A stretch of DNA of 64,000 nt from Pelomonas sp. Root1444 (GTDB lineage Bacteria > Pseudomonadota > Gammaproteobacteria > Burkholderiales > Burkholderiaceae_C). Position 1 is the first letter of the stretch; every line of letters starts with the position of its first letter. Made by a program: the position numbers and the translations under genes. The notes under the pieces are model-generated. The model saw only the letters and a program-made list of their open reading frames with translations, did no database searches and was not told the DNA's origin. The stretch lies in the NCBI RefSeq assembly GCF_001426885.1, contig NZ_LMFP01000028.1, positions 829,811 to 893,810 of the forward strand, written 5' to 3'. This document shows, piece after piece, positions 1 to 64,000 of the stretch.

Positions 1-864
1 CGCGCCGTCGCCGAGCAGATCACCGCATGGGCCAGGCGCTCGCCCGGCGACGAGGCACTCATCGACGGCGACGACCAAGGCCGCACGCCACTGATGCTGG
101 CCGCAAGTGGCGCCTATCCGCTCGTGGTGAAGGCCTTGCTGGACGATCCCATCGTCAAGGCGCTCGTCAACACGAAAGACGCGGCCGGCCAGACGGCCTG
201 GATGCATGCCACCATTGCGCCCGCACTGACGCTAGCCTCTTGTCAACCCGGCAACCTGACGCTGGACCGATACCCGCTGCTGCGGCCCTACCTGCTGCGG
301 ATGTCGGCACTGCTGAAGCCCAAGGATTCGCCGTTGGCCGGCATCGTGCGCCTGCTGGAAGACGCCGGCGCACGGCCCGACCCCGAAGGCGCCCGACGCG
401 CCTGGCTGGCCCGCTGTCCGAACACGCCAACAGAACTGCAGCAGGCGCTGGCGAGCGATGAGGTGCTGAAGACGCTCGTGGACGACGCCGTGAGCCGCCA
501 GTCCCGCTTCAGCAAGGCGCTGCGCGAGGGCGTGGCCGGCATACCGCAGACTCCGCCTGACAGCATGAAGTTCGTGCAGCTTCGCGAGGGCAAGCCGCGC
601 ACCGCTGGCCAGCTCCGGTGTATTCGCACGCCTGCGCCGCCGTTGCGTGGCGCCATGCCCTGGTCGGGTGAGCTGACGTTCAAGACCGTGATCGCCACCC
701 GCGCCGGCGTCGTTGAGGCGGTCGACTTCGAAGTGATCTCGTCCGGTACGCCGAATCCGCACGTCGCGCAGTACTTCCGCAGTGCCGTCGTGCAAGCGTT
801 GGCCGCCTACCAATGCGAAGGCGACCACGTCTTCGAGCAGGTATTTCAATTCAAGGTCGATTGA
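1..864 (+). CDS. Ankyrin-repeat protein, 5'-truncated by window edge
   Basis: The reading frame is open from base 1 without a start, so the gene begins upstream. The visible part (287 codons) opens with an ankyrin-type signature (DDQGRTPLMLAASGAYPLV), followed by a helical middle region and a C-terminal domain of about 100 residues ending VFEQVFQFKVD. It is a clear paralogue of the next gene, which aligns over the whole visible length. The last domain (VEAVDFEVISSG, then FRSAVVQALAAY) loosely recalls TonB C-terminal domains; that is inference only. The stop lies 5 bases before the next start, so the two are probably co-transcribed. Function is unknown; by analogy with the paralogue it is probably exported. 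Confidence 0.8.
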   Translation, partial: RAVAEQITAWARRSPGDEALIDGDDQGRTPLMLAASGAYPLVVKALLDDPIVKALVNTKDAAGQTAWMHATIAPALTLASCQPGNLTLDRYPLLRPYLLRMSALLKPKDSPLAGIVRLLEDAGARPDPEGARRAWLARCPNTPTELQQALASDEVLKTLVDDAVSRQSRFSKALREGVAGIPQTPPDSMKFVQLREGKPRTAGQLRCIRTPAPPLRGAMPWSGELTFKTVIATRAGVVEAVDFEVISSGTPNPHVAQYFRSAVVQALAAYQCEGDHVFEQVFQFKVD

Positions 865-869
865 CGCAA

Positions 870-1928
870 ATGCCCTTACGCCCATTGCAATGCGTCGGCG
901 CCCTGCTGCTGGCGCTGCTCGCCGCGCTTCATCAAACCGCGCAGGCGCAAACCGCCAGGACACCGCGGCAGTTGATCGAGGACCTGGACGTCGAAGTTCG
1001 CCGCATTCTTGAGAGCGGCAAGCCCGACAAGACGCCCGAAGACGCAGAACGCGCCGCGGCGGACGAGATCGCGGCCCTCGTCCGCAGCGCCGAAGGTCAC
1101 CTGTCACTGACCGACATCGACCAGCGTGGCCGCACCCCGTTGATGCTGGCTGCGGCGGGCGGCTACCCGCTGGTCGTGCAGGCGCTGCTGGCCGACCCCA
1201 GCGTGAAGCTCCGCGTCAACCAACCCGACGCGGCCGGTGCCACGGCCTGGATCGTCGCCAGTTTCGCCCCGACGCTGACGTTGGTGGCTTGCCAGCCCGG
1301 CACGCTGACACGCGAGCGCTATGTGCTGTTGCCGCCGTATCTGCGGCGCATGAGCCACCTGTTGAAGACGAATGCGGCAGCCGTCGGCGAAGTGATGGCC
1401 CTGCTGCAGCAAGGCGGCGCCGAAGCCGACGAGGCCGCGGCCAAGCGGCTCTGGCTGGCGCAATGCCCCAACGCCACGCCGGCCCTGCGTGAAGCGCTGG
1501 CCGGCAACCGCCTGACGCAGACGCTGGTGAACGAAGCCCTGGCGCGCCAGCGAGAGTTCAACGATGCAGCGCGCAAGGACGTGATGCAGCTGCCCGAGAA
1601 ACCGCCCGAGGGCATGAAGTTCACCCGTGAGGACAAGGGACGCAACGGGGCGCCGCTGCCGGCGCTCGATGTCCAGCAATTGCACTGCGCGCACATGGAA
1701 AAGCCCCAGGTCGGCACCCTTCAATGGTCGGGCAATGTGCGCATCCGGGCGGTGGTCAGGACGCGCGGGGGCGTCGTGGAGACCGTTGACTTCGAGACGA
1801 TGTCATCGCGCCCACCTGCCTCCAAGTTCATGGACTACTTCCGCGCCGTGATCCTGCGCGCGCTGGCCGGCTATCAATGCAAGGGCGAGCACACCTTCGA
1901 GCAGGAATTCGAGTTCAACTACAGCTGA
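870..1928 (+). CDS. Secreted ankyrin-repeat protein, tandem paralogue of the preceding gene
   Basis: A 352-aa protein. The frame is open further upstream, but the ATG at 870 is preferred because it gives a clean signal peptide (MPLRPLQCVGALLLALLAAL, cleavage near AQA) and follows the previous stop by 5 bases. Residues about 35-110 hold an ankyrin-like unit (DIDQRGRTPLMLAAAGGYPL), followed by a helical segment and a C-terminal beta-rich domain with a conserved LAGYQCKGEHTFEQEF end. The two tandem genes look like a local duplication. Ankyrin repeats mediate protein contacts; the partner is unknown. An envelope role is inferred from the signal peptide and from the peptidoglycan genes immediately downstream. 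Confidence 0.8.
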   Translation: MPLRPLQCVGALLLALLAALHQTAQAQTARTPRQLIEDLDVEVRRILESGKPDKTPEDAERAAADEIAALVRSAEGHLSLTDIDQRGRTPLMLAAAGGYPLVVQALLADPSVKLRVNQPDAAGATAWIVASFAPTLTLVACQPGTLTRERYVLLPPYLRRMSHLLKTNAAAVGEVMALLQQGGAEADEAAAKRLWLAQCPNATPALREALAGNRLTQTLVNEALARQREFNDAARKDVMQLPEKPPEGMKFTREDKGRNGAPLPALDVQQLHCAHMEKPQVGTLQWSGNVRIRAVVRTRGGVVETVDFETMSSRPPASKFMDYFRAVILRALAGYQCKGEHTFEQEFEFNYS

Positions 1929-1963
1929 ACGCCCCGGGCCGACGCGGCCCGTATGCTGTTGCC

Positions 1964-3031
1964 GTGACACGCATCCGCCTCATCCCGCATTTCTGCGCCG
2001 GCCTGGCCCTGTCCCTCGGCCTCGTGGCCCAGGTGCAGGCCAAGCCCAAGCGCGAGCCGCCGCCCAAGCCGCTGGGCACCCGCCCAGCCCTCGTCGCCTT
2101 CGCCAACGACCTCGCCGCCGCCGAGGGCTGGGACGCCGCTCAACTGCACCGGCAGCTGGCTGCCGCGAGCAACCTGCCCAAGGTCAGGCAGCTGATCCTG
2201 CCGGCCACGACGCAGACCGCCAAGAACTGGAACGCCTACCGCGACCGCTTCATCGAGCCCAAACGCATCGAGGCCGGTGTCGCCTTCTGGGCCGAGCACG
2301 AGGCGGCGCTCGCCAAGGCCGAGCGCCAGTACGGCGTGCCGGCCGAGGTCATCATGGGCATCCTTGGCGTCGAGACCTTCTATGGCCGCATCACCGGCGG
2401 CTTCAAGGTGCTGGACGCGCTGGCCACGCTGGCCTTCGACTTCCCCGCCGCCCACCCGCGCGCCGCCGACCGCCAGGCCTTCTTCCGCAGCGAGCTGGCC
2501 GAGTTCCTCAGGCTCACGCGCGAGCAGGGCCTGGACCCCACGGACGTGCGCGGCAGCTATGCCGGCGCGCTCGGCTGGCCGCAGTTCATGCCCGGCAGCT
2601 GGCGCAAGTACGCCGTCGACTTCGACGGCGACGGCCACATCAACCTGCTCGCCAGCCCGGCGGACGCGATCGGTAGCATCGCCCACTACCTGGCCGAGTT
2701 CGGCTGGAAGCCCGGCCAGCCCACACACTACGGCGTCACGCTGCCGGTCGACCCGGCCGAGCGTGCGCGGCTGCTGGCGCCGGACATCAAGCCCACTTTC
2801 AGCGTCGCCGAACTGTTGGCCGCCGGCGCCGAACCCACGGGCGCCGCGCGCAACCATGTCGGGCCGCTGGCCGTCATCGAGCTGCACAACGGCGGCGAGC
2901 CACCCACGGTGGTGCTGGGCACGGAGAACTTCTGGGTGGTGACGCGCTACAACTGGTCGGCCTACTACGCGCTGGCCGTCATCGAGCTGGGCGAGGCCGT
3001 GAAGGCCGCACTGCGCCAACCGCCAGGCTAG
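1964..3031 (+). CDS. mltB: Lytic murein transglycosylase B
   Basis: A 355-aa periplasmic enzyme expected to cleave the MurNAc-GlcNAc bond of peptidoglycan with formation of 1,6-anhydroMurNAc. The MltB/SLT family signature is plain: IMGILGVETFYGRITGG contains the catalytic Glu, and YAGALGWPQFMPGSW with the following DFDGDGHINL matches the family core and its Ca-binding-like loop. The GTG at 1964 is chosen because it starts a signal peptide (TRIRLIPHFCAGLALSLGLVAQVQA); the longer open frame overlaps the previous gene. It lacks an obvious lipobox, so it is a soluble form. It neighbours another peptidoglycan-related gene downstream. Confidence 0.92.
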   Translation: MTRIRLIPHFCAGLALSLGLVAQVQAKPKREPPPKPLGTRPALVAFANDLAAAEGWDAAQLHRQLAAASNLPKVRQLILPATTQTAKNWNAYRDRFIEPKRIEAGVAFWAEHEAALAKAERQYGVPAEVIMGILGVETFYGRITGGFKVLDALATLAFDFPAAHPRAADRQAFFRSELAEFLRLTREQGLDPTDVRGSYAGALGWPQFMPGSWRKYAVDFDGDGHINLLASPADAIGSIAHYLAEFGWKPGQPTHYGVTLPVDPAERARLLAPDIKPTFSVAELLAAGAEPTGAARNHVGPLAVIELHNGGEPPTVVLGTENFWVVTRYNWSAYYALAVIELGEAVKAALRQPPG

Positions 3032-3132
3032 CGGCCAGTTCCTCAAAACGGCGGATGCGCGGCGCGCCGGATCGGCGTCAAGTTGCGGGGGGTACGCCAT
3101 CGACGCGAGCCCGCAACCCGCCTGGAGCCGCC

Positions 3133-3894
3133 ATGCCCGCCATCCTCGTCAAACCTCTGGTGATGTCCATCTACAAGGTCAACGGTGCGCCCGTACCCAT
3201 GCCGGAGCGCATGGCCCGTGCCACGCCGGACCTGAAGAAAGGGCTGTACGGCGTGCGCGAGTCGCTCAAGCCCTTCGGCGGCCGGCTGGTGCTGTCGGAC
3301 CTGTTCCGCAGCTACGACATGCAGCTGCAGGCCCATCTCGATTTCACCAGCGGCAAGAAGAGCGCCTTCAGCCCGGCCCCGGGGGGCAGCATGCACGAGT
3401 CGGGCCGCGCCTTCGATGTCGACCTCTCCGCCATCGCGGTGAGCCTGGACGCCTTCTGGGAACTGGCCAGGCCGTGGGGCATCGTGCCCATCATCGCCAC
3501 GCCCAACCCCAAGACGTCCGAGTGCTGGCATTTCGAGCGCCGCGGCAGCCATCAACTCGTGCATGACTACTACTCGGCCGGCAAGGCCAGCAACTTCGCC
3601 AAGCCGGCCGCGGCGATGGCGGCCAGCGCCATCATCTCGGTGGGCCTGCAGCACGACAAGTTCAAGGGCACCGAGTCGCAGGCCTATGTGCAGTCGGCGC
3701 TGATCCGGCTGGGCCACGACATCGGCAACATGGACGGCGAGATCGGCCCCCGCTGCCGCACCGCGCTCCAGGAGCTGGGGCTGTCCGGCGCGACGCTGGC
3801 GGGGCAGATCCACGCGCTGGACGCGCTGCTGCAGCAGCGCTTCCCGGAAGAGTTCTTCGACGGCGCGGCCGACGAGATCAGCCCCTTCCACTGA
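3133..3894 (+). CDS. M15-type D-Ala-D-Ala peptidase-like protein with C-terminal peptidoglycan-binding-like domain
   Basis: A 253-aa protein. The ATG at 3133 has CTGGAG five bases upstream. Residues about 40-150 carry the M15/VanY-type zinc signature: SMHESGRAFDVD gives the His and Asp ligands and ECWHFERRG the third His. The C-terminal 80 residues (VGLQHDKFKGTESQAYVQSALIRLG, then DGEIGPRCRTALQELG) look like a peptidoglycan-binding helical domain. No signal peptide is visible, so the route to the wall is unclear; phage-endolysin-type origin or holin-dependent export is possible. It follows mltB by about 100 bases on the same strand, supporting a wall-related role. Confidence 0.72.
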   Translation: MPAILVKPLVMSIYKVNGAPVPMPERMARATPDLKKGLYGVRESLKPFGGRLVLSDLFRSYDMQLQAHLDFTSGKKSAFSPAPGGSMHESGRAFDVDLSAIAVSLDAFWELARPWGIVPIIATPNPKTSECWHFERRGSHQLVHDYYSAGKASNFAKPAAAMAASAIISVGLQHDKFKGTESQAYVQSALIRLGHDIGNMDGEIGPRCRTALQELGLSGATLAGQIHALDALLQQRFPEEFFDGAADEISPFH

Positions 3895-3908
3895 CGCCAG
3901 GGCCACTC

Positions 3909-4976
3909 TCAGTAGGGGTTGGGCAGCAGCACGCCCGCCTCCACCGAGATGAAGTACGGCGACACGGTCGGCCAGGTCGCCAGGTTGTACTGGCCGCCGG
4001 CCACACGCTTCTCGACCTGCAGGTTGCGGAAGGTCAGCGGCTTCTTCGCCTGCACCGTCGTCGGCGCCACTGTCGGCTTGACGAAGTAGGCGCGGCCGGT
4101 GCGGCCGCCCTGGCCGTCGTCATTGCCCATGACGGTGGCGATGTCGCCATCGGCGACCACGGCCGTCTGCTCGTCCACGCCGACGGCGCGCAGCGCCTGC
4201 CAGCCGGCCCAGCCATCGGCCGAAAGCCTCGCCAGGAAGGTGACGAGGCGGCCCATGCGGTCACGCGCGACCAGGTGGGCGTCGGTGATGACGCCGGCCA
4301 TCAACGGCAATGCGTTCAGGAAGCTGCGGTCCAGCGTCACGTTGCGGTCGTAGGGGTTGGCCAGCGCCTCGGCTGAGGAGACCGACTGGTTGGCGCCGGA
4401 GTAGTCGAACTGGCCCAGCACGGCGAGGCCGGCGCTGGTGCCGCCGAAAGGCACGCGGCGCGCGACGGCGGCCTTCATCGCCGCCTCCAGCGGCGTGCCG
4501 GCCCACTGGGCGATGTAGGTCGATTGGTCGCCACCGGCGATGAACAGCACGTCGGCACGGGCGACGAGGTCCAGCACCTCGGGCGCGCTGGCGCCGGCGC
4601 GCGTCTTCAGCACGATGGACTCGACCGAGTCGACGCCGTCCATCGCCATCAGGTAGGCGTTGTAGCCGTCGGCGCCCGAGGTGCGCAGGATGACGACGTC
4701 CACCTTGGCGGCCGTGCCGCCGCGGGCCTTGGCGATCATGGCGCGGAAGGCATCGTCCACGTCGAGGCCACCGCCCATCAGCACCAGCTGGTTGCTGGCC
4801 GGCTGCGGCGGCAGCGCATCGGCCGCACTGCCGCTGCGATAGAGGTCGTAGTCCTTGCTGCCGGCGGTCGCCTTGGCGCCGCTGCCCGCGCTGCCGCCCC
4901 CGGCCAGGGCGGCGAAGCTCACGCACAAAAGGCTCAACGAGACGGTGCGACGGGCCCAGGTTTGCAGGCGCTTCAT
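3909..4976 (-). CDS. Cyanophycinase-like peptidase, S51 family
   Basis: A 355-aa protein with a signal peptide (MKRLQTWARRTVSLSLLCVSFAALA). The frame stays open far upstream, but the ATG at 4976 gives the only sensible export signal. Family marks are LVLMGGGLDVDDAF near the N-terminus, LFIAGGDQSTYI in the middle and the nucleophile elbow PFGGTSAGLAVLG with the catalytic Ser. Such serine peptidases cut beta-aspartyl linkages, in cyanophycin or in isoaspartyl peptides. No cyanophycin synthetase is visible in the window, so the substrate could be external cyanophycin or another peptide. It is convergent with the M15-like gene and co-oriented with comEC downstream on the minus strand. Confidence 0.85.
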   Translation of the reverse strand: MKRLQTWARRTVSLSLLCVSFAALAGGGSAGSGAKATAGSKDYDLYRSGSAADALPPQPASNQLVLMGGGLDVDDAFRAMIAKARGGTAAKVDVVILRTSGADGYNAYLMAMDGVDSVESIVLKTRAGASAPEVLDLVARADVLFIAGGDQSTYIAQWAGTPLEAAMKAAVARRVPFGGTSAGLAVLGQFDYSGANQSVSSAEALANPYDRNVTLDRSFLNALPLMAGVITDAHLVARDRMGRLVTFLARLSADGWAGWQALRAVGVDEQTAVVADGDIATVMGNDDGQGGRTGRAYFVKPTVAPTTVQAKKPLTFRNLQVEKRVAGGQYNLATWPTVSPYFISVEAGVLLPNPY

Positions 4977-5022
4977 GCGATTTCCTTCGATTGACGGCCG
5001 GCCGAGTGTGGCAGGCGCAGTC

Positions 5023-7425
5023 TCAGAAGGCCAGCTCGGTGTCGACCGCTGCCGCATCGTCAAGCGGCGGGCCTTCCACGCCGCTGGGAGCGGGGCTGCG
5101 GTCCTGCCAGTAGCGGCGCCGGCGGTCACGCTCGCAGGCGGCGCCGGCGGTGTCGCTCTGCCAGCGCCACGCGCCGCAGCCAGCGCTGGTGACGATGGCG
5201 ATGCCCGCGGCCTGATAGCGCGCCAGCACTGGCGGCGCGGGGTGGCCGAAACGGCTGCGGTAGCCGGCCTGCACGACGCCGATGGCCGGCCGCACGGCGG
5301 CGAGCAGCTCGGTGCTCGACGACGTCTTGCTGCCGTGGTGCGGCACCAGCAGCACGTCGGCGCGGAGGTCAGCTTCGCGGCGCACCAGCGCGCGCTCCTG
5401 CTCGGCCTCCAGGTCGCCGGCCAGCAGCGCGCGCCGGCCCGAGACCGCCGTGATGCGCAGCACGCAGGACAGGTCGTTGGACTTGAGCCCCGCCTCGAAA
5501 TGCGCCGCTGTCGGGTGCAGCACGTCGAAGCGCACACCGTCCCACGTCCAGCCCTGGCCGGCCTCGCAGCGCACCTCGGCCGGCCCGGCGCGCAGCAACG
5601 CGTGGCCAGGCTCCAGGGAACTGCGCAGTTCGCCCACCGGCAGCGCCTGCAGCAGTGTCGCGGCGCCGCCGACATGGTCGCTGTCGCGGTGGCTCAGCAT
5701 CAGCATGTCGAGCCGCCTCACGCCCAGCGAGCGCAACAGCGGCAGCAGCACCCGTTCGCCGGCATCAGCGCCGGGCGCATAGACCGGACCGGTGTCGAAG
5801 AGCAGGGCATGCTCTCGGGTGCGGATCAACACCGCGTTGCCCTGGCCGATGTCGGGCGCCAGCAGCTCGAACTCGCCCGCCGGCGGTCGCGTCACGGCCG
5901 GCCACAGCAGCGGCAGCATCATGGCCAGGCCCGCCAGCCGCAACCGCCAGGGCAGGCGCATGCCGATCAACACGGCGCCCAGCAGCGCCAGGCCCTGCGA
6001 CCACAGCGGCGCGGCCGGCAGCCACCACACCGCGCCGGGCAACGCCGTCAGCAGCTTCAGCCAGCCCATCAGCAGCCCCACCAGCCAGGCCGCGAGCGCC
6101 CACAGCGGTGGCATGGCGCCGCCCAGCAGCGCCAGCGGCGTGATGACGAAGCTGATCAGCGGGATGGCCAGCAGGTTGGCCAGCAGCCCCACCAGCGACA
6201 GCTGCGCAAAGCACACCAGGCTCAGCGGCGCCAGGCCGACGGTGGCGATGGCCTGGGTTCGCAAGGCGGCCGTGAGCCGTGGACGCCAGCCCTGCGCGTG
6301 CTCGGCGCCGGCCGCCATCAGCAGCGCCACGGCGCCGAAGGACAGCCAGAAGCCGGGCTGCATCAGCGCCCACGGGTCGACCGCCGTGACCACCACCGCG
6401 GCGGCCAGCAGCACCAGCGGCCAGGGCCAGCGCAGGCCCAGTGTTTGCAGGCCGGCCACGGCCGCGAGCATCAGCACCGTGCGCTGGGCCGGCACGCCCC
6501 AGCCGGAGAAAAGCGCATAGCCCAGCGCGGCCAGCACGCCGACCCAGCGTGCCGCCGTCGGCGCGGGCAGGCGCAGGCAGAGCCGGCCGCTGCGCCGCCA
6601 CAGCGACGCGACGAGGGCGGCCGCGAGCCATGCGAACAACGTGACATGCAGCCCGGACACGCTCAGAAGATGCGCTATCCCGGTGTCGCGGAACAGCGCC
6701 CAGTCGCTGTGCGCGATCGCGTTCTGGTCGCCCAGGCTCAGCGCCGCGATGACTCCAGCCATGCCGGGGTCCGGCACATGCGCGCGGATGGCCGCGCGCA
6801 GGCGCTGGCGGGCGGCGTCGATCTCCCACCACGGCGCGGCCTGCAGGCGCTGCGAGGCACGCACCACGCCGCTGGCGCGCAGGCCCTGCTCGAACAGCCA
6901 CAGCTCCACATCGAAGCCGCCCGGGTTGGCCAGGCCGTGGGCGCGCTTGAGCCTTGCGGTGAAGCGCCAGCGCTCGCCGGCCGTGACGGGAGCGCCGTCG
7001 TACACCAGCAGCATCAGCCGCCGCGGCACCTCGGGCGGCAGGGCCGTACCCGTCGGGCCGACGGCCTCGACCGCGAACTCGAAACGCCAGCCCGGCACCC
7101 CGCCCTGGCCGGTAACGGCGATGGGCAGCGAATCGACGCGCCCCGTCAGCACCAGGTCGCGGCCTTCCCACGCGGGGTGCAGTTCGGGCGTGAGCCGCCA
7201 TTCGGCGCGCAGCGCGGCCTGCGTGAAGGCCAGCACCGCGACACAGCCCACCGGTGCCAGCCAGTGGTGGCGCCGCAGCACGAAGAGCAGCCCCGCGGCA
7301 AAGGCCAGCACCGCGTACGCCGCGGCGGTGGGCAGTCGGGCACAGCCATGCAGCAGCGCCAGCCCCACCAGCCAGGCCAGCCCCATCGCCACCAGCTCCC
7401 GAGCGCCCCAGCGCCGCTGCGTCAA
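5023..7425 (-). CDS. comEC: DNA internalization-related competence protein ComEC/Rec2
   Basis: An inner-membrane channel protein of about 800 aa for uptake of single-stranded transforming DNA. The N-terminal third is hydrophobic followed by an OB-like region (GRDLVLTGRVDSLPIA); the middle is the polytopic competence domain (HLLSVSGLHVTLFAWLAA); the C-terminus is a metallo-beta-lactamase domain (LLFDTGPVYAPG, MLSHRDSDHVGGAATLL, LLVPHHGSKTSSS). I chose the TTG at 7425 because GGGAGGGG lies just upstream; an ATG at 7386 (shorter by 13 aa) is an alternative, and longer frames would overlap the divergent RidA-family gene. The length matches the family. Confidence 0.93.
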   Translation of the reverse strand: MTQRRWGARELVAMGLAWLVGLALLHGCARLPTAAAYAVLAFAAGLLFVLRRHHWLAPVGCVAVLAFTQAALRAEWRLTPELHPAWEGRDLVLTGRVDSLPIAVTGQGGVPGWRFEFAVEAVGPTGTALPPEVPRRLMLLVYDGAPVTAGERWRFTARLKRAHGLANPGGFDVELWLFEQGLRASGVVRASQRLQAAPWWEIDAARQRLRAAIRAHVPDPGMAGVIAALSLGDQNAIAHSDWALFRDTGIAHLLSVSGLHVTLFAWLAAALVASLWRRSGRLCLRLPAPTAARWVGVLAALGYALFSGWGVPAQRTVLMLAAVAGLQTLGLRWPWPLVLLAAAVVVTAVDPWALMQPGFWLSFGAVALLMAAGAEHAQGWRPRLTAALRTQAIATVGLAPLSLVCFAQLSLVGLLANLLAIPLISFVITPLALLGGAMPPLWALAAWLVGLLMGWLKLLTALPGAVWWLPAAPLWSQGLALLGAVLIGMRLPWRLRLAGLAMMLPLLWPAVTRPPAGEFELLAPDIGQGNAVLIRTREHALLFDTGPVYAPGADAGERVLLPLLRSLGVRRLDMLMLSHRDSDHVGGAATLLQALPVGELRSSLEPGHALLRAGPAEVRCEAGQGWTWDGVRFDVLHPTAAHFEAGLKSNDLSCVLRITAVSGRRALLAGDLEAEQERALVRREADLRADVLLVPHHGSKTSSSTELLAAVRPAIGVVQAGYRSRFGHPAPPVLARYQAAGIAIVTSAGCGAWRWQSDTAGAACERDRRRRYWQDRSPAPSGVEGPPLDDAAAVDTELAF

Positions 7426-7432
7426 TGCCCCT

Positions 7433-7460
7433 CCCCGCCCCCGGTCGTTGGGGGGCGGGG
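7433..7460. repeat. Perfect GC inverted repeat between comEC and the RidA-family gene
   Basis: Ten-base arms (CCCCGCCCCC at 7433-7442 and its exact complement at 7451-7460) flank an 8-base loop in the divergent promoter region. No T-tract follows on either strand, so a cruciform or protein site is as likely as a terminator. The minus-strand arm lies immediately upstream of the proposed comEC ribosome-binding site. Confidence 0.6.
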
Positions 7461-7504
7461 TGTAGCATGCCGCGGTTTTTTTCTCGCGCCAGCGCGCTTC
7501 CCCC

Positions 7505-7972
7505 ATGAGCTCTTCCGCCATCCAAGCCAAGCTTGCCGAACTCGGCATCACGCTGCCCCCCGTGGCCGTGCCGGCTGCGGCCTACCTGCCCTTCATGCGC
7601 ACCGGCAACCTGGTGTTCCTGTCCGGCCACATCGCCAAGAAGGACGGCAAGCCCTGGGTCGGCCAGCTCGGCAAGGATGTCGACACCGCCACCGGCCAGG
7701 CCGCCGCCCGCGCCGTCGCCATCGACCTGCTGGGCACGCTGCAGGCCGCCACCGGCGACCTCGGCAAGGTGGTGCGCATCGTCAAGGTGATGAGCCTCGT
7801 GAACAGCACGCCCGACTACACGGAGCAGCACCTCGTCACCAACGGCTGCTCCGAGCTGCTGGCCACGGTGCTGGGCGACGCCGGCAAGCATGCGCGCAGC
7901 GCCTTCGGCGTGGCGCAGATCCCGCTGGGTGCGTGTGTCGAGATCGAGCTGATCGCGGAGATCGCTGATTGA
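7505..7972 (+). CDS. RidA family protein (YjgF/YER057c/UK114)
   Basis: A 155-aa cytosolic protein of the long RidA subgroup. Family landmarks are GNLVFLSGHIAKKDGKPWVGQLGKDV near the N-terminus and a C-terminal strand ending VEIELIAEIAD. RidA members hydrolyse reactive enamine/imine intermediates released by PLP enzymes; the substrate of this longer subgroup is not settled. The ATG at 7505 follows the divergent comEC promoter region. The stop codon overlaps the start of dsbB (TGATG), so the two genes are probably translationally coupled. Confidence 0.88.
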   Translation: MSSSAIQAKLAELGITLPPVAVPAAAYLPFMRTGNLVFLSGHIAKKDGKPWVGQLGKDVDTATGQAAARAVAIDLLGTLQAATGDLGKVVRIVKVMSLVNSTPDYTEQHLVTNGCSELLATVLGDAGKHARSAFGVAQIPLGACVEIELIAEIAD

Positions 7973-8466
7973 TGTTCTTCATCAAGCCTTCGAAGCTGCC
8001 GGCCCGCGCGCTGGCCGGCATGGCCTTGGCGAGCTTCGCCGCCGTCGGCGTCGCGTTGATCGCCCAGCACCAGTTCGGCGTCAAGCCCTGCCCCTGGTGC
8101 GTGCTGCAGCGTGGCCTGTTCCTGTTGATCGGTGCGTTCTCGCTGCTCGGCTGGTTGATGCAGGCGCAACGCTCGCTGCGCCAGGCGGCTTTGGTCGCGG
8201 TGCTGATGCTGTGCGCGGCGGGGCTGACGGCGGCGGTCTTCCAGCACGAGGTGGCCTCGCAGAGCGCGAGTTGCGCGATGGGCCTGGCGGACAAGATCGT
8301 GACGGCCCTGGGGCTGGAGGAGCTGTGGCCGTCGGTGTTCATGATCACGGCCAACTGTGCGGAGGCGGCGGGGTATCGGCTGCTCGGGTTGCCGTATGAG
8401 GTTTGGAGCGGGCTGCTGTTTGCGGGGTTGGGCGCGCTGGGGTTGGTGGTGTTGACGAAGCGCTGA
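7972..8466 (+). CDS. dsbB: Disulfide bond formation protein B
   Basis: A 164-aa inner-membrane quinone reductase that reoxidises periplasmic DsbA. Four hydrophobic segments are visible. The first periplasmic redox pair is in KPCPWCVLQRGLF (CxxC), and the second pair is formed by Cys residues in SASCAMGLADKI and ITANCAEAAGY. The ATG at 7972 is inside the TGATG overlap with the RidA-family gene; a TTG one codon earlier is possible but less likely. The length is close to the E. coli protein. No dsbA is nearby. Confidence 0.93.
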   Translation: MFFIKPSKLPARALAGMALASFAAVGVALIAQHQFGVKPCPWCVLQRGLFLLIGAFSLLGWLMQAQRSLRQAALVAVLMLCAAGLTAAVFQHEVASQSASCAMGLADKIVTALGLEELWPSVFMITANCAEAAGYRLLGLPYEVWSGLLFAGLGALGLVVLTKR

Positions 8467-8509
8467 GCGTGGTGCTGCCGGCCGTGCGCGTCACTCAGCA
8501 ACAGCAACT

Positions 8510-10708
8510 TCAAGCCACCGGCGGCAACCCCTTCAACAGCTTGTCCAGCGTGATCGGGTACTCGCGAACCCGCACCCCCGTCGCGTTGTAGACCGCATTC
8601 GCCACCGCGGCCGCCACGCCGCAGATGCCCAACTCACCCACCCCCTTCGCCTTCAATGGCGACGACACCGGGTCGACCTCGTCCAGGAACACCACATCCT
8701 GGTGCGGAATGTCCGCATGCACCGGCACCTCATACCCCGCCAGGTCATGGTTGACGAAGAAGCCGCGGCGCTTGTCGACGTGCAGTTCCTCCATCAACGC
8801 CGCACCCACCCCCATCGTCATCGCGCCGATGACCTGGCTGCGCGCCGAAACCGGGTTGAGGATGCGCCCGGCCGCGCAGACGGCCAGCATGCGCCGCACG
8901 CGGACCTCGCCGGTGAAGGCGTCCACCGCCGCCTCGACGAAATGCGCGCCGAAGGTGGACTGCTGGTAGCGCTTGTCCAGGTCGCCGTACTCCATGCCGT
9001 CCTCGGCGACGAGGCCGGAGAAGGACTCCAGCGGCACGGACTTTCCGCCGCCGCGCACCTCACCGTCGACAAACGTTGCGTCATCGCCCAGGCCGGCCTT
9101 CTGGGCCACCATGCCGCGCAGCTTCATGCACGCCGCATAGACCCCGGCGCATGAGCTGTTGCCGCCCCATTGCCCGCCCGAGCCGCAGGAGACGGGGTAG
9201 TCCGAATCACCCAGCAGCACGCGCACCCGCTCCAGCGGCACGCCCATGGTCTCGGCGGCCGTCTGCGCAATGACGGTGTAGCTGCCGGTGCCGATGTCGG
9301 TCATGTCGGTCTCGACGACGACGCGGCCTTCGCCGTCCAGCCGCACGCGTGCCTTGGACTTCATGACGATGTTGTTGCGAAAGGCCGCCGCCACCCCCAA
9401 CCCGACCATCCAGCGGCCATCGCGCACCTGGGCCGGTTTGGCGTTGCGCTTGCTCCAGCCAAAGCGCTCGGCACCGAGCTTGAAGCAATCGGCCAGGCGG
9501 CGTTGCGAGAAGGGCCGCTGCGGCTTCTCGGGGTCGACCTGGGTGTCGTTGCGCAGCCGGAACTCGATCGGGTCCAGGCCCAGCTTCTCGGCCATCTCGT
9601 CCATCGCGATCTCCAGCGCCATCATGCCGGGCGCCTCGCCCGGCGCGCGCATGGCGTTGCCCTCGGGCAGGTCCAGCACGGCCAGGCGCATGGCGGTCAG
9701 CCGGTGCTCGCCGGCGTAGAGCAGCCGCGTCTGTGCGACGGCCGTCTCGGGCTTGCCGCCGGGCAGGTCGCCCGACCAGCTCTCGTGCCCGATCGCCGCG
9801 ATGCGGCCGTCCTTGCCCGCGCCGATGCGGATGCGCTGGATGGTGGCGGGCCGGTGCGTCGTGTTGTTGAACATCAGCGGCCGCGTCAGCGCGATCTTGA
9901 CGGGCCGGTTCACCGCACGCGCGCCCAGCGCGGCGAGCAGCACGTCCGCGCGCAGGAACAGCTTGCCGCCGAAGCCGCCGCCGATGTAGGGCGACTTCAC
10001 GCTCACGTTCTCCTTCGGGATGCCCAGCGTGGCGGCCAGGTCGTCGACGGCCCAGCCCACCATCTGGTTGGCAGTCCACACCGTCAGCTTGCGGCCCTCC
10101 CAAGTGGCCAGCGTCGCATGCGGCTCCATCATCGCGTGGCCCTGGTCGGGCGTCGTGTAGGTGGCGTCCAGCTGCACCGGTGCCTTGGCGAAGGCGCCTT
10201 GGAAATCGCCGACGTGGGTCTGCGACTTGCCGCCCATGCCGTCGTCCTTGGCCAGCGGCGCATGCAGCTTGGCGGCGGCCAGGTCGAAGCGGCCCGGCGC
10301 CGTTTCATACCGGATGCCGATCAACGCCGCGGCGGCACGCGCCTGCTCGAAGGTCTCGGCGACGACGAGGGCCAGCGCCTGGTGGTAGTGGTCGACCTGC
10401 GGGCCGCCGAGCAACTTGGCCGTGTTCTTGTCCGACTTGCCGAGCTTGCCGGCGTTGCGTGCCGTGACGATGGTGAGCACGCCCGGCGCCTTGCGCGCGG
10501 CGGCCAGGTCCATGGACGCGACCCGGCCCTTGGCGATGCCGGCGCCGACGACATAGCCGATGGCTGGTGCCGGCGCCACATCGTGGCGTTCGTAGGCATA
10601 GGGCGCGGTGCCCGTCGTCTTCAGCGGCCCGTCGATGCGCGGCGTGGCACGGCCGACCACGCGGCCCTGGTCGATGGGGTTGGTGGTGGCGGGTTGGTCG
10701 AATCTCAT
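8510..10708 (-). CDS. paoC: Aldehyde oxidoreductase molybdenum-binding subunit PaoC-like
   Basis: A 732-aa large subunit of a xanthine-dehydrogenase-family molybdenum hydroxylase. Its length matches E. coli PaoC. The conserved active-site Glu lies in [19 protein letters not shown] near the C-terminus, and molybdopterin-contact regions such as [20 protein letters not shown] and [10 protein letters not shown] are visible. The ATG at 10708 overlaps the stop of the upstream FAD subunit (ATGA). The complex is expected to oxidise aromatic and other aldehydes to acids in the periplasm using molybdopterin cytosine dinucleotide. It forms one minus-strand operon with paoB and paoA; no PaoD-type maturation chaperone follows. 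Confidence 0.9.
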
Positions 10709-11661
10709 GATGCTGCCTGCGCGGATTGGAGGATGCCGGCCAGCGTGCGCTCGGCCAGCGGCAGCTTGAAGGCGTTGTCTTCGGTCGGCTTGGCGCCCGC
10801 CAGGGCCTGGGCGGTGAAGGCCCGGGCGCCCTTGGCGAGCAAGGCCTCGGCCGCCTCGACGCGCCAGGGCTTGGGCGCCAGGCCGCCGAAGGCGACGCGA
10901 CCCGTGCCGCCCGGCTGCACGATGGCCGCGACCGACACCAGCGCGAACGCGTACGACGCGCGGTCCCGCACCTTCCGATAGACGTGCACGCCCGCCACCG
11001 GCGCGGGCAACAGCACCGCGGTAATCAGCTCGCCGTGCCCCAGCGCATGCTCGACGTGCGGCGTGTCGCCAGGCAGCTTGTGGAAGTCGGCGATGGCGAT
11101 GCGGCGGGTCTGCCCATCCGGTTTGACGGTCTCGACCTGGGCGTCCAGCACGCGCATGGCGACGGCCATGTCGCTGGGGTGGGTGGCGATGCAGGCGTGG
11201 CTTGCGCCGATGACGGCGAGCGAGCGCGACTGGCCGTGCAGGGCGCTGCAGCCGCTGCCTGGCTGGCGCTTGTTGCAAGGCTGGGCGGTGTCGTAGAAAT
11301 AGGGGCAGCGGGTGCGCTGCAGCAGGTTGCCCGCCGTCGTCGCCCGGTTGCGCAGCTGGCCGGAGGCGCCGGCCAGCAACGCGCGCGACAGCACGGGGTA
11401 GTCGCGCTTCACGGTGGCGTCGGCGGCCAGGTCGCTGTTGCGCACCAGTGCGCCGATGCGCAGGCCCCCCTCCTTGCTGTCCTCGATGCGGTCCAGGCCC
11501 AGCGCGTTGACGTCGACGAGGTGGGTGGGCGCCTCGATCTGCAGCTTCATCAGGTCCAGCAGGTTGGTGCCGCCGGCGATGAAGCGCGCATCCGGCCGTT
11601 GCGCCACGGCGGCCGCGGCCTCGGCCGGCGTGCGGGCGCGCTCGAAACTGAAGGCTTTCAT
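10705..11661 (-). CDS. paoB: Aldehyde oxidoreductase FAD-binding subunit PaoB-like
   Basis: A 318-aa middle subunit, the same length as E. coli PaoB. It opens [19 protein letters not shown], followed by the FAD-binding stretch [14 protein letters not shown] and, in the middle, a Cys-rich insertion ([21 protein letters not shown] followed by Cys) matching the extra [4Fe-4S] cluster insertion characteristic of PaoB. It transfers electrons from the Mo and Fe-S centres to FAD. Both ends overlap neighbours by 4 bases (11658-11661 with paoA, 10705-10708 with paoC), which indicates tight translational coupling. Confidence 0.9.
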
Positions 11662-12290
11662 GCGGCACCTCCAGCCACCGAGGTGATGGCCTCGGCGATG
11701 TTGGAGTAGGCGCCGCAGCGGCAGAGGTTGCCGCTCATGCGTTCGCGCAGTTCGTCGGCGGACAGCAATGGCCTGATGGCCAGGTCGGGCGTCGCGTGGC
11801 TGGGCATGCCGCGCTGCAGTTCGTCCAGCATGCCCACGGCCGAACAGATCTGCCCCGGCGTGCAGTAGCCGCACTGGTAGCCGTCCTTGGCGACGAAGGC
11901 GGCCTGCAGTGGGTGCAGGCGGCCGGGCGCGCCCAGGCCCTCGATGGTGGTCACCTTGGCGCCCGGCGCCATCACGGCCAGCATCAGGCAACTGTTGATG
12001 CGCCGGCCGTCCAGCAGCACCGTGCAGGCGCCGCACTGGCCGTGGTCGCAACCCTTCTTGGTGCCGGTCAGCTGCAGCTGTTCGCGCAGCAGGTCCAGCA
12101 GCGTGGTGCGCGTGTCCACATCGACGGTGTGCGGCTTGCCGTTGACCTCCAGCGTCACTCGGCCCATCGTGGGCGGCAGCGGGGCCAGGGCCTGCGCCGG
12201 CTCGGCCGCGTCGGCCGCCGTCATCGCGGCCGTGCCAGCGCTCGCAATGAGCACGTCCCGGCGTGACAGACATCCACTTTCATCGGCCAT
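11658..12290 (-). CDS. paoA: Aldehyde oxidoreductase [2Fe-2S] subunit PaoA-like, Tat-exported
   Basis: A 210-aa iron-sulfur subunit. A twin-arginine signal ([20 protein letters not shown]) at residues about 7-30 would carry the folded complex to the periplasm. The first cluster is in [22 protein letters not shown] (plant-ferredoxin type), and the second is in [10 protein letters not shown] with CRCGAYSNI near the end. The ATG at 12290 has AGGGGG six bases upstream; an ATG nine codons earlier (12317) also exists. First gene of paoABC; a candidate operator (inverted repeat 12349-12372) lies upstream. Confidence 0.9.
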
Positions 12291-12348
12291 GGCGCGCCCC
12301 CTGAGCTGGTGATCCATCAGCCTAGGCGGGGAGTTCGAGCGCCGTCTG

Positions 12349-12372
12349 TCGGACAAGGCGCCATCTGTCCGA
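12349..12372. promoter_or_regulatory. Inverted repeat upstream of paoABC
   Basis: TCGGACA and TGTCCGA (7-base perfect arms) are separated by 10 bases. The first arm is itself inside the odd-centred palindrome TGTCGGACA. The site sits between the ggt stop and the paoA start on the same strand, 59 bases from paoA. It could be a regulator-binding site for paoABC or a weak ggt terminator; no T-run follows it. Confidence 0.45.
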
Positions 12373-12391
12373 TGAACGGCAGTCGGCCCCC

Positions 12392-14155
12392 TTATTCGCC
12401 GAGCACGACGCCTTCCCGGCGCGGGTCCGCACCGCCCACCCAGCCGGCCTTGGTGCGCAACAGCACCTGCAGGCCGCTGGTCAGGTCGGTCTCGACGACG
12501 GCGTGGCCGCGCGCGCGCAGGTCGGCCAACTGGCCGGCCGTCAACGCGCCGCGTTCGACGATCAGCGAGCCGCTGTTGAAGTGCCCGAAGTTCGGCAGGT
12601 CCACCGCCTGCTGCACCGGCAGACCCCAGGCCAGCGCGCCGGTGATGACCTTGGCGACGTAATGGATGATCACCGGCCCGCCCGGCGAGCCCGCCACCAT
12701 GACGAGCTGCCCCGCGCGGTCGAACACCAACGTGGGCGCCATGCTGGAGCGCGGGCGCTTGCCGGCCTCCACGCGGTTGGCCACAGGCTTGCCATCGGCG
12801 CCCACCGGGTTCAGCGAGAAGTCGGTCAGCTGGTTGTTCAGCATGAAGCCGCCCGGCAACCCGGTGCCGCCGTCGCTCATGACGCGGTTGCCGAAGGCCG
12901 CCTCGATGCTGGTCGTCATCGACACGGCGCGGCCCTGGGCATCGACGACGCTGACCTGGCTGGTGCCGTGCTCGGCTTGCTCGGCCTGCGGCGCCAGCGC
13001 CTGGCGGATGCCGGGCTCGCCCGCGGTGGCGGTGGCCATCGCGCGCTCGCCGATCAGCGCGCCACGGTCCTTCAGGTAGGCCGGCGCAAGCAGGTTGAGC
13101 CAGTCACCGCCGGGCGCGGCCACGAAGGCCGGGTCGCCGATGAACTGGGCGCGGTCGGCGAACGCCAGCTTGGCCGACTCCGCGTAGGCATGCATCCAGT
13201 CGGCGGAGATGCCGCGCGCCGCGACGGCCCTGGGCTGGGTGTCGAGCAGGCCCAGGATCTGCATCAGCGTCAGGTGGCCCGAGGTCGGCGGGCCGAAGCC
13301 GCAGACGCGATAACTGCGCCATTCATTGCACAGCGGCGGCCGCACGACGGGCTTGTAGCCGGCCAGGTCGGCGGTGGTGAGCAGGCCGGGCCGCGCATGG
13401 CCCTTCACGCGCCGCACGATGTCTTCGGCCACGGCACCCTTGTAGAAGCCGGCGGCGCCCTGTTTGGCGATGCCGCGCAGCACGGCGGCGTAGGCCGGGT
13501 TCTTCAGCACGGTGCCGACGGGCTTGGGCGCACCGTCCGCGCCGAAGAGATAGGGGCCGGCCTGCGGGTCGTTGCGCAGCGCGGTCTCGGCCGACGCCAG
13601 CTCGAACAGCCGCGGGCTGATCGCAAAGCCTTGCTCGGCCAGCCGGATGGCCGGCTCGAAGAGGCGCGCCCAGGGCAGCTGGCCGTGTGCCTTGTGGCCC
13701 TCGGCCAGCATGGCCAGCACGCCGGGCGCGCCGGTGGACAGGCCGCTCATGATCGCGTCGCGCATGGCCAGCGGCTTGCCGTCGGGCTTGAGGAACATCT
13801 CCGGCGTGGCGGCGGCGGGCGCCGTCTCGCGGCCGTCGTAGGCCTGCACCTGGCGGCCGTCCCAGTGCAGCAGGAAGGCGCCGCCGGCAATGCCGCTGGA
13901 CTGCGGCTCGACGAGGCCCAGCACGGCCTGCACGGCGACGGCGGTGTCCAGCGCCGAGCCGCCGGCGCGCAGGATCTCCATGCCGGCCTGCGCGGCCAGT
14001 GGGTTGGCCGCCGTGACGGCGAAGCGCTGCGCCGGCTGGGTCAGGCCGACGGTCTTGGCGGTGCGGGTGGTGGCAGCCTCAGGCTGCTCGACGGGTTGGG
14101 CGAATGCGCCGGCAGAGGCCAGCAGCGCGGCAATCAGGGGAATCGTCGAATGCAT
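12392..14155 (-). CDS. ggt: Gamma-glutamyltransferase (Ntn hydrolase)
   Basis: A 587-aa periplasmic enzyme that transfers or hydrolyses the gamma-glutamyl group of glutathione. The start ATG at 14155 gives a signal peptide (MHSTIPLIAALLASAGAFA). The autoprocessing site and nucleophile Thr are in AEHGTSQVSVVDAQG, with TTSIEAAFG just downstream and the substrate-binding GGTGLPGGFMLNNQLTDF and RPRSSMAPTLVF motifs. The precursor would split into large and small subunits at that Thr. The length is typical. It is co-oriented with paoABC but separated from it by about 100 bases with an inverted repeat. Confidence 0.93.
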   Translation of the reverse strand: MHSTIPLIAALLASAGAFAQPVEQPEAATTRTAKTVGLTQPAQRFAVTAANPLAAQAGMEILRAGGSALDTAVAVQAVLGLVEPQSSGIAGGAFLLHWDGRQVQAYDGRETAPAAATPEMFLKPDGKPLAMRDAIMSGLSTGAPGVLAMLAEGHKAHGQLPWARLFEPAIRLAEQGFAISPRLFELASAETALRNDPQAGPYLFGADGAPKPVGTVLKNPAYAAVLRGIAKQGAAGFYKGAVAEDIVRRVKGHARPGLLTTADLAGYKPVVRPPLCNEWRSYRVCGFGPPTSGHLTLMQILGLLDTQPRAVAARGISADWMHAYAESAKLAFADRAQFIGDPAFVAAPGGDWLNLLAPAYLKDRGALIGERAMATATAGEPGIRQALAPQAEQAEHGTSQVSVVDAQGRAVSMTTSIEAAFGNRVMSDGGTGLPGGFMLNNQLTDFSLNPVGADGKPVANRVEAGKRPRSSMAPTLVFDRAGQLVMVAGSPGGPVIIHYVAKVITGALAWGLPVQQAVDLPNFGHFNSGSLIVERGALTAGQLADLRARGHAVVETDLTSGLQVLLRTKAGWVGGADPRREGVVLGE

Positions 14156-14181
14156 GCGCCATCTTAGGCAGCACCCCTCCC

Positions 14182-15555
14182 TCAAAAGTATCCCAAGTCC
14201 CGCTGCGTGTAGTTGGCAATCTGCGGCAGCACCAGCGGCAGGTCGGTGGCCGACACGCCCATCCAGGTCGCCAGCGTGGCCGCGAGCTGGTCCACCGACG
14301 TGGTGGGTAGCAACCGCCCTTGGCCGACGTCGTCCGGCCCGTTGACGCTGACGGATGGCAGCGTGCCGTAGAAGCGCCCGCCCTTGACCGCGCCGCCCAT
14401 GACGAAGTGGTGGCTGCCCCAGCCGTGGTCGCTGCCGTCGCCGTTGCTCGTCAGCGTGCGGCCGAAGTCGCTGGCGGTGAAGGTGGTCACCTGGTTGGCG
14501 ACGCCCAGCTCCACCGTCGCGGCATGGAAGCTCGCCAGCGCGTCGTTGACCTGTGCCAGCAGCAGCGGGTGCTGGGTGACGAGCTGGTCGTGCAGGTCGA
14601 AGCCGCCGATGGAGACGAAGTAGACCTGCCGCGTCGCGCCCAGGCCCTGGCGCGCGGCGATCAGCTTGGCCACCATGGACAGCTGGCTGGACAGCGCCGC
14701 CGTGTCGAACGGCGTGGCGAAGGCCGGCACGCCGGCGAGCGCGGTGCTCAGCGTGGTCTGCGCGTCCACCGAGCGCTTGACGACGCGGTTCAGCTCGGCC
14801 TCCATCCAATGCGTGCGGTCGGCCGTGATCAGCGAACGCAGCGCAGTGGCGCAGGCTTGCGAGCCGTACAGCGGCTTGGTGATGCCGTTGACGGCGACCG
14901 CGCCGTTGGTCGACACCTGGTACTGCACCGCCTGCTTGCCGGCCATGTAGACGGCGTTGCCCGACACGTTGATGCAGGTGAAGGTGGACGTGCCGTTGCC
15001 GCCCATGAAGAGGTCGCCCAGCCGCCCGCCCCAGCCGGAGATGGCGCCCTCGGGCGAGCTGGCCTGCCAGACGGACTGCTGGTCGTTGTGCGAGAACAGC
15101 TTGGGTGGCAGCGGCACGCTCCTGGCCTTGTACTGCGCCAGCGTCGTCGGCTGCACCAGCGTGCCGACGTTGAGTTGCACGGCCAGCTGGCCGGCATCCC
15201 ACAGGCCCTTGAGCTTGCCGAGCTGCGGTGCCAGCGCCATCTGGCGGCCGCCCTCGCCCACAGGCAGCGCCGTGGCGGCCAGCGCGTCGCGCGGCGTGGC
15301 CAGGGCCTCGCGGATGCCGGCGTAGGCCGCGTGACTGGCCGCGTCATAGGGCACCAGCGTGTTGCCGTAGTCGTTGCCGCCGTACAGGAAGACGCAGACC
15401 AGCGCCTTGTAGTCGCCCGGCGCCGTGGCGGCGGCCGCTTCGCCGATGCCGGCGAGCGACAGCGCCCAGGGCGCGGCCGTGCCGGCCATGCTGAGGGCGG
15501 ACGCGCGGCGCAGGAACTCGCGGCGCTGCAGTGCGGGGAGTTTGTTCACACGCAC
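14182..15555 (-). CDS. DUF1501 family Tat-exported protein
   Basis: A 457-aa protein with a twin-arginine leader (LQRREFLRRASALSMAG). The GTG at 15555 is selected because GAGGAG stands seven bases upstream; an ATG at 15582 in the same frame would give a longer N-terminus without a good ribosome-binding site. The body carries the DUF1501 hallmarks: LVCVFLYGGNDYGNTLVPYD near the N-terminus and the alkaline-phosphatase/sulfatase-like FTASDFGRTLTSNGDGSDHGWG with SHHFVMGGAVKGG near the C-terminus. Function is unknown. DUF1501 genes usually pair with DUF1800 genes, as here. Confidence 0.85.
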   Translation of the reverse strand: MRVNKLPALQRREFLRRASALSMAGTAAPWALSLAGIGEAAAATAPGDYKALVCVFLYGGNDYGNTLVPYDAASHAAYAGIREALATPRDALAATALPVGEGGRQMALAPQLGKLKGLWDAGQLAVQLNVGTLVQPTTLAQYKARSVPLPPKLFSHNDQQSVWQASSPEGAISGWGGRLGDLFMGGNGTSTFTCINVSGNAVYMAGKQAVQYQVSTNGAVAVNGITKPLYGSQACATALRSLITADRTHWMEAELNRVVKRSVDAQTTLSTALAGVPAFATPFDTAALSSQLSMVAKLIAARQGLGATRQVYFVSIGGFDLHDQLVTQHPLLLAQVNDALASFHAATVELGVANQVTTFTASDFGRTLTSNGDGSDHGWGSHHFVMGGAVKGGRFYGTLPSVSVNGPDDVGQGRLLPTTSVDQLAATLATWMGVSATDLPLVLPQIANYTQRDLGYF

Positions 15556-15633
15556 AAGAACACTCCTCGGGCCAAACGACATACGCTTGGCCGCATATCC
15601 AACGAAAATCCAGCGACTGCCGTGGAACTGGCT

Positions 15634-15690
15634 CTGCCAGGCCACTGGCAGTGCCCCCTTGAGGGGGCGCGCGAAGCGCGTAGGGGGTGG
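15634..15690. repeat. Intergenic palindromic repeat cluster
   Basis: Two adjacent hairpins occupy the 136-base gap between the DUF1800 and DUF1501 genes: CTGCCAG/CTGGCAG (15634-15651) and GCCCCCT/AGGGGGC with a TG loop (15653-15668), followed by CGCGAAGCGCG and TAGGGGGTGG. The second block resembles interspersed palindromic elements that recur in Burkholderiales intergenic regions; this is recognition from memory, not a search. Confidence 0.5.
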
Positions 15691-15691
15691 G

Positions 15692-17392
15692 TCATTTCTG
15701 CACCAGGTATTCGGGGCAGGCCATCAGCATCAGGATGCTGGCCTGCACACGGTTGAGCTTGCCGGCGTCGGTGCCGGCGTTGATGGTGGCGACCGCCGTG
15801 GCGATGGTGGCCTGGGTCTCGGCCGAGATGCCGCCGCCGCCCAGCCGCAGCGCCAGGTCGGCGACCAGCGCCGGCGCGTCGGCGGCCTGCGCCAGCTCGG
15901 CGGTGTAGCCGGCCTTGACCTCGCCGATGCCGTTGGCAATGGCCGTCTGCAGGAAGTTGAGATAACCCGCGACCGTGCTCTCGTTGCACAGCTGGAACTC
16001 GGGCGCCGTGACGGCGTTGCTGCCCAGCGTGGAGCCCGGCGGCACGTAGCCGGGGCGGAAGAAGTTGAACACCGAGCCGCTGCGCAGCGGGCTCTGGCCC
16101 AGCCGCGTGGCGGGGTTGGTGGTGTCGCCGATGTTCCAGACGCCGGTGGGCGACGCGGCATTGAAGCTGCGCCCCCATTGCAGCAGCCGCTGCACCGGCT
16201 CGCGCAGCTTGCCGGCGGAGGGGGCGGTCGACACCGTCCTGGCCTCGGCATCCAGCAGCACGGCGCGGACGACGGCCTTCAGGTCGCCGCGCACGCCGGC
16301 GCCGTTGTTGGCCCACACGGCCGCGACGCGGGCGACGTAGGCCGGGCTGGGGTGCGACGCGACCAGCCGCTGGATCAGCTGCCGGCCGATAAAAGGCCCG
16401 ACGTTTGGATGATTCGCCAAGGTGTCCATCGCCGTCTTCATCGCGGCGGCGCCGTCGGCGGTGGCGGGGATGTCCACGTCCAGCACCTTCTTCGCGCCGG
16501 TGGCGAAGCGGGCCGGGTTGTTGACCATGGCTTTGCGCACATAGGCCGGGTCGGTGCTGCTCACGCCGTCGTAGTCCCAGCCGGTGAAGACGCGGGCCAG
16601 CTCGGTGTTCTGGGCCTGGGTGTAGGTCTCCAGCGGCTTGCCGTCGCTGCCGAGCTTGGGCGCGCCGTCGGCATTGAGCTGCACCAGGCCGATGCTGAAC
16701 AGCTGCATCACCTCGCGGGCGTAGTTCTCGTCGGGCACGCGGCCGGTGCGGGTGTCCTCCTTCTGGTTGCCGCGCATGGCGAGATACACGCCCATGGCGG
16801 GCGACAGCGTCACCGCCTGCAGCAGCTCCCGGTAGTTGCCGAAGGCATGCTGCTCCAGCAGGTCCACATAGGCGGCACCCATCAACCCGCGCCACTGCAC
16901 GGACATGCCGCTCATCGAGACGACGAAGATCTCCGACAGCGCCAGCACGACGCGCTGGCGAAGCGTGTCGGGCGCGGACATGAACTTGCGCCACAGCGTG
17001 TTGTCCAGCCCGGCGAAGCTGTTGCGGTTGGCCTCCACCGCATAGCCGCGCTCCACCATCCAGTCGAAATGACCCGCGGTGACTGGCAGGGCGAATTGCG
17101 CATCCAGCCAGGCGGCATAACCGCTGGCCTTGACGGTGGCGATGTCAGCGGTGGTGGCGGCGAAGCCGGCCTGGGCGAGGAAGCGCGCAGCCTCCGCATC
17201 GGTGGGCGGCGCGGGCGGCGGCGGCGGGGGTGGCGACGCGGCGGGCGTCGAGCCGGGGCCGGGATCGCTGCCCCCTCCTCCGCCGCCGCCACAGGCGCTC
17301 AGCAGCGCGGCGGCGGCCAGCGCCGCGGTGGCCGGGGTGAGTGGCGAAAGAGAGTCGGCAGCGGCGGCAGGAGCGTCGAGCAGGTCAGGCAT
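15692..17392 (-). CDS. DUF1800 family lipoprotein
   Basis: A 566-aa protein. The ATG at 17392 starts an N-terminal hydrophobic stretch ending in the lipobox LLSACGGGGGGG, so it is probably lipidated, followed by a Gly/Pro linker. The DUF1800 core is visible: DAEAARFLAQAGFAAT, DNTLWRKFMSAPDTLRQRVVLALSE, PDENYAREVMQLFSIGLVQL and ARVFTGWDYDG. The biochemical function of this family is unknown, but its genes are habitually adjacent to DUF1501 genes, which suggests the two proteins act together in the envelope or outside the cell. The downstream DUF1501 gene starts after a 136-base gap with palindromic repeats. Confidence 0.85.
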   Translation of the reverse strand: MPDLLDAPAAAADSLSPLTPATAALAAAALLSACGGGGGGGSDPGPGSTPAASPPPPPPPAPPTDAEAARFLAQAGFAATTADIATVKASGYAAWLDAQFALPVTAGHFDWMVERGYAVEANRNSFAGLDNTLWRKFMSAPDTLRQRVVLALSEIFVVSMSGMSVQWRGLMGAAYVDLLEQHAFGNYRELLQAVTLSPAMGVYLAMRGNQKEDTRTGRVPDENYAREVMQLFSIGLVQLNADGAPKLGSDGKPLETYTQAQNTELARVFTGWDYDGVSSTDPAYVRKAMVNNPARFATGAKKVLDVDIPATADGAAAMKTAMDTLANHPNVGPFIGRQLIQRLVASHPSPAYVARVAAVWANNGAGVRGDLKAVVRAVLLDAEARTVSTAPSAGKLREPVQRLLQWGRSFNAASPTGVWNIGDTTNPATRLGQSPLRSGSVFNFFRPGYVPPGSTLGSNAVTAPEFQLCNESTVAGYLNFLQTAIANGIGEVKAGYTAELAQAADAPALVADLALRLGGGGISAETQATIATAVATINAGTDAGKLNRVQASILMLMACPEYLVQK

Positions 17393-17501
17393 GGGGCATC
17401 CGAGAGGTGGCGGGCCGGATGATCTCCAACCTCGCGCCCCTCGGCGCACCCGTCACGGCAGCGGCGTGACAAACGCCCTGCCGCTTACCGAGAGAAACAC
17501 C

Positions 17502-18140
17502 TCAGAGCAGGGGAACCCCGGTCTTGCTCTGCGCGAACTCGCGTGTCACGCCCTCCGCCAACTCGACGAGCTTGATGCCTTCGGGCACGACGTCGAACAC
17601 GCCCAGGTCCGTGATGATGCGGTCCACGACGCCCACGCCCGTCAGCGGCAACGTGCAGGCGGGGATGATCTTGAGGTCCTCGGTGCCGTCCTTCTTCTTG
17701 GCGACATGCTCCATCAGCACGATGACGCGCTTGACGCCGGCCACCAGGTCCATCGCGCCGCCCATGCCCTTGACCATCTTGCCGGGGATCATCCAGTTGG
17801 CCAGGTCACCGCTGCCGCTGACCTGCATGGCGCCCAGGATGCTGAGGTTGATCTTGCCGGCGCGGATCATCGCGAAGCTGTCGTGGCTGCCGAAGATGCT
17901 GCTGCCGGGCAGCGTCGTGACGGTCTGCTTGCCGGCATTGATCAGGTCGGCGTCGACCTGGTCTTCCGTCGGGAAGGGGCCGATGCCGAGCATGCCGTTT
18001 TCGCTCTGCAGCCAGACTTCCTTGGTCGCCGGCACATGGTTGGCCACCAGCGTCGGGATGCCGATGCCGAGGTTCACATAGAAGCCGTCTTCCAGCTCCT
18101 GGGCCGCGCGGGCGGCCATCTGGTCTTGGGTCCAGGCCAT
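17502..18140 (-). CDS. scoB: 3-oxoacid CoA-transferase subunit B
   Basis: A 212-aa subunit B of the succinyl-CoA:3-ketoacid CoA-transferase, which activates acetoacetate using succinyl-CoA. The catalytic Glu sits in [14 protein letters not shown] (SENG motif). Other family segments are [15 protein letters not shown] and [18 protein letters not shown]. It is separated from the subunit A gene by a single base, so they form one minus-strand operon. Ketone-body or branched-chain amino-acid catabolism is the usual role. Confidence 0.93.
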
Positions 18141-18141
18141 G

Positions 18142-18849
18142 TCAGCTCTCCTTCTTGGGCGACAAGGTCATCTTCTCGATGCGCTTCTCGGGGTTGGCGT
18201 TGACGACGATGCGGTGCACGTAGATGCCTGGCAGGTGCACATCGTCCGGGTCGATCTCGCCCGTTTCCACGAGGTGCTCCACCTCCACCACCGTCAGCTG
18301 CCCCGCCATCGCCGCGGCCGGGTTGAAGTTGCGCGCGGTGCGGCGGAACACCAGGTTGCCGCTCTTGTCGGCCTTGTAAGCCTTGACCAGCGCCACGTCC
18401 GGCACCAGGGCCTTCTCGAGGATGTAGGTCTGGCCGTCGAACTCGCGCGACTCCTTGCCTTCGGCGATCAGCGTGCCGACGCCGGTGCGCACGAAGAAGG
18501 CCGGGATGCCGGCGCCACCGGCGCGCAGCTTCTCGGCCAGCGTGCCCTGCGGCGTGAACTCCAGCTCCAGCTCGCCCGCCAGGTACTGGCGTTCGAACTC
18601 CTTGTTCTCGCCCACGTAGCTGGAGATCATCTTCCTGATCTGGCGCGTGACCAGCAGCTGGCCCAGGCCGAAGCCGTCCACGCCGGCGTTGTTGGAGATG
18701 ACCGTCAGGTCCTTGACGCCGCTGTCGCGCAGCGCGGCGATCAGCGCCTCGGGGATGCCGCACAGGCCGAAGCCGCCGACCGCGAGCATCTGCCCGTCCT
18801 TGACGACGCCGCGCAGCGCTGCTTCAGCGCTCGGGTACACCTTGTTCAT
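18142..18849 (-). CDS. scoA: 3-oxoacid CoA-transferase subunit A
   Basis: A 235-aa subunit A that binds the CoA substrate. The glycine-rich signature [16 protein letters not shown] is near residue 30, followed by [19 protein letters not shown] and a characteristic [20 protein letters not shown] block. It is the first gene of scoAB and is divergent from a PAS-LuxR regulator; the 81-base gap between them contains a near-perfect 18-base palindrome at 18913-18930. Confidence 0.94.
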
Positions 18850-18912
18850 GCCGTTGTTCTCCTGCGGTTGGCAACGGCCGCAAGGGTACTATCGCGCCCC
18901 TTCCGAAGTCGA

Positions 18913-18930
18913 TTACGCGAATTCGCCTAA
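18913..18930. promoter_or_regulatory. Candidate operator in the scoA / PAS-LuxR divergent region
   Basis: The 18-base element reads TTA, one base, GCGAATTCGC, one base, TAA; 16 of its 18 positions are symmetric. It abuts the GTG start of the PAS-LuxR gene, leaving no room for a Shine-Dalgarno sequence. This is typical of a dimeric regulator site and suggests autoregulation and control of scoAB by the adjacent LuxR-type protein. Confidence 0.6.
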
Positions 18931-19485
18931 GTGGAACCCGCCGCCCTCGATTACCGCAGCGCCTTCCAGCTGGCCCCCATAGGCCTCGTGCTGTCGGCCC
19001 AGCGCCAGATCGTCGACTGCAACGAGCGCGTGCTGCAGATGTTCGGGGCCACGCGCGAGCAGCTCGTCGGCCAGAGCTTCGCCGTCCTCTACCCCAGCGC
19101 CGCGGAGTTCGAGCGCACCGGCGCACGCATCGTCGCCAGCCTGGACGCCCAAGGCCACTACGCCGACGACCGCGTCATGCGCCGGCTGGGCAGCGGGGAG
19201 CTGTTCTGGTGCCACGTGACCGGCCGCGCGCTGGACCCAGCCGACCCGCATGCCCGCGGCATCTGGAGCTTCGAGGACTTGTCGGCCCGGCGCCAGATCT
19301 CGGCCGACCTGACCCCGCGCGAGCGCGAGATCGCGGCGCTGCTCGTCGAGGGGCAGACCAGCAAGCTGATCGGCCGGCGCCTGGGCGTGAGCCCGCGCAC
19401 CGTCGACATCTACCGCGGCCGGCTGATGAAGAAATACCAGGCGGGCAGCACGCCCGAGCTGATCCACAAACTCCTGTCCGCATGA
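18931..19485 (+). CDS. PAS domain and LuxR-type helix-turn-helix regulator
   Basis: A 184-aa protein. Residues about 8-115 form a PAS domain (FQLAPIGLVLSAQRQIVDCNERVLQMFG), and the C-terminal 65 residues are a LuxR/GerE DNA-binding domain (LTPREREIAALLVEGQTSKLIG, VSPRTVDIYRGRLMKKY). There is no receiver domain, so the PAS domain probably senses a small ligand. The GTG at 18931 gives the expected family N-terminus but has no ribosome-binding site and directly follows an operator-like palindrome, so the message may be leaderless. It is divergent from scoAB, its likely target. The stop overlaps the next gene by 4 bases. Confidence 0.87.
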   Translation: MEPAALDYRSAFQLAPIGLVLSAQRQIVDCNERVLQMFGATREQLVGQSFAVLYPSAAEFERTGARIVASLDAQGHYADDRVMRRLGSGELFWCHVTGRALDPADPHARGIWSFEDLSARRQISADLTPREREIAALLVEGQTSKLIGRRLGVSPRTVDIYRGRLMKKYQAGSTPELIHKLLSA

Positions 19486-20432
19486 GCTCCAAGACGCACC
19501 ACGCGCCCGAACTGCCCTACTGCCGCAACTGCCACTTCACGCTGGCGACGCCGCGCCCGGTGTACTGCGGCCATTGCGGCCAGGAGACCGACCTGCACCC
19601 GCCCTCGGTGCGCGAGATGTTCACCGAGTACCTGGGCCACTACGTCGCCTTCGACGGCCCGCTGTGGCGCACGCTGTGGGCGCTGGTCTGCCTGCCGGGC
19701 CACCTGACGAATGCCTATTTCCACGGCCAACGGCGCCGCTACGTGCTGCCGCTGCGGGTCTACCTGAGCGCGAGCTTCATCTTCTTCGTCGGCTGGGCGC
19801 TGCTGCCGCAGGGGCCGACACAGGTCGTGGAAGCCGACCCGGCCGCCATCGCCGAGGCCGGCAAGCCGGTGCGGCTGCGGGTGAAGCCGAACGCGACGCC
19901 CGCCGAAACCGCCGCCGCGGCCGAGGCCATGGCCAAGGGCGCCAGCGGCGCCGGGGGCGTGTCGGTCAGCACCAAGTTCGGCGAGTGCGACCTGGCCCGC
20001 CCAGAGACCTGCAGCGCCTTCGAACGCTGGCTGACCCAGTTCGTCAACAAGGCCGAGAGCATCACCTTCGAGCAGTGGAAGGCGCGCGGCAAGGCCGTCG
20101 CCCCTTACGGGATGCTGGCCATGCAGCCCATCTTCGCGGCCCTGCTGTTGCTGACGTTCGCCGGCAGCGGCCGCCGCTATGCCGAGCACTTCGTGTTCTC
20201 GCTGCACAGCCACAGCGTCTGGTTCCTGGCGCTGCTGCTGGCGATGGCGGCCGGCCTGGAGGGGCTGATGATGTTTGCCGTGTTCGGCCATGGCCTGGCC
20301 GCCATGCAGCGCGTCTACGGCCTGGGCTGGTGGGGCGCGATCTGGCGCGGCCTGCTGCTCAGCGCGCTGTACTTCCTGCTGCTGGCCGGCGTGGCGCTGA
20401 CGATGGTGGCCCTTATCGCGGCCACCGCCTGA
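19482..20432 (+). CDS. DUF3667 family membrane protein with zinc-ribbon N-terminus
   Basis: A 316-aa protein. The ATG at 19482 overlaps the previous stop (ATGA); the frame is open upstream but in the shadow of the regulator. The N-terminus holds two Cys pairs, CRNCHF and CGHCGQE, suggesting a zinc ribbon, followed by the DUF3667 block (FTEYLGHYVAFDGPLWRTLWAL, GHLTNAYFHGQRRRYVLPLRVYLSASF). Four to five hydrophobic segments occur, mostly in the C-terminal half. No function is known for the family. Coupling to the PAS-LuxR gene may be incidental. Confidence 0.78.
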   Translation: MSSKTHHAPELPYCRNCHFTLATPRPVYCGHCGQETDLHPPSVREMFTEYLGHYVAFDGPLWRTLWALVCLPGHLTNAYFHGQRRRYVLPLRVYLSASFIFFVGWALLPQGPTQVVEADPAAIAEAGKPVRLRVKPNATPAETAAAAEAMAKGASGAGGVSVSTKFGECDLARPETCSAFERWLTQFVNKAESITFEQWKARGKAVAPYGMLAMQPIFAALLLLTFAGSGRRYAEHFVFSLHSHSVWFLALLLAMAAGLEGLMMFAVFGHGLAAMQRVYGLGWWGAIWRGLLLSALYFLLLAGVALTMVALIAATA

Positions 20433-21275
20433 TCAGTTGAACACGGCCTGGCGCAGCCACTTGGTCGCCACCCACTTCTCGCCCTCGATGACGGGCGAGC
20501 CGCCATGCAGCGTCTGCGTGGCCGGGTGCGGCCGGTCGTAGCTGAAGAACACGGCGTTGCCCTTGACGGGCGCGACGTCCAGGCCGATGTCCGGGAAGAT
20601 GGTCGAGCCGCCGGCGAGCGGCGTGTTCAGGTAGATGACCAGCGTGCCGACGCGCTGGCCGCCGCGCTTGAGGATGTTGGGCGTGCTGACGTGCGCGGGG
20701 TCGAAGTAGTCGTAGTGCGGTTGGTACTCGGCGCCCGGGCGGTAGCGCAGCACCTGCAGGCCCTCGCCGTGGTCCAGCGGCCAGCGCAGCAGCTTGGCGA
20801 TGCGCGCCTCGATGGTGTGGATCAGCTCGGTCTCGCCACGCTCGAAGAACATGCCGTCGCTGGTGCGCGCGGCATTCACCTCGCTGCCGTCACCACCGGT
20901 CGCCACCGTCTCGGAGCGCGCCAGGCGCTTGCCGGCGATGCTCATGATGCCGTCGCACTCCGCCTCGGAGAGCAGGTCGCCGAAGACCACGACACGCGGC
21001 TGGCGCAGCGCCATCACCACCTTGACCTGGCGGTCGCCGGCATCGATGGTCGGTGTGAAGCGGCTGAGGTCTGGCTCGGGCAGGCCCGGCGTGGCACCGG
21101 GTGGCGCGGTGAGTGCGGGCGCCTGACCCAGCGTGCGCGCCAGGGCCTGGCGGGCGATGGTCTCGTCCCAGCCGCTGCCCAGCATGGCAGCCAGGATGCT
21201 CTCGGACGCATGGCCGGCGCGGGACTGCTCGGAGATCCACGCACACAGTTCGGGGGTGATGACTTGTTGGCTCAT
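20433..21275 (-). CDS. 2OG-Fe(II) oxygenase, prolyl-4-hydroxylase-like
   Basis: A 280-aa protein. The C-terminal 190 residues form the P4H alpha-type oxygenase domain: YRPGAEYQPHYDYFDP supplies the His-x-Asp iron ligands, HPATQTLHGGSPVIEGEKWVATKW the distal His and the Lys that contacts 2-oxoglutarate. The N-terminal 75 residues are helical (CAWISEQSRAGHASESILAAML), as in related bacterial proteins. Substrate is unknown; bacterial homologues hydroxylate prolines in proteins such as EF-Tu. The start overlaps the yaaA stop by 4 bases (21272-21275), implying an operon on the minus strand. Confidence 0.87.
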   Translation of the reverse strand: MSQQVITPELCAWISEQSRAGHASESILAAMLGSGWDETIARQALARTLGQAPALTAPPGATPGLPEPDLSRFTPTIDAGDRQVKVVMALRQPRVVVFGDLLSEAECDGIMSIAGKRLARSETVATGGDGSEVNAARTSDGMFFERGETELIHTIEARIAKLLRWPLDHGEGLQVLRYRPGAEYQPHYDYFDPAHVSTPNILKRGGQRVGTLVIYLNTPLAGGSTIFPDIGLDVAPVKGNAVFFSYDRPHPATQTLHGGSPVIEGEKWVATKWLRQAVFN

Positions 21276-22051
21276 GACTTGCGGCGGAAAACGAGTCGTT
21301 CAGGTGATGACGCCTCGGGCGCGAGGCGGTAGCCGTCGAGATCGAAACCCTTGAGGCCTTCGGGCGTCTCGAGGCGATTCTGGATCGCGTAGCGCGCCAT
21401 CAGCCCGCGGGCGCGCTTGGCGAAGAAGCTGATGATCTTGTAGTCACCGTTCTTCCAATCCTCGAACTGGCAATCGACGACGCGAGGCTTGAGCGCCTTG
21501 CGGTCGGCCGCGCGGAAATACTCCTGCGACGCGAGGTTGACGATGACCGGCGCCTTCTGGCCTGAAGCCAGCTTGTTCAGGTGCAGGGCCAGGCGGTCGC
21601 CCCACCAGTCGTAGAGATTGGCGCCGGCCGGCGTGGCCAGCCGCGTGCCCATCTCCAGCCTGTAGGGCTGCATGCGGTCGAGAGGCCGCAGGATGCCGTA
21701 CAGGCCCGACAGCATGCGCACATGCTGTTGCGCCCAGGCCAGGTCGTCGGCACTGAGCGTCTTCGCGTCCAGGCCGTCGTAGACGTCGCCGTTGAACGCC
21801 AGCACCGCCGGCTTGCTGTTGTGATCGGTGAAGCGCGGGCGCCAAGCCTGGTACCGCTCGACGTTGAGCTGGGCCAGGGGTTCGGACAGGTCCATCAGCG
21901 CGCGCACGTCGGCCACGGTCTTGGTGCGCAGGATGTCGATGAGGGCAGCGGTGTCGGCCAGGAACTGCGGCCGGGTCAGGGACGGCGCCAGTTCGGGCGG
22001 CGTGGGCGTGTCGTAGTCGAGCGACTTGGCAGGCGAGAGCAGGAACAGCAT
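21272..22051 (-). CDS. yaaA: Peroxide stress protein YaaA (UPF0246)
   Basis: A 259-aa cytosolic protein, the same size as E. coli YaaA, which binds DNA and limits free iron and oxidative damage. Landmarks are the N-terminal MLFLLSPAKSLDYDTP, the central AFNGDVYDGLDAKTLS and HVRMLSGLYGILRPLDRMQPYRLEMGT, and the C-terminal FFAKRARGLMARY. The ATG at 22051 is the natural start; the open frame upstream is a shadow. It is coupled to a downstream Fe(II) oxygenase gene, another iron-related protein. Confidence 0.93.
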   Translation of the reverse strand: MLFLLSPAKSLDYDTPTPPELAPSLTRPQFLADTAALIDILRTKTVADVRALMDLSEPLAQLNVERYQAWRPRFTDHNSKPAVLAFNGDVYDGLDAKTLSADDLAWAQQHVRMLSGLYGILRPLDRMQPYRLEMGTRLATPAGANLYDWWGDRLALHLNKLASGQKAPVIVNLASQEYFRAADRKALKPRVVDCQFEDWKNGDYKIISFFAKRARGLMARYAIQNRLETPEGLKGFDLDGYRLAPEASSPERLVFRRKS

Positions 22052-22085
22052 GGGCGCGGATTTTGATGCCTCTTTGGGCGTGGCC

Positions 22086-22490
22086 TCAGCGCGCCATGGA
22101 TCGGCGCTCCAGCAGCTCGAACAGCGCCATGCCGGCCAGCATCGCCGCGACGAAACCCAGGGCCTTGGGGTCGCCCATGCCCAGCACGACCAGCGCCGGG
22201 CCGGGGCACAGGCCCGCCAGCCCCCAGCCGATGCCGAACAGCAGGCTGCCGCCGACAAGGCGACGGTCGATGCGCGTCGCGCCCGGCAGCCGCACCCCTG
22301 CCCGCCGCGCCCACGCGAACGCCGGCAGGCCCACCGCGATCGCGCCCGCCATGACCAAGGTCAGCGACGGGTCCCAGGCGCCCGCCAGGTCCAGGAAGCC
22401 CAGCACCTTGGCCGGGAACACCATGCCCGACACGATCAGCCCGAGGCCGAAGATCAGGCCGGCCAGCGCGGCGATGACGATGGCCTTCAC
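22086..22490 (-). CDS. YeeE/YedE family membrane protein, second half (DUF6691-like)
   Basis: A 134-aa membrane protein with four hydrophobic segments. The conserved sulfur-transport Cys motif is in GLAGLCPGPALVVLG. The GTG at 22490 overlaps the stop of the first-half gene by 4 bases. YeeE/YedE (TsuA-type) proteins import thiosulfate or related sulfur compounds; here the channel is encoded by two adjacent genes. The module is divergent from a persulfide dioxygenase gene and shares a BigR-like repressor. Confidence 0.85.
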   Translation of the reverse strand: MKAIVIAALAGLIFGLGLIVSGMVFPAKVLGFLDLAGAWDPSLTLVMAGAIAVGLPAFAWARRAGVRLPGATRIDRRLVGGSLLFGIGWGLAGLCPGPALVVLGMGDPKALGFVAAMLAGMALFELLERRSMAR

Positions 22491-22915
22491 AGCAGGTGCC
22501 TCCACACGAAGACCGTCGCGAAGCCGGCTGCCATGAACACCGCGGTAGCCACCGCCGAACGCGGCGACAGCCGCGACAACCCGCAGACGCCGTGGCCGCT
22601 GGTGCAGCCCGCGCCGTAGCGGGTGCCGATGCCCACCAGCAGCCCGGCCGCAAGCAGCGTGCCCCAGCCCGCGTCGATGCGCGGCTGCAGCGGCCCGGCG
22701 AGCAGCCCGTAGACCCATGGCGCACCCAAGAGACCGGCGAGAAAGGCGAGCCGCCAGGCGCGGTCTCCGGTCACTGGGCGAAGCAGCCCGCCGACGATGC
22801 CGCTGATGCCCGCAATGCGGCCGGCAAACCGCACGAGCACCGCAGCGGCAAGGCCGATGAGCAGCCCGCCGGCCAGCGCAGGCTCCGGCGTAAAGGCATG
22901 CCAGTCCACGTTCAT
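22487..22915 (-). CDS. YeeE/YedE family membrane protein, first half
   Basis: A 142-aa polytopic protein starting MNVDWHAFTPEPALAGG. The signature RYGAGCTSGHGVCGLSRLS carries the conserved Cys pair of the sulfur-transport family. The start overlaps the end of the upstream ArsR-type gene by a few bases, so repressor and both halves are one minus-strand transcript. Predicted to import reduced sulfur species or to help handle sulfide. Confidence 0.87.
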   Translation of the reverse strand: MNVDWHAFTPEPALAGGLLIGLAAAVLVRFAGRIAGISGIVGGLLRPVTGDRAWRLAFLAGLLGAPWVYGLLAGPLQPRIDAGWGTLLAAGLLVGIGTRYGAGCTSGHGVCGLSRLSPRSAVATAVFMAAGFATVFVWRHLL

Positions 22916-23235
22916 GGGCCCTCCTTCGGGCAGTACAGCTTGTAGAGCGTGCGCAGCAGCGCCAGCAGCCGCGGGTCGGCAATGCTGTAGAAGATCTTCT
23001 TGCCGTCGCGCCGCGTGGCCACCATGCCCTCGCGGCGCAGCACGCCGAGTTGCTGCGACAGCGTGGGCTGGTGGATGTCCAGCAACACCTCCAGGTCGCC
23101 GACGCAGACCTCGCCTTGAGACATCTGGCACAGCAGCAGCAGCCGCTCGGGGTTCCCCAAGGCTTTCAGCGCAGCCACGGCCTCACCCGCGGCCGCGCGC
23201 AGGGCCTGGGCGTCGAGGGCGAGGGATCGTGGCAT
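22912..23235 (-). CDS. ArsR-family repressor, BigR/SqrR-like persulfide sensor
   Basis: A 107-aa winged-helix regulator. The recognition helix region is IHQPTLSQQLGVLRREGMV, followed by the wing (RRDGKKIFYSI). Cys36 (LLLLCQMSQGE) and Cys102 near the C-terminus (LYCPKEGP) occupy the positions of the redox pair that forms a tetrasulfide bridge in SqrR/BigR. The ATG at 23235 is chosen; a second ATG three codons earlier (23244) would run up to the operator. A perfect inverted repeat at 23245-23260 lies directly upstream, shared with the divergent dioxygenase gene. It likely represses both transcripts until persulfide is present. Confidence 0.9.
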   Translation of the reverse strand: MPRSLALDAQALRAAAGEAVAALKALGNPERLLLLCQMSQGEVCVGDLEVLLDIHQPTLSQQLGVLRREGMVATRRDGKKIFYSIADPRLLALLRTLYKLYCPKEGP

Positions 23236-23244
23236 GCCAAACAT

Positions 23245-23260
23245 TATATCTATCGATATA
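23245..23260. promoter_or_regulatory. BigR-type operator
   Basis: TATATC and GATATA, 6-base perfect arms with a TATC spacer, form a 16-base inverted repeat in an AT-rich island between the ArsR gene and the divergent persulfide dioxygenase gene. Size, location and AT content match known BigR-type operators. It probably overlaps the promoters in both directions. Confidence 0.75.
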
Positions 23261-23289
23261 CTGAAAGCCTCGCCACGCCGCACGCTGCC

Positions 23290-24144
23290 ATGCCCGCCGT
23301 CATCCAAGGCTTTCACGACCCGACCACCGGCACGGTCAGCTATGTCGTCCACGACCCAGGCACGCGCGAGGCCGCCGTCATCGACCCGGTGCTGGACTGC
23401 GACGCAGCCGCCGGCCGCACATCCACGCGATCGGCCGACCTGTTGCTGGCCCATTTGCGCGAGCAGCAGTTGAGCCTGCAGTGGATCCTGGAGACGCACG
23501 CCCATGCCGACCATCTCTCCGCCGCGCCGTACCTCAAGCAGCAGGCGGGCGGCCTCGTCGCGATCGGCGAGCCCATCCGCGAGGTGCAGGCCACCTTCTC
23601 GCGGCTCTTCAACCAACCCATCGTCGACGACGGCTTCGACCGCCTGCTGCGCGATGGCGAGCGGCTGTCCATCGGCTCAGTCGAGGTCACCGCGCTGCTC
23701 GTGCCCGGCCACACGCCGGCCGACCTGGCCTATCGACTGGAGGACGCGGTCTTCGTCGGCGACACCCTTTTCATGCCCGACCTCGGCAGTGCTCGCGCCG
23801 ACTTCCCCGGCGGCGACGCGCGCCAGCTCTACCGTTCCATGCAGCGTCTGCTGGCACTGCCACCTGCGACGCGGGTCTTCGTCTGCCACGACTACCCCAA
23901 CGGCCGCGAAGCGCGCTGGCAGACAACCGTGAGCGAACAGCGCGCCGCCAACATACACGTGCGCGACGGCATCGGCGAGGCCGAGTTCGTCGCGATGCGC
24001 CGGGCCCGCGACGCGACGCTGGGCGTGCCGGCGCTGATGCTGCCGGCCCTGCAGGTCAACATCCGCGCCGGCCAATTGCCGCCGGCCGAGGCCAACGGCA
24101 TCAGCTACCTGCGCATCCCCGTCAACGCCTTGCCCGCCCCATGA
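23290..24144 (+). CDS. blh: MBL-fold persulfide dioxygenase (ETHE1/Blh-like)
   Basis: A 284-aa enzyme expected to oxidise glutathione persulfide to sulfite and glutathione with a single iron. Metal ligands are visible in ETHAHADHLSAAPYL, VPGHTPADLAYRL, FVGDTLFMPDLGSARADFPGG and FVCHDYPNG. No C-terminal rhodanese domain is present. The ATG at 23290 follows the BigR-type operator by about 30 bases; longer upstream frames cross the repressor gene. The 3' end overlaps the convergent EamA gene by 23 bases. Confidence 0.9.
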   Translation: MPAVIQGFHDPTTGTVSYVVHDPGTREAAVIDPVLDCDAAAGRTSTRSADLLLAHLREQQLSLQWILETHAHADHLSAAPYLKQQAGGLVAIGEPIREVQATFSRLFNQPIVDDGFDRLLRDGERLSIGSVEVTALLVPGHTPADLAYRLEDAVFVGDTLFMPDLGSARADFPGGDARQLYRSMQRLLALPPATRVFVCHDYPNGREARWQTTVSEQRAANIHVRDGIGEAEFVAMRRARDATLGVPALMLPALQVNIRAGQLPPAEANGISYLRIPVNALPAP

Positions 24145-25030
24145 GCAGCAGCACGACGCCGACCAGCACCACGCCCGCCGCCAGCCATTCGTGGCCGCTG
24201 ATGTGCTCGCCGGCCAGCGTCACGCCCAGCAGCATCGCGATGACCGGGTTGACGAAGGAGTAGCTGGACGCCAGGCCGGCCGACGCTTCGGCCAGCAGCA
24301 CCATGTAGGCATTGAAGGCCACCAGCGAGCCGAAGACCACGAGGTAAGCCCAGGCCCACAGCGCCTGCGGCTCGATGCTGGAGGGCAGCGTCTCGCCGCT
24401 GACGAGGCTCAGGCCCATCAGCAGCGCACCGCCAGCCAGCATCTCGCTCGCAAAGCCCATCGCGCCCGGCGCCAGCGGCAGGCTGCGCTGGGACAGCACG
24501 CTACCCACCGCCCAGCTCGCGCAAGCGACGCTGATGGCGACCAGGCCGGCCGGCGAGGCACCGAAGCCCTGCCCTTGCGTCAGCAGCAGCACACCGACCA
24601 GGCCGAAGGCGATGCCGAGCGACTCCAGCCGCGTCGGCTTCTCGCCCCAGAACAGGTTGAGGCCGGCAATCATCAGCGGCATCACGGCGATGAAGGCGAC
24701 CACGAGGCCCGAGCCCACGGTCTGCTCGGCCGTCGCCGTGCCGCCCATGCCCCCGCCCAGCATCAGCCCACCGACGGCGACGGCATGCAGCCATTGCCGC
24801 CGGCTCGGCCAGGGCGCGCCGCGCCAACGCATCCACCCGGCCAGCAGCACGCCGGCGACCAGGAAGCGGCTGCCCATCTGGAAGAAGGGCGGCAGGCTGA
24901 CCAGGGCGATCTTGATGGCCAGGTAGGTGGAGCCCCAGACCAGCCAGGTGGCGGCCAGGCAGAGCATCAGCTTGGGGCTCAGGCCCGAAGCGTTCTTGAG
25001 CGGCAACGTCGTCGTGTTCATGGCCGGCAT
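24122..25030 (-). CDS. EamA/DMT family exporter (YedA-like)
   Basis: A 302-aa inner-membrane protein with about ten transmembrane helices in two EamA repeats; AATWLVWGSTYLAIKIAL starts the first repeat, and a matching ACASWAVGSVLSQRSLPL starts the second. The family exports metabolites or amino acids. The ATG at 25030 has GGAA upstream; an ATG three codons later (25021) is equally possible. It is divergent from an Lrp-type regulator, a common arrangement for amino-acid exporters, so that regulator probably controls it. Confidence 0.86.
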   Translation of the reverse strand: MPAMNTTTLPLKNASGLSPKLMLCLAATWLVWGSTYLAIKIALVSLPPFFQMGSRFLVAGVLLAGWMRWRGAPWPSRRQWLHAVAVGGLMLGGGMGGTATAEQTVGSGLVVAFIAVMPLMIAGLNLFWGEKPTRLESLGIAFGLVGVLLLTQGQGFGASPAGLVAISVACASWAVGSVLSQRSLPLAPGAMGFASEMLAGGALLMGLSLVSGETLPSSIEPQALWAWAYLVVFGSLVAFNAYMVLLAEASAGLASSYSFVNPVIAMLLGVTLAGEHISGHEWLAAGVVLVGVVLLLMGRARR

Positions 25031-25130
25031 CGTAGGAATTCCGCCGCCCGCCCAACATGGGCTTTTAAAGGTTGATGTTTGCCTTCGCCTTAGGATCTAC
25101 GGAACTTTCATGCCGCCAACGGCAACTTAC

Positions 25131-25634
25131 ATGGCCATCGACCTTGACCACCACGACCACCGCATCCTCGCCGAGCTGCAGGCGGACGCGCGCCTGACCA
25201 TGGCGGAGCTGGGGCGGCGCGTGCACCTCAGCCAGCCGGCCGTGACGGAGCGGGTGCGCAAGCTGGAGGACGGCGGCGTGATCCGTGGCTACCGCGCGGT
25301 CGTCGATGCCGGCAAGCTGGGCTATGCGATCCGGGCGGTCATCCGTATCGAGTCCATGGATGAAACGCTGATGCTGCGTGTGCTGGAAACCAGTCCCGAG
25401 GTCATGACGGCGTACGACGTGACGGGCGAGGACAGCTGGATCCTGGAGATCGCCGTGCGCGACGTGGCGCACCTGAAGGCGGTGCTGCAGCGCTTCTGCC
25501 AGCAGGCGCCGACGTCCACGGCCATCATCCTGCGCGCGCTGCGCGAACATGCGCCGCTCAAGCCGTTGTCGCAGGTGCAGACTGAGCCCCTGCCCATGAC
25601 GGCCAAAAGAAAGCCTCGCCGCAGCGAGGCTTGA
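25131..25634 (+). CDS. Lrp/AsnC family transcriptional regulator
   Basis: A 167-aa protein. Helix-turn-helix at residues about 5-60 (DLDHHDHRILAELQADARLTMAELGRRV, with LSQPAVTERVRKLEDGGVI), then the RAM ligand-binding domain. The ATG at 25131 is the usual family start; an in-frame ATG seven codons earlier (25110) has a better-placed GGA. Divergent from the EamA exporter gene; a short inverted repeat GCCCA/TGGGC lies at 25050-25062 in the shared promoter. The last codons also encode the terminator hairpin of the convergent tolC-like gene. Confidence 0.9.
   Translation: MAIDLDHHDHRILAELQADARLTMAELGRRVHLSQPAVTERVRKLEDGGVIRGYRAVVDAGKLGYAIRAVIRIESMDETLMLRVLETSPEVMTAYDVTGEDSWILEIAVRDVAHLKAVLQRFCQQAPTSTAIILRALREHAPLKPLSQVQTEPLPMTAKRKPRRSEA
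25606..25632 (-). terminator. Rho-independent terminator of the TolC-family gene
   Basis: On the minus strand a 9-base-pair stem (AAGCCTCGC / GCGAGGCTT, 25611-25632) with a 4-base loop is followed by TTCTTTTGG. It lies 20 bases after the TolC-family stop and inside the final codons of the convergent Lrp-type gene. Confidence 0.82.
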
Positions 25635-25652
25635 TGCGGGGCGCGGCGTGCT

Positions 25653-26999
25653 TCAGCGGGCCAGCAGCGAGTTGACGGCGCTCAGGTCCTCGGGGCGCAG
25701 CTGGCCCGACGCCTGGCGCAGCCGCAGGCTGTTGACGACGACGTCGTAGCGGGCCTTGGCCAGGTCGCGCTGGGTCGTGTAGAGCTGGGTCTGGGCGTTC
25801 AGCACATCGAGGTTGACGCGCACGCCGACCTTGTAGCCGAGCTGCGTGGCTTCCAGCGCCAGCTTGGTGGACGACTCGGCGGCCTCGTAGGCGCTGACCT
25901 GGGCCTTCAGCGACTGCACGCCGAAGAAGGCGCGGCGCGTGGCCTCGGCGACGCTGCGGCGCGCGAAGTCGAGGTCGTTGCGGGCCTTCTCTTCCAACAC
26001 CAGCGTTTCGCGGATGCGGTTCTGCGTGAGCCCGCCGGTGTACAGCGGGTAGCTCAGCGTCAGGCCGACGCTGGCGGTCTTGCCGGTGCCCACGCCGGAG
26101 GACTGCGCGGCGATGCCGTTGAGGTTGTTGTGCAGGTTCTGGGCGCCGAGCGTGCCGTTGAGGTCGACGGTCGGCTGGTTGCCGGCGCGCGCGATCTGGG
26201 TGTCGAGCTGGGCCACTTCCAGGCCCAGGCGCGCACGGCGCACGGCCGGGTGCTGTTCGTCGCCAGTGGCGACCCAGGTCTCGACGTTGTTGCTCGGCAG
26301 GGCCGGCAGCGCCACCGGGGTGGCCAGCGACTTGGGTTCGACGCCGACCCGGCCGACGAACTGGTCCAGCGTCACACGCTTGACGCGCAGGTCGTTGTCC
26401 GCGGCCAGTTCCTGCGCCACAGCCAGGTCGTAGCGGGCCTGGGCTTCACGCGTGTCGGTGATGGTGGCCGTGCCGACTTCGAAGTTGCGCTTGGCCGAGG
26501 CCAGTTGCTCCGAGATGGCGGCCTTGTTGGCCTGCGAGGTGGTCAGCGCGTCCTTCGCCGCCAGCACGTCGAAATAGGCCGCGGCCAGGCGGACGATGAG
26601 GTCCTGCTCGGCGCTCTCCAGGTCGGCCTGGGCCACCTCGAAGCCGCGGCGGGCACGGTCGATGGTGGGCAGGTTGGCTGCGTTGTAGACCGAGTATTTG
26701 CCTTGCAGGCCGGCGGTCAGCGTGCGGCTGTTGATGGCCTGGCCGCTGGGGGGGTCGTTGCGCGCCTGCGTGCCCGAGGCCGACAGGCCGAAGGAGGGCT
26801 TGATCAGCGCCTCGGCCTGCGCTGCGCGCGCCGCGGCGGCGTCCGCACTGGCCTTGGTGGCGAGGTAGGTGGCGTCATAGGCCCGTGCGGCGTCGTACAG
26901 CTCTTGCAGGCTCTGGGCCTGGGCCGCGCCGCCGAACAAAAGGCAGGCGGCCAGGGCCAGCGGTTGCAGGATCAGGCGTCGGGCTGGGACGAAGGGCAT
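25653..26999 (-). CDS. tolC: TolC family outer-membrane efflux protein
   Basis: A 448-aa protein with a signal peptide (LILQPLALAACLLFGGAAQAQ) and the two-fold repeat of the outer-membrane channel tunnel. Typical motifs are SLQELYDAARAYDATYLATKA after cleavage and, in the second repeat, GLTLSYPLYTGGLTQNRIRE and GYKVGVRVNLDVLNAQTQLYTTQRDL. It forms trimeric exit ducts for type I secretion or multidrug pumps. Upstream on the same strand are a Pcm-family gene and a TetR regulator; no inner-membrane partner is adjacent. Confidence 0.92.
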   Translation of the reverse strand: MPFVPARRLILQPLALAACLLFGGAAQAQSLQELYDAARAYDATYLATKASADAAAARAAQAEALIKPSFGLSASGTQARNDPPSGQAINSRTLTAGLQGKYSVYNAANLPTIDRARRGFEVAQADLESAEQDLIVRLAAAYFDVLAAKDALTTSQANKAAISEQLASAKRNFEVGTATITDTREAQARYDLAVAQELAADNDLRVKRVTLDQFVGRVGVEPKSLATPVALPALPSNNVETWVATGDEQHPAVRRARLGLEVAQLDTQIARAGNQPTVDLNGTLGAQNLHNNLNGIAAQSSGVGTGKTASVGLTLSYPLYTGGLTQNRIRETLVLEEKARNDLDFARRSVAEATRRAFFGVQSLKAQVSAYEAAESSTKLALEATQLGYKVGVRVNLDVLNAQTQLYTTQRDLAKARYDVVVNSLRLRQASGQLRPEDLSAVNSLLAR

Positions 27000-27137
27000 G
27001 GGATTCCTTGGCTGGAGCAGTGAATTAAGCAGCGGCCGGGGTTATAGACGCAAAGCCCGCCGGTGACTGAAGCCATGCGACGACCTGCGCCCCCGGGGCC
27101 GGCAAGCAGCGTTTTATGGCGACGGGCTGCATGCGCG

Positions 27138-27791
27138 CTAGAAGCTGAAGGCAGGTGCTTCCGCAAAGCCGGGCAGGCGCCCGGCCACGGTGTCGAACAG
27201 CACGACCGAGCTGAAATCGTTCGCGCCGGTGCGGGTGACAAGTTGCGCGCGCATGACCGGCTCACCGCCGACGATGGCCGCCAGGCGGCCGCCGACCTTG
27301 AGCTGGTTCAACAGCGCCTGCGGCACCGCGGCGACCGAGCCGGACAGCAGGATGACGTCGAAGGGCTCCTCGGCAGCCAGGCCGGCCGCGCCGTCCTGGT
27401 TGAGCACGGTGACGTTGAGCACGCCGGCACGCTTGAGGTTGGCAGCGGCCTGGGCGGCCAGGCCGGCATCGGCCTCCAGCGCGATGACGCGCTGCGCCTT
27501 GTGGCCCAGCAGCGCGGCGAGGTGACCCGTGGCGGCGCCGATCTCCAGCACCTTCTCATGGCGCTGGACCTTGAGCTCCTGCAGTAGCCGTGCCTCGACC
27601 TTGGGCGCCAGCATGCGCCGCGTGGCGGTCAGCGGCAGCTCGATGTCGACAAACGCCTGGTGGCGGTGCGCCTCGGGCACGAAGTCCTCGCGGTGCACGA
27701 CATGCAGCAATTCCAGCACGCTGGGGTCGAGCACGTCCCAGGGGCGGATCTGCTGCTCGATCATGTTGAAGCGGGCTTGTTCGAGATTCAT
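27138..27791 (-). CDS. pcm: Protein-L-isoaspartate O-methyltransferase family protein
   Basis: A 217-aa SAM-dependent methyltransferase-fold protein. The N-terminal MNLEQARFNMIEQQIRPWDVLD is typical of the proteobacterial subgroup found beside tolC. The SAM-binding loop is EKVLEIGAATGHLAALLG. Whether it repairs isoaspartyl residues is uncertain, because this subgroup differs from the classical enzyme. The ATG at 27791 is chosen over one six codons upstream because it gives the usual subgroup start. The gap to the downstream TolC-family gene is about 140 bases. Confidence 0.87.
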   Translation of the reverse strand: MNLEQARFNMIEQQIRPWDVLDPSVLELLHVVHREDFVPEAHRHQAFVDIELPLTATRRMLAPKVEARLLQELKVQRHEKVLEIGAATGHLAALLGHKAQRVIALEADAGLAAQAAANLKRAGVLNVTVLNQDGAAGLAAEEPFDVILLSGSVAAVPQALLNQLKVGGRLAAIVGGEPVMRAQLVTRTGANDFSSVVLFDTVAGRLPGFAEAPAFSF

Positions 27792-27843
27792 CTTGTTCTC
27801 CGGGAGCACGGGTCGGCGGACTGAAAGCCAAAAATTGTAGGGG

Positions 27844-28479
27844 TCAGCTTGGCGTGGCCAGCAGACCGTGCAGCAGCATCGACATCTGCGCGTCCAGCAG
27901 CTCCATGGGGCTCATGGTGTGGGGGCAGACGTCGTGGTCGCCGAACGAGTGCTCGTGCAACATCATGTGCAGCAGCGGCGCGATGAGCAGATGCACCGTC
28001 GCCTCCACCGGCACGGCGCGGAATTCACCGGCGCGGATGCCGCGCTCGATGAGCCCGCCCAGCAGGTTCTGCGACGGTGTGATGACCTCGTCGACGTAGA
28101 ACCGGGCCAGCTCGGGGAAATGGCGCGCCTCGGTCATCACCAGCGAGCAGACGACGCCCGCATTGCCCTGGCCGACCTTGGCCCACCAGGCCCGCATCAT
28201 CTCGACCAGCAGGTCGGCGATCGGGCCGTCGTACTGGGCAGCCTGGGCGGCGGACTCGGCGATGTGCACCGCGAGGTTCTCGCGCACCATCGCCTTGAAC
28301 AGCTCGTCCTTGCTGGGGTAGTAGCGGTAGAGCGTGCCCTTGGCGACGCCGGCGCGGGCGGCCACCTCCTCGCTGCGCGTGGCGGCGAAGCCCTTCTCGA
28401 CAAAGAGCGCCAGTGCCGCGTCCAGCAGCTCCTGCGGGCGGGCGTCCTTGCGGCGTTGACGGGGGGCGGCGGTGGCCAA
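27844..28479 (-). CDS. TetR family transcriptional regulator
   Basis: A 211-aa protein. The N-terminal DNA-binding domain is clear (RPQELLDAALALFVEKGFAATRSEEVAARAGVAKGTLYRYYPSKDELFKAMV). The C-terminal domain (VVCSLVMTEARHFPELARFYVDEVI) is of the TetR_C type seen in efflux regulators. It precedes the Pcm-family and TolC-family genes on the same strand, and a perfect inverted repeat (28494-28507) lies just upstream. It probably represses itself and the genes that follow. Confidence 0.9.
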   Translation of the reverse strand: MATAAPRQRRKDARPQELLDAALALFVEKGFAATRSEEVAARAGVAKGTLYRYYPSKDELFKAMVRENLAVHIAESAAQAAQYDGPIADLLVEMMRAWWAKVGQGNAGVVCSLVMTEARHFPELARFYVDEVITPSQNLLGGLIERGIRAGEFRAVPVEATVHLLIAPLLHMMLHEHSFGDHDVCPHTMSPMELLDAQMSMLLHGLLATPS

Positions 28480-28493
28480 GCTGGCTGAGTTAA

Positions 28494-28507
28494 TGACCCG
28501 AGGGTCA
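28494..28507. promoter_or_regulatory. Candidate TetR operator
   Basis: TGACCC and GGGTCA with a two-base spacer form a perfect inverted repeat 15 bases upstream of the TetR start; a lone GGGTCA half-site lies nearby at 28522-28527. The site lies in the divergent region with uppP. Confidence 0.65.
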
Positions 28508-28608
28508 GTAATGTAGCCCCGGGGTCAGGGCGCGGCAAGTTCGGCTCGCGGGCACCCCACTACACTGCGCCGCCTTTTTTGCATTCGTCTGCCTTCCGGA
28601 GCCGTTAC

Positions 28609-29451
28609 GTGGATGTCATCCTGCTGATCAAAGCCGCCGTCATGGGCATCGTCGAGGGGCTGACCGAATTCCTGCCGATCTCGTCCACGGGGCACCTGAT
28701 CCTCGCCGGCTCGCTGCTGAACTTCGTCGGCGAGAAGGCCAAGGTCTTCGAGATCGCCGTGCAGACCGGCGCGATGTTCGCCGTGGTCTGGGAGTACCGC
28801 GAGCGCCTGGCGCGCACCGTCAAGGGCATCACGCATGAGCCGCAGGCGCAGCGCTTCGCGCTCAATGTGCTGATCGCCTTCCTGCCGGCCGTGGTGCTGG
28901 GCCTGGCCTTCGGCAAGTTCATCAAGGCCCATCTGTTCCACCCCGTGCCGGTGGCGCTGGCCTTCATCATCGGTGGCTTCATCATCCTGTGGGTGGAGGG
29001 CCGCAACCGCCGCCTGCACGACGGCGGCCACCAGCCGCGCGTGCAGACCGTGGACGACATGGGCCCGCTGGACGCGCTCAAGGTCGGCCTGCTGCAGTGC
29101 CTGGCCATGATCCCCGGCACCAGCCGCTCGGGCGCCACCATCATCGGCGGCCTGGTGCTGGGCATGTCGCGCAAGGCAGCGACCGAGTTCAGCTTCTACC
29201 TGGGCATCCCGACGCTGATGGGCGCCGGCGCGTACTCGGTGCTCAAGCAACGTGACGCCCTGGCCTGGGAGGACGCGCCGATGTTCGCCGTGGGCCTGGT
29301 GTTCGCCTTCATCAGCGCACTGCTGTGCATCCGCTGGCTGATCCGCTATGTGTCCAGCCACGACTTCAAGGTCTTCGCCTGGTACCGCATTGCCTTCGGC
29401 GTGATCGTGCTGGCCACCGCGTACATGGGCATGGACATCTGGAAAGACTGA
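28609..29451 (+). CDS. uppP: Undecaprenyl-diphosphatase
   Basis: A 280-aa inner-membrane enzyme that recycles undecaprenyl pyrophosphate for peptidoglycan synthesis and confers bacitracin tolerance. The BacA motifs are present: [20 protein letters not shown] near the start and [20 protein letters not shown] in the middle, with several hydrophobic helices. The GTG at 28609 has GGAG seven bases upstream; the longer open frame would add ten unconserved residues. Monocistronic or co-transcribed with map, which starts 27 bases after its stop. Confidence 0.94.
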
Positions 29452-29478
29452 CGCTGGCCCTGCTGGGATAATTCCGCG

Positions 29479-30300
29479 ATGGCCATCACCATCAAGACTG
29501 CTGCCGACGTCGAAGGCATGCGCATCGCCGGACGCCTGGCGTCCGAAGTCCTGGACATGCTGACGCCCCACGTCAAGCCGGGCATCACGACCAACGAGCT
29601 CGACAAGCTCGCCCACGACCACATCGTCCACGTGCAGCAGGGCATCCCCGCCCCGCTGAACTACTGCCCGCCGGGCTACATCCCCTACCCCAAGTCGATC
29701 TGCACGTCGGTCAATCACCAGGTTTGCCACGGCATCCCCAACGACAAGGCGCTGAAGAACGGCGACATCGTCAACATCGACGTCACCGTCATCAAGGACG
29801 GCTGGCATGGCGACACCAGCCGCATGTTCGTCGTCGGCGAGGGCTCCATCGCCGCCAAGCGGCTGTGCGCCTTCACGTACGAAGCCATGTGGAAGGGCAT
29901 CGCCAAGGTCAAGCCCGGCGCGCGCCTGGGCGACATCGGCCACGCCATCCAGACCTTCGCCGAGAACGCCGGCTTCTCCATCGTGCGCGAGTTCTGCGGC
30001 CATGGCATCGGCCGCGTCTTCCACGAAGAGCCGCAGGTGCTTCACTACGGCCGCCCCGGCACGCTGGACGAGCTGGTGCCCGGCATGATGTTCACCATCG
30101 AGCCCATGATCAACGCGGGCCGCCGCGAGATCCGCGAGATGGGCGACGGCTGGACCATCGTCACCAAGGACCGGTCGCTGTCGGCGCAGTGGGAGCACAC
30201 CATCCTCGTCACCGATGCCGGCTACGAGGTCATGACGCTGTCCGCCGGCAGCCCGCCGCCGCCGGCCTTCATCACGCAGGCAGCCGCTGCCACGGCCTGA
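29479..30300 (+). CDS. map: Type I methionine aminopeptidase
   Basis: A 273-aa cytosolic enzyme that removes initiator methionine. Metal ligands can be read off: Asp in [22 protein letters not shown] (two), His in [18 protein letters not shown], Glu in MFTIEPMIN and Glu in QWEHTILV. The N-terminal block [23 protein letters not shown] and the [15 protein letters not shown] substrate loop are standard. The stop is one base before glnD, so translation is coupled. Confidence 0.96.
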
Positions 30301-30301
30301 C

Positions 30302-32890
30302 GTGGCGACGCTCGCCGACCTCCGCCAGCAGTTCAAGGCCGGGAAGCAGGCGCTCATCGACGGCTTCCTCGCCGAGCGCCCGACCCAGGCCAGCGCGCAG
30401 ACGCTGCTGCGCCGGCTTGCCCGCCATGTCGACGAGACGCTGCGCGCGCTGTGGGCGCAGGCCGGCATGCCCGAGGGCGCCTGCCTCGCGGCCGTCGGCG
30501 GCTATGGCCGCGGCGAGCTGTATCCCCACTCCGATGTCGATGTCCTCGTGCTGCTGCCCGACGGCGTCGAGGCGCACGTCCCCGGCGCGGTCAAGGCCGC
30601 CATCGAGGCCTTCATCACGGCCTGCTGGGACGTCGGCCTTGAGATCGGCTCGTCGGTGCGCACGCTGGGGGAATGCCTCAGCGAGTCGCAGGGCGACGTG
30701 ACCATCCAGACCGCGCTGCTCGAGGCCCGCCTGCTGGCCGGCGACGCCAAGCTGTTCAAGCAGATGGCCAAGCGCTTCATGCAGGCCATGGACCCCAAGG
30801 CCTTCTTCCGCGCCAAGACGCTGGAGAGCCTGCAGCGCCACACCAAGTTCGACGACACGCCCTACGCGCTGGAACCCAACTGCAAGGAAAGCCCCGGCGG
30901 CCTGCGCGACCTGCAGATGCTGATCTGGATCGCGAGCGCCGCGGGCCTGGGCAAGACCTGGAAGGCCCTGGCCCAGCGCGGCCTGATCACGCCGTTCGAG
31001 AGCCGCCAGCTGCAGCGCAACGAGGGCCAGCTGCGCTTGATCCGAGCCCGCCTGCACGCCGTCGCCGGCCGGCGGGAGGACCGTCTCGTCTTCGACCTGC
31101 AGACCGCCGTCGCCGAAAGCTTCGGTTTCCAAGGCACGGGGGCGCAGCGTGCGTCCGAAGTGCTGATGCGCCGTTACTACTGGGCGGCCAAGGCCGTCAC
31201 GCAGTTGCACCAGATCCTGCTGCTGAACCTGGAAGAGCAGATCAACGGCTCGCAGCAAGGCCTGCTGCGCCCGCTGGACGGCCAGCCGGACTTCCTCGAC
31301 CGCGGCCGCATGCTTGAGGTGGCCAGCGACGACCTCTACCAGCGCGACCCGCACGCCATCCTGCGCACCTTCCTGGTCTACCAACAGACGCCGGGCATCA
31401 AGGGGCTGTCCGCGCGCACGCTGCGGGCGCTCTACAACGCCCGCGGCCTGATGGATGCCGCGTGGCGGCGCGACCCGGTCAACCGCGAGACCTTCATCAC
31501 CATGCTGCGCGAGCCCGAGGGCCAGACGCACGCCTTCCGGCTGATGAATCAGACGTCGGTGCTGGGCCGCTACCTGTGGGTGTTCCGCTCCATCGTTGGA
31601 CAGATGCAGCACGACCTGTTCCATGTCTACACGGTGGACCAGCACATCCTGATGGTGCTGCGCAACGTGCGGCGCTTCTTCATCCCGGAGCACGCGCACG
31701 AGTACCCGTTCTGCTCGCAGCTCGCCGCGCAATTCGACGCGCCCGAGCTGCTCTACATCGCCGCCCTCTTCCACGACGTGGCCAAGGGCCGCGGCGGCGA
31801 CCACTCGGAGCTCGGCGCCGTCGAGGTCAGGCGCTTCTGCCGCCAGCACGGCCTGAACGCCGAGGACACCGCGCTGTGCGTCTTCCTCGTCGAGCACCAT
31901 CTGACGATGTCGCGCGTCGCGCAGAAGGAAGACCTCTCCGACCCTGAAGTCATTGCCGCATTTGCCGCCAAGGTGGGCGACGCACGGCGGCTCACGGCGC
32001 TGTACCTGCTGACGGTGGCCGACATCCGCGGCACCAGCCCCAAGGTCTGGAATGCTTGGAAGGGCAAGCTGCTGGAAGACCTCTACCGCATCACGCTGCG
32101 TGCGCTAGGCGGCGCCCGGATCAACGTAGACGCGGAGATCGAGGCCCGCAAGCAGGAGGCCCGGCAAGACCTGGCGCTGCATTCGCAGCTGCCCGGCACC
32201 GAGGAGCCGCTGTGGAAGACGCTGGCGGTCAGCTACTTCGCGCGGCACGACGGCGCCGAGCTGGCCTGGCATGCGCGCTCTTTGTGGCGCCACGTCGAAA
32301 CGCAGGTGCCCGTCGTGCGCGCTCGCCCCTCGCCCATCGGCGAAGGCCTGCAGGTGCTGGTCTACGCGCCGGACCAGCCGGACCTGTTCGCCCGCATCTG
32401 CGGCTACTTCGACACCGCCGGCTTCAGCATCCTTGACGCCAAGGTACACACCACGCGCAAGGGCTATGCGCTGGACACCTTCCAGGTCATCCGCCCCGAA
32501 GCCGATGTGCATCACCGCGACCTCGTGCCGCTGGTCGAGCAGAAGCTCGGCAGCGCGCTGCAGGCCGGCGGCCCGTTGCCCGAGCCGCGGCGCGGCCGCC
32601 TGTCGCGCCGCGTGAAGAGCTTCCCCTACACGCCGCGCATCTCGCTGCGCCCCGACGAGCGCGCCACCGCCTGGCTGCTGACCATCTCCACCAGCGACCG
32701 CGCCGGCCTGCTCTACGCCATCGCCCGCGTGCTGGCGCGCCACGGCATCAACCTGCAACTCGCCAAGATCTCGACGCTGGGCGAGCGCGTGGAAGACACC
32801 TTCCTGGTCGACGGCGCGGCGCTGCAGCAGAACAAGGCCCAGCTGCAGATCGAGAGCGAACTGCTGGACGCGGTCTCGCTGCCCGCATGA
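30302..32890 (+). CDS. glnD: [Protein-PII] uridylyltransferase / uridylyl-removing enzyme
   Basis: An 862-aa bifunctional sensor of glutamine that uridylylates PII under nitrogen limitation. Domains in order: nucleotidyltransferase ([22 protein letters not shown]), a linker with the FEEC helical block, an HD domain ([19 protein letters not shown]) for deuridylylation, and two C-terminal ACT domains (starting near [24 protein letters not shown] and [23 protein letters not shown]). GTG start, one base after map. The stop overlaps the next start by 4 bases. Confidence 0.95.
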
Positions 32891-33948
32891 GCTACACCAC
32901 GACCATCGGCGATGCGGTTGCGGAGCTGGACCGCTTCGACGCCCTCATCGACGTGCGCTCGCCCGCCGAGTTCGCGGAAGACCACATGCCCGGCGCACTG
33001 AACTGGCCGGTGCTCGACGACCAGGAGCGCCACGACGTGGGGCTGCTCTACGCCACCTCGCCCTTCGAGGCGCGCAAGCTCGGCTCGGCCCTGGTCGCAC
33101 GCAACATCGCCCGCCACATCGAGACCAGCGCCGTCGCCTACCCCAAGACCTGGCGTCCCCTGGTCTACTGCTGGCGCGGCGGCCAGCGCTCGGGCGCCAT
33201 GCATTGGTTCCTGGGCCAGATCGGCTTTCGCTCGCGCCAGCTCATCGGTGGCTACAAGGCCTACCGCGCCCAGGTGCGCGACGACCTCGCCGCCTGGCCC
33301 GCCCGCTTCGATTGGCGCGTGCTGTGCGGCCGCACCGGCAGCGGCAAGACGCGGCTGCTGCATGCGCTCGCCGCCGAAGGCGCACAGGTGCTCGACCTCG
33401 AAGCCCTGGCCGCCCACCGCGGCTCCGTGCTGGGCGCCCTGCCCGACGCGCCGCAGCCCAGCCAAAAGGCCTTCGACAGCAGGCTGTGGTCGGCGCTGCG
33501 CGGCCTGGACGACGCCCGGCCCGTCATCGTCGAGAGTGAGAGCCGCAAGATCGGCCGCATCGCCATACCCGCCAACCTGCTCGACGCGATGCGCGGCGAG
33601 CGCAGCGCCTGCGTCTGGATCACCATGCCGGAGCAGGCGCGCGTGACACTGCTGCTCCAGGACTACAGCCACTTCGGCGCCGACCCCGACGGCTTCTGCC
33701 GCGCACTGGACGGCCTCGTCGAACTGCGCGGCCGCGCCCGCGTCGAAGACTGGCAGGCCCGCGCCCGCGCCGGCGACTGGGCCGGCGTCTTCGCCGAGCT
33801 GATGCGCGAGCATTACGACCCGGGCTACGAGCGCTCGCTGCGCGGCCACTTCCCGGCGCTGGCCCAGGCACGCGAAATCACGCTGCCCGACGGCTCGCCG
33901 GCCTGCATGACCGAAGCCGCGCGCGCGCTGATCGGCGCCGGCCTGTAG
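32887..33948 (+). CDS. mnmH: tRNA 2-selenouridine synthase
   Basis: A 353-aa enzyme (SelU/YbbB) that converts 2-thiouridine at the tRNA wobble position to 2-selenouridine through a geranylated intermediate. The N-terminal rhodanese domain has its catalytic Cys in [11 protein letters not shown]; the C-terminal half carries a P-loop ([22 protein letters not shown]). It overlaps glnD by 4 bases. It implies that the cell makes selenophosphate (SelD), which is not in the window. It is the last chromosomal-core-type gene before tRNA-Ala and the carbohydrate locus. Confidence 0.93.
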
Positions 33949-33983
33949 CGGCTCGGTACCGGCGCAGCATGCGCACGGCGCGC

Positions 33984-33989
33984 TATACT
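33984..33989 (+). promoter_or_regulatory. Probable -10 element of tRNA-Ala
   Basis: TATACT is 14 bases before the first base of the tRNA, preceded by GC-rich DNA without a consensus -35 box. Confidence 0.45.
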
Positions 33990-34002
33990 TTTTAGCTCGC
34001 GT

Positions 34003-34078
<76 letters not shown>

Positions 34079-34386
34079 CTCGATACCCAAGGCCTTGATC
34101 TTCAAGGCCTTTTCTTTTGCATCGCCAACTTGGATGGGGATGTCCAAGTTCACGTCCAAGTTCGTGCACCGAAAAGAACATCCCTCACGTCGAAGTCCCG
34201 CCGGGAACGCTTCCGACGCTCCTGTGCAGGCCAGCCTGCGGTTCGCCAGAAGTGGCCAATGAGCCGGTCGTCTCGAGCAGTCTGATCGCCGCCTGGCGCC
34301 CGATCGTTTCGCAATGCGTTTCAGGGGGAGTGCTAAAGTGCGCCGCCCTCAAGAAGTGGCGTTCTGCCCCTGTCGCTTAGAACTCT
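34079..34386. other. Gene-free boundary between tRNA-Ala and the carbohydrate locus
   Basis: About 300 bases with no convincing gene. It contains the tRNA terminator and then a cluster of short repeats: AACTTGGA at 34127-34134 is inverted relative to two direct copies of GTCCAAGTTC (34142-34151 and 34154-34163, 12-base period). Such spaced repeats beside a tRNA 3' end resemble arm-type binding sites of tyrosine recombinases. No integrase frame is seen. The remainder is the promoter region of the LacI gene. Confidence 0.5.
34089..34118 (+). terminator. Rho-independent terminator of tRNA-Ala
   Basis: AAGGCCTTGA at 34089-34098 and its exact complement at 34102-34111 form a 10-base-pair stem with a 3-base loop, followed by TTCTTTT. 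It lies 10 bases after the tRNA CCA. Confidence 0.88.
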
Positions 34387-35502
34387 GTGGCCCCAGATCG
34401 CCCGAAAGACTCCACCGAACCCGCCGCGGAGGGACGCCGACGCAGCAGTGCTCCGACGCTTGCCGATGTCGCCCGCGAAGCAGGGGTTTCCAGGATGGCA
34501 GCCTCGGGCGCACTCAACGGTGGACAGCGCGGCTCGGTGCGCGTTTCGGCCGAAACGCGGGATCGCGTGTTGGCCGTTGCAGGGCAGTTGGGATATCGGC
34601 CGAACGCCACTGCTCTCGCGCTCGCGCATCAGCGGACTGATGCGGTAGGCGTCGTCACCAACTTTCTGGGAGAAGAGCCTAACCTCTACTTCCTGGAGTT
34701 GTTCAGTGGCGTCATTCAGGGCGCGACGGCAGCCGGATTGACAACTGCCGTCTTCACCTTGAAGGACTGGCGTGACGCCCCCAGCCGCATACCGACGCTG
34801 TGCGACGGCCGCGTTGATGGACTGATCCTGTTGGCCCCACGGCTGCCAGATGACGGCGCGAAGTGGTCGCCAAAACACACACCCATGGTGTCCGTGCATG
34901 CCGAGCAACCCGTTTACCGCGTGGTGAACATTGAATCGGACAACGAAATTGGCGCATACGAGATGGTGCGCCACCTGCTCGAGATCGGACACCGACGCAT
35001 CCTGCATGTCGGCGGACCACCCCAGTACTCCGGGGCGACTCGACGAGTGGACGGCTACCTGCGTGCTTTTGCCGAAGCAGGTGTGGCGCCTCCTGAAGGC
35101 CACGTGGTTCGTGCACCGCTGACTGTCGAGGGTGGCCGTGAAGCGATGCAGCATTGGCTGCAGGTTCACAGCGGTGAGCAACTCCCCGAGGCCGTTTTCG
35201 GAGGCAACGACGCCATCGCCTTCGGCTGCATCGAGGCGCTGCGAATGCGAGGCGTCCGCGTGCCCGAGGAAGTGTCCGTCGTCGGCTATGACAACAGCTG
35301 GATGGCACGCTCAGTGCAAATGGCCACAGTGCACCAGCCGCTGCATGAAATGGGACGGCGCGCCGTCGAGGTGCTTGTGCAGCGGATCGAGGCGCGCAAT
35401 CGAGGCGACGAGACTGTGCCGAGCCATGTCGTGCTGCCGACCGAGGTCGTGCTGGGCAAGACGTTGGCCTCGCCACGTCGGGCTCGCCTGACCATTGCCT
35501 GA
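34387..35502 (+). CDS. LacI family transcriptional regulator of the xyloglucan locus
   Basis: A 371-aa repressor. Residues about 23-75 form the LacI helix-turn-helix (PTLADVAREAGVSRMAASGALNGG, then RVSAETRDRVLAVAGQLGYRPNATA), followed by a periplasmic-binding-like effector domain (VGVVTNFLGEE, GRVDGLILLAPRL, VVGYDNSWMARSVQMATVHQPLHEMGRRAVEVL). GTG start at 34387. It is the first gene after the tRNA boundary and faces a convergent halogenase-like gene. A LacI-type operator candidate lies at 37323-37340, in the divergent promoter of the halogenase-like and uptake genes, so those are the likely targets. The inducer is probably a xyloglucan-derived sugar (inference). Confidence 0.9.
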   Translation: MAPDRPKDSTEPAAEGRRRSSAPTLADVAREAGVSRMAASGALNGGQRGSVRVSAETRDRVLAVAGQLGYRPNATALALAHQRTDAVGVVTNFLGEEPNLYFLELFSGVIQGATAAGLTTAVFTLKDWRDAPSRIPTLCDGRVDGLILLAPRLPDDGAKWSPKHTPMVSVHAEQPVYRVVNIESDNEIGAYEMVRHLLEIGHRRILHVGGPPQYSGATRRVDGYLRAFAEAGVAPPEGHVVRAPLTVEGGREAMQHWLQVHSGEQLPEAVFGGNDAIAFGCIEALRMRGVRVPEEVSVVGYDNSWMARSVQMATVHQPLHEMGRRAVEVLVQRIEARNRGDETVPSHVVLPTEVVLGKTLASPRRARLTIA

Positions 35503-35729
35503 CCGACGCCCGGGAACGCACTCGATCCCACCGACTGCGACGCTATCTTGAACGGGTCGAGCCCGCGAGGGCCCGGCTCGCGGCTGCGCTGAGCACGAGG
35601 CGATCCTGCGCGTCCTTGCGGTGCGCAATCCGCAGGCAGCCGCAGCGGCAATGTGCAGCTGTTCCATTCGTTCCCATGCACGCCGGATCTCCGATTCGGC
35701 CGGTTGCGCCGCCGAAGGCCTGTGCGGCT

Positions 35730-37247
35730 TCAACCACCTGCAATTCGCGACAGCACCTCCGCATGCAACGGCATGGCTTGCGTGGTGCGGCGGATGGCGC
35801 TTCGGACGGTTGCCAAGTGCCGCTTGACACTGTCGAGGTCGACCAGGTCGACATAGGGGTCGCGCCGGCGCGGCGTGAGCCCCAATCCCAGCATCAGAGA
35901 CGCCCAGGACGGCTCCGCAAAGCCCTCCGGGTCGATGATGGCCACGCGGCCGGTCTCCCGGAACAACTCGAGCTGGTGCGCCAGGACGTCCGGAATGCTC
36001 ATGTCAGCGCAATAGCGCCAGAACTCGCTGTCGCGCCGCTCGCCGAGCTTGTAGTGCAGGACGATGAAGTCGCGGACCGATTCATAGCGATATGCCATCT
36101 GCCGATTGAACTCCTCGGCCAGTGAAGGGGCGAAATCACGGTCCGGTAGAAGCGCGGTCAGTCGGCCGACGCTGTCCATGATGAACTGGATGCTGGTGGA
36201 CTCCAGCGGTTCCAGGAATCCAGCGGACAGGCCGATGGCCACGACGTTCTTGGTCCACGCCCGCTTGCGGCGGCCGGCTGTGAAGCGCTGCGGCCTGGGA
36301 TCGTCCAGCGGCTTGCCGTCCAGGTTCGCCAGCAAGGTTTGCGCAGCCTCACCGTCGCTGAGATGGCTGCTGCAGTAGACCAGCCCGTTGCCGGTGCGGT
36401 GCTGCAACGGGATGCGCCACTGCCAGCCCGCCGAGCGGGCGGTCGAGGTGGTGTAGGGCGTCATCGGGTCGGTGCGTTCGCATGGAACGGCCAACGCCCG
36501 GTCGCAAGGCAGCCAGTGGCTCCAGTCCTCGTAAGGGGACTTCATCGCGCCCCCGATGAGTAGCGCGCGGAAGCCCGAGCAGTCGATGAAGAGATCGCCT
36601 TCCACGCGGCGGCCGTCGCTCAGATGCAGTGCCTCGACGAAGCCGTTCTGCTCCGAGGTCTTCACGCCGACGATGGTGCCGACGACGCGTTGCGCGCCAT
36701 GTCGAACCGCGTAATCACGCAGGTAGCGGCCATAGAGTGCCGCGTCGAAGTGGTAGGCGTAGTCGAATGCGTTCGCAGGTGAAGGTTCACCCGGCTGCGG
36801 CGGTGTGAATCGCAGCGCACGCGCCATGACCGTGGCGGTGGACCAGTCCTCATAGGATTCGATGCCAGGATCCCGCTCGCGCAGGCGCAGCCAGTAGGAC
36901 CACAGCGGCCTGTTGTGGATGGGCGGACCGAAGCCTCCAAAGCCGTGGAAGAAGCGGTGGCCGATGCGCCCCCAGTCGCAGAACTCGATGCCCAGCTTGA
37001 AGCTCGCCTGCGTGGCACGGACGAAATCGGTTTCGTCGATGCCCAGCAACTGGTTGTAGAAGCGGATGGTCGGCAGCGTGGCTTCACCCACGCCCACCGT
37101 ACCGATCTCCTCCGACTCGACCAGCACGACCTCACAGTGGTCAGGCCCGTCCGGCCCGCAGAGCATGCGGGCCAGGGGCGCGGCGGTGATCCAGCCCGCG
37201 CTGCCGCCGCCCACGATGACCACGCGACGCAGAGACCGACTTCGCAT
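35730..37247 (-). CDS. Tryptophan halogenase family flavoprotein
   Basis: A 505-aa FAD-dependent protein. The N-terminal dinucleotide-binding motif is VVIVGGGSAGWITAAPLA. Halogenase-family marks include EEIGTVGVGEATLPTIRFYNQLLG, FKLGIEFCDWGRIGHRFFHGFG and the WQWRIPLQHRTGNGLVY block, with VVAIGLSAGFLEPLESTSIQFIMDSV at the substrate side. Homologues of this type are often found beside TonB-dependent receptors in carbohydrate loci of Xanthomonas and Caulobacter relatives; some are brominases active on indole, but no physiological role is established. It is divergent from the uptake lipoprotein gene across an operator-like site. No tryptophan or indole biosynthetic gene is nearby. Confidence 0.86.
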   Translation of the reverse strand: MRSRSLRRVVIVGGGSAGWITAAPLARMLCGPDGPDHCEVVLVESEEIGTVGVGEATLPTIRFYNQLLGIDETDFVRATQASFKLGIEFCDWGRIGHRFFHGFGGFGPPIHNRPLWSYWLRLRERDPGIESYEDWSTATVMARALRFTPPQPGEPSPANAFDYAYHFDAALYGRYLRDYAVRHGAQRVVGTIVGVKTSEQNGFVEALHLSDGRRVEGDLFIDCSGFRALLIGGAMKSPYEDWSHWLPCDRALAVPCERTDPMTPYTTSTARSAGWQWRIPLQHRTGNGLVYCSSHLSDGEAAQTLLANLDGKPLDDPRPQRFTAGRRKRAWTKNVVAIGLSAGFLEPLESTSIQFIMDSVGRLTALLPDRDFAPSLAEEFNRQMAYRYESVRDFIVLHYKLGERRDSEFWRYCADMSIPDVLAHQLELFRETGRVAIIDPEGFAEPSWASLMLGLGLTPRRRDPYVDLVDLDSVKRHLATVRSAIRRTTQAMPLHAEVLSRIAGG

Positions 37248-37322
37248 AACAAGAACCCTTCAATGATTCGAAACTGGTCAGCGTGGCGTTTCTACCGATG
37301 CGCTTTGGCCTGACCAATTAGA

Positions 37323-37340
37323 TGATATCTCGGTATATCA
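37323..37340. promoter_or_regulatory. Candidate LacI-family operator
   Basis: TGATAT and ATATCA (perfect 6-base arms) flank CTCGGT, whose centre is CG; 14 of 18 positions are symmetric. A central CpG palindrome of this length is the usual LacI-family site. It lies in a locally AT-rich 180-base gap between the halogenase-like gene and the lipoprotein/TonB receptor genes, so one bound repressor could control both directions. Confidence 0.6.
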
Positions 37341-37427
37341 ATATTCCACATTGCGGAGTGGCGTGGGGTGCGGAACAACACCTCCCGGGAAAAACACTCA
37401 GCTCACCAGAGAACGAGGAGAGACATC

Positions 37428-39002
37428 GTGACGAAAAAATGGGTTCCACATGCCGGCAAGTTGACGCTTTTGGCGGCGTGCGCAATGTTGGCCGCCTGCG
37501 GCGGCGGCGGTGAAGGGGCGAACGCGGGCGGGCGCCAGCAGTTCATCACCTTCAAATATCCCGGCGGCGGCGAACTGGAGCAGGTGAAGACGCTGTCGGC
37601 CACCACGACGTCGGGCCTGGCGGTGAGCTTCAAGTCGTCCACGCCGGACTTCTGCACCGTGTCGGGTGATCAACTCACGTTGGTGAAGGCGGGCGAGTGC
37701 CGCGTCATCGCCAGTCAAGCGGGCGGAAAAACCGATGACGGCGTCCAGTGGGCCGCCGCGGACGATGCCGATCAGTTGTTCACGGTGCTGAAGCACCCCC
37801 AGCTGCCGATCGTGCCACTCGCTGTGATGGTGCGGGCGAGCAGCGCGAACGTGGAGCTGTCGGCCACGACCTCGGCCGGGATCGCGGCGACGTACACGTC
37901 CACCACGCCAACCGTTTGCACGGTCAGCGGCAAGACCTTGACGGCCTCGGGCGCCGGGCTCTGCATGCTGGGCGTGACGGCGCCGGCAAATGACCACTAC
38001 GCCGCGCTCGAAGGGGGAGTCGCGGCAATCGCAGTCGGACCGATCCCCCCGATGGTGGTCCAAAGGCAGAACAAGACCCAAACGATCGCGCTTGCCGCAG
38101 TTGACGCGAGCGGCAGCGCACTGACCTATTCAAGCACCGCGCCCGCGGTGTGCTCGGTCTCCGGCACTTCTCTTCAGCTGACTGCCGATGGTCTTTGCAC
38201 ATTGAGCATGTCCGGGGCAAACGGCGCTTCCGAAACGCTCACCGTGAACGTCGGCCCGCGATTCTTCGCGTCCGGCTTCAACGCGACCACGAGTCGCACC
38301 GCGGAGCTGGGTGGGATCGACTCCAACGGCGGGTTCCCGGATGCCTCCTGGTGTGGTGCGGTGACGCCGTCGTACTGCAATCTCTCGGTGACCCCCTTCT
38401 CCGCGACCTTCAGCTTCGACATCAAGCCGTCGAACAACCCCAACTGGAAGGGCGACTTCGGCTGGTCGTACTACACCTTCGAGATCGGCGCGCCGATGAA
38501 GCAAAACGGTTCCACGTTCGAGGCTCTGCCCTTCGACGTGAAGACCGAGGAGTCGCTGTTCGTCACGCTGAACATGAACCAGACGCTGTTCGACGGGAAG
38601 GGCGGCGTTTTCGTCCGCGTCAAGACCAATCACCTGCTGAAGAAGTCCGATGGCTCCGACTGCTACGTGACGGTATCGACGCACGTGCTGCCAACCTCTG
38701 CGGCACCTGCGGGCTACGTGCTTCCGTTCAAGGACTTCGCCGTGACGGACAAGTGCGAAAGCGCCGATTTGCCCCAGACCGAGGGCTGGATGTTCGACTG
38801 GGGCGTCTCGGCTGAATCGAAGGCCGCTGCGCTCAAGGAAATCAGGACTTACGGCATCCGCGCACTGCAGTTCGCGCCGAACGGCCTGAACACCACCCGG
38901 CCGACGCCCAATGCCGACGGCTCCGTGCCCACCGATCCGAAAGATGCGGCCTACACGCTGAGCACCGGCATCACCGTCTTCGGCCCGATCACTGTGCAGT
39001 GA
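37428..39002 (+). CDS. Lipoprotein with three Ig-like repeats, candidate surface glycan-binding protein
   Basis: A 524-aa protein I cannot assign to a known family. The GTG at 37428 has GAGGAG nine bases upstream. The signal ends in a lipobox (LAACGGGG, lipidated Cys24). Residues about 36-277 hold three repeats of roughly 75-85 aa, each with a TxxxCxVSG strand and a second Cys 15 residues on (Cys76/91, 164/179, 242/257), as in bacterial Ig-like domains. Residues 278-524 form a separate beta-rich domain with many aromatics (NPNWKGDFGWSYYTFEIG, EGWMFDWGVSAESKA). It directly precedes a TonB-dependent receptor on the same strand. By position it may capture xyloglucan at the cell surface, like SGBPs of Bacteroidetes loci; this is inference. 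Confidence 0.72.
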   Translation: MTKKWVPHAGKLTLLAACAMLAACGGGGEGANAGGRQQFITFKYPGGGELEQVKTLSATTTSGLAVSFKSSTPDFCTVSGDQLTLVKAGECRVIASQAGGKTDDGVQWAAADDADQLFTVLKHPQLPIVPLAVMVRASSANVELSATTSAGIAATYTSTTPTVCTVSGKTLTASGAGLCMLGVTAPANDHYAALEGGVAAIAVGPIPPMVVQRQNKTQTIALAAVDASGSALTYSSTAPAVCSVSGTSLQLTADGLCTLSMSGANGASETLTVNVGPRFFASGFNATTSRTAELGGIDSNGGFPDASWCGAVTPSYCNLSVTPFSATFSFDIKPSNNPNWKGDFGWSYYTFEIGAPMKQNGSTFEALPFDVKTEESLFVTLNMNQTLFDGKGGVFVRVKTNHLLKKSDGSDCYVTVSTHVLPTSAAPAGYVLPFKDFAVTDKCESADLPQTEGWMFDWGVSAESKAAALKEIRTYGIRALQFAPNGLNTTRPTPNADGSVPTDPKDAAYTLSTGITVFGPITVQ

Positions 39003-39044
39003 CGGCCCCTCGGACGCAATACAACGATCAACAGAGACACATCC

Positions 39045-42000
39045 ATGAGACAGTTTCGAACCACAGCTATCCACCGCGGCGTCATTCAGCTCGCGCTGCT
39101 GAGCGTCGGCGGTGCCGCGCTGGCGCAGGCTCAGCCGGCCGAGGACAAGAAGCCCCAATCGCTCGAGACCGTGGTCGTCAAGGGCACGCGTGCCGCGCTG
39201 CAGAGCGCGCAGAAGATCAAGCAGAACTCCGAGGAGATCGTCGACTCGGTCGTTGCCGACGAGGCAGGCAAGCTGCCCGACAAGTCCATCACCGAAGTGC
39301 TGCAGCGCATCGTCGGCGTGACGATCGAGCGCCTGCGCTCGACCAACAACGACCCCAAGCACTTCTCCGAAGGCAGTGACGACCGCATCAACGTGCGTGG
39401 CCTGTCGTGGGGATCGTCCACGCTCAATGGACGCGAACTGTTCTCCGCCGGCTGGCCGGGTCGCGACCTGAGCTGGAGCGCGGTGCCGTCCGAACTGATG
39501 GCAGCCGTGGACGTCTACAAGAACCCGTCGGCCGAAAGGATCGAAGGCGGCGTCAGCGGCCAGGTGGACCTGCGCACTCACCTGCCCTTCAACTTCAACG
39601 GCACCAAGAGCGTCGTCAGGTTCGGCAGCAACTACGAGCAAAAGACGAAGAAGGCGGCGCCAGCGCTCTCGGCCATCTATTCGACCCGATGGGACACTGA
39701 CTCGGGCCAATGGGGCGCGCTGGTCGACGTGGCTCTGAACCACTCGACCTACGAACAGCAGAAGCTGGAGCTGCAGCCCTACTTCCCCCGCACCGACGTG
39801 ATCCCCGGCCAGACGGTGTGGGCACCGGGCGCGGCCAACTGGGGCCAGAACGTCGGGACCACGGACCGCAGGGGCTTGTATGGCGCACTGCAGTGGAAGA
39901 AGAACGACATGCAGTCGTCGCTGACGGCCTTCATTTCCAAAGGCCGGGACGAGAACACCGGCTCCAACATCTATCCCAGCTTCTCCGACCCGAACTACAA
40001 CGCCTCGCCCTACAACGTCCTCATCGAGAGGCCGGTGGTCGACGACCGCGGCGTGGTGGTGTCGGGCCACTACAGCTATCCGTTGCGGCTGCCCACGTAC
40101 CCTGACGGGACCATCAACTGGTCGTATGGCGGCAAGGGCGCGAACCAGTTCGCCGACGGCGGCCTGAGCATGGGCACCAGCCGCGCGTTCACCGAGCACC
40201 GCAGCACCACCAGTGAACTGGCCTGGAACTTCAAGTGGGCCATCAATGAAAACTGGGCCGTGCAGAACGACCTGCAGTGGGTGAAGTCGTCCTTCCGCAC
40301 CCGTGGTGAGGAAGTGCAGACGGCCACCTTCATGCCGAGCATGGACATCACGACCAACGGCAATGCGCCGGTGCAGATGGGTTTCGACCAGAAGACGCGG
40401 GACTTCCTGGCCGACCCCGGCAACTACTACTGGCTGTCGGTGATGCCCGGTCGGCTCAAGGGTGACGCCAACCTGTACGCCTGGAAGGTCGACGCGAAGC
40501 GCACGTTCGAACATCCGGTGCTGCGCGACTTCGCCTTCGGCCTGCGTACCACATACCGCACCTCGGTGCGCGAACAGGCGGTCTTCGGCGGACAGACGCA
40601 GAACGTGGACGCGAGCGTGGGCTGGCAGTCGGTTGCCATCCCGTGGCAGGTGCGCCAGACGGGCACGGCCGGCCAGTTGCCCAACATCAAGAACGACGAC
40701 CCCAACAATTCCTGGCAGTCGCGCGCCAATTTCGGCTACCTGAGCGACCCGCGCTACGGCGGCGCCGCCCCGACGGAGATCTACAACTACGCGCCCTTCG
40801 GCGGCAACCAGCCGCCGAGCGTGGTCTTCCCCACCTATGCCGGCATCAAGGATCCCGCCACCTACGCCAAGCTGCTTCACGACGTGCGTTTCCAGCAATG
40901 CCTGGATTCCCAGAAGTGGGCGAATGACTGGAACACAAAGAATCCGACCAACACCGCGACGGTCCCGACGTGCGATCCCAACGCGGCGGACTACACCTTC
41001 GACACCAACCTGTACTACGGGCTGAATCCGTTCAAGATCAGCAACGTTGCTGAGCGCACCCACGCCGTCTACGGCAATCTGCGCTTCGGCTTCGACGACT
41101 GGCAGGTGCCGGTGGAAGGCAACGTCGGCGTTCGCTTGATCTACACCGGCCGCGCCTCCCACGGCTTCACGTCGTTCACCCACACATACGACAACAACAC
41201 GCCGCCGGATCTCCCGCGTTTCGGCAACATCAACGACCCCCTGGATGTCAAAGCGAGCCACGTCGACGCGCTGCCTTCCATGAACCTGAAGTTCAACCTG
41301 ACGGGCGACAACAAGGTCATCGGCCGCATCGGCATGGCCAAGAGCATCTACCGCCCCGGCTTCGACAAGGTGCAGGAAGCCGTGACGCTGGCGCAGACGG
41401 TCGACACCGCCAACCAGCTGGTCAACTACACCGGCAAGAACAACGGCAACGCGAAACTCAAGCCCCTGCAGTCGAACAACTTCGACCTTGCCCTCGAGTG
41501 GTACCCGCGCAGCGGCCAGACGCTCACGGCGACGTTGTTCTACAAGGATGTGAAGGACCTGGTCTACAACTCCACCTACACCCGCGCCTACGACAGCCTG
41601 GCGGGCAATCCGAAGATCTTCGTCATCACCGGCCCGCGCAACGCTGCGAGCGCCCGGCTGAGCGGCATCGAGCTGAATGCGGAGACCTACCTCGACCACT
41701 TCGACTTCCTGAAAGCCGTGTTGCCGGACTGGGCCAAGGGGTTCGGCGTGTCGGCCAACTACACCTACATCGGCAGCAAGCAGAAGTTCTACCGCGACGC
41801 CCAGACGAAGTACTGCCCCGCTTACAACACCCTCACCGACGACGCGATCAAGGTCTACGGTTGCGACACCAACGGCGTGCCTTTGGGTTCCTTGCCGGTG
41901 CCGGGCGTGGTCAAGAACGCCGCCAACTTCGCGCTGCGCTACGACCGCTACGGCTTCTCGGCCCGTCTGGCCTACAACTGGACGAGCCGCGTGCTGAAGA

Positions 42001-42308
42001 ACGTCGGCAACGACAACAGCCCGAACGGGCAGAACGGCACGAGCGCCGATCCGACGCGCCAGACGGCCTGCCGTGGTGGCGCCTGCCGGGACACGTGGTG
42101 GGGACTGCCTCAGTACCAGGAGGCCTTCGGCCAGTTGGACGGTGGCGTGTCGTACAGCTTCACGGACAAGCTCAACCTGGCGCTCAGCGTGACGAACCTG
42201 AACAACGTGACAGTTCGCCGCACGAACCTGCAGGCCCCGGGCTTCATGGGCTCGTCCTGGAACTTCCCCGGCCGCAGCTACAACCTGACGGGCAGCTACG
42301 AGTTCTGA
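39045..42308 (+). CDS. TonB-dependent receptor for oligosaccharide uptake
   Basis: A 1087-aa outer-membrane receptor with a signal peptide (residues 1-28) and a TonB box (LETVVVKG, about 40-47). The plug domain is evident (IVDSVVADEAGKLPDKSITEVLQRIVGVTIERL, DDRINVRGLSWGSSTLNGRELFS), and the barrel runs to a C-terminal aromatic residue (NLTGSYEF). The size and the KLPDKSITEVLQR plug type match the large carbohydrate-specific receptors of proteobacteria rather than siderophore receptors. It follows the lipoprotein by 42 bases and precedes secreted xyloglucanases, so it most likely imports xyloglucan oligosaccharides. No ferric-uptake genes are nearby. Confidence 0.93.
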   Translation: MRQFRTTAIHRGVIQLALLSVGGAALAQAQPAEDKKPQSLETVVVKGTRAALQSAQKIKQNSEEIVDSVVADEAGKLPDKSITEVLQRIVGVTIERLRSTNNDPKHFSEGSDDRINVRGLSWGSSTLNGRELFSAGWPGRDLSWSAVPSELMAAVDVYKNPSAERIEGGVSGQVDLRTHLPFNFNGTKSVVRFGSNYEQKTKKAAPALSAIYSTRWDTDSGQWGALVDVALNHSTYEQQKLELQPYFPRTDVIPGQTVWAPGAANWGQNVGTTDRRGLYGALQWKKNDMQSSLTAFISKGRDENTGSNIYPSFSDPNYNASPYNVLIERPVVDDRGVVVSGHYSYPLRLPTYPDGTINWSYGGKGANQFADGGLSMGTSRAFTEHRSTTSELAWNFKWAINENWAVQNDLQWVKSSFRTRGEEVQTATFMPSMDITTNGNAPVQMGFDQKTRDFLADPGNYYWLSVMPGRLKGDANLYAWKVDAKRTFEHPVLRDFAFGLRTTYRTSVREQAVFGGQTQNVDASVGWQSVAIPWQVRQTGTAGQLPNIKNDDPNNSWQSRANFGYLSDPRYGGAAPTEIYNYAPFGGNQPPSVVFPTYAGIKDPATYAKLLHDVRFQQCLDSQKWANDWNTKNPTNTATVPTCDPNAADYTFDTNLYYGLNPFKISNVAERTHAVYGNLRFGFDDWQVPVEGNVGVRLIYTGRASHGFTSFTHTYDNNTPPDLPRFGNINDPLDVKASHVDALPSMNLKFNLTGDNKVIGRIGMAKSIYRPGFDKVQEAVTLAQTVDTANQLVNYTGKNNGNAKLKPLQSNNFDLALEWYPRSGQTLTATLFYKDVKDLVYNSTYTRAYDSLAGNPKIFVITGPRNAASARLSGIELNAETYLDHFDFLKAVLPDWAKGFGVSANYTYIGSKQKFYRDAQTKYCPAYNTLTDDAIKVYGCDTNGVPLGSLPVPGVVKNAANFALRYDRYGFSARLAYNWTSRVLKNVGNDNSPNGQNGTSADPTRQTACRGGACRDTWWGLPQYQEAFGQLDGGVSYSFTDKLNLALSVTNLNNVTVRRTNLQAPGFMGSSWNFPGRSYNLTGSYEF

Positions 42309-42630
42309 GATCAGGGCACGACAGGCTTTTGTCGGGTCTTCTCTTGAGCCCGTGCCCCTGCCGCCCATGCTTGCCGCCCGGCCGCTGCCGGGCGGCAAGC
42401 CCACTTCATGCGACCCACGGCGTTCGGTGGCGACGCTGCCGTATCACCGCCGTCACGGCCCAGTCCATGGGCCGCTCGCATGCCTCGAGCGCTTCTCCGC
42501 GGCGCGGCTGAAATTGCCGCCCAAGTCCATCGTTGTCACCGAGGTCGAGCCCAGGCACTGAGCCGCCTCTCCATAACGCCCGAGATCGGAGGAGACAACC
42601 GGCCGGGCACCTTCCACTGAAAGGTAGAAC
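42309..42630. other. Intergenic region with hairpin and duplicated leader
   Basis: The gap of about 320 bases between the TonB receptor and the first GH74 gene holds no gene. A 12-base-pair hairpin (CTTGCCGCCCGG at 42370-42381 and its complement at 42388-42399, 6-base loop) is terminator-like but lacks a T-tract. The last 58 bases (from ATAACGC at 42573) closely match the leader of the downstream GH5 gene. Confidence 0.7.
42573..42630 (+). repeat. 5' leader copy A (GH74)
   Basis: This 58-base leader before the first GH74 start shares ATAACGC, a 15-base identical GGAGACAACCGGCCG, GAAAGGTA and the first codons (ATGAGACTG) with the leader of the GH5 gene at 45261-45318. Confidence 0.75.
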
Positions 42631-45159
42631 ATGAGACTGAAGTTGGGAACCTTGATGCTGGCCATGATGGCCGGTTCGGCTGCGCTCGCGCAGACCTGCA
42701 CGCCGACGGCCATCAAGCCTTATGTGCTGGTCAACGGCGGCTCCTGGCAGCAGACAAGCTCGGCCACCGTCAAGGTCGGCGACTGGGCCATCCTCGGCCC
42801 GCAGCCGACGTCCGGCGGCTCGTGGAGCTGGAGCGGCTGCGGCACCTCCGGCACCTCGCGTGAACAGACGATCTCGCCGACGGCGTCATGCACGGCCACC
42901 GCGACCTACACCAACAGCTGCGGCGCCAAGACGACGCAGGCCTTCGCCATCAAGTCCGGCACCTGGAGCAACGTGAAATGGGGCGGCGGCGGCTATGTCA
43001 CCGGCCTGATCTTCCACCCCACCAGCCGTGACGTGCTGTACGCCCGCACCGACATCGGTGGTGCCTACCGCTGGAACGAGTCCAACAAGACCTGGGTGCC
43101 GCTCACCGATGGCTTCGGCCCGTCCGAGAGCTTCTTCCAGGGCGCCGAGAGCATCGCGCTGGATCCCAACAACGACCAGCTGGTCTACATGGTGACGGGC
43201 CTGTCCAACTCGGCAGACGCCACCGCCCGGCTGTACAAGTCCAGCAACCGCGGCAGCAGCTGGACCGCAGTCAACCTGCCCTTCTCGGCCGGCTCCAACA
43301 ACGCCGGCCGCGCCATCGGCGAGCGGCTGATGGTCGACCCCAACAAGCCGTCCACGCTGTTCTACGGCTCGCGCACGGCCGGCCTCTGGAAGAGCACGGA
43401 TTCCGGCAACACCTGGAGCCAGGTGACCTCGCTGTCCTCGGTCAAGATGACGGCCGACCAGATCAGCGCCGCCGGCGGCAACATCAAGGGCGTCGGCGTG
43501 GTCGTCTACGACACCGGCACCCGCGGCTCGGGCAACGCCACGCAGACCATCTACGCGGCCATCGCGCCCGACTACGCCAGCGCCGCCGGCCTGACCTCCA
43601 ACCTCTACCGCTCCACCAACGGCGGCACATCGTGGAGCCCGGTGTCCACGCCGGTCACCGGCTACCACATCCCGCACATGGTGCGCGCGGCCGACGGCAT
43701 GTTCTACGTGGCGTTCACCCAGGGCTCGGGCCCGGGCGCCAACGGACCTGGCCGGCTCTACAAGTTCAACGGCACGACCTGGACCCCGCTTGCCAGCGTC
43801 GACCCGACGCAGTGGACGAGCTTCGGCTACGGCGGCCTGTCGGTCTCGGGCAGCGGCTCGACCACGCGCGTCGCACTGGGCGTGACCAACTCCTGGGGCA
43901 ACTACAGCGGCCAGCAGGTCGTGCAGCTCTCCAACAACGCCGGCCTGACCTGGCAGGAGATCGCCGCCGCCATGCCGCACTCGCCGGCCAGCGACGGCTT
44001 CTCGGGCTGGATCGACGATGTCGAGATCGACCCGTTCAACAGCGAGCGCGTGCTGCACGTGCACGGCGGCGGCATCTGGGAAACGCGCAACGCCTCCTCG
44101 ACCACACCGAGCTGGACCGAGCGCGTCGACGGCCTGGAGGAGACCGCCACGCTGGGCATTGCAACGCCGCCGGCCGGCGCGACCTACACACTGGTCGACA
44201 GCGCCGGCGACATCGGCACCTGGGTCTACACCAACCTGACGCAGAAGCCGACGCTGACCACGGGTGGTGACCGCATCAACGGCAACGCGGCCGACATGGC
44301 CTGGTCCGACCCGCAGTACATCGCGGCCGTCAGCTACTCGCACGCCACCAACGCCGGGCGGGGCCACTGGTCGGGCGACGGCGGCAGGACCTGGTCGGCA
44401 TTCGCGACGCTGCCCAACGGCGCCGCCGCCGGCGCAGGCACCGAAGCGAACATTGCCGTCCCGGCCCGCAACCGCGCCATTTGGGCGCCGACGAACGCCG
44501 TGCCCTCGTACACCACCAACAACGGCGCCAGCTGGACGTCGACCAACCTGCCGGCGCTGTCGAACATCAACGCCAACCGCGCCTACCGCGTCGTGGCCGA
44601 CCGCAAGAACCCGAACAAGGTTTATGCCTACGACTCGGGAGGCCAATGGTGGGGTCCGCAGGGCAAGGTCTACGTGTCGACCGACGGCGGCCAGAACTTC
44701 ACGCTGAGCCAGGGTTCCGTGAACGCCAACCTGCGCGCCAACCCCTTCGGGTTCACGTCGCTGGCGGTCAACCCCAATGCCGAAGGCCACCTCTGGCTGG
44801 CCGATGGCAACACGATCTACCGTTCGGTGGACTCGGGCGCGACCTGGACGAAGTTCAGCCAGTTCGACTCGATCTGGGGCGACCGCCAGACCTGGCAATG
44901 GCCTGTCGTGCAGGGCGCCAGCGCCATCGCGCTCGGCAAGCCGGCGCCCGGTTCGTCGTACTCGGCAGCGGTCTACGTGGTGGGCACGATCAACGGCGTC
45001 TGGGGCGTCTGGCGCTCTGACGACGCGGGGGCCAACTGGACCCGCATCAACGACGACTCGACCCGCTACGCCGGCATCGGCGTGATCGCGGCCGACCAGA
45101 ACATCTACGGCCGCCTCTACGTCAGCGGCAACGGTCGCGGCATCCTTTACAGCAACTAG
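42631..45159 (+). CDS. GH74 endo-xyloglucanase, secreted, with N-terminal binding-like module
   Basis: An 842-aa enzyme that cuts the beta-1,4-glucan backbone of xyloglucan. Signal peptide residues 1-21; a Cys-containing beta module at 22-110 (ILGPQPTSGGSWSWSGCG, repeated in the GH5 protein); then the tandem seven-bladed propellers of GH74. The conserved first catalytic Asp is Asp141 in LYARTDIGGAYRWNES; NAADMAWSDPQYIA probably carries the second. BNR/sialidase-like Asp-box strands (SSNRGSSWTAV, STDSGNTWSQV, SVDSGATWTKF) recur as expected. It starts the secreted enzyme block after the TonB receptor. No lipobox, so it is predicted to be freely secreted or periplasmic. Confidence 0.93.
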   Translation: MRLKLGTLMLAMMAGSAALAQTCTPTAIKPYVLVNGGSWQQTSSATVKVGDWAILGPQPTSGGSWSWSGCGTSGTSREQTISPTASCTATATYTNSCGAKTTQAFAIKSGTWSNVKWGGGGYVTGLIFHPTSRDVLYARTDIGGAYRWNESNKTWVPLTDGFGPSESFFQGAESIALDPNNDQLVYMVTGLSNSADATARLYKSSNRGSSWTAVNLPFSAGSNNAGRAIGERLMVDPNKPSTLFYGSRTAGLWKSTDSGNTWSQVTSLSSVKMTADQISAAGGNIKGVGVVVYDTGTRGSGNATQTIYAAIAPDYASAAGLTSNLYRSTNGGTSWSPVSTPVTGYHIPHMVRAADGMFYVAFTQGSGPGANGPGRLYKFNGTTWTPLASVDPTQWTSFGYGGLSVSGSGSTTRVALGVTNSWGNYSGQQVVQLSNNAGLTWQEIAAAMPHSPASDGFSGWIDDVEIDPFNSERVLHVHGGGIWETRNASSTTPSWTERVDGLEETATLGIATPPAGATYTLVDSAGDIGTWVYTNLTQKPTLTTGGDRINGNAADMAWSDPQYIAAVSYSHATNAGRGHWSGDGGRTWSAFATLPNGAAAGAGTEANIAVPARNRAIWAPTNAVPSYTTNNGASWTSTNLPALSNINANRAYRVVADRKNPNKVYAYDSGGQWWGPQGKVYVSTDGGQNFTLSQGSVNANLRANPFGFTSLAVNPNAEGHLWLADGNTIYRSVDSGATWTKFSQFDSIWGDRQTWQWPVVQGASAIALGKPAPGSSYSAAVYVVGTINGVWGVWRSDDAGANWTRINDDSTRYAGIGVIAADQNIYGRLYVSGNGRGILYSN

Positions 45160-45260
45160 CGCATGGCTCGAGGGGCTGGTGCGCAAGTCCTGGCGCCGGC
45201 CCTTCGGCTCAAGTCAAGCGCTATCGAGGAGGCCGCGCTCAGTCCCTGGGCCGGCCACAC

Positions 45261-45318
45261 ATAACGCTCGTTCCGGGGGAGACAACCGGCCGAGCCCTTC
45301 ACTTGGAAAGGTACAACC
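45261..45318 (+). repeat. 5' leader copy B (GH5)
   Basis: Matches the leader at 42573-42630 in length and sequence, including GGAGACAACCGGCCG and the purine-rich GGAAAGGTA region 5-8 bases before the start. The conservation extends into the first three codons, then drops. Confidence 0.75.
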
Positions 45319-46962
45319 ATGAGACTGCTGTTATCCACCCTGCTGCTGGCCCTCGGTGCCGGCGCGGGCACGGCCGCCCAGGCCCAGAACTGCGGCAGCG
45401 GCGGCGGCGCCACCGTCTGCGTGACTGCCAACGGCACCGCCAACAACATCCAGCTGAACTGGACCGTCAGCGGCGCCGTCAAGTCGCTGGAGGTCTATCG
45501 CGACACGGATTCCAATCCCACCGGCCGCAGCCGCATCGCCATCGTCGACAAGGCGTCCACCAGCTATGGCGACGGCTCCGCCAACACCGGCACGCCCTAC
45601 TGGTACTGGATCAAGTTCACGACCGCCTCCGGCAGCTACAACTCCGGCTCGGCCACGGCCACGCGCGGCAGCGGCTGCACGCCGACGGCCGTGACGCCCT
45701 ATATCAACGTCGGCGGCACCTGGACGCAGACCGCCTCGGCTTCCGTCCCCTCGGGCCAATCGGCCATCCTCGGCCCGCAGCCCATCTCCGGGGGCATGTG
45801 GAGCTGGAACGGCTGCGGCACCGTGGGCGCTTCGCGCGAGCAGACCATCACCCCGACTGCCGCCTGCACGGCCACGGCGACCTACACCAATGCCTGCGGT
45901 GCCAAGACGCTGCAGTCGTTCACGATCGCTGTCGCCGGCGCCATGCGCAACATTACCAGCATGCAGATGTCCAAGGAGATGTCGCCGGGCTGGAATATAG
46001 GCAACACGCTGGACGCGACACCGACCGAAACCTCCTGGGGCCAGCCGCTGATCAACCAGGCGCTGATGAACGGCATCAAGAACGCCGGCTTCAAGAGCAT
46101 CCGCCTGCCGGTCACCTGGACACCGCACGTCGACGCCAACGACAACATCGACCCGATATGGATGGCGCGCGTCACGCAGGTCGTCAAGTACGCGCGCAAC
46201 GCCGGCCTGTACGTCGTGTTGAACCTGCACCATGAAGGCGGCTGGTTGAACAACACCACCTATGCCGCCCAACCGGCCAACAACGCCCGATTGACCAAGC
46301 TGTGGACGCAGATCGCCAACAACTTCAAGGACTACGACGACTACCTGCTGTTCGCCGCCATGAACGAGATCGGCAAGGAGAACACGGTCTGGGGCGCGCC
46401 CAAGGACCCCGAGTGGCTGAACGTCCAGAACGGCTACAACCAGGCGTTCGTGAACGCGGTACGCGCCACCGGCGGCAACAACGCCAAGCGCCATCTCGTC
46501 GCCCAGGCCTACGAGACCAACATCGACATCTCCTACGCCTCTGCGGTGCTGCCCACCGACACCATCGCCAATCGCCTGTTCTTCGAGATCCACTACTACG
46601 ACCCGTACAACTTCACGATCAACGACAAGAGCAACCAGTGGCAGTGGGGCGCCTCCGCGACCGACCCCAACCGCGAGACCTGGGCCAACGAGCCCTATGT
46701 GGACGCCGAGTTCCAGAAGATGAAGACGCGCTTCATCGACCAGGGCGTGCCGGTCCTCGTGGGTGAGTACGGCGCCTACAACAAGCCGAACTATCCGGGC
46801 ATGCCGCCCTACCGCAAGGCCTGGGCCCAGTACGTCACGCGCTCGGCCTGGCTGCACGGCCTGGTGCCGATGTGGTGGGATACGGGCGAGATGATCGACC
46901 GCAACACCGGCGCGGTGAAGACGCCCGACGAGATCAGCACCATCGTCAACGCCACCAAGTGA
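45319..46962 (+). CDS. GH5 endoglucanase/xyloglucanase (subfamily 4-like), multimodular
   Basis: A 547-aa secreted enzyme. Signal peptide 1-22; fibronectin-III-like domain about 33-117 (IQLNWTVSGAVKSLEVYRDT); Cys-containing beta module 120-207, closely similar to that of the GH74 upstream; catalytic barrel about 215-547. GWNIGNTLDA, SIRLPVTWTPHVD and VVLNLHHEGGWL match GH5 subfamily 4, which includes xyloglucanases. The acid/base Glu350 is in FAAMNEIG and the nucleophile Glu483 in LVGEYGAYN. It probably cuts backbone positions differently from GH74. It follows the first GH74 and shares its leader. Confidence 0.92.
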   Translation: MRLLLSTLLLALGAGAGTAAQAQNCGSGGGATVCVTANGTANNIQLNWTVSGAVKSLEVYRDTDSNPTGRSRIAIVDKASTSYGDGSANTGTPYWYWIKFTTASGSYNSGSATATRGSGCTPTAVTPYINVGGTWTQTASASVPSGQSAILGPQPISGGMWSWNGCGTVGASREQTITPTAACTATATYTNACGAKTLQSFTIAVAGAMRNITSMQMSKEMSPGWNIGNTLDATPTETSWGQPLINQALMNGIKNAGFKSIRLPVTWTPHVDANDNIDPIWMARVTQVVKYARNAGLYVVLNLHHEGGWLNNTTYAAQPANNARLTKLWTQIANNFKDYDDYLLFAAMNEIGKENTVWGAPKDPEWLNVQNGYNQAFVNAVRATGGNNAKRHLVAQAYETNIDISYASAVLPTDTIANRLFFEIHYYDPYNFTINDKSNQWQWGASATDPNRETWANEPYVDAEFQKMKTRFIDQGVPVLVGEYGAYNKPNYPGMPPYRKAWAQYVTRSAWLHGLVPMWWDTGEMIDRNTGAVKTPDEISTIVNATK

Positions 46963-47015
46963 TGGCCCGCTAACACCCTTGTGAACAGCGGGCTCGGCGC
47001 CCGCACTTCTCTCCA

Positions 47016-47041
47016 GCGCGGGAGGCAATGGCCTCCCGCGC
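47016..47041. terminator. Hairpin between GH5 and GH29
   Basis: GCGCGGGAGGC and its perfect complement flank a 4-base loop (11-base-pair stem). ATTTCTCCTT follows on the plus strand, a weak T-rich tail. It lies 53 bases after the GH5 stop and just before the GH29 start, so it may attenuate rather than end transcription. Confidence 0.5.
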
Positions 47042-47052
47042 ATTTCTCCTTC

Positions 47053-48714
47053 ATGACCGACATGAATTCAAAATCCGTCGCCCCCTGGACCCGCCGCTCC
47101 TTCCTCAGCGCCGCGGCCGCCACCGCAGGCGCCACCGGACTGACCGTCGCCCAGGCCGCACCCGCGCCCTTCCAGCCCACCTGGGACTCCCTCGTCGACG
47201 GCTACCGCACGCCCGACTGGTTCCGCGACGCCAAGTTCGGCATCTGGGCGCACTGGAGCGCGCAATGCGTGCCGGAGATGGGCGACTGGTATGCCCGCAG
47301 CATGTACATCCAGGGCAACTGGCAGTACGAGCACCACCTGAAGACCTATGGCCACCCGGCCGACGTCGGCTTCATGGAGATGAACAACCGCTGGAAGGCC
47401 GAGAACTGGGACCCGGAAGCCCTGCTCGACCTCTACGCCAAGGCCGGCGCCAAATACTTCGTCGCCCTGGCCAACCATCACGACAACTTCGACAACTACA
47501 ACTCCAAGTACCACGCCTGGAACAGCGTGCGCGTCGGCCCCAAGCGCGACCTGATCGCCGGCTGGGCCAAGGCAGCCCGCGCCCGCGGCCTGCGCTTCGG
47601 TGTCAGTAACCACTCGGCTCATGCCTGGCACTGGTTCCAGACCGCCTACGGCTACGACGCCGAAGGCCCGCGCGCTGGCCAGCGCTACGACGCCTTCCGC
47701 CTGAGCAAGGCCGACGGCAAGGGCAAGTGGTGGGAAGACCTGGACCCCCAGGATCTCTACGGCGGCCGCAACATCGTCATCCCCGACGGCTTTCGCACCG
47801 CGCGCTCCGCCAACGCCTGGCACGAGGAGAACGACCGCTACTGGGACGAGAAGGCGCCGCTGCAGAACCCGGCCTTCACGCGCCAGTGGTTCCTGCGCTG
47901 CCGCGACCTGATCGACAGCTACAAGCCCGACCTCGTCTACTTCGACAACTCCGGCCTGCCGCTGGGCCAGGCCGGCCTGGACATCGCGGCCCACTACTAC
48001 AACGCCAGCATGGCCTGGAACGACGGCCGCCTGGAAGCCGTCATCAACGCCAAGGTGCTGCCGCCCGAGCGCCGCCCCGGCCTCGTCGAGGACGTGGAGC
48101 GCGGCTTTCGCGAAGGCATCGAGCCCCTGCCCTGGCAGACCGACACCTGCATCGGCGACTGGCACTACAACCGCGGCATCTTCGAGGGCCACCACTACAA
48201 GCCGGCCGGCACCGTCATCCACCGCCTCTGCGACATCGTCTCCAAGAACGGCAACCTGCTGCTGTCGGTGCCGGTGCGCGGCGACGGCAGCATCGACGCG
48301 GACGAGCGCAAGATCGTCGAGGACATCGGCGTCTGGATGGCGCGCAACGGCGAGGCCATCCACGGCACACGACCCTGGCGCGTCTACGGCGAAGGCCCCA
48401 CGCGCGTCAGCGGCGGCATGTTCAGCGAAGGCAATTCCCAGCCGATGACGCCCGACGACATCCGCTTCACGGCCAAGGGCGGCGCCCTCTACGCCATCGC
48501 CCTGGGCTGGCCCAAGGACGGCGTCATGCGCATCCAGACCCTGGCCGAGGAATCGGCCGTCGCACCCGGCTCCATCGACAGCATCGTGGCCCTCGGCTCG
48601 GGTGACAGCCTGAGCTTCAAGCGCACCCGCCGTGGCCTGGAGGTCAAGCTGCCCGAAGGCCTTGCCGGCGCACCGGCCGTGGCCGTGAAGATCCGCGGCA
48701 CCGGTCTGGTCTGA
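47053..48714 (+). CDS. GH29 alpha-L-fucosidase, Tat-exported
   Basis: A 553-aa enzyme. The ATG at 47053 is chosen; another in-frame ATG is three codons later. A twin-arginine signal (WTRRSFLSAAAATAGATGL) directs folded export. The catalytic barrel shows GH29 marks: WFRDAKFGIWAHWSAQCVPE, AKYFVALANHHDNFDNYNS, and the nucleophile Asp298 in LVYFDNSGLPLG. A C-terminal beta domain follows (SKNGNLLLSVPVRGDGSID links the two). It is expected to remove alpha-1,2-linked fucose from F side chains of xyloglucan; other loci use GH95 for this step. It lies about 90 bases after GH5. Confidence 0.9.
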   Translation: MTDMNSKSVAPWTRRSFLSAAAATAGATGLTVAQAAPAPFQPTWDSLVDGYRTPDWFRDAKFGIWAHWSAQCVPEMGDWYARSMYIQGNWQYEHHLKTYGHPADVGFMEMNNRWKAENWDPEALLDLYAKAGAKYFVALANHHDNFDNYNSKYHAWNSVRVGPKRDLIAGWAKAARARGLRFGVSNHSAHAWHWFQTAYGYDAEGPRAGQRYDAFRLSKADGKGKWWEDLDPQDLYGGRNIVIPDGFRTARSANAWHEENDRYWDEKAPLQNPAFTRQWFLRCRDLIDSYKPDLVYFDNSGLPLGQAGLDIAAHYYNASMAWNDGRLEAVINAKVLPPERRPGLVEDVERGFREGIEPLPWQTDTCIGDWHYNRGIFEGHHYKPAGTVIHRLCDIVSKNGNLLLSVPVRGDGSIDADERKIVEDIGVWMARNGEAIHGTRPWRVYGEGPTRVSGGMFSEGNSQPMTPDDIRFTAKGGALYAIALGWPKDGVMRIQTLAEESAVAPGSIDSIVALGSGDSLSFKRTRRGLEVKLPEGLAGAPAVAVKIRGTGLV

Positions 48715-48743
48715 AGACGAAGAAACCGCAAGACACCCCGAAC

Positions 48744-50660
48744 ATGCACAAGACCACCCGCATCGCCGCCGCCCTCCTCGCCTTGGCCGCCTCCGGCGCC
48801 CAGGCCGCCGACCTCGTCATCGCCTCGCCCAACGGCAGCATCAGCCTGCGCATCGCCGACGATGCCAGCAGCTTCAGCATCGTCCGCAAGGGCGAGACCG
48901 TCATCGCGCCCTCGCCCCTCGGCCTGGAACTGGACGGCCAGCCCGCCTTCGGCCTGCTGAGGCTGGAATCGCGCCAGGACACGAAGGAAGACCGCGTCAT
49001 TCCACTCGTCGCCACCAAGGCCGCCACGGCGCGCGACCACTACGCCGGCACGACGCTGGCCTTCCGCGAAGCCGCCGGTCCGCGCCGCCGCGTCTTCATG
49101 GACGTCCGTGCCTATGACGACGGCGTCGCCTTCCGCTACCGCCTCGACGGCACGGAGCCGGTCAAGCTGCGCAGCGAGCGCACGGCCTTCGTGCCGGCGG
49201 GCGACGCGTCCTGCCTGCTGACGCCGGTCGACGGTGGTCACGAGGCGCAGTTCGAACGCCATCGCGTCTCCGAGCTCAAGGCCGATGCCGCCTTCGACAT
49301 GCCCGTGGTCTGCGCCACCCCGTCGGGCCGCACCCACTACGCCATCACGCAGGCCCACCTGCAGGGCTACACCGGGGCGTCGTTCCGCCGCGAGGGCGAG
49401 GCGCTGCGCCTGCAGCTGTCCGGCGTGCCGGGGCGCCAGGGCCCCGCCTTCGTTTCGACGGGCGGGCTGACGACCGCCTGGCGCGCCGTCATGATGGCCG
49501 ACCGCGCCGGCGACCTGATCCCTTCGCAACTGGTCGGCAATCTCAACCCGGCGCCGGCCGGCGACTTCAGCTGGGTCAAGCCCGGCAAGACGTCATGGGA
49601 CTGGTGGTCGGGCCCGCTGGAAGGCGTCAAGCCCGACCTGGCCGCCTACAAGCGCTTCATCGATTTCGCGGCCGAGTCCGGCTTCGCCTACCACCTGATC
49701 GATGCCGGCTGGTCCTTCGGTGCCGGCCCCTGCTGCGACCCGCTGCCGACGACCGACATCGCCCGTGCCGCCGACGGCATCGACATGCCTGCCCTGGCGC
49801 GCTACGCGGCCGATAAAGGCGTGGGCCTGCTGTTGTGGGTCCACTGGCAGCACCTGGACCCGCGCATGGACGAGGTGCTCGACACCTATGCGCGCTGGGG
49901 CATCAAGGGCATCAAGGTCGACTTCATGAACCGCGACGACCAGGACATCGTCAAGTTCTACGAGCGTGTCGCCGAGGCCACGGCCAAGCGCCAGATGCTG
50001 CTGGACATGCACGGCGCCTACGTGCCGGCCGGCCTGCAGCGCACCTATCCCAACTACATCACACAGGAAGGGGTGCTGGGTGCCGAGTGGAACAAGATGG
50101 ACCGGCGTGTCACGCCGCGGCACAACTTGATGCTGCCCTACACGCGCATGCTCACGGGGCCGATGGACTACACGCCCGGCGGCTTCCGCAACGCGACGCC
50201 GGCCACCTACGAGATCCGCGCCGTCATGCCGCAGACCCAGACCACGCGCGGCCAGGCGCTGGCCATGTACGTCGTCTACGACAGCCCGCTGCAGATGGTC
50301 TCCGACGACCCCGCCAACTACCGCGGCGAGGCCGGCTTCGATTTCATCAAGCGCGTGCCCACCGCCTGGGACGAAACGCGCTTCATCTCCGGCGAACCCG
50401 GCGAGGACATCGTGCTGGCGCGCCGCCGCGGCAAGACCTGGTACCTCGGCGCAATGACAAGCGAGCAGGCCCGCACCGAGAAGGTGTCGCTCGGCTTCCT
50501 GCCCCCTGGGCGCTGGAAGGCCACGGTCTGGCAGGACGGTGAAGAGGTCCGCGAAGTGCGCCGCACGCAGCGCATGGTGACGAACAAGGACGTGCTCAGC
50601 CTGGCGCTGGCCGCGGCCGGCGGCGCAGCAGTGGTGCTGGAGCCGACGCCGGCCCCATGA
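48744..50660 (+). CDS. GH97 alpha-glycosidase, secreted
   Basis: A 638-aa protein. Signal peptide 1-21; N-terminal beta-super-sandwich; barrel from about residue 280 (SWDWWSG, YHLIDAGWSFG); C-terminal beta domain. The strand GIKGIKVDFMNRDDQ puts Asp393 at the nucleophile position of retaining GH97 alpha-galactosidases, while inverting alpha-glucosidases (SusB-type) lack it; QEGVLGAEW carries candidate acid Glu residues. So an alpha-galactosidase-like activity is more likely than alpha-glucosidase, but this is inference. An alpha-hexose is not a common xyloglucan substituent, so its target is unclear. It follows the GH29 gene by 29 bases. Confidence 0.87.
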   Translation: MHKTTRIAAALLALAASGAQAADLVIASPNGSISLRIADDASSFSIVRKGETVIAPSPLGLELDGQPAFGLLRLESRQDTKEDRVIPLVATKAATARDHYAGTTLAFREAAGPRRRVFMDVRAYDDGVAFRYRLDGTEPVKLRSERTAFVPAGDASCLLTPVDGGHEAQFERHRVSELKADAAFDMPVVCATPSGRTHYAITQAHLQGYTGASFRREGEALRLQLSGVPGRQGPAFVSTGGLTTAWRAVMMADRAGDLIPSQLVGNLNPAPAGDFSWVKPGKTSWDWWSGPLEGVKPDLAAYKRFIDFAAESGFAYHLIDAGWSFGAGPCCDPLPTTDIARAADGIDMPALARYAADKGVGLLLWVHWQHLDPRMDEVLDTYARWGIKGIKVDFMNRDDQDIVKFYERVAEATAKRQMLLDMHGAYVPAGLQRTYPNYITQEGVLGAEWNKMDRRVTPRHNLMLPYTRMLTGPMDYTPGGFRNATPATYEIRAVMPQTQTTRGQALAMYVVYDSPLQMVSDDPANYRGEAGFDFIKRVPTAWDETRFISGEPGEDIVLARRRGKTWYLGAMTSEQARTEKVSLGFLPPGRWKATVWQDGEEVREVRRTQRMVTNKDVLSLALAAAGGAAVVLEPTPAP

Positions 50661-50681
50661 CCCACGGGGACGCAACCAGCC

Positions 50682-51371
50682 ATGCTGCACTCTGATCAAA
50701 GCGCCGATCCGCCCCGCCAATACCGTCTGGTCGCAGCACAAATCCGTGCGTTGATCGACATGGATCGAATCAGACCCGGAGCGCGGCTGCCTCCCGAGCG
50801 GGAGATGGCTCAGCAGTTCGGTGTATCCCGCCAAGTCGTGCGGGAAGCGCTGGTCGCTCTTGAATTCGAAGGCGAAGTCGAGATCCGCGCAAGTTCGGGT
50901 GCCTACGTCTGCGGAGTGGACAAGGGAAATGCCGTTCAGCCGCGGCTCGGCCGGTCCCCTGCGGAACTCATCCAAGCGCGCGTCGTGTTGGAGCGCGCCA
51001 TCATCACGCTCGCGGCGAGCCGCGTCAGCCAGCCGGGCCTTCTGCGCGTCGGCGCCGCGTTACAGGGGATGCGCGAGGATCTCGACCGTGGTCGGCCCCC
51101 GCTCGCGGCAGACCGGCAATTCCATCTGAGCATTGCCGAGATGGGAGGCTGCGACGCCCTTATCGGTGTCGTAGCGACGCTGTTCGACAGGTTTCACAGC
51201 GCGATCCCATCGCGTCACGTTTGCGATGAGGGCCTGACCAGCTGGCGAGCGGCCCTGATTGAACACGAGGCGATCTTTCAGGCCCTCAAAGCGCGCGATC
51301 CCATCACCGCCGACGCAGCACTTTGCAGCCATCTGCTCGCTGCTCGCAACCGTTCGACAGGCCTCTCCTAG
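50682..51371 (+). CDS. FadR-subfamily GntR transcriptional regulator
   Basis: A 229-aa protein. N-terminal winged helix (YRLVAAQIRALIDMDRIRPGARLPPEREMAQQFGVSRQVVREALVAL) and a C-terminal FCD effector domain whose metal-binding His residues are in RQFHLSIAE, EHEAIFQAL and CSHLL. FCD regulators commonly sense acidic or sugar-derived ligands. It sits in the middle of the enzyme genes, 21 bases after GH97, and is followed by the second GH74. This suggests a second layer of control or an internal operon junction within the locus. Confidence 0.88.
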   Translation: MLHSDQSADPPRQYRLVAAQIRALIDMDRIRPGARLPPEREMAQQFGVSRQVVREALVALEFEGEVEIRASSGAYVCGVDKGNAVQPRLGRSPAELIQARVVLERAIITLAASRVSQPGLLRVGAALQGMREDLDRGRPPLAADRQFHLSIAEMGGCDALIGVVATLFDRFHSAIPSRHVCDEGLTSWRAALIEHEAIFQALKARDPITADAALCSHLLAARNRSTGLS

Positions 51372-51465
51372 AGCTCCGGCCTTCGAACAGCTGCAGGCCG
51401 CTTGCGCGAGTCATTGTCACAACAAGAAGAGTTCTCGGGCGCCATCCCACAGCACTCCGAGATCC

Positions 51466-53850
51466 ATGAACCGAACCACGGCTATCTCCATGAAATACAG
51501 CACACAACTCACCGTTCTTTCCATCGTCGGCGCGACCCTGGTTGCGGGATGCGGCGGCGGCGGCAGCGGCGATACGCCAGCTCCTGCTCCTCCTCCGATT
51601 TCCGGTCCGGCCCCTGCACCCGCACCCGCACCCGCACCCGCACCCGCACCCGCGCCGGCACCGGCCCCCGCACCTGCGCCCGCGCCTGCGCCCGCTCCAG
51701 CCACCTCCTGGAAGAGCGTGAAGTTCGGCGGCGGCGGCTACGTCACCGGCCTCGTCTTCCATCCGACCACCAGCAACCTGCTGTACGCCCGCACCGACAT
51801 CGGCGGCGCCTACCGCTGGAACCAAGCCACTTCGTCCTGGACGCCCATCACCGACGGCATCGGCTTCGGCGGCGGAGAAAACCGCTTCCATGGCATCGAG
51901 AGCCTGGCCGTCGACCCCAACGACGACCGGCTCGTCTACATGGCCGCCGGCATGTACACCTTCGAGGGCAATGCCCGGATGTATATGTCCAGCGACCGGG
52001 GCGACAACTGGACTCACGTTGACGTGCCCTTCGCGATGGGCGGCAACAACCCCGGCCGAGCCATGGGTGAGCGCCTCGCGGTGGACCCCAACAAGCCCAC
52101 GACCCTGTACTTCGGCTCACGCCTCGCCGGCCTCTGGAAGAGCACCGACTCTGCAAAGACCTGGACCCAGGTGACCTCGCTCTCCTCGGTCCAGATGACG
52201 ACCGCACAGGGTTATGGGAATGGCGTTTCCGTGGTCGTCTTCGACACCGGCACCAAGGGCAGCGGTACGGCCACCCCCACCATCTATGCCGCCATCTCGC
52301 CCGACTACGTCAGTGCAGCCAACCTGACGTCCAGCCTGTACCGGTCCACCGACGCCGGTGCAACCTGGAGCGCCGTGCCCACCCCGGTCACCGGCATGTA
52401 CATCCCGCACATGGTGCGCGCTGCCGACGGCATGTTCTATGTCGGCTTCACCGCCGCCGCCGGCCCTGGCGCTGGTGGCCCGGGCCGCCTCTACAAGTTC
52501 GACGGCAGCACCTGGACGCTGCTCAAGAGTGAAGACCCGACGCAGTGGACGAGCTACGGCATCGGCAGCGTGTCGGTCTCCGGCAGCGGCGCCACCACGC
52601 GCATCGCGCTGGGCGTCAGCAACTCCTGGGGCGGCGGCGAGATCGTGCAGCTGTCTGACGATGCCGGCAAGTCCTGGCGCGAGATCGAGGTCGGCACCTC
52701 CGGCGAGACTGCGTCCGGCTGGGTCGACGACATCGAGATCGACCCGTCCAACCCCGACCACATCCTGCACGTGCACGGCGGCGGCATCATCGAGACCACG
52801 AACGCTTCCGCAGCGAAACCGACCTGGAAAGGCACGGTCGCCGGCCTCGAGGAAACCGCAACCCTGGCCCTCGTCACGCCGCCCGCTGGTGCGTCGTACA
52901 ACTTCGTCAACAGCGCGGGCGACGTCGGCCTGTGGGTCCAAACCGACCTCACGAAGCCGCCGACGCTCGGCCCCGGTCTCGGCTGGAGCAATGGCTACTC
53001 GGCCGACATGGCCTGGACCGAACCGAACTACATCGCCGGCTTCGGCATGACCAACGGCGACGCCAAGGTCAAAGGCTACTGGTCGGGCGACGCGGGCAAG
53101 ACCTGGTCCTTCTTCTCCAGCCTGCCTGCAGGCGCGCAGCAGAACCAGGGCGGCAGCCTTGTGGTGACGTCCCGGAACAACCTGGTCTGGGCCCCGTCCA
53201 ACTCGGTGCCGTCCTACAGCACGAACAACGGCGCGAGCTGGGTCGCCACCAACCTGCCGCCTCTGGCGACCATTGGCGCCGGTGGCTGGAGTCGTGGCTA
53301 TCTGCTGGTCGCCGACCGTCAGAACCCGAACAAGGTCTATGCCTATGACTCGGGCGGCGCCACGTGGAGCAACCTGCCGTCCATCGTCTACATCTCGACG
53401 AATGGCGGCAAGACGTTCACGGCAAGCCCGGGCATGGCGTCGGCCAAGATGGCTTCCGACGCCTACGGGTCCACCTTCATGGCGGTCAACCCCAACGTGG
53501 AAGGCGACCTCTGGGTGGCGGACGGCAACACCGTGCACCACTCGGTCGACTCCGGCACCAGCTGGACGAAGATCGCAGGTTTCGCGTCCGCCAACGGCGC
53601 ATCGGGCGCCAGCCTGATCGCCTTGGGCAAGGCGGCGCCGGGCGCCACCTACACGGCGGCGGTCTACGTGGTGGGTGTGAGGAACGGCGTCTGGGGCGTC
53701 TGGCTTTCCAACGATGCCGGCGCCACCTGGACGCGCTTCAACGACGACGCCCACCAGTTCGGCGGCATCGGCGTGATGGCGGCCGATCACAGCGTCTACG
53801 GGCGTATCTACGTCAGCGGCACCGGCCGGGGCCTGCTGTACAGCAACTGA
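51466..53850 (+). CDS. GH74 xyloglucanase, lipid-anchored, with (Pro-Ala)16 linker
   Basis: A 794-aa second GH74. The ATG at 51466 is chosen; ATG 51490 is also possible and gives a classical 21-residue lipoprotein signal. The lipobox LVAGC (Cys29) is followed by Gly-rich spacer and 16 Pro-Ala units (residues 48-79), a stiff linker that lifts the catalytic part off the membrane. From residue 80 the catalytic region begins; first catalytic Asp111 in LYARTDIGGAYRWNQA, second candidate in SADMAWTEPNYIAG. The same Asp-box strands occur as in the first GH74, but the N-terminal beta module is absent. It would cut xyloglucan at the surface, feeding the TonB receptor. Confidence 0.92.
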   Translation: MNRTTAISMKYSTQLTVLSIVGATLVAGCGGGGSGDTPAPAPPPISGPAPAPAPAPAPAPAPAPAPAPAPAPAPAPAPATSWKSVKFGGGGYVTGLVFHPTTSNLLYARTDIGGAYRWNQATSSWTPITDGIGFGGGENRFHGIESLAVDPNDDRLVYMAAGMYTFEGNARMYMSSDRGDNWTHVDVPFAMGGNNPGRAMGERLAVDPNKPTTLYFGSRLAGLWKSTDSAKTWTQVTSLSSVQMTTAQGYGNGVSVVVFDTGTKGSGTATPTIYAAISPDYVSAANLTSSLYRSTDAGATWSAVPTPVTGMYIPHMVRAADGMFYVGFTAAAGPGAGGPGRLYKFDGSTWTLLKSEDPTQWTSYGIGSVSVSGSGATTRIALGVSNSWGGGEIVQLSDDAGKSWREIEVGTSGETASGWVDDIEIDPSNPDHILHVHGGGIIETTNASAAKPTWKGTVAGLEETATLALVTPPAGASYNFVNSAGDVGLWVQTDLTKPPTLGPGLGWSNGYSADMAWTEPNYIAGFGMTNGDAKVKGYWSGDAGKTWSFFSSLPAGAQQNQGGSLVVTSRNNLVWAPSNSVPSYSTNNGASWVATNLPPLATIGAGGWSRGYLLVADRQNPNKVYAYDSGGATWSNLPSIVYISTNGGKTFTASPGMASAKMASDAYGSTFMAVNPNVEGDLWVADGNTVHHSVDSGTSWTKIAGFASANGASGASLIALGKAAPGATYTAAVYVVGVRNGVWGVWLSNDAGATWTRFNDDAHQFGGIGVMAADHSVYGRIYVSGTGRGLLYSN
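51607..51702 (+). repeat. Pro-Ala coding repeat with GCACCC hexamers
   Basis: Sixteen consecutive Pro-Ala codon pairs; six perfect tandem copies of GCACCC occupy 51616-51651. Hexamer slippage would change the linker length without a frameshift. Confidence 0.9.
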
Positions 53851-53869
53851 AACCGACTGCTCACCGTCT

Positions 53870-55444
53870 ATGTCTCCACTCATCCTGCGCCCGCTCGCGG
53901 TGGCCCTGTTGTCCCTTGGCTTAACCGCGCCCTCCGATGCCACACCGCCCGCGCCCCGCCAGGTCGCTCTGGACCTCGCGGCGGCCAACAAGCCCATGGA
54001 CCGCTTCTTCGACCTGGCCGTCGGCGCCGACTATCCCGGCACCACCGGCCGGCCCGAGAACCTCGCGCAACTCAAGACCGCAGTGGACGAGCTGGGCTTT
54101 CGCTACCTGCGCTTCCACGACATCTTCCACGACACCTACGGCACGGTGAAGAAGGACGGCGACAAGCTCGTCTTCGACTGGACGGCCATCGACAAGCTCT
54201 ACGACGCCATGCTGGCGCGCGGCATCAAGCCCTTCATCGAGCTGGGCTTCACGCCTACCGTCATGCGGACCTCGCCGCTGACCATCTTCTACTGGAAGGG
54301 CAACACCTCGCATCCGCAGCTGGGCCCCTGGGCCGAGCTGATCGACGCCTTCGTGCGCCACCTGATCCAGCGCTACGGCATCGACGAGGTGCGCAAGTGG
54401 CCGTTCGAGGTGTGGAACGAACCCAACCTGAAGGACTTCTGGGAGAACGCCGACCAGAAGGCCTACTTCGATCTGTATGTGAACACCGCGCGCACGATCA
54501 AGAAGATCGACCCCACGCTGAAGGTGGGAGGCCCGTCCACCGCCGGCGCGGCCTGGGTGCCTGAGTTCCTGGCCTTTGCCAAGGGCAACGGCGTGCCGGT
54601 GGACTTCGTCACCACGCACACCTATGGCGTGACCGAGGGCTTCCTCGACGAGTTCGGCAAGTCCGACCGCATCCTGGCCACCGACCCCAATTCCATCATT
54701 GGCGACGTGCGCCGCAACCGCCAGGAGATCGAGGCCTCGCCCTTCCCCGGCATCCCGCTCTACATCACCGAATGGAGCACCAGCTACAACCCGCGTGACA
54801 AGGTGCATGACAGCCATGTCAGCGCGCCGTGGATGCTCAACAAGCTGGTCGGCACGCGCGGCTACGCCCAGGCCATGAGCTACTGGACCTACAGCGACCT
54901 CTTCGAGGAGCCGGGCCCGCCGAGCGCCGCCTTCCACGGCGGCTTCGGCCTCATGACGCGCGACGGCGTGCGCAAGCCGAGCTGGTTCGCCTACAAATAC
55001 CTCAACGCGCTGCGCGGCAACGAGATCCCGAGCACCGACGACAAGGTGCTGGCGGCGGTGGACGGCGACAAGACCGCCGTGCTCGCCTGGGACTGGCAGC
55101 ACCCCGACCAGGGCCAGAACAGCAACGGCACCTTCTTCGGCAAGCCGGTGCCCAACGGCCCGGCGCAGCCGGTCAAGCTGGCGCTGCGCAACCTCAAGCC
55201 CGGCAACTACCAGCTGGCGCTGCACCGCACCGGCCACAAGACCAACGACGCCTACACCGCCTATCTCGAAATGGGCGCGCCCAAGGACCTGAGCGCCGAA
55301 CAGCTCGCCAAGCTGCAGTCGCTGACGCGCGACGTGCCCGAGGTGAAGCGCACCGTCAAGGTCGGCAAGGACGGCCTGTTCAAGTTCACCGTGCCCATGC
55401 GCAGCAACGACATCACGCTGATGACGCTGCAGCCTGCGAAATGA
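53870..55444 (+). CDS. GH39 beta-xylosidase-like enzyme
   Basis: A 524-aa protein with a weak signal peptide (residues 1-24). The GH39 barrel spans about 30-370: FRYLRFHDIFHDTYG, the acid/base Glu184 in FEVWNEPNLKDFW and the nucleophile Glu301 in PLYITEWSTSYNPRD. A C-terminal beta-sandwich follows. GH39 enzymes are mainly beta-xylosidases, with some alpha-L-arabinofuranosidase-type activities reported; which one applies to xyloglucan side chains here is uncertain. It follows GH74 by 19 bases, and its stop overlaps the GH3 start (ATGA). Confidence 0.9.
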   Translation: MSPLILRPLAVALLSLGLTAPSDATPPAPRQVALDLAAANKPMDRFFDLAVGADYPGTTGRPENLAQLKTAVDELGFRYLRFHDIFHDTYGTVKKDGDKLVFDWTAIDKLYDAMLARGIKPFIELGFTPTVMRTSPLTIFYWKGNTSHPQLGPWAELIDAFVRHLIQRYGIDEVRKWPFEVWNEPNLKDFWENADQKAYFDLYVNTARTIKKIDPTLKVGGPSTAGAAWVPEFLAFAKGNGVPVDFVTTHTYGVTEGFLDEFGKSDRILATDPNSIIGDVRRNRQEIEASPFPGIPLYITEWSTSYNPRDKVHDSHVSAPWMLNKLVGTRGYAQAMSYWTYSDLFEEPGPPSAAFHGGFGLMTRDGVRKPSWFAYKYLNALRGNEIPSTDDKVLAAVDGDKTAVLAWDWQHPDQGQNSNGTFFGKPVPNGPAQPVKLALRNLKPGNYQLALHRTGHKTNDAYTAYLEMGAPKDLSAEQLAKLQSLTRDVPEVKRTVKVGKDGLFKFTVPMRSNDITLMTLQPAK

Positions 55445-58236
55445 AGCCCCTCGCCCATCCTCGCGTCGCTGAACGCGAGCGAGTCTGGTCGGTCCCCCTA
55501 GGGGACGGCGATGCTCGCGGCATCCAGCCGCGAGCACATCGCCAGCGCGGGCCGGCTTGGGAGCGGCCCGGCGCTCGGCCCGCAGGGAAAACTGCGCGCC
55601 ACCTTCTGGCGAGTCTCCTGACGCTGTCGCTGGCCAGCGGCTTGACAGCCGCGTCGGCAAGCCCATCCATGCAGCAGGCCCGTGCCCTCGTGGCGCAGAT
55701 GACGCTAGCCGAGAAGGCCAGCCAGCTGCAGCACGAGTCGCCGGCCATCCCGCGCCTGCAGGTCCCCGCCTACAACTGGTGGAGCGAGGGCCTGCATGGC
55801 GTGGCGCGTGCCGACATCGCCACTGTCTTTCCGCAGGCCATCGGCCTTGCCGCGACCTGGGACACGCCGCTGGCGAAGCGCGTCGGCGACGTCGTCAGCA
55901 CTGAGTTCCGCGCCAAGTTCCTGAACACGGTCGGTGCGGACGGCTCGTCGGGCATCTACCGCGGCCTGACGGTGTGGTCGCCCAACGTCAACATCTTTCG
56001 CGATCCCCGCTGGGGCCGCGGCCAGGAGACCTTCGGCGAAGACCCGCTGCTGACCTCGCGCATGGGCGTGGCCTTCATCCAGGGCCTGCAGGGGCCGGAT
56101 GCGAACCAGCCCCGCGTGTCGGCCGCCGTCAAGCACCTGGCCGTGCACAGTGGCCCCGAAGCCGACCGCCACAAGGAGGACGTCCATGTGTCGCCCCGCG
56201 ACCTCGTGGACACCTATCTGCCGGCTTTCCATGCGGCCGTCACCGAAGGCCGGGCCGAGTCGGTCATGTGCGCCTACAACGCCGTGGACGGCGTGCCCGC
56301 CTGCGCCAGCGAGCTGCTGCTGCAGCACTACCTGCGCGACGAGTGGAAGTTCCAGGGCCATGTGGTGTCCGACTGCGGCGCCGTGGCCGACATCCACATG
56401 GACTGGGCGCACAAGCATGTGAAGACACCCGAGGAGGCCGTGGCCCTGACCGTGCGCGCCGGCACCGACCTGATCTGCGACTTCGGCAGCAACCCGACCG
56501 CCCAGCCCGCCACGACCGTGGCCGCCGTGCAGAAGGGCCTGCTCAGCGAAGCGGAACTGGACCGCGCGCTGCACCGCCTGTTCGACGTGCGGCTGCGTCT
56601 GGGGCTGCTGGCTCCCGCGGGGCAGCGCCCCTTCCCCGAGATCACCGCCCGCGACTTCGACACGCCTGCGCACCGCGCCCTCAACCTCGAGACGGCCCGC
56701 CGCTCGCTGGTGCTGCTGAAGAACGACGGCCTGCTGCCGCTGAGGGCTGCGCCCAAGCGCATCGCCGTCATCGGCCCCAACGCCGACAGCGTGGACGCGC
56801 TGGTGGGCAACTACAACGGCACGCCGTCCAAGCCCGTCACGCTGCTGGCGGGCCTGAAGGCGCGCTACCCGCGAGCACGCATCGACTTCGTCGAAGGCAC
56901 CGGCTGGGTGGCGCCGCCGCTGGAGGACGTGCCGGCAGCCAGCCTGTGCGCCGACGCCGCCTGCAGCCGCGCCGGGCTGAACTTCGAGCGATTCGCCAAC
57001 CTCAAGCTCGAGGGCTCGCCGACGTCGTCGGCGGTGACACAGCAGGGCGTCTTCAAATGGGGCTGGCCGGAGCGCTACGACCGCAAGGAATCGGCACGCT
57101 GGAGCGGCTTCCTGCGCGCCGGTGAAAGCGGCGAGCACGTGCTGCGGCTCAAGGGCAACAACGGCTACCGCATCTGGATCGACGGCGAGCTGGTGGTGGA
57201 CCTGTGGGACATCGCCTGGCCCACGGCCAAGCGCGGCGCGACGCTGAAGGCCGGCCAGACTTACGCCGTGCGCGTGGAGGCGATGCAGACCGGCTGGGAG
57301 GGCGAGCAACGCCTGCAATGGAGCCGCCCTGGCGCGAACGACGAGGCCGCGCTGGCCGCTGCCCGCGAGGCCGACGTGGTGGTGTTCGCCAGCGGCCTGA
57401 CCTGGGAACTCGAGGGCGAAGAGATGACGGTGATGGCCCCGGGCTTTGCCGGCGGCGACCGCACCCGCATCGACCTGCCCGCGCCGCAGCTGGCGCTGCT
57501 GGAGCGCCTGGCCTCGCTGGGCCGCCCGCTGGTGGTGGTGAACTTCAGCGGCAGCCCGATGGCCTTCGGTGGCGTCACGCAGAAGCTGCCCGCCATCGTG
57601 CAGGCCTGGTATCCCGGCGGCGAAGGTGGCCAGGCCGTGGCCGAACTGCTGGCCGGCGACTTCAGCCCGTCCGGCCGGCTGCCGCTGACCTTCTACCGCT
57701 CGGCCGACCAGCTGCCGCCGTTCAAGGACTACGGCATGCAGGGTCGCACCTACCGCTGGTTCAAGGGCGAGGCGGAGTTCCCGTTCGGCCATGGCCTCAG
57801 CTATGCGCACTTCGGCTACACGCAGGCCAAGCTGCAACGCAGCCGCGTGAGCGCCGGGCAGGGCGCTCAACTGAGCGTGCTGCTGAAGAACGACAGCCCG
57901 CGCGACGCCGCCGAGGTGGTGCAGGTCTATGCCCGCCGTACCGGTGCCATGGCGCCGGAACGCACGCTGGTGGCCTTCCAGCGCGTCGCGCTGCGCGCCG
58001 GCGAATCGCGCCGGCTCAGCTTCGCGCTGGACGCCAAGGCGCTCAGCGTGGTGCAGGCCGACGGGCGGCGCGTCGTGGAACCCGGGCCGGTGGCGCTGTG
58101 GGTCGGCGGTGGCCAGCCGGTGACCGCAGGCACCGGCGTGCGCGCCCCGGGGCAGAAGCTGTTGCTGCAGGTCAGCGGCCGCGCCGAGCTGCCGGCCTTC
58201 GGTCGAACCGTGATGCATCTGGAGACTCGTGAATGA
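55441..58236 (+). CDS. GH3 beta-glycosidase with inserted PA14 domain
   Basis: A 931-aa protein. The ATG at 55441 overlaps the GH39 stop (ATGA). The first 50 residues are Arg/Gly/Pro-rich and encoded by palindromic DNA; a hydrophobic export signal follows at about 53-73. The GH3 core starts with LVAQMTLAEKASQLQHE, then YNWWSEGLHGVAR and the nucleophile Asp311 in HVVSDCGAVADI. The second domain carries acid/base Glu candidates in GLTWELEGEEM. A PA14 module is inserted at about 510-630 (YRIWIDGELVVDLW), and a fibronectin-like domain ends the protein. It is probably a beta-glucosidase or beta-xylosidase acting on the debranched backbone or ends. Confidence 0.92.
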   Translation: MKPLAHPRVAERERVWSVPLGDGDARGIQPRAHRQRGPAWERPGARPAGKTARHLLASLLTLSLASGLTAASASPSMQQARALVAQMTLAEKASQLQHESPAIPRLQVPAYNWWSEGLHGVARADIATVFPQAIGLAATWDTPLAKRVGDVVSTEFRAKFLNTVGADGSSGIYRGLTVWSPNVNIFRDPRWGRGQETFGEDPLLTSRMGVAFIQGLQGPDANQPRVSAAVKHLAVHSGPEADRHKEDVHVSPRDLVDTYLPAFHAAVTEGRAESVMCAYNAVDGVPACASELLLQHYLRDEWKFQGHVVSDCGAVADIHMDWAHKHVKTPEEAVALTVRAGTDLICDFGSNPTAQPATTVAAVQKGLLSEAELDRALHRLFDVRLRLGLLAPAGQRPFPEITARDFDTPAHRALNLETARRSLVLLKNDGLLPLRAAPKRIAVIGPNADSVDALVGNYNGTPSKPVTLLAGLKARYPRARIDFVEGTGWVAPPLEDVPAASLCADAACSRAGLNFERFANLKLEGSPTSSAVTQQGVFKWGWPERYDRKESARWSGFLRAGESGEHVLRLKGNNGYRIWIDGELVVDLWDIAWPTAKRGATLKAGQTYAVRVEAMQTGWEGEQRLQWSRPGANDEAALAAAREADVVVFASGLTWELEGEEMTVMAPGFAGGDRTRIDLPAPQLALLERLASLGRPLVVVNFSGSPMAFGGVTQKLPAIVQAWYPGGEGGQAVAELLAGDFSPSGRLPLTFYRSADQLPPFKDYGMQGRTYRWFKGEAEFPFGHGLSYAHFGYTQAKLQRSRVSAGQGAQLSVLLKNDSPRDAAEVVQVYARRTGAMAPERTLVAFQRVALRAGESRRLSFALDAKALSVVQADGRRVVEPGPVALWVGGGQPVTAGTGVRAPGQKLLLQVSGRAELPAFGRTVMHLETRE
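55507..55543. repeat. Imperfect palindrome within the GH3 5' coding region
   Basis: GGCGATGCTCGCGGC and GCCGCGAGCACATCGCC form a hairpin of about 15 base pairs with a two-base bulge and a 5-base loop. GTCCCC/GGGGAC lies just before it. The DNA resembles an intergenic palindromic element rather than coding sequence, although the frame stays open through it. Confidence 0.6.
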
Positions 58237-61178
58237 AACGCCGTGACCTCTTCGGCCTGATGGCCTGCGCCTCGGCAGGCGCGCTGGCAGCACCCGCTGG
58301 CCATCCTTCCTCCTCGCCCTCGGCCCTGGACGCCGCAGGCCAACTCCGCGCCCTCCCGCTGGACGGGCCGGCCGATGGCTTCGCCTGGCGGCGCGTGGCC
58401 GAGGGCCTGCTGTTCCGCGTCGCCGGGCTGACCAAGAGCGTGCTGTTCTACGGCCCGGGCCTGGTGCGCGTGGCAGCCCACCTGGGCCAGGCGCACACCG
58501 CCCAGCCCAGCCTGGTCGTCGTGGCCAGGCCGCAGGCCGTCGCCTTCGACGTGCAGGACGCCAACGACCAGCTCACGCTGGCCGGCGCCGGCCTGCGCGT
58601 GACGGTGGACAAGCGCAGCGGCGCGCTGGCCTTCTTCACCGCCGACGGCCGGCTGCTGACGCGCGAGCGCGCCACGGCGCCCACCGAGTTGCAGCGCGTC
58701 GAGATCAGCGGCAGCCCGAGCTACGCGCTGACGCAGACCTTCACGCTGACGCCCGACGAATCGCTGTACGGCCTGGGCCAGTACAACCAGCCCTACATGG
58801 ACTACCGCGGACGCGAGGTGCTGATGGTGCAGACCAACATCGGCATCGTCGTGCCCTTCATGGTCTCGACGCGCCGTTGGGGGCTGCTGTGGGACGTCTA
58901 CTCGAAGATGAACTTCAGCGACCGGCCCGAGGGCGCCACCTTCCGTGCCGAGAGCGCGCCCGCCGGAGCGGACTACTACCTCGTCGCCGGGGACGACATG
59001 GACGCCGTGATGGCCGGCTACCGCCAGCTCACCGGCGCGGCGCCGATGTTCCCCAAGGCCGCCTTCGGCCTCTTCATGAGCAAGGAGCGCTATCACACGC
59101 AGCAGCAGCTGCTGGACGTCGTGCGGCACTTCCGTGCCGAGCACTTCCCGCTCGACTACATCGTGCAGGACTGGCAGTACTGGGGCGGCGAGAAGAACGG
59201 GGTGTGGGACGGCCGATGGAGCGGCATGGTCTGGGACGCCGAACGCTTCCCCGACCCCGCCGCGATGACGCGCGAGCTGCACGGCCCGCTGCAGTGCAAG
59301 CTGATGGCCTCCATCTGGCCCGGCGTCGGCAACGACACGGCGCTGGCCCGCGAACTGGACGCCAAGGGCCTGCGCTTCGAGCCGCTGCACTGGATCTCCA
59401 AGAAGGCCCGCATCTATGACGCCTTCAGTCCCGAGGGCCGCCGCATCTACTTCAAGCACACGAAGAAGGGCCTGCTCGACGTCGGCGTCGATGCGCTGTG
59501 GATGGACGGCACCGAGGTCGAGGTCGGCGGCGCCGCGCACGACCCCGGCGAGGTCGAGGCCGACATCAAGCGGCTGGGCCGCAATGCGCTGGGCGACTTC
59601 ACGCGCTACCTCAACGTCTACAGCCTCGTGACCACGCGCGGCGTCTACGAAGGCCAGCGCGCCGCCGGCCCGACGGCCAAGCGCGCGCTGACGCTGACGC
59701 GTTCGGCCTGGGCCGGGCAGCAGCGCTACGCCGCCCTGCCCTGGTCCGGCGACACGACGGCCTCCTGGGCCGCGCTGCGCCAGCAGATCGCCGGCGGCCT
59801 GAACGTCGGCATGGCCGGCCTGCCCTACTGGTCGCAGGACACGGGCGGCTTCTTCGTCAACCACGCCGGCGGCGAGCGCAACCCGGCGTGGCGCGAGCTC
59901 TATGCCCGCTGGAACCAGTTCGGCATCTTCAACCCGGTCTACCGCATCCACGGCACCAGCGTCGAGCGTGAGCCCTATCTGTTCAAGACGCTGGACCCGG
60001 CGGTCTACGGCTCGCTGCTGAGCGCCGCCCGTCTGCGCTACCAGCTGCTGCCCTACATCTACAGCCTGGCCTGGCGCAGCACGCAGGAGGGCTACATCAT
60101 GATGCGCGGCCTGGCCATGGACTTCCCCGACCAGCCGGCGCTGCGCAAGCTGGACGACACCTACATGTTCGGCCCGGCCTTCCTGGTGCAGCCGATCACA
60201 CGGGCGATGTTCCATGCGGAGTTGCCCCGGCCTGAGACGGTGCCGCCCACGCAGTTGCGCACGCCGGACGGCCAGCCCGGCCTGGTGCTGGCGTATTTCG
60301 AAGGCAAGGCCTTCGAGAAGCCGGCCAGCAGCACCGTCGACACGGTGATCGAGCACACCTGGCCCAACCCACCGCTGGGCAGCATCCCGCCGGGCCTCGC
60401 CAACCTGGACAGTTTCTCGGCACGCTGGACCGGCCAGCTCATCGCCATGGAAAGTGGCGAGCACGAGATCGGCGTCGAGGGCGACGACGGCTTCCGGCTG
60501 TGGCTGGACGACCAGCTCGTCGTCGACGACTGGGTCGTCGGCGGCGCGCGTTTCAACGGGCACCGCCTGACGCTGCGCGAAGGCCAGGTGTTGAAGCTGC
60601 GCATCGACTTCTTCCAGGCCGGCGGCGGTCGGGTGCTGCGCCTGGCCTGGCGCACGCCCAGCCAGCTGCGCGAGCTGGCCGCCGCCCAACCCAAGCTCGA
60701 CCAGCGCCAGGCGACGCTGCTGCCGGCCGGCTGCGACTGGTTCGATTTCTGGACCGGCCAGCGGCACACCGGCGGCGGCAGCGTCACACGTGACTACGCC
60801 CTGGACCAGTTCCCGCTGTTCGTGCGCGCCGGGTCCCTGGTGCCGCTGGGGCCGGTGGTGGAACACACCGGCCAGAGCCTCGATGCGCCCTGGGAGATCC
60901 GCGTCTACCCGGGCGCCGATGGCCGCTTCACCCTCTACGAGGACGACGGCGAGACCTACCGCTACGAACGCGGCGAGCGCGCCACCACCGCCTTGCGCTG
61001 GGACGATGCGAGCCGCACGCTGCACATCGGCGTCCGCCAGGGCCGCTACCCCGGCATGGCCGGCCGCCGCGAGCTGCAGGTGCGCCTGATGGCGTCACCC
61101 GGTCAGGCCGAGCAGACCCGCACCGTGCCCTACCAGGGCCAAGCCGCCACGGTCCGTTTCGCAGTGCCCAAGCTTTGA
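58233..61178 (+). CDS. GH31 alpha-xylosidase with PA14 domain, Tat-like signal
   Basis: A 981-aa protein overlapping the GH3 stop by 4 bases. The start MKRRDLFGLMACASAG looks like a twin-arginine leader. N-terminal beta-sandwich to about 265; barrel with MSKERYHTQQQLLDVV, nucleophile Asp425 in ALWMDGTEVE and acid/base Asp507 in LPWSGDTTASW. A PA14 domain is inserted at about 683-808 (GEHEIGVEGDDGFRLWLDD), followed by the C-terminal GH31 domains (LFVRAGSLVPLG). Characterised alpha-xylosidases such as Cellvibrio Xyl31A also carry PA14. It should remove terminal alpha-1,6-xylose from xyloglucan oligosaccharides. Confidence 0.93.
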   Translation: MKRRDLFGLMACASAGALAAPAGHPSSSPSALDAAGQLRALPLDGPADGFAWRRVAEGLLFRVAGLTKSVLFYGPGLVRVAAHLGQAHTAQPSLVVVARPQAVAFDVQDANDQLTLAGAGLRVTVDKRSGALAFFTADGRLLTRERATAPTELQRVEISGSPSYALTQTFTLTPDESLYGLGQYNQPYMDYRGREVLMVQTNIGIVVPFMVSTRRWGLLWDVYSKMNFSDRPEGATFRAESAPAGADYYLVAGDDMDAVMAGYRQLTGAAPMFPKAAFGLFMSKERYHTQQQLLDVVRHFRAEHFPLDYIVQDWQYWGGEKNGVWDGRWSGMVWDAERFPDPAAMTRELHGPLQCKLMASIWPGVGNDTALARELDAKGLRFEPLHWISKKARIYDAFSPEGRRIYFKHTKKGLLDVGVDALWMDGTEVEVGGAAHDPGEVEADIKRLGRNALGDFTRYLNVYSLVTTRGVYEGQRAAGPTAKRALTLTRSAWAGQQRYAALPWSGDTTASWAALRQQIAGGLNVGMAGLPYWSQDTGGFFVNHAGGERNPAWRELYARWNQFGIFNPVYRIHGTSVEREPYLFKTLDPAVYGSLLSAARLRYQLLPYIYSLAWRSTQEGYIMMRGLAMDFPDQPALRKLDDTYMFGPAFLVQPITRAMFHAELPRPETVPPTQLRTPDGQPGLVLAYFEGKAFEKPASSTVDTVIEHTWPNPPLGSIPPGLANLDSFSARWTGQLIAMESGEHEIGVEGDDGFRLWLDDQLVVDDWVVGGARFNGHRLTLREGQVLKLRIDFFQAGGGRVLRLAWRTPSQLRELAAAQPKLDQRQATLLPAGCDWFDFWTGQRHTGGGSVTRDYALDQFPLFVRAGSLVPLGPVVEHTGQSLDAPWEIRVYPGADGRFTLYEDDGETYRYERGERATTALRWDDASRTLHIGVRQGRYPGMAGRRELQVRLMASPGQAEQTRTVPYQGQAATVRFAVPKL

Positions 61179-61192
61179 CGACAGGCGATCCG

Positions 61193-61333
61193 ATGAATCC
61201 GATGCCCGACAAGCCGCTCTCCCGGCGCAAGGCCCTGCAAGCGGCCCTTGCCGGGTCGGCCGCGGCCAGCGCGATGGCACCGCCGCAGGATGTCGTCTGC
61301 ACCGACCGCGCCACCGAGGCGAGGCTGGCCTGA
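61193..61333 (+). pseudogene. Orphan Tat-signal fragment, probable gene remnant
   Basis: A 46-codon frame starting MNPMPDKPLSRRKALQAAL and continuing AGSAAASAM before a short non-conserved tail and TGA. This is a convincing twin-arginine signal peptide with nothing attached. It sits in the 177-base gap between GH31 and GH42 and is co-directional with them. The best reading is the 5' end of a deleted exported enzyme gene. A free signal peptide would have no evident role. Confidence 0.55.
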
Positions 61334-61355
61334 AACCCATCGATCCAACCCGAAC

Positions 61356-63404
61356 ATGAAACTGAAGAGAAGCCTCATCGCCTGCACGCTGGCCCTGGCA
61401 GCGCTCAACCCCGCCCTGGCCCAGAGCGCCGAAGGCCATCCCGACTGGCCCGGCCCCGGCCAGCTGTTCGCCGGCACCTGCTACCAGCCCGTGGACCGCA
61501 CGCTGGAGCAGGTCAAGCGCGACGTCGCGCTGATGAAGCAGTCCGGCTTCAAGGTCGTGCGCGTGGGCGACCTGTCCTGGGACTACTTCGAGCCCACCGA
61601 GGGCAAGTTCGAGTTCAAGCACTTCGACGCGGTGATGAACGAGATGCAGGCCGCCGGCATCAAGGTCATCCTCGACATCCCCGGCATCCCGGCCCCGATG
61701 TGGCTGCACCACAAATACCCCGTCGACATCGTCAACCAGGCCGGCACCCGCCTGGCGCCGGCCGAGCGCTACATGGACAACATCGGCGACCCCGACTACC
61801 GGCGCCTGGCCCGGCGCATGGCCGACACGCTGACCAAGCGCTACGCCAAGCACCCCGCGCTGCTGGCCGTGGGCTATGACAACGAGATCGGCAACGGCTA
61901 CATCTCCTACTCCGAGGGCGACCGCAAGCGCTTCGTCGAATGGCTGAAGAAGCGCTACGGCAGCATCGACGCGTTGAACAAGGCCTGGGCGACGCAGCGC
62001 TGGTCGCGCCGCATCGGCACCTGGGACGAGGTGCGCCTGCCCTATGCCGACGGCCCCGGCCCGGCGGAGCGCTACCTGGACCTGCGACGTTTCTGGTCGG
62101 ACATCACCATTGCGACGCTCGACGACCTGGAGGCCGTGCGTCGCAAGAACACGCCGGACAAGCCCACGCTGTCCAACTACTGGAGCTGGTCGGGCCGCAA
62201 GGGCTTCGACTTCCACGGCAGCTACCGCCAGCACACCACCTACGGCGCCATGGGCTTCTATGCCGGCGACCCGGTCAACGGCGGCTGGGAGGCCGCCCTC
62301 ATCAAGGCCGGCATGACGACGCCGACCTGGTTCAACGAGTTCACTGCCGGCGGCCCGGGCCACTACGGCAGCAAGGGCTGGTCGCGCATGTGGTCGCATT
62401 TCGTGCTGCTGATGGGCGGCCAGGCGGCACTGGCGTGGACCTTCAACAGCCATCTCGGCGGTGAGGAGCAGGTGCTGATGGGTCTGCTCGACCATGACGA
62501 CCGGCCCTCGTGGAAGCTGGCTGAATGGGCCCGCATCGCCAGCGACTACGCCAAGCTGGAGAAGCTCGGCTTCCCACGCAAGGTCGAGCCCAAGGTGGCC
62601 ATCGCCTACTCCTTCGACAACGTCGCCGCCCACAGCGCCAACGGCCCGGCCAACAGCTCGCGCGATTACCTGAAGACGCACTACCAGAAGCAGGCCCTGG
62701 GCGCCTTCGAGCCGCTGCTCAAGGACAACATCGACGTCGCCGTCATCAAGCTGTCCTACGAGGACCTGAGCCGCTACCGCCTCATCGTCCTGCCGGGCAT
62801 GTACCTGCTGGACAAGGCCTCGACCGAGGCGGTGCGCAAGTTCGTCGCCGATGGCGGCACGGTCATCATGACGGCGCAGTCGGCCAAGGTGAACGACAAC
62901 AACCTATGGCACGCCACACCGCTGCCCGGCGGCCTGACGGACGTCTTCGGCCTGCGCACCAACGAGTTCGGCCAAGCGGCGGGCACGTTGAAGATCGGTG
63001 ACGAGGAGGTCAAGAGCACGATCGAGCACTACGAGCTGCTGGAACCCTCCACTGCCGAAGTGCTGAGCCGCTTCAGCAACTTCGACGGCACGCCGCCTGC
63101 GATCACGGTCAACCGGTTCGGCAAGGGCCGCGCCATCTACCTCGCCACCCCGGCGCAGCCGCAGCTCATGAAGCCGCTGCTGCGCTCGCTCTACGCGAGC
63201 TTGGGGCTCGAACCGGGGCCGAAGACGCCCGACGGCGTGTTTGCGCGCGTCGTCGAGGGCCGCACGCTTTACGTCAACACCAACTGGTCGCCAGTGGAGG
63301 TTCCCATCTCCGGCGCGATGAAAGGCGTGCTCGGCGGCCAGCGCTGGGAAGGCAGCCTGAAGCTGGAGGCGCTGGGCGTGGAACTGCTGGAACCGCAACA
63401 CTGA
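61356..63404 (+). CDS. GH42 beta-galactosidase, secreted
   Basis: A 682-aa protein. Signal peptide 1-22 (MKLKRSLIACTLALAALNPALA). The ATG at 61356 is preferred; the open frame upstream overlaps the remnant. Barrel: GTCYQPVDRTLEQVKRDVALMKQSGF, acid/base Glu177 in AVGYDNEIGNGYISY and nucleophile Glu328 in TPTWFNEFTAGG. A GH42 trimerisation-type domain follows (about 440-640), with a C-terminal beta domain. It should remove beta-1,2-galactose from L side chains of xyloglucan once fucose is gone; most described loci use GH35 or GH2 instead. An exported GH42 is less usual than the cytosolic forms. Confidence 0.9.
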   Translation: MKLKRSLIACTLALAALNPALAQSAEGHPDWPGPGQLFAGTCYQPVDRTLEQVKRDVALMKQSGFKVVRVGDLSWDYFEPTEGKFEFKHFDAVMNEMQAAGIKVILDIPGIPAPMWLHHKYPVDIVNQAGTRLAPAERYMDNIGDPDYRRLARRMADTLTKRYAKHPALLAVGYDNEIGNGYISYSEGDRKRFVEWLKKRYGSIDALNKAWATQRWSRRIGTWDEVRLPYADGPGPAERYLDLRRFWSDITIATLDDLEAVRRKNTPDKPTLSNYWSWSGRKGFDFHGSYRQHTTYGAMGFYAGDPVNGGWEAALIKAGMTTPTWFNEFTAGGPGHYGSKGWSRMWSHFVLLMGGQAALAWTFNSHLGGEEQVLMGLLDHDDRPSWKLAEWARIASDYAKLEKLGFPRKVEPKVAIAYSFDNVAAHSANGPANSSRDYLKTHYQKQALGAFEPLLKDNIDVAVIKLSYEDLSRYRLIVLPGMYLLDKASTEAVRKFVADGGTVIMTAQSAKVNDNNLWHATPLPGGLTDVFGLRTNEFGQAAGTLKIGDEEVKSTIEHYELLEPSTAEVLSRFSNFDGTPPAITVNRFGKGRAIYLATPAQPQLMKPLLRSLYASLGLEPGPKTPDGVFARVVEGRTLYVNTNWSPVEVPISGAMKGVLGGQRWEGSLKLEALGVELLEPQH

Positions 63405-63435
63405 GATGAAGAACCGAAAGACGAGAACGAACCCA

Positions 63436-64000
63436 ATGAAAATGAAAGCCCTGCCCCTCATGCTGGCCCTGCTGGCCGCCACCGCCCAGGCCGAAGTGCG
63501 CCTGTCCGAGGTCTTCGGCGAGCACATGGTGCTGCAGCGCGACCGCCCGCTGAACCTCTGGGGCCAGGCCACGCCCGGCCAGACGTTGACCGTTGACCTC
63601 GCCGGGCGCAAGGCCACGGCGCGTGTCGGTGCCGACGGCCGCTGGCGCGCGCAGTTGGCGGCGCTGCCGGCTGGCGGCCCGCACCGTCTCGTTGTCACGG
63701 GCGACAAGACCGTCGTGCTGAACGACATCCTGATCGGCGACGTCTGGCTGCTGGGCGGGCAGTCCAACATGGAATGGGTGCTGGCCGACACCGACACCGG
63801 CCCGCAGGAAGTGGCCTCGCCGCAGAACGCGCAGCTGCGCCACCTGCGCGTGCCGCACCGCGCCAGCGTCAAGGTCGAGGCCGATATCGCACCGGCCTCC
63901 TGGGTGGTTGCCGAGCCCGGCAGCGTCGGTGGGTTCAGCGCCGTCGGCTATCACTTCGCCAAGCAGATGCAGGCCGTGCAGGGCGTGCCCATCGGCCTCA
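63436..64000 (+). CDS. CE20/sialate O-acetylesterase-like acetylesterase, 3'-truncated by window edge
   Basis: The first 188 codons are visible. Signal peptide MKMKALPLMLALLAATAQA; then a beta-sandwich (VRLSEVFGEHMVLQRDRPLNLWGQ) and the SGNH-hydrolase nucleophile block GDVWLLGGQSNMEWVLADT, where the Ser of GQSNM is catalytic. Annotated homologues are called sialate O-acetylesterases, but the Xanthomonas citri enzyme that founded CE20 is a xyloglucan acetylesterase in a similar gene cluster. It follows GH42 by 31 bases. It probably removes acetyl groups from galactosyl residues of xyloglucan. The rest of the gene is beyond the window. Confidence 0.85.
   Translation, partial: MKMKALPLMLALLAATAQAEVRLSEVFGEHMVLQRDRPLNLWGQATPGQTLTVDLAGRKATARVGADGRWRAQLAALPAGGPHRLVVTGDKTVVLNDILIGDVWLLGGQSNMEWVLADTDTGPQEVASPQNAQLRHLRVPHRASVKVEADIAPASWVVAEPGSVGGFSAVGYHFAKQMQAVQGVPIGL

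Follow-up and report, generated by a model that had tools for sequence, protein, structure and literature searches.

A lipoprotein paired with a TonB-dependent receptor in a xyloglucan-type cluster of Pelomonas: a putative glycan-capture partner with an apparently exchanged C-terminal domain

Introduction

The locus studied here raises the question of what a lipoprotein of no assigned family does directly in front of a TonB-dependent receptor in a proteobacterial cluster of glycoside hydrolases (GHs). It lies in a 64,000-nucleotide stretch of the genome of Pelomonas sp. Root1444 (contig NZ_LMFP01000028.1, positions 829,811 to 893,810), referred to below as the window, the features of which are collected in Table 1. 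A first-pass annotation, made from the sequence alone, had proposed a proteobacterial analogue of the surface glycan-binding proteins (SGBPs) that stand beside such receptors in Bacteroidota, and possibly a new family of binding proteins. The comparisons described below make it fairly probable that the product is an outer-membrane lipoprotein which serves as the glycan-capture partner of the adjacent receptor.

Table 1. Features of the window that bear on the lipoprotein gene and its cluster.
Feature	Coordinates	Strand	Basis or remark
LacI-family regulator	34387..35502	+	
Trp-halogenase-family gene, divergent	35730..37247	-	
TGATAT-N6-ATATCA palindrome, divergent promoter region	37323..37340	.	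sequence
Lipoprotein gene, 524 aa, GTG start	37428..39002	+	start codon kept in relatives
Signal peptide with lipobox L-A-A-C; Cys24 is the predicted lipidation site	37428..37499	+	sequence
Ig-like repeat 1, aa 38-124	37539..37799	+	
Ig-like repeat 2, aa 125-207	37800..38048	+	
Segment without DNA match in syntenic L038, apparently an exchanged cassette	37804..39035	+	DNA alignment
Ig-like repeat 3, aa 208-277	38049..38258	+	
C-terminal domain (CTD), aa 278-524, 247 aa	38259..38999	+	
TonB-dependent receptor, TIGR01782 (TonB-Xanth-Caul), member of the partner clade	39045..42308	+	
GH74-like (BNR/sortilin propeller) enzyme	42631..45159	+	GH74 label inferred from propeller repeats
GH5 enzyme	45319..46962	+	
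GH29 alpha-L-fucosidase family	46981..48714	+	
GH97 enzyme	48744..50660	+	
Second GH74-like propeller enzyme	51259..53850	+	
GH39-family enzyme	53870..55444	+	
GH3 enzyme with PA14	54829..58236	+	open frame overlaps GH39 gene; true start later
GH31 enzyme with PA14	58233..61178	+	
GH42 beta-galactosidase family	61248..63404	+	

Results and discussion

Genetic context

The open reading frame, strand and coordinates of the first-pass annotation were all correct. The sequence AGGAG (37416-37420) lies 7 nt 5' of the GTG start (37428), and GTG is the start codon in 15/15 same-genus members, at the starts chosen in this analysis. The receptor gene begins 42 bp downstream of the lipoprotein gene, which bears out the earlier statement that the two are directly adjacent. 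The enzymes encoded beyond the receptor form a set that we take to fit (fuco)galacto-xyloglucan and, judging by this set, the cluster would be of the xyloglucan type.

A divergent flavoprotein gene of the Trp-halogenase family adjoins the lipoprotein gene in 11 of the 15 same-genus members, and a second copy is often present after the receptor; a search of the open-access literature on genes of this family in glycan clusters gave no lead. The palindrome between the divergent genes of the window has a near copy upstream of L038 (with ATATCT at one end) and is a candidate operator. TGGTCNGACCA-like palindromes, some of them mismatched, also occur in the lipoprotein promoter regions of L033, L034, L039 and L043-L046, which are shared with the halogenase gene, and a GTTTGCCCTA-like motif often comes next. 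GntR-type genes are found near several members, one of which (L035:5623-6354) was assigned as GntR with FCD by scan and the others by eye. Plasmid, viral-contig and PADLOC searches returned no match.

Anchor and repeat stalk

The N-terminus of the protein reads LAAC-GGGG, a lipoprotein signal peptide followed by a Gly-rich tether after Cys24. Every one of the 15 aligned same-genus members has the lipobox cysteine, in agreement with the earlier description of the protein as lipidated. Possible routes to the cell surface exist in the same genome, neither of them tied to this lipoprotein: a type II secretin scores over its NCBIfam cut-off, and a single Slam-type gene (SlipAM, PF04575) is present. 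No Slam gene lies near the lipoprotein gene, the only one in the genome being unlinked, on a different contig, from where it might still act.

Three repeats follow the tether, each with a Cys pair (76/91, 164/179 and 242/257) at a spacing of always 15 residues, and their pairwise alignments score 12-16 s.d. over 500 shuffles each. Repeat 1 is 48-78% identical to those of 14 same-genus relatives, and in nine of the 15 members aligned the number of repeats is two rather than three. In Pfam the repeats give sub-threshold Ig matches alone (Big-like, 21.4 bits; aBig_2, 17.4 bits; cut-off 27). AlphaFold2, run with two sequences on aa 24-277, gave a model (mean pLDDT 54; about 58-81 by block in the last repeat) that is almost all beta, with a similar order of strands three times over. 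When this model was submitted to Foldseek, Leptospira LigA ranked first (E 2.1e-3) and the next ranks held S-layer and cadherin-type domains intermixed with unrelated proteins, at TM-scores near 0.2, and no match was obtained at E <= 0.001. Since the pLDDT of the model is low and no Foldseek match reaches this threshold, the designation 'Ig-like' is likely rather than proven; the three repeats with regular Cys pairs claimed at first pass are present, and their Ig identity is retained in this weaker form.

The repeats alone were rejected as a mark of the family: L047-L050 have similarity to the repeats without a match to the CTD, and were excluded before members were counted.

The C-terminal domain

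The CTD is richer in aromatic residues than the repeats (12.6% versus 4.0% F/W/Y), as had been noticed at first pass, when its length was put at 245 aa instead of 247 aa. Cys309, Cys412 and Cys443 are found in 20/20 aligned members and Cys317 in 19/20, so that the domain is likely to contain two disulfides, as fits an exported domain. The sets of conserved aromatic residues differ from subtype to subtype; conserved Trp residues stand at positions 308, 340, 346, 454 and 458.

The domain had no match in Pfam, NCBIfam or the PDB sequences, and the earlier suggestion of a new family stands for the CTD on this basis. No carbohydrate-binding module (CBM) model of Pfam or NCBIfam matched it, and a phmmer search of the PDB sequences with the whole protein (E <= 1) matched no solved SGBP. 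Two CTD profiles run against the PDB sequences (E <= 10) returned laminin gamma-1 alone, with E = 0.69; this match was judged to be due to chance, and the extended CTD profile gave none. A two-sequence AlphaFold2 model of the CTD (window and L003) reached a pLDDT of 34.9. A kinship of the CTD to two jelly-roll-like modules of remote lipoproteins was unsupported by hhalign (probability 0.2%), and a jelly-roll fold was discarded as a proposal.

The possibility was considered that the CTD is catalytic, for instance a new hydrolase or esterase, and that the protein is a surface enzyme trimming glycans before import. The cluster is rich in enzymes, a domain of this size is large, and the 15 close CTDs all share one Glu (E99 in the CTD alignment); on the other hand, there is no invariant or nearly invariant Asp, Glu or His across the 20 aligned CTDs, and neither Pfam nor NCBIfam yields an enzyme family match. 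The lack of such residues fits binding better than catalysis, and a catalytic CTD is considered quite unlikely.

The close family and its receptors

The close family comprises 17 members (the window, L033-L046, L084 and L085) in 10 genomes of two genera. A search with the whole protein gave a match in 17 of 100 genomes, repeat-only matches counted, and a CTD profile found 15 genes in eight of 20 genomes of the genus, which includes Roseateles cellulosilyticus (L003). Within the bacterial family 19 of 399 genomes had a match to the CTD profile, 14 of them remote or weak only, with at most six candidates scored per genome. The genome of the window contains one paralogue (54-57% identity, depending on the measure) and was the sole genome with a match in samples of the class (1/369) and of the phylum (1/398); with 6-7 candidates scored per genome in these two samples, misses are possible. 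Within this sampling the CTD family appears to be narrow and confined to this bacterial family.

All 17 close members stand directly in front of a TonB receptor gene that is transcribed in the same direction, at distances of 42-213 bp in the 15 for which these were measured, the receptor start being chosen by motif. The linkage of homologues to receptors, which the first-pass annotation had made the check on its proposal, is thus complete in the close family, on which the check was made, and the proposal withstands it. In L042 (11441-14420) the receptor partner in G016 is split between overlapping frames of 574 and 523 aa, which is attributable to a frameshift or an assembly error.

As a control, the receptor of the window was searched against the eight member-bearing genomes of the genus (E <= 1e-60), which yielded 44 rows and, after split matches had been merged, 33 receptors. 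The 15 most similar of these are exactly those with a lipoprotein: 14 are 53-100% identical to the query over their full length, and one matches in two pieces (52 and 57%). The 18 others comprise eight at 38-44% identity over their full length and ten found as split matches (33-56%). As the CTD profile recovers no more than 15 genes in these genomes, all of them next to the 15 receptors above, no CTD gene lies directly upstream of any of these 18. Upstream stretches were obtained for 15 of the 18, one of only 289 bases; of eight upstream proteins that were scanned, four are GH2-type, one is a sub-threshold match of xylose-isomerase type and three are matchless at 1e-5. One partnerless receptor (G003:C2:308561-311626) belongs to the same cluster as L045, lies in the opposite orientation to its lipoprotein and is separated from it by other genes. 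The genome of the window encodes 63 receptor plugs above the Pfam cut-off versus two partner lipoproteins. All 15 members of one clade have a lipoprotein gene directly upstream and the 18 other receptors do not, so that pairing with the lipoprotein is, as far as sampled, characteristic of a single receptor clade.

Glycoside hydrolase genes, one or more per locus, were identified near 12 of the 17 members, a lower bound; in L035-L037, L040 and L042, where none was identified, the contigs stop soon after the receptor. Their kinds differ: GH43 and GH43-CBM6 in L041, an arabinofuranosidase in L043 and L044, GH35/42-like enzymes in L039 and L045, GH9 in L084, GH2 in L085, and GH74-like with GH5 or GH29 enzymes in L033, L034, L038 and L046.

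The one-to-one arrangement also bears on whether the protein could be a cell-wall adhesin that attaches the cell to plant fibres, its linkage to the receptor reflecting co-regulation only. A stalk of repeats with a variable aromatic tip is compatible with such a role, as is the presence of surface proteins among the top Foldseek matches of the stalk, none of them at E <= 0.001; a general adhesin would need no separate copy beside each receptor, which is what is seen in 15 pairs from eight genomes. An adhesin is thus regarded as very unlikely, and glycan capture in partnership with the receptor as the preferred reading.

Apparent exchange of the C-terminal domain between loci

The window is syntenic with L038, a locus from a sister species. 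The DNA of the two is 85-87% identical up to position 37803 and 80-84% identical from 39036 onwards, and the segment in between is unmatched, the identity being 85% just before it and 84% just after it. The encoded halogenases are 93% identical, the LacI regulators 95%, the GH5 enzymes 93%, the GH29 enzymes 80%, the receptors 78% and the GH74-like enzymes 67%; the lipoproteins reach just 42%. In the pair L033 and L035 the identity is 83% in repeat 1, 70% in repeat 3 and 26% in the CTD, and the DNA is 77% identical up to about codon 273 and 88% identical from 51 bp beyond the L033 stop codon, the stretch between these points being unmatched. Judged from these alignments, the part behind repeat 1 (window and L038) or behind repeat 3 (L033 and L035) looks to have been replaced as a unit.

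For the pair of window and L038 taken alone, fast divergence is a possible alternative to exchange. Exchange is favoured because the placement of L033 conflicts between trees. The receptor tree (14 rows, L042 excluded) joins the window with L045 and L034 with L038 (100/99 each), and places L033 beside L035-L037 with a support of 67/63; the more inclusive clade, to which L040 and L041 also belong, has 100/100. L033 likewise joins L035-L037 in the tree of the N-terminal part (98/94), while in the CTD tree (15 rows) it is grouped with the window and L034, apart from all others (100/100). The CTD changes while the anchor, repeat 1 and the receptor stay, as expected of a specificity module.

This pattern is relevant to a further alternative, a lipoprotein on the periplasmic side that assists the assembly, gating or signalling of the receptor instead of binding glycans. 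Its pairing with a single receptor clade would suit such a helper, and the surface exposure of the lipoprotein is itself a prediction; but a CTD in contact with the receptor predicts the reverse of a diverged or exchanged CTD joined to a conserved anchor half, and remote relatives of the CTD belong to glycan clusters in which no receptor was detected, as described below. A periplasmic helper is accordingly held to be unlikely, and capture of glycans by the CTD is retained as the preferred reading.

L038 is a xyloglucan-type locus like that of the window, yet it carries the other type of CTD. Either type can sit in such a locus, so that the correspondence of CTD type and ligand is not simple, unless there is a difference in ligand that the enzymes do not reveal. 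No correlation of CTD type with substrate is claimed: type II is found in three of the five GH74-like same-genus neighbourhoods (window, L033 and L034) and is absent from the GH74-like loci L038 and L046 and from 10/10 other same-genus neighbourhoods, counts drawn from related rows and, in several cases, from stretches that a contig end truncates.

Remote relatives of the C-terminal domain

Thirteen neighbourhoods of remote CTD genes (L086-L098) were analysed, their enzymes being assigned by homology to Pfam-scanned proteins. L090 and L097 were included on the strength of a family-wide profile search for the CTD (E 2.3e-12 and 4.0e-8), although a separate profile search of their reading frames did not recover the CTD gene; CTD matches in L080 and L081 (E 0.0017 and 0.0068) were judged to be due to chance. 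In nine of the 13, GH81 and GH17 genes accompany the CTD gene together with GH30 or GH1, and L090 and L097 contain a LacI gene, genes for an ABC-type sugar importer and GH1; in L093 (a 10.6-kb contig) and L098 none of GH81, GH17, GH30, GH1, LacI or an ABC importer was seen. From their gene content, 11 of the 13 look like beta-glucan clusters. A profile of the partner receptor clade, by which other receptor types may be missed, detected a receptor in 0/13 of the stretches read. With no receptor detected and 11 clusters of beta-glucan appearance, the CTD would be associated with glycans more widely than with receptors. The interpretation given at first pass is partly supported: the receptor linkage is complete in the close family and was not detected among the remote relatives of the CTD.

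Several of the remote CTD proteins start with lipobox-like signal sequences, and their stalks differ: Big_12 with two modules, Big_2-like repeats, or a DUF4369-type repeat. In L072/L090 and L079/L097, CTD lipoproteins stand on a stalk of YTIGGxVSGL-type repeats, with a DUF4369 match in L072, and illustrate that several stalk types carry the CTD. The beta-glucan clusters also encode an exported-looking protein of about 450 aa (L086:13927-15285), with homologues in L087, L088, L089, L091, L092 and L094-L096; the L086 copy has no NCBIfam match and the L091 copy no Pfam match at 0.001, and an outer-membrane porin is our guess.

Comparison with known systems

The fold of SusD, or SGBP-A, contains tetratricopeptide repeats (TPRs). 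The lipoprotein family resembles these proteins in that each copy is paired with a neighbouring TonB receptor of its own, in every one of the 17 close members, and differs from SusD in having a repeat stalk and a CTD instead of a TPR-containing fold; a comparison of the 15 same-genus members with all of Pfam-A (E <= 1) gave no match to the SusD family, nor was a TbpB-type match obtained at E <= 1. The family is also similar to the SGBP-B proteins of Bacteroidota, of which CHU_1279 is an SGBP-B-like example: these are multi-domain lipoproteins with a variable number of domains, encoded in a cluster with a TonB receptor and poorly conserved in sequence between loci (PMC12016534). As in SGBP-B, the predicted lipoprotein consists of serial domains ending in a distinct CTD, the beta fold of its repeats coming from a low-confidence model. 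It is unlike SGBP-B in being proteobacterial, in the lack of a sequence match, in its partner receptor of TonB-Xanth-Caul type, in its conserved Cys pairs and in a CTD family that is recognizable across loci. The best reading is that of a lineage-specific analogue of the Bacteroidota SGBPs, without sequence similarity to them.

The earlier statement that proteobacteria are not known to have a standard equivalent was too broad, since the surface lipoproteins TbpB, LbpB and HpuA of Neisseriaceae form bipartite receptors with TonB receptors (PMC7857515). These serve the uptake of iron or haem from host proteins, in contrast to the plant-wall enzyme clusters found here, and given their existence only the glycan case looks unprecedented in proteobacteria. 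The cluster of the window is similar to the xyloglucan loci of Xanthomonas and Cellvibrio japonicus in combining one or more TonB receptors with GH74, GH31, GH35 or GH95 enzymes (PMC8245568; PMC4285296). The Xanthomonas locus has two receptors, and the words 'SusD' and 'lipoprotein' are absent from the main text of that report (PMC8245568); the C. japonicus locus contains a receptor (PMC4285296). Studies of TonB transporters in a bloom (PMC8319329) and of a V. alginolyticus locus (PMC8222515) form part of the same background. Among the matches listed from the open-access literature, titles and the starts of abstracts do not describe the lipoprotein family; a prior description elsewhere is possible.

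Conclusions

Glycan capture is the preferred reading because it covers the pairing with the receptor, the aromatic tip, the differing enzymes of the clusters, the apparent exchange of the tip and the remote beta-glucan clusters. Points against it are the remote relatives with no detected receptor, the other CTD type in the xyloglucan-type locus L038, the five close members near which no glycoside hydrolase was identified, the narrow distribution, the lack of a PDB sequence match for the CTD and the Glu common to the 15 close CTDs. In the mechanism that we propose, the lipid and the Gly-rich tether would fix the protein in the outer membrane, presumably facing outwards, with two or three Ig-like repeats serving as a stalk. 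The CTD at its tip may bind the poly- or oligosaccharide degraded by the cluster, here probably xyloglucan, and would hand it to the receptor, which would import it for the GH31, GH42, GH29 and GH3 enzymes.

A reading that goes further is tentative and falls a little short of probable, namely that this is a receptor-paired capture lipoprotein of Burkholderiales with an origin separate from that of SusD and of SGBPs, with a fixed anchor and stalk and a CTD cassette that recombines between polysaccharide loci. If so, a locus could acquire a new ligand specificity and keep its receptor as it is.

The family would supply an uncharacterized and likely glycan-binding domain, which is also present in the apparent beta-glucan clusters, together with 17 natural pairs (one receptor being in two frames) in which the contributions of lipoprotein tip and receptor to specificity could be tested. 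If the proposal is true, a receptor-paired lipoprotein with a swapped tip in proteobacteria would represent convergent evolution of assisted glycan uptake.
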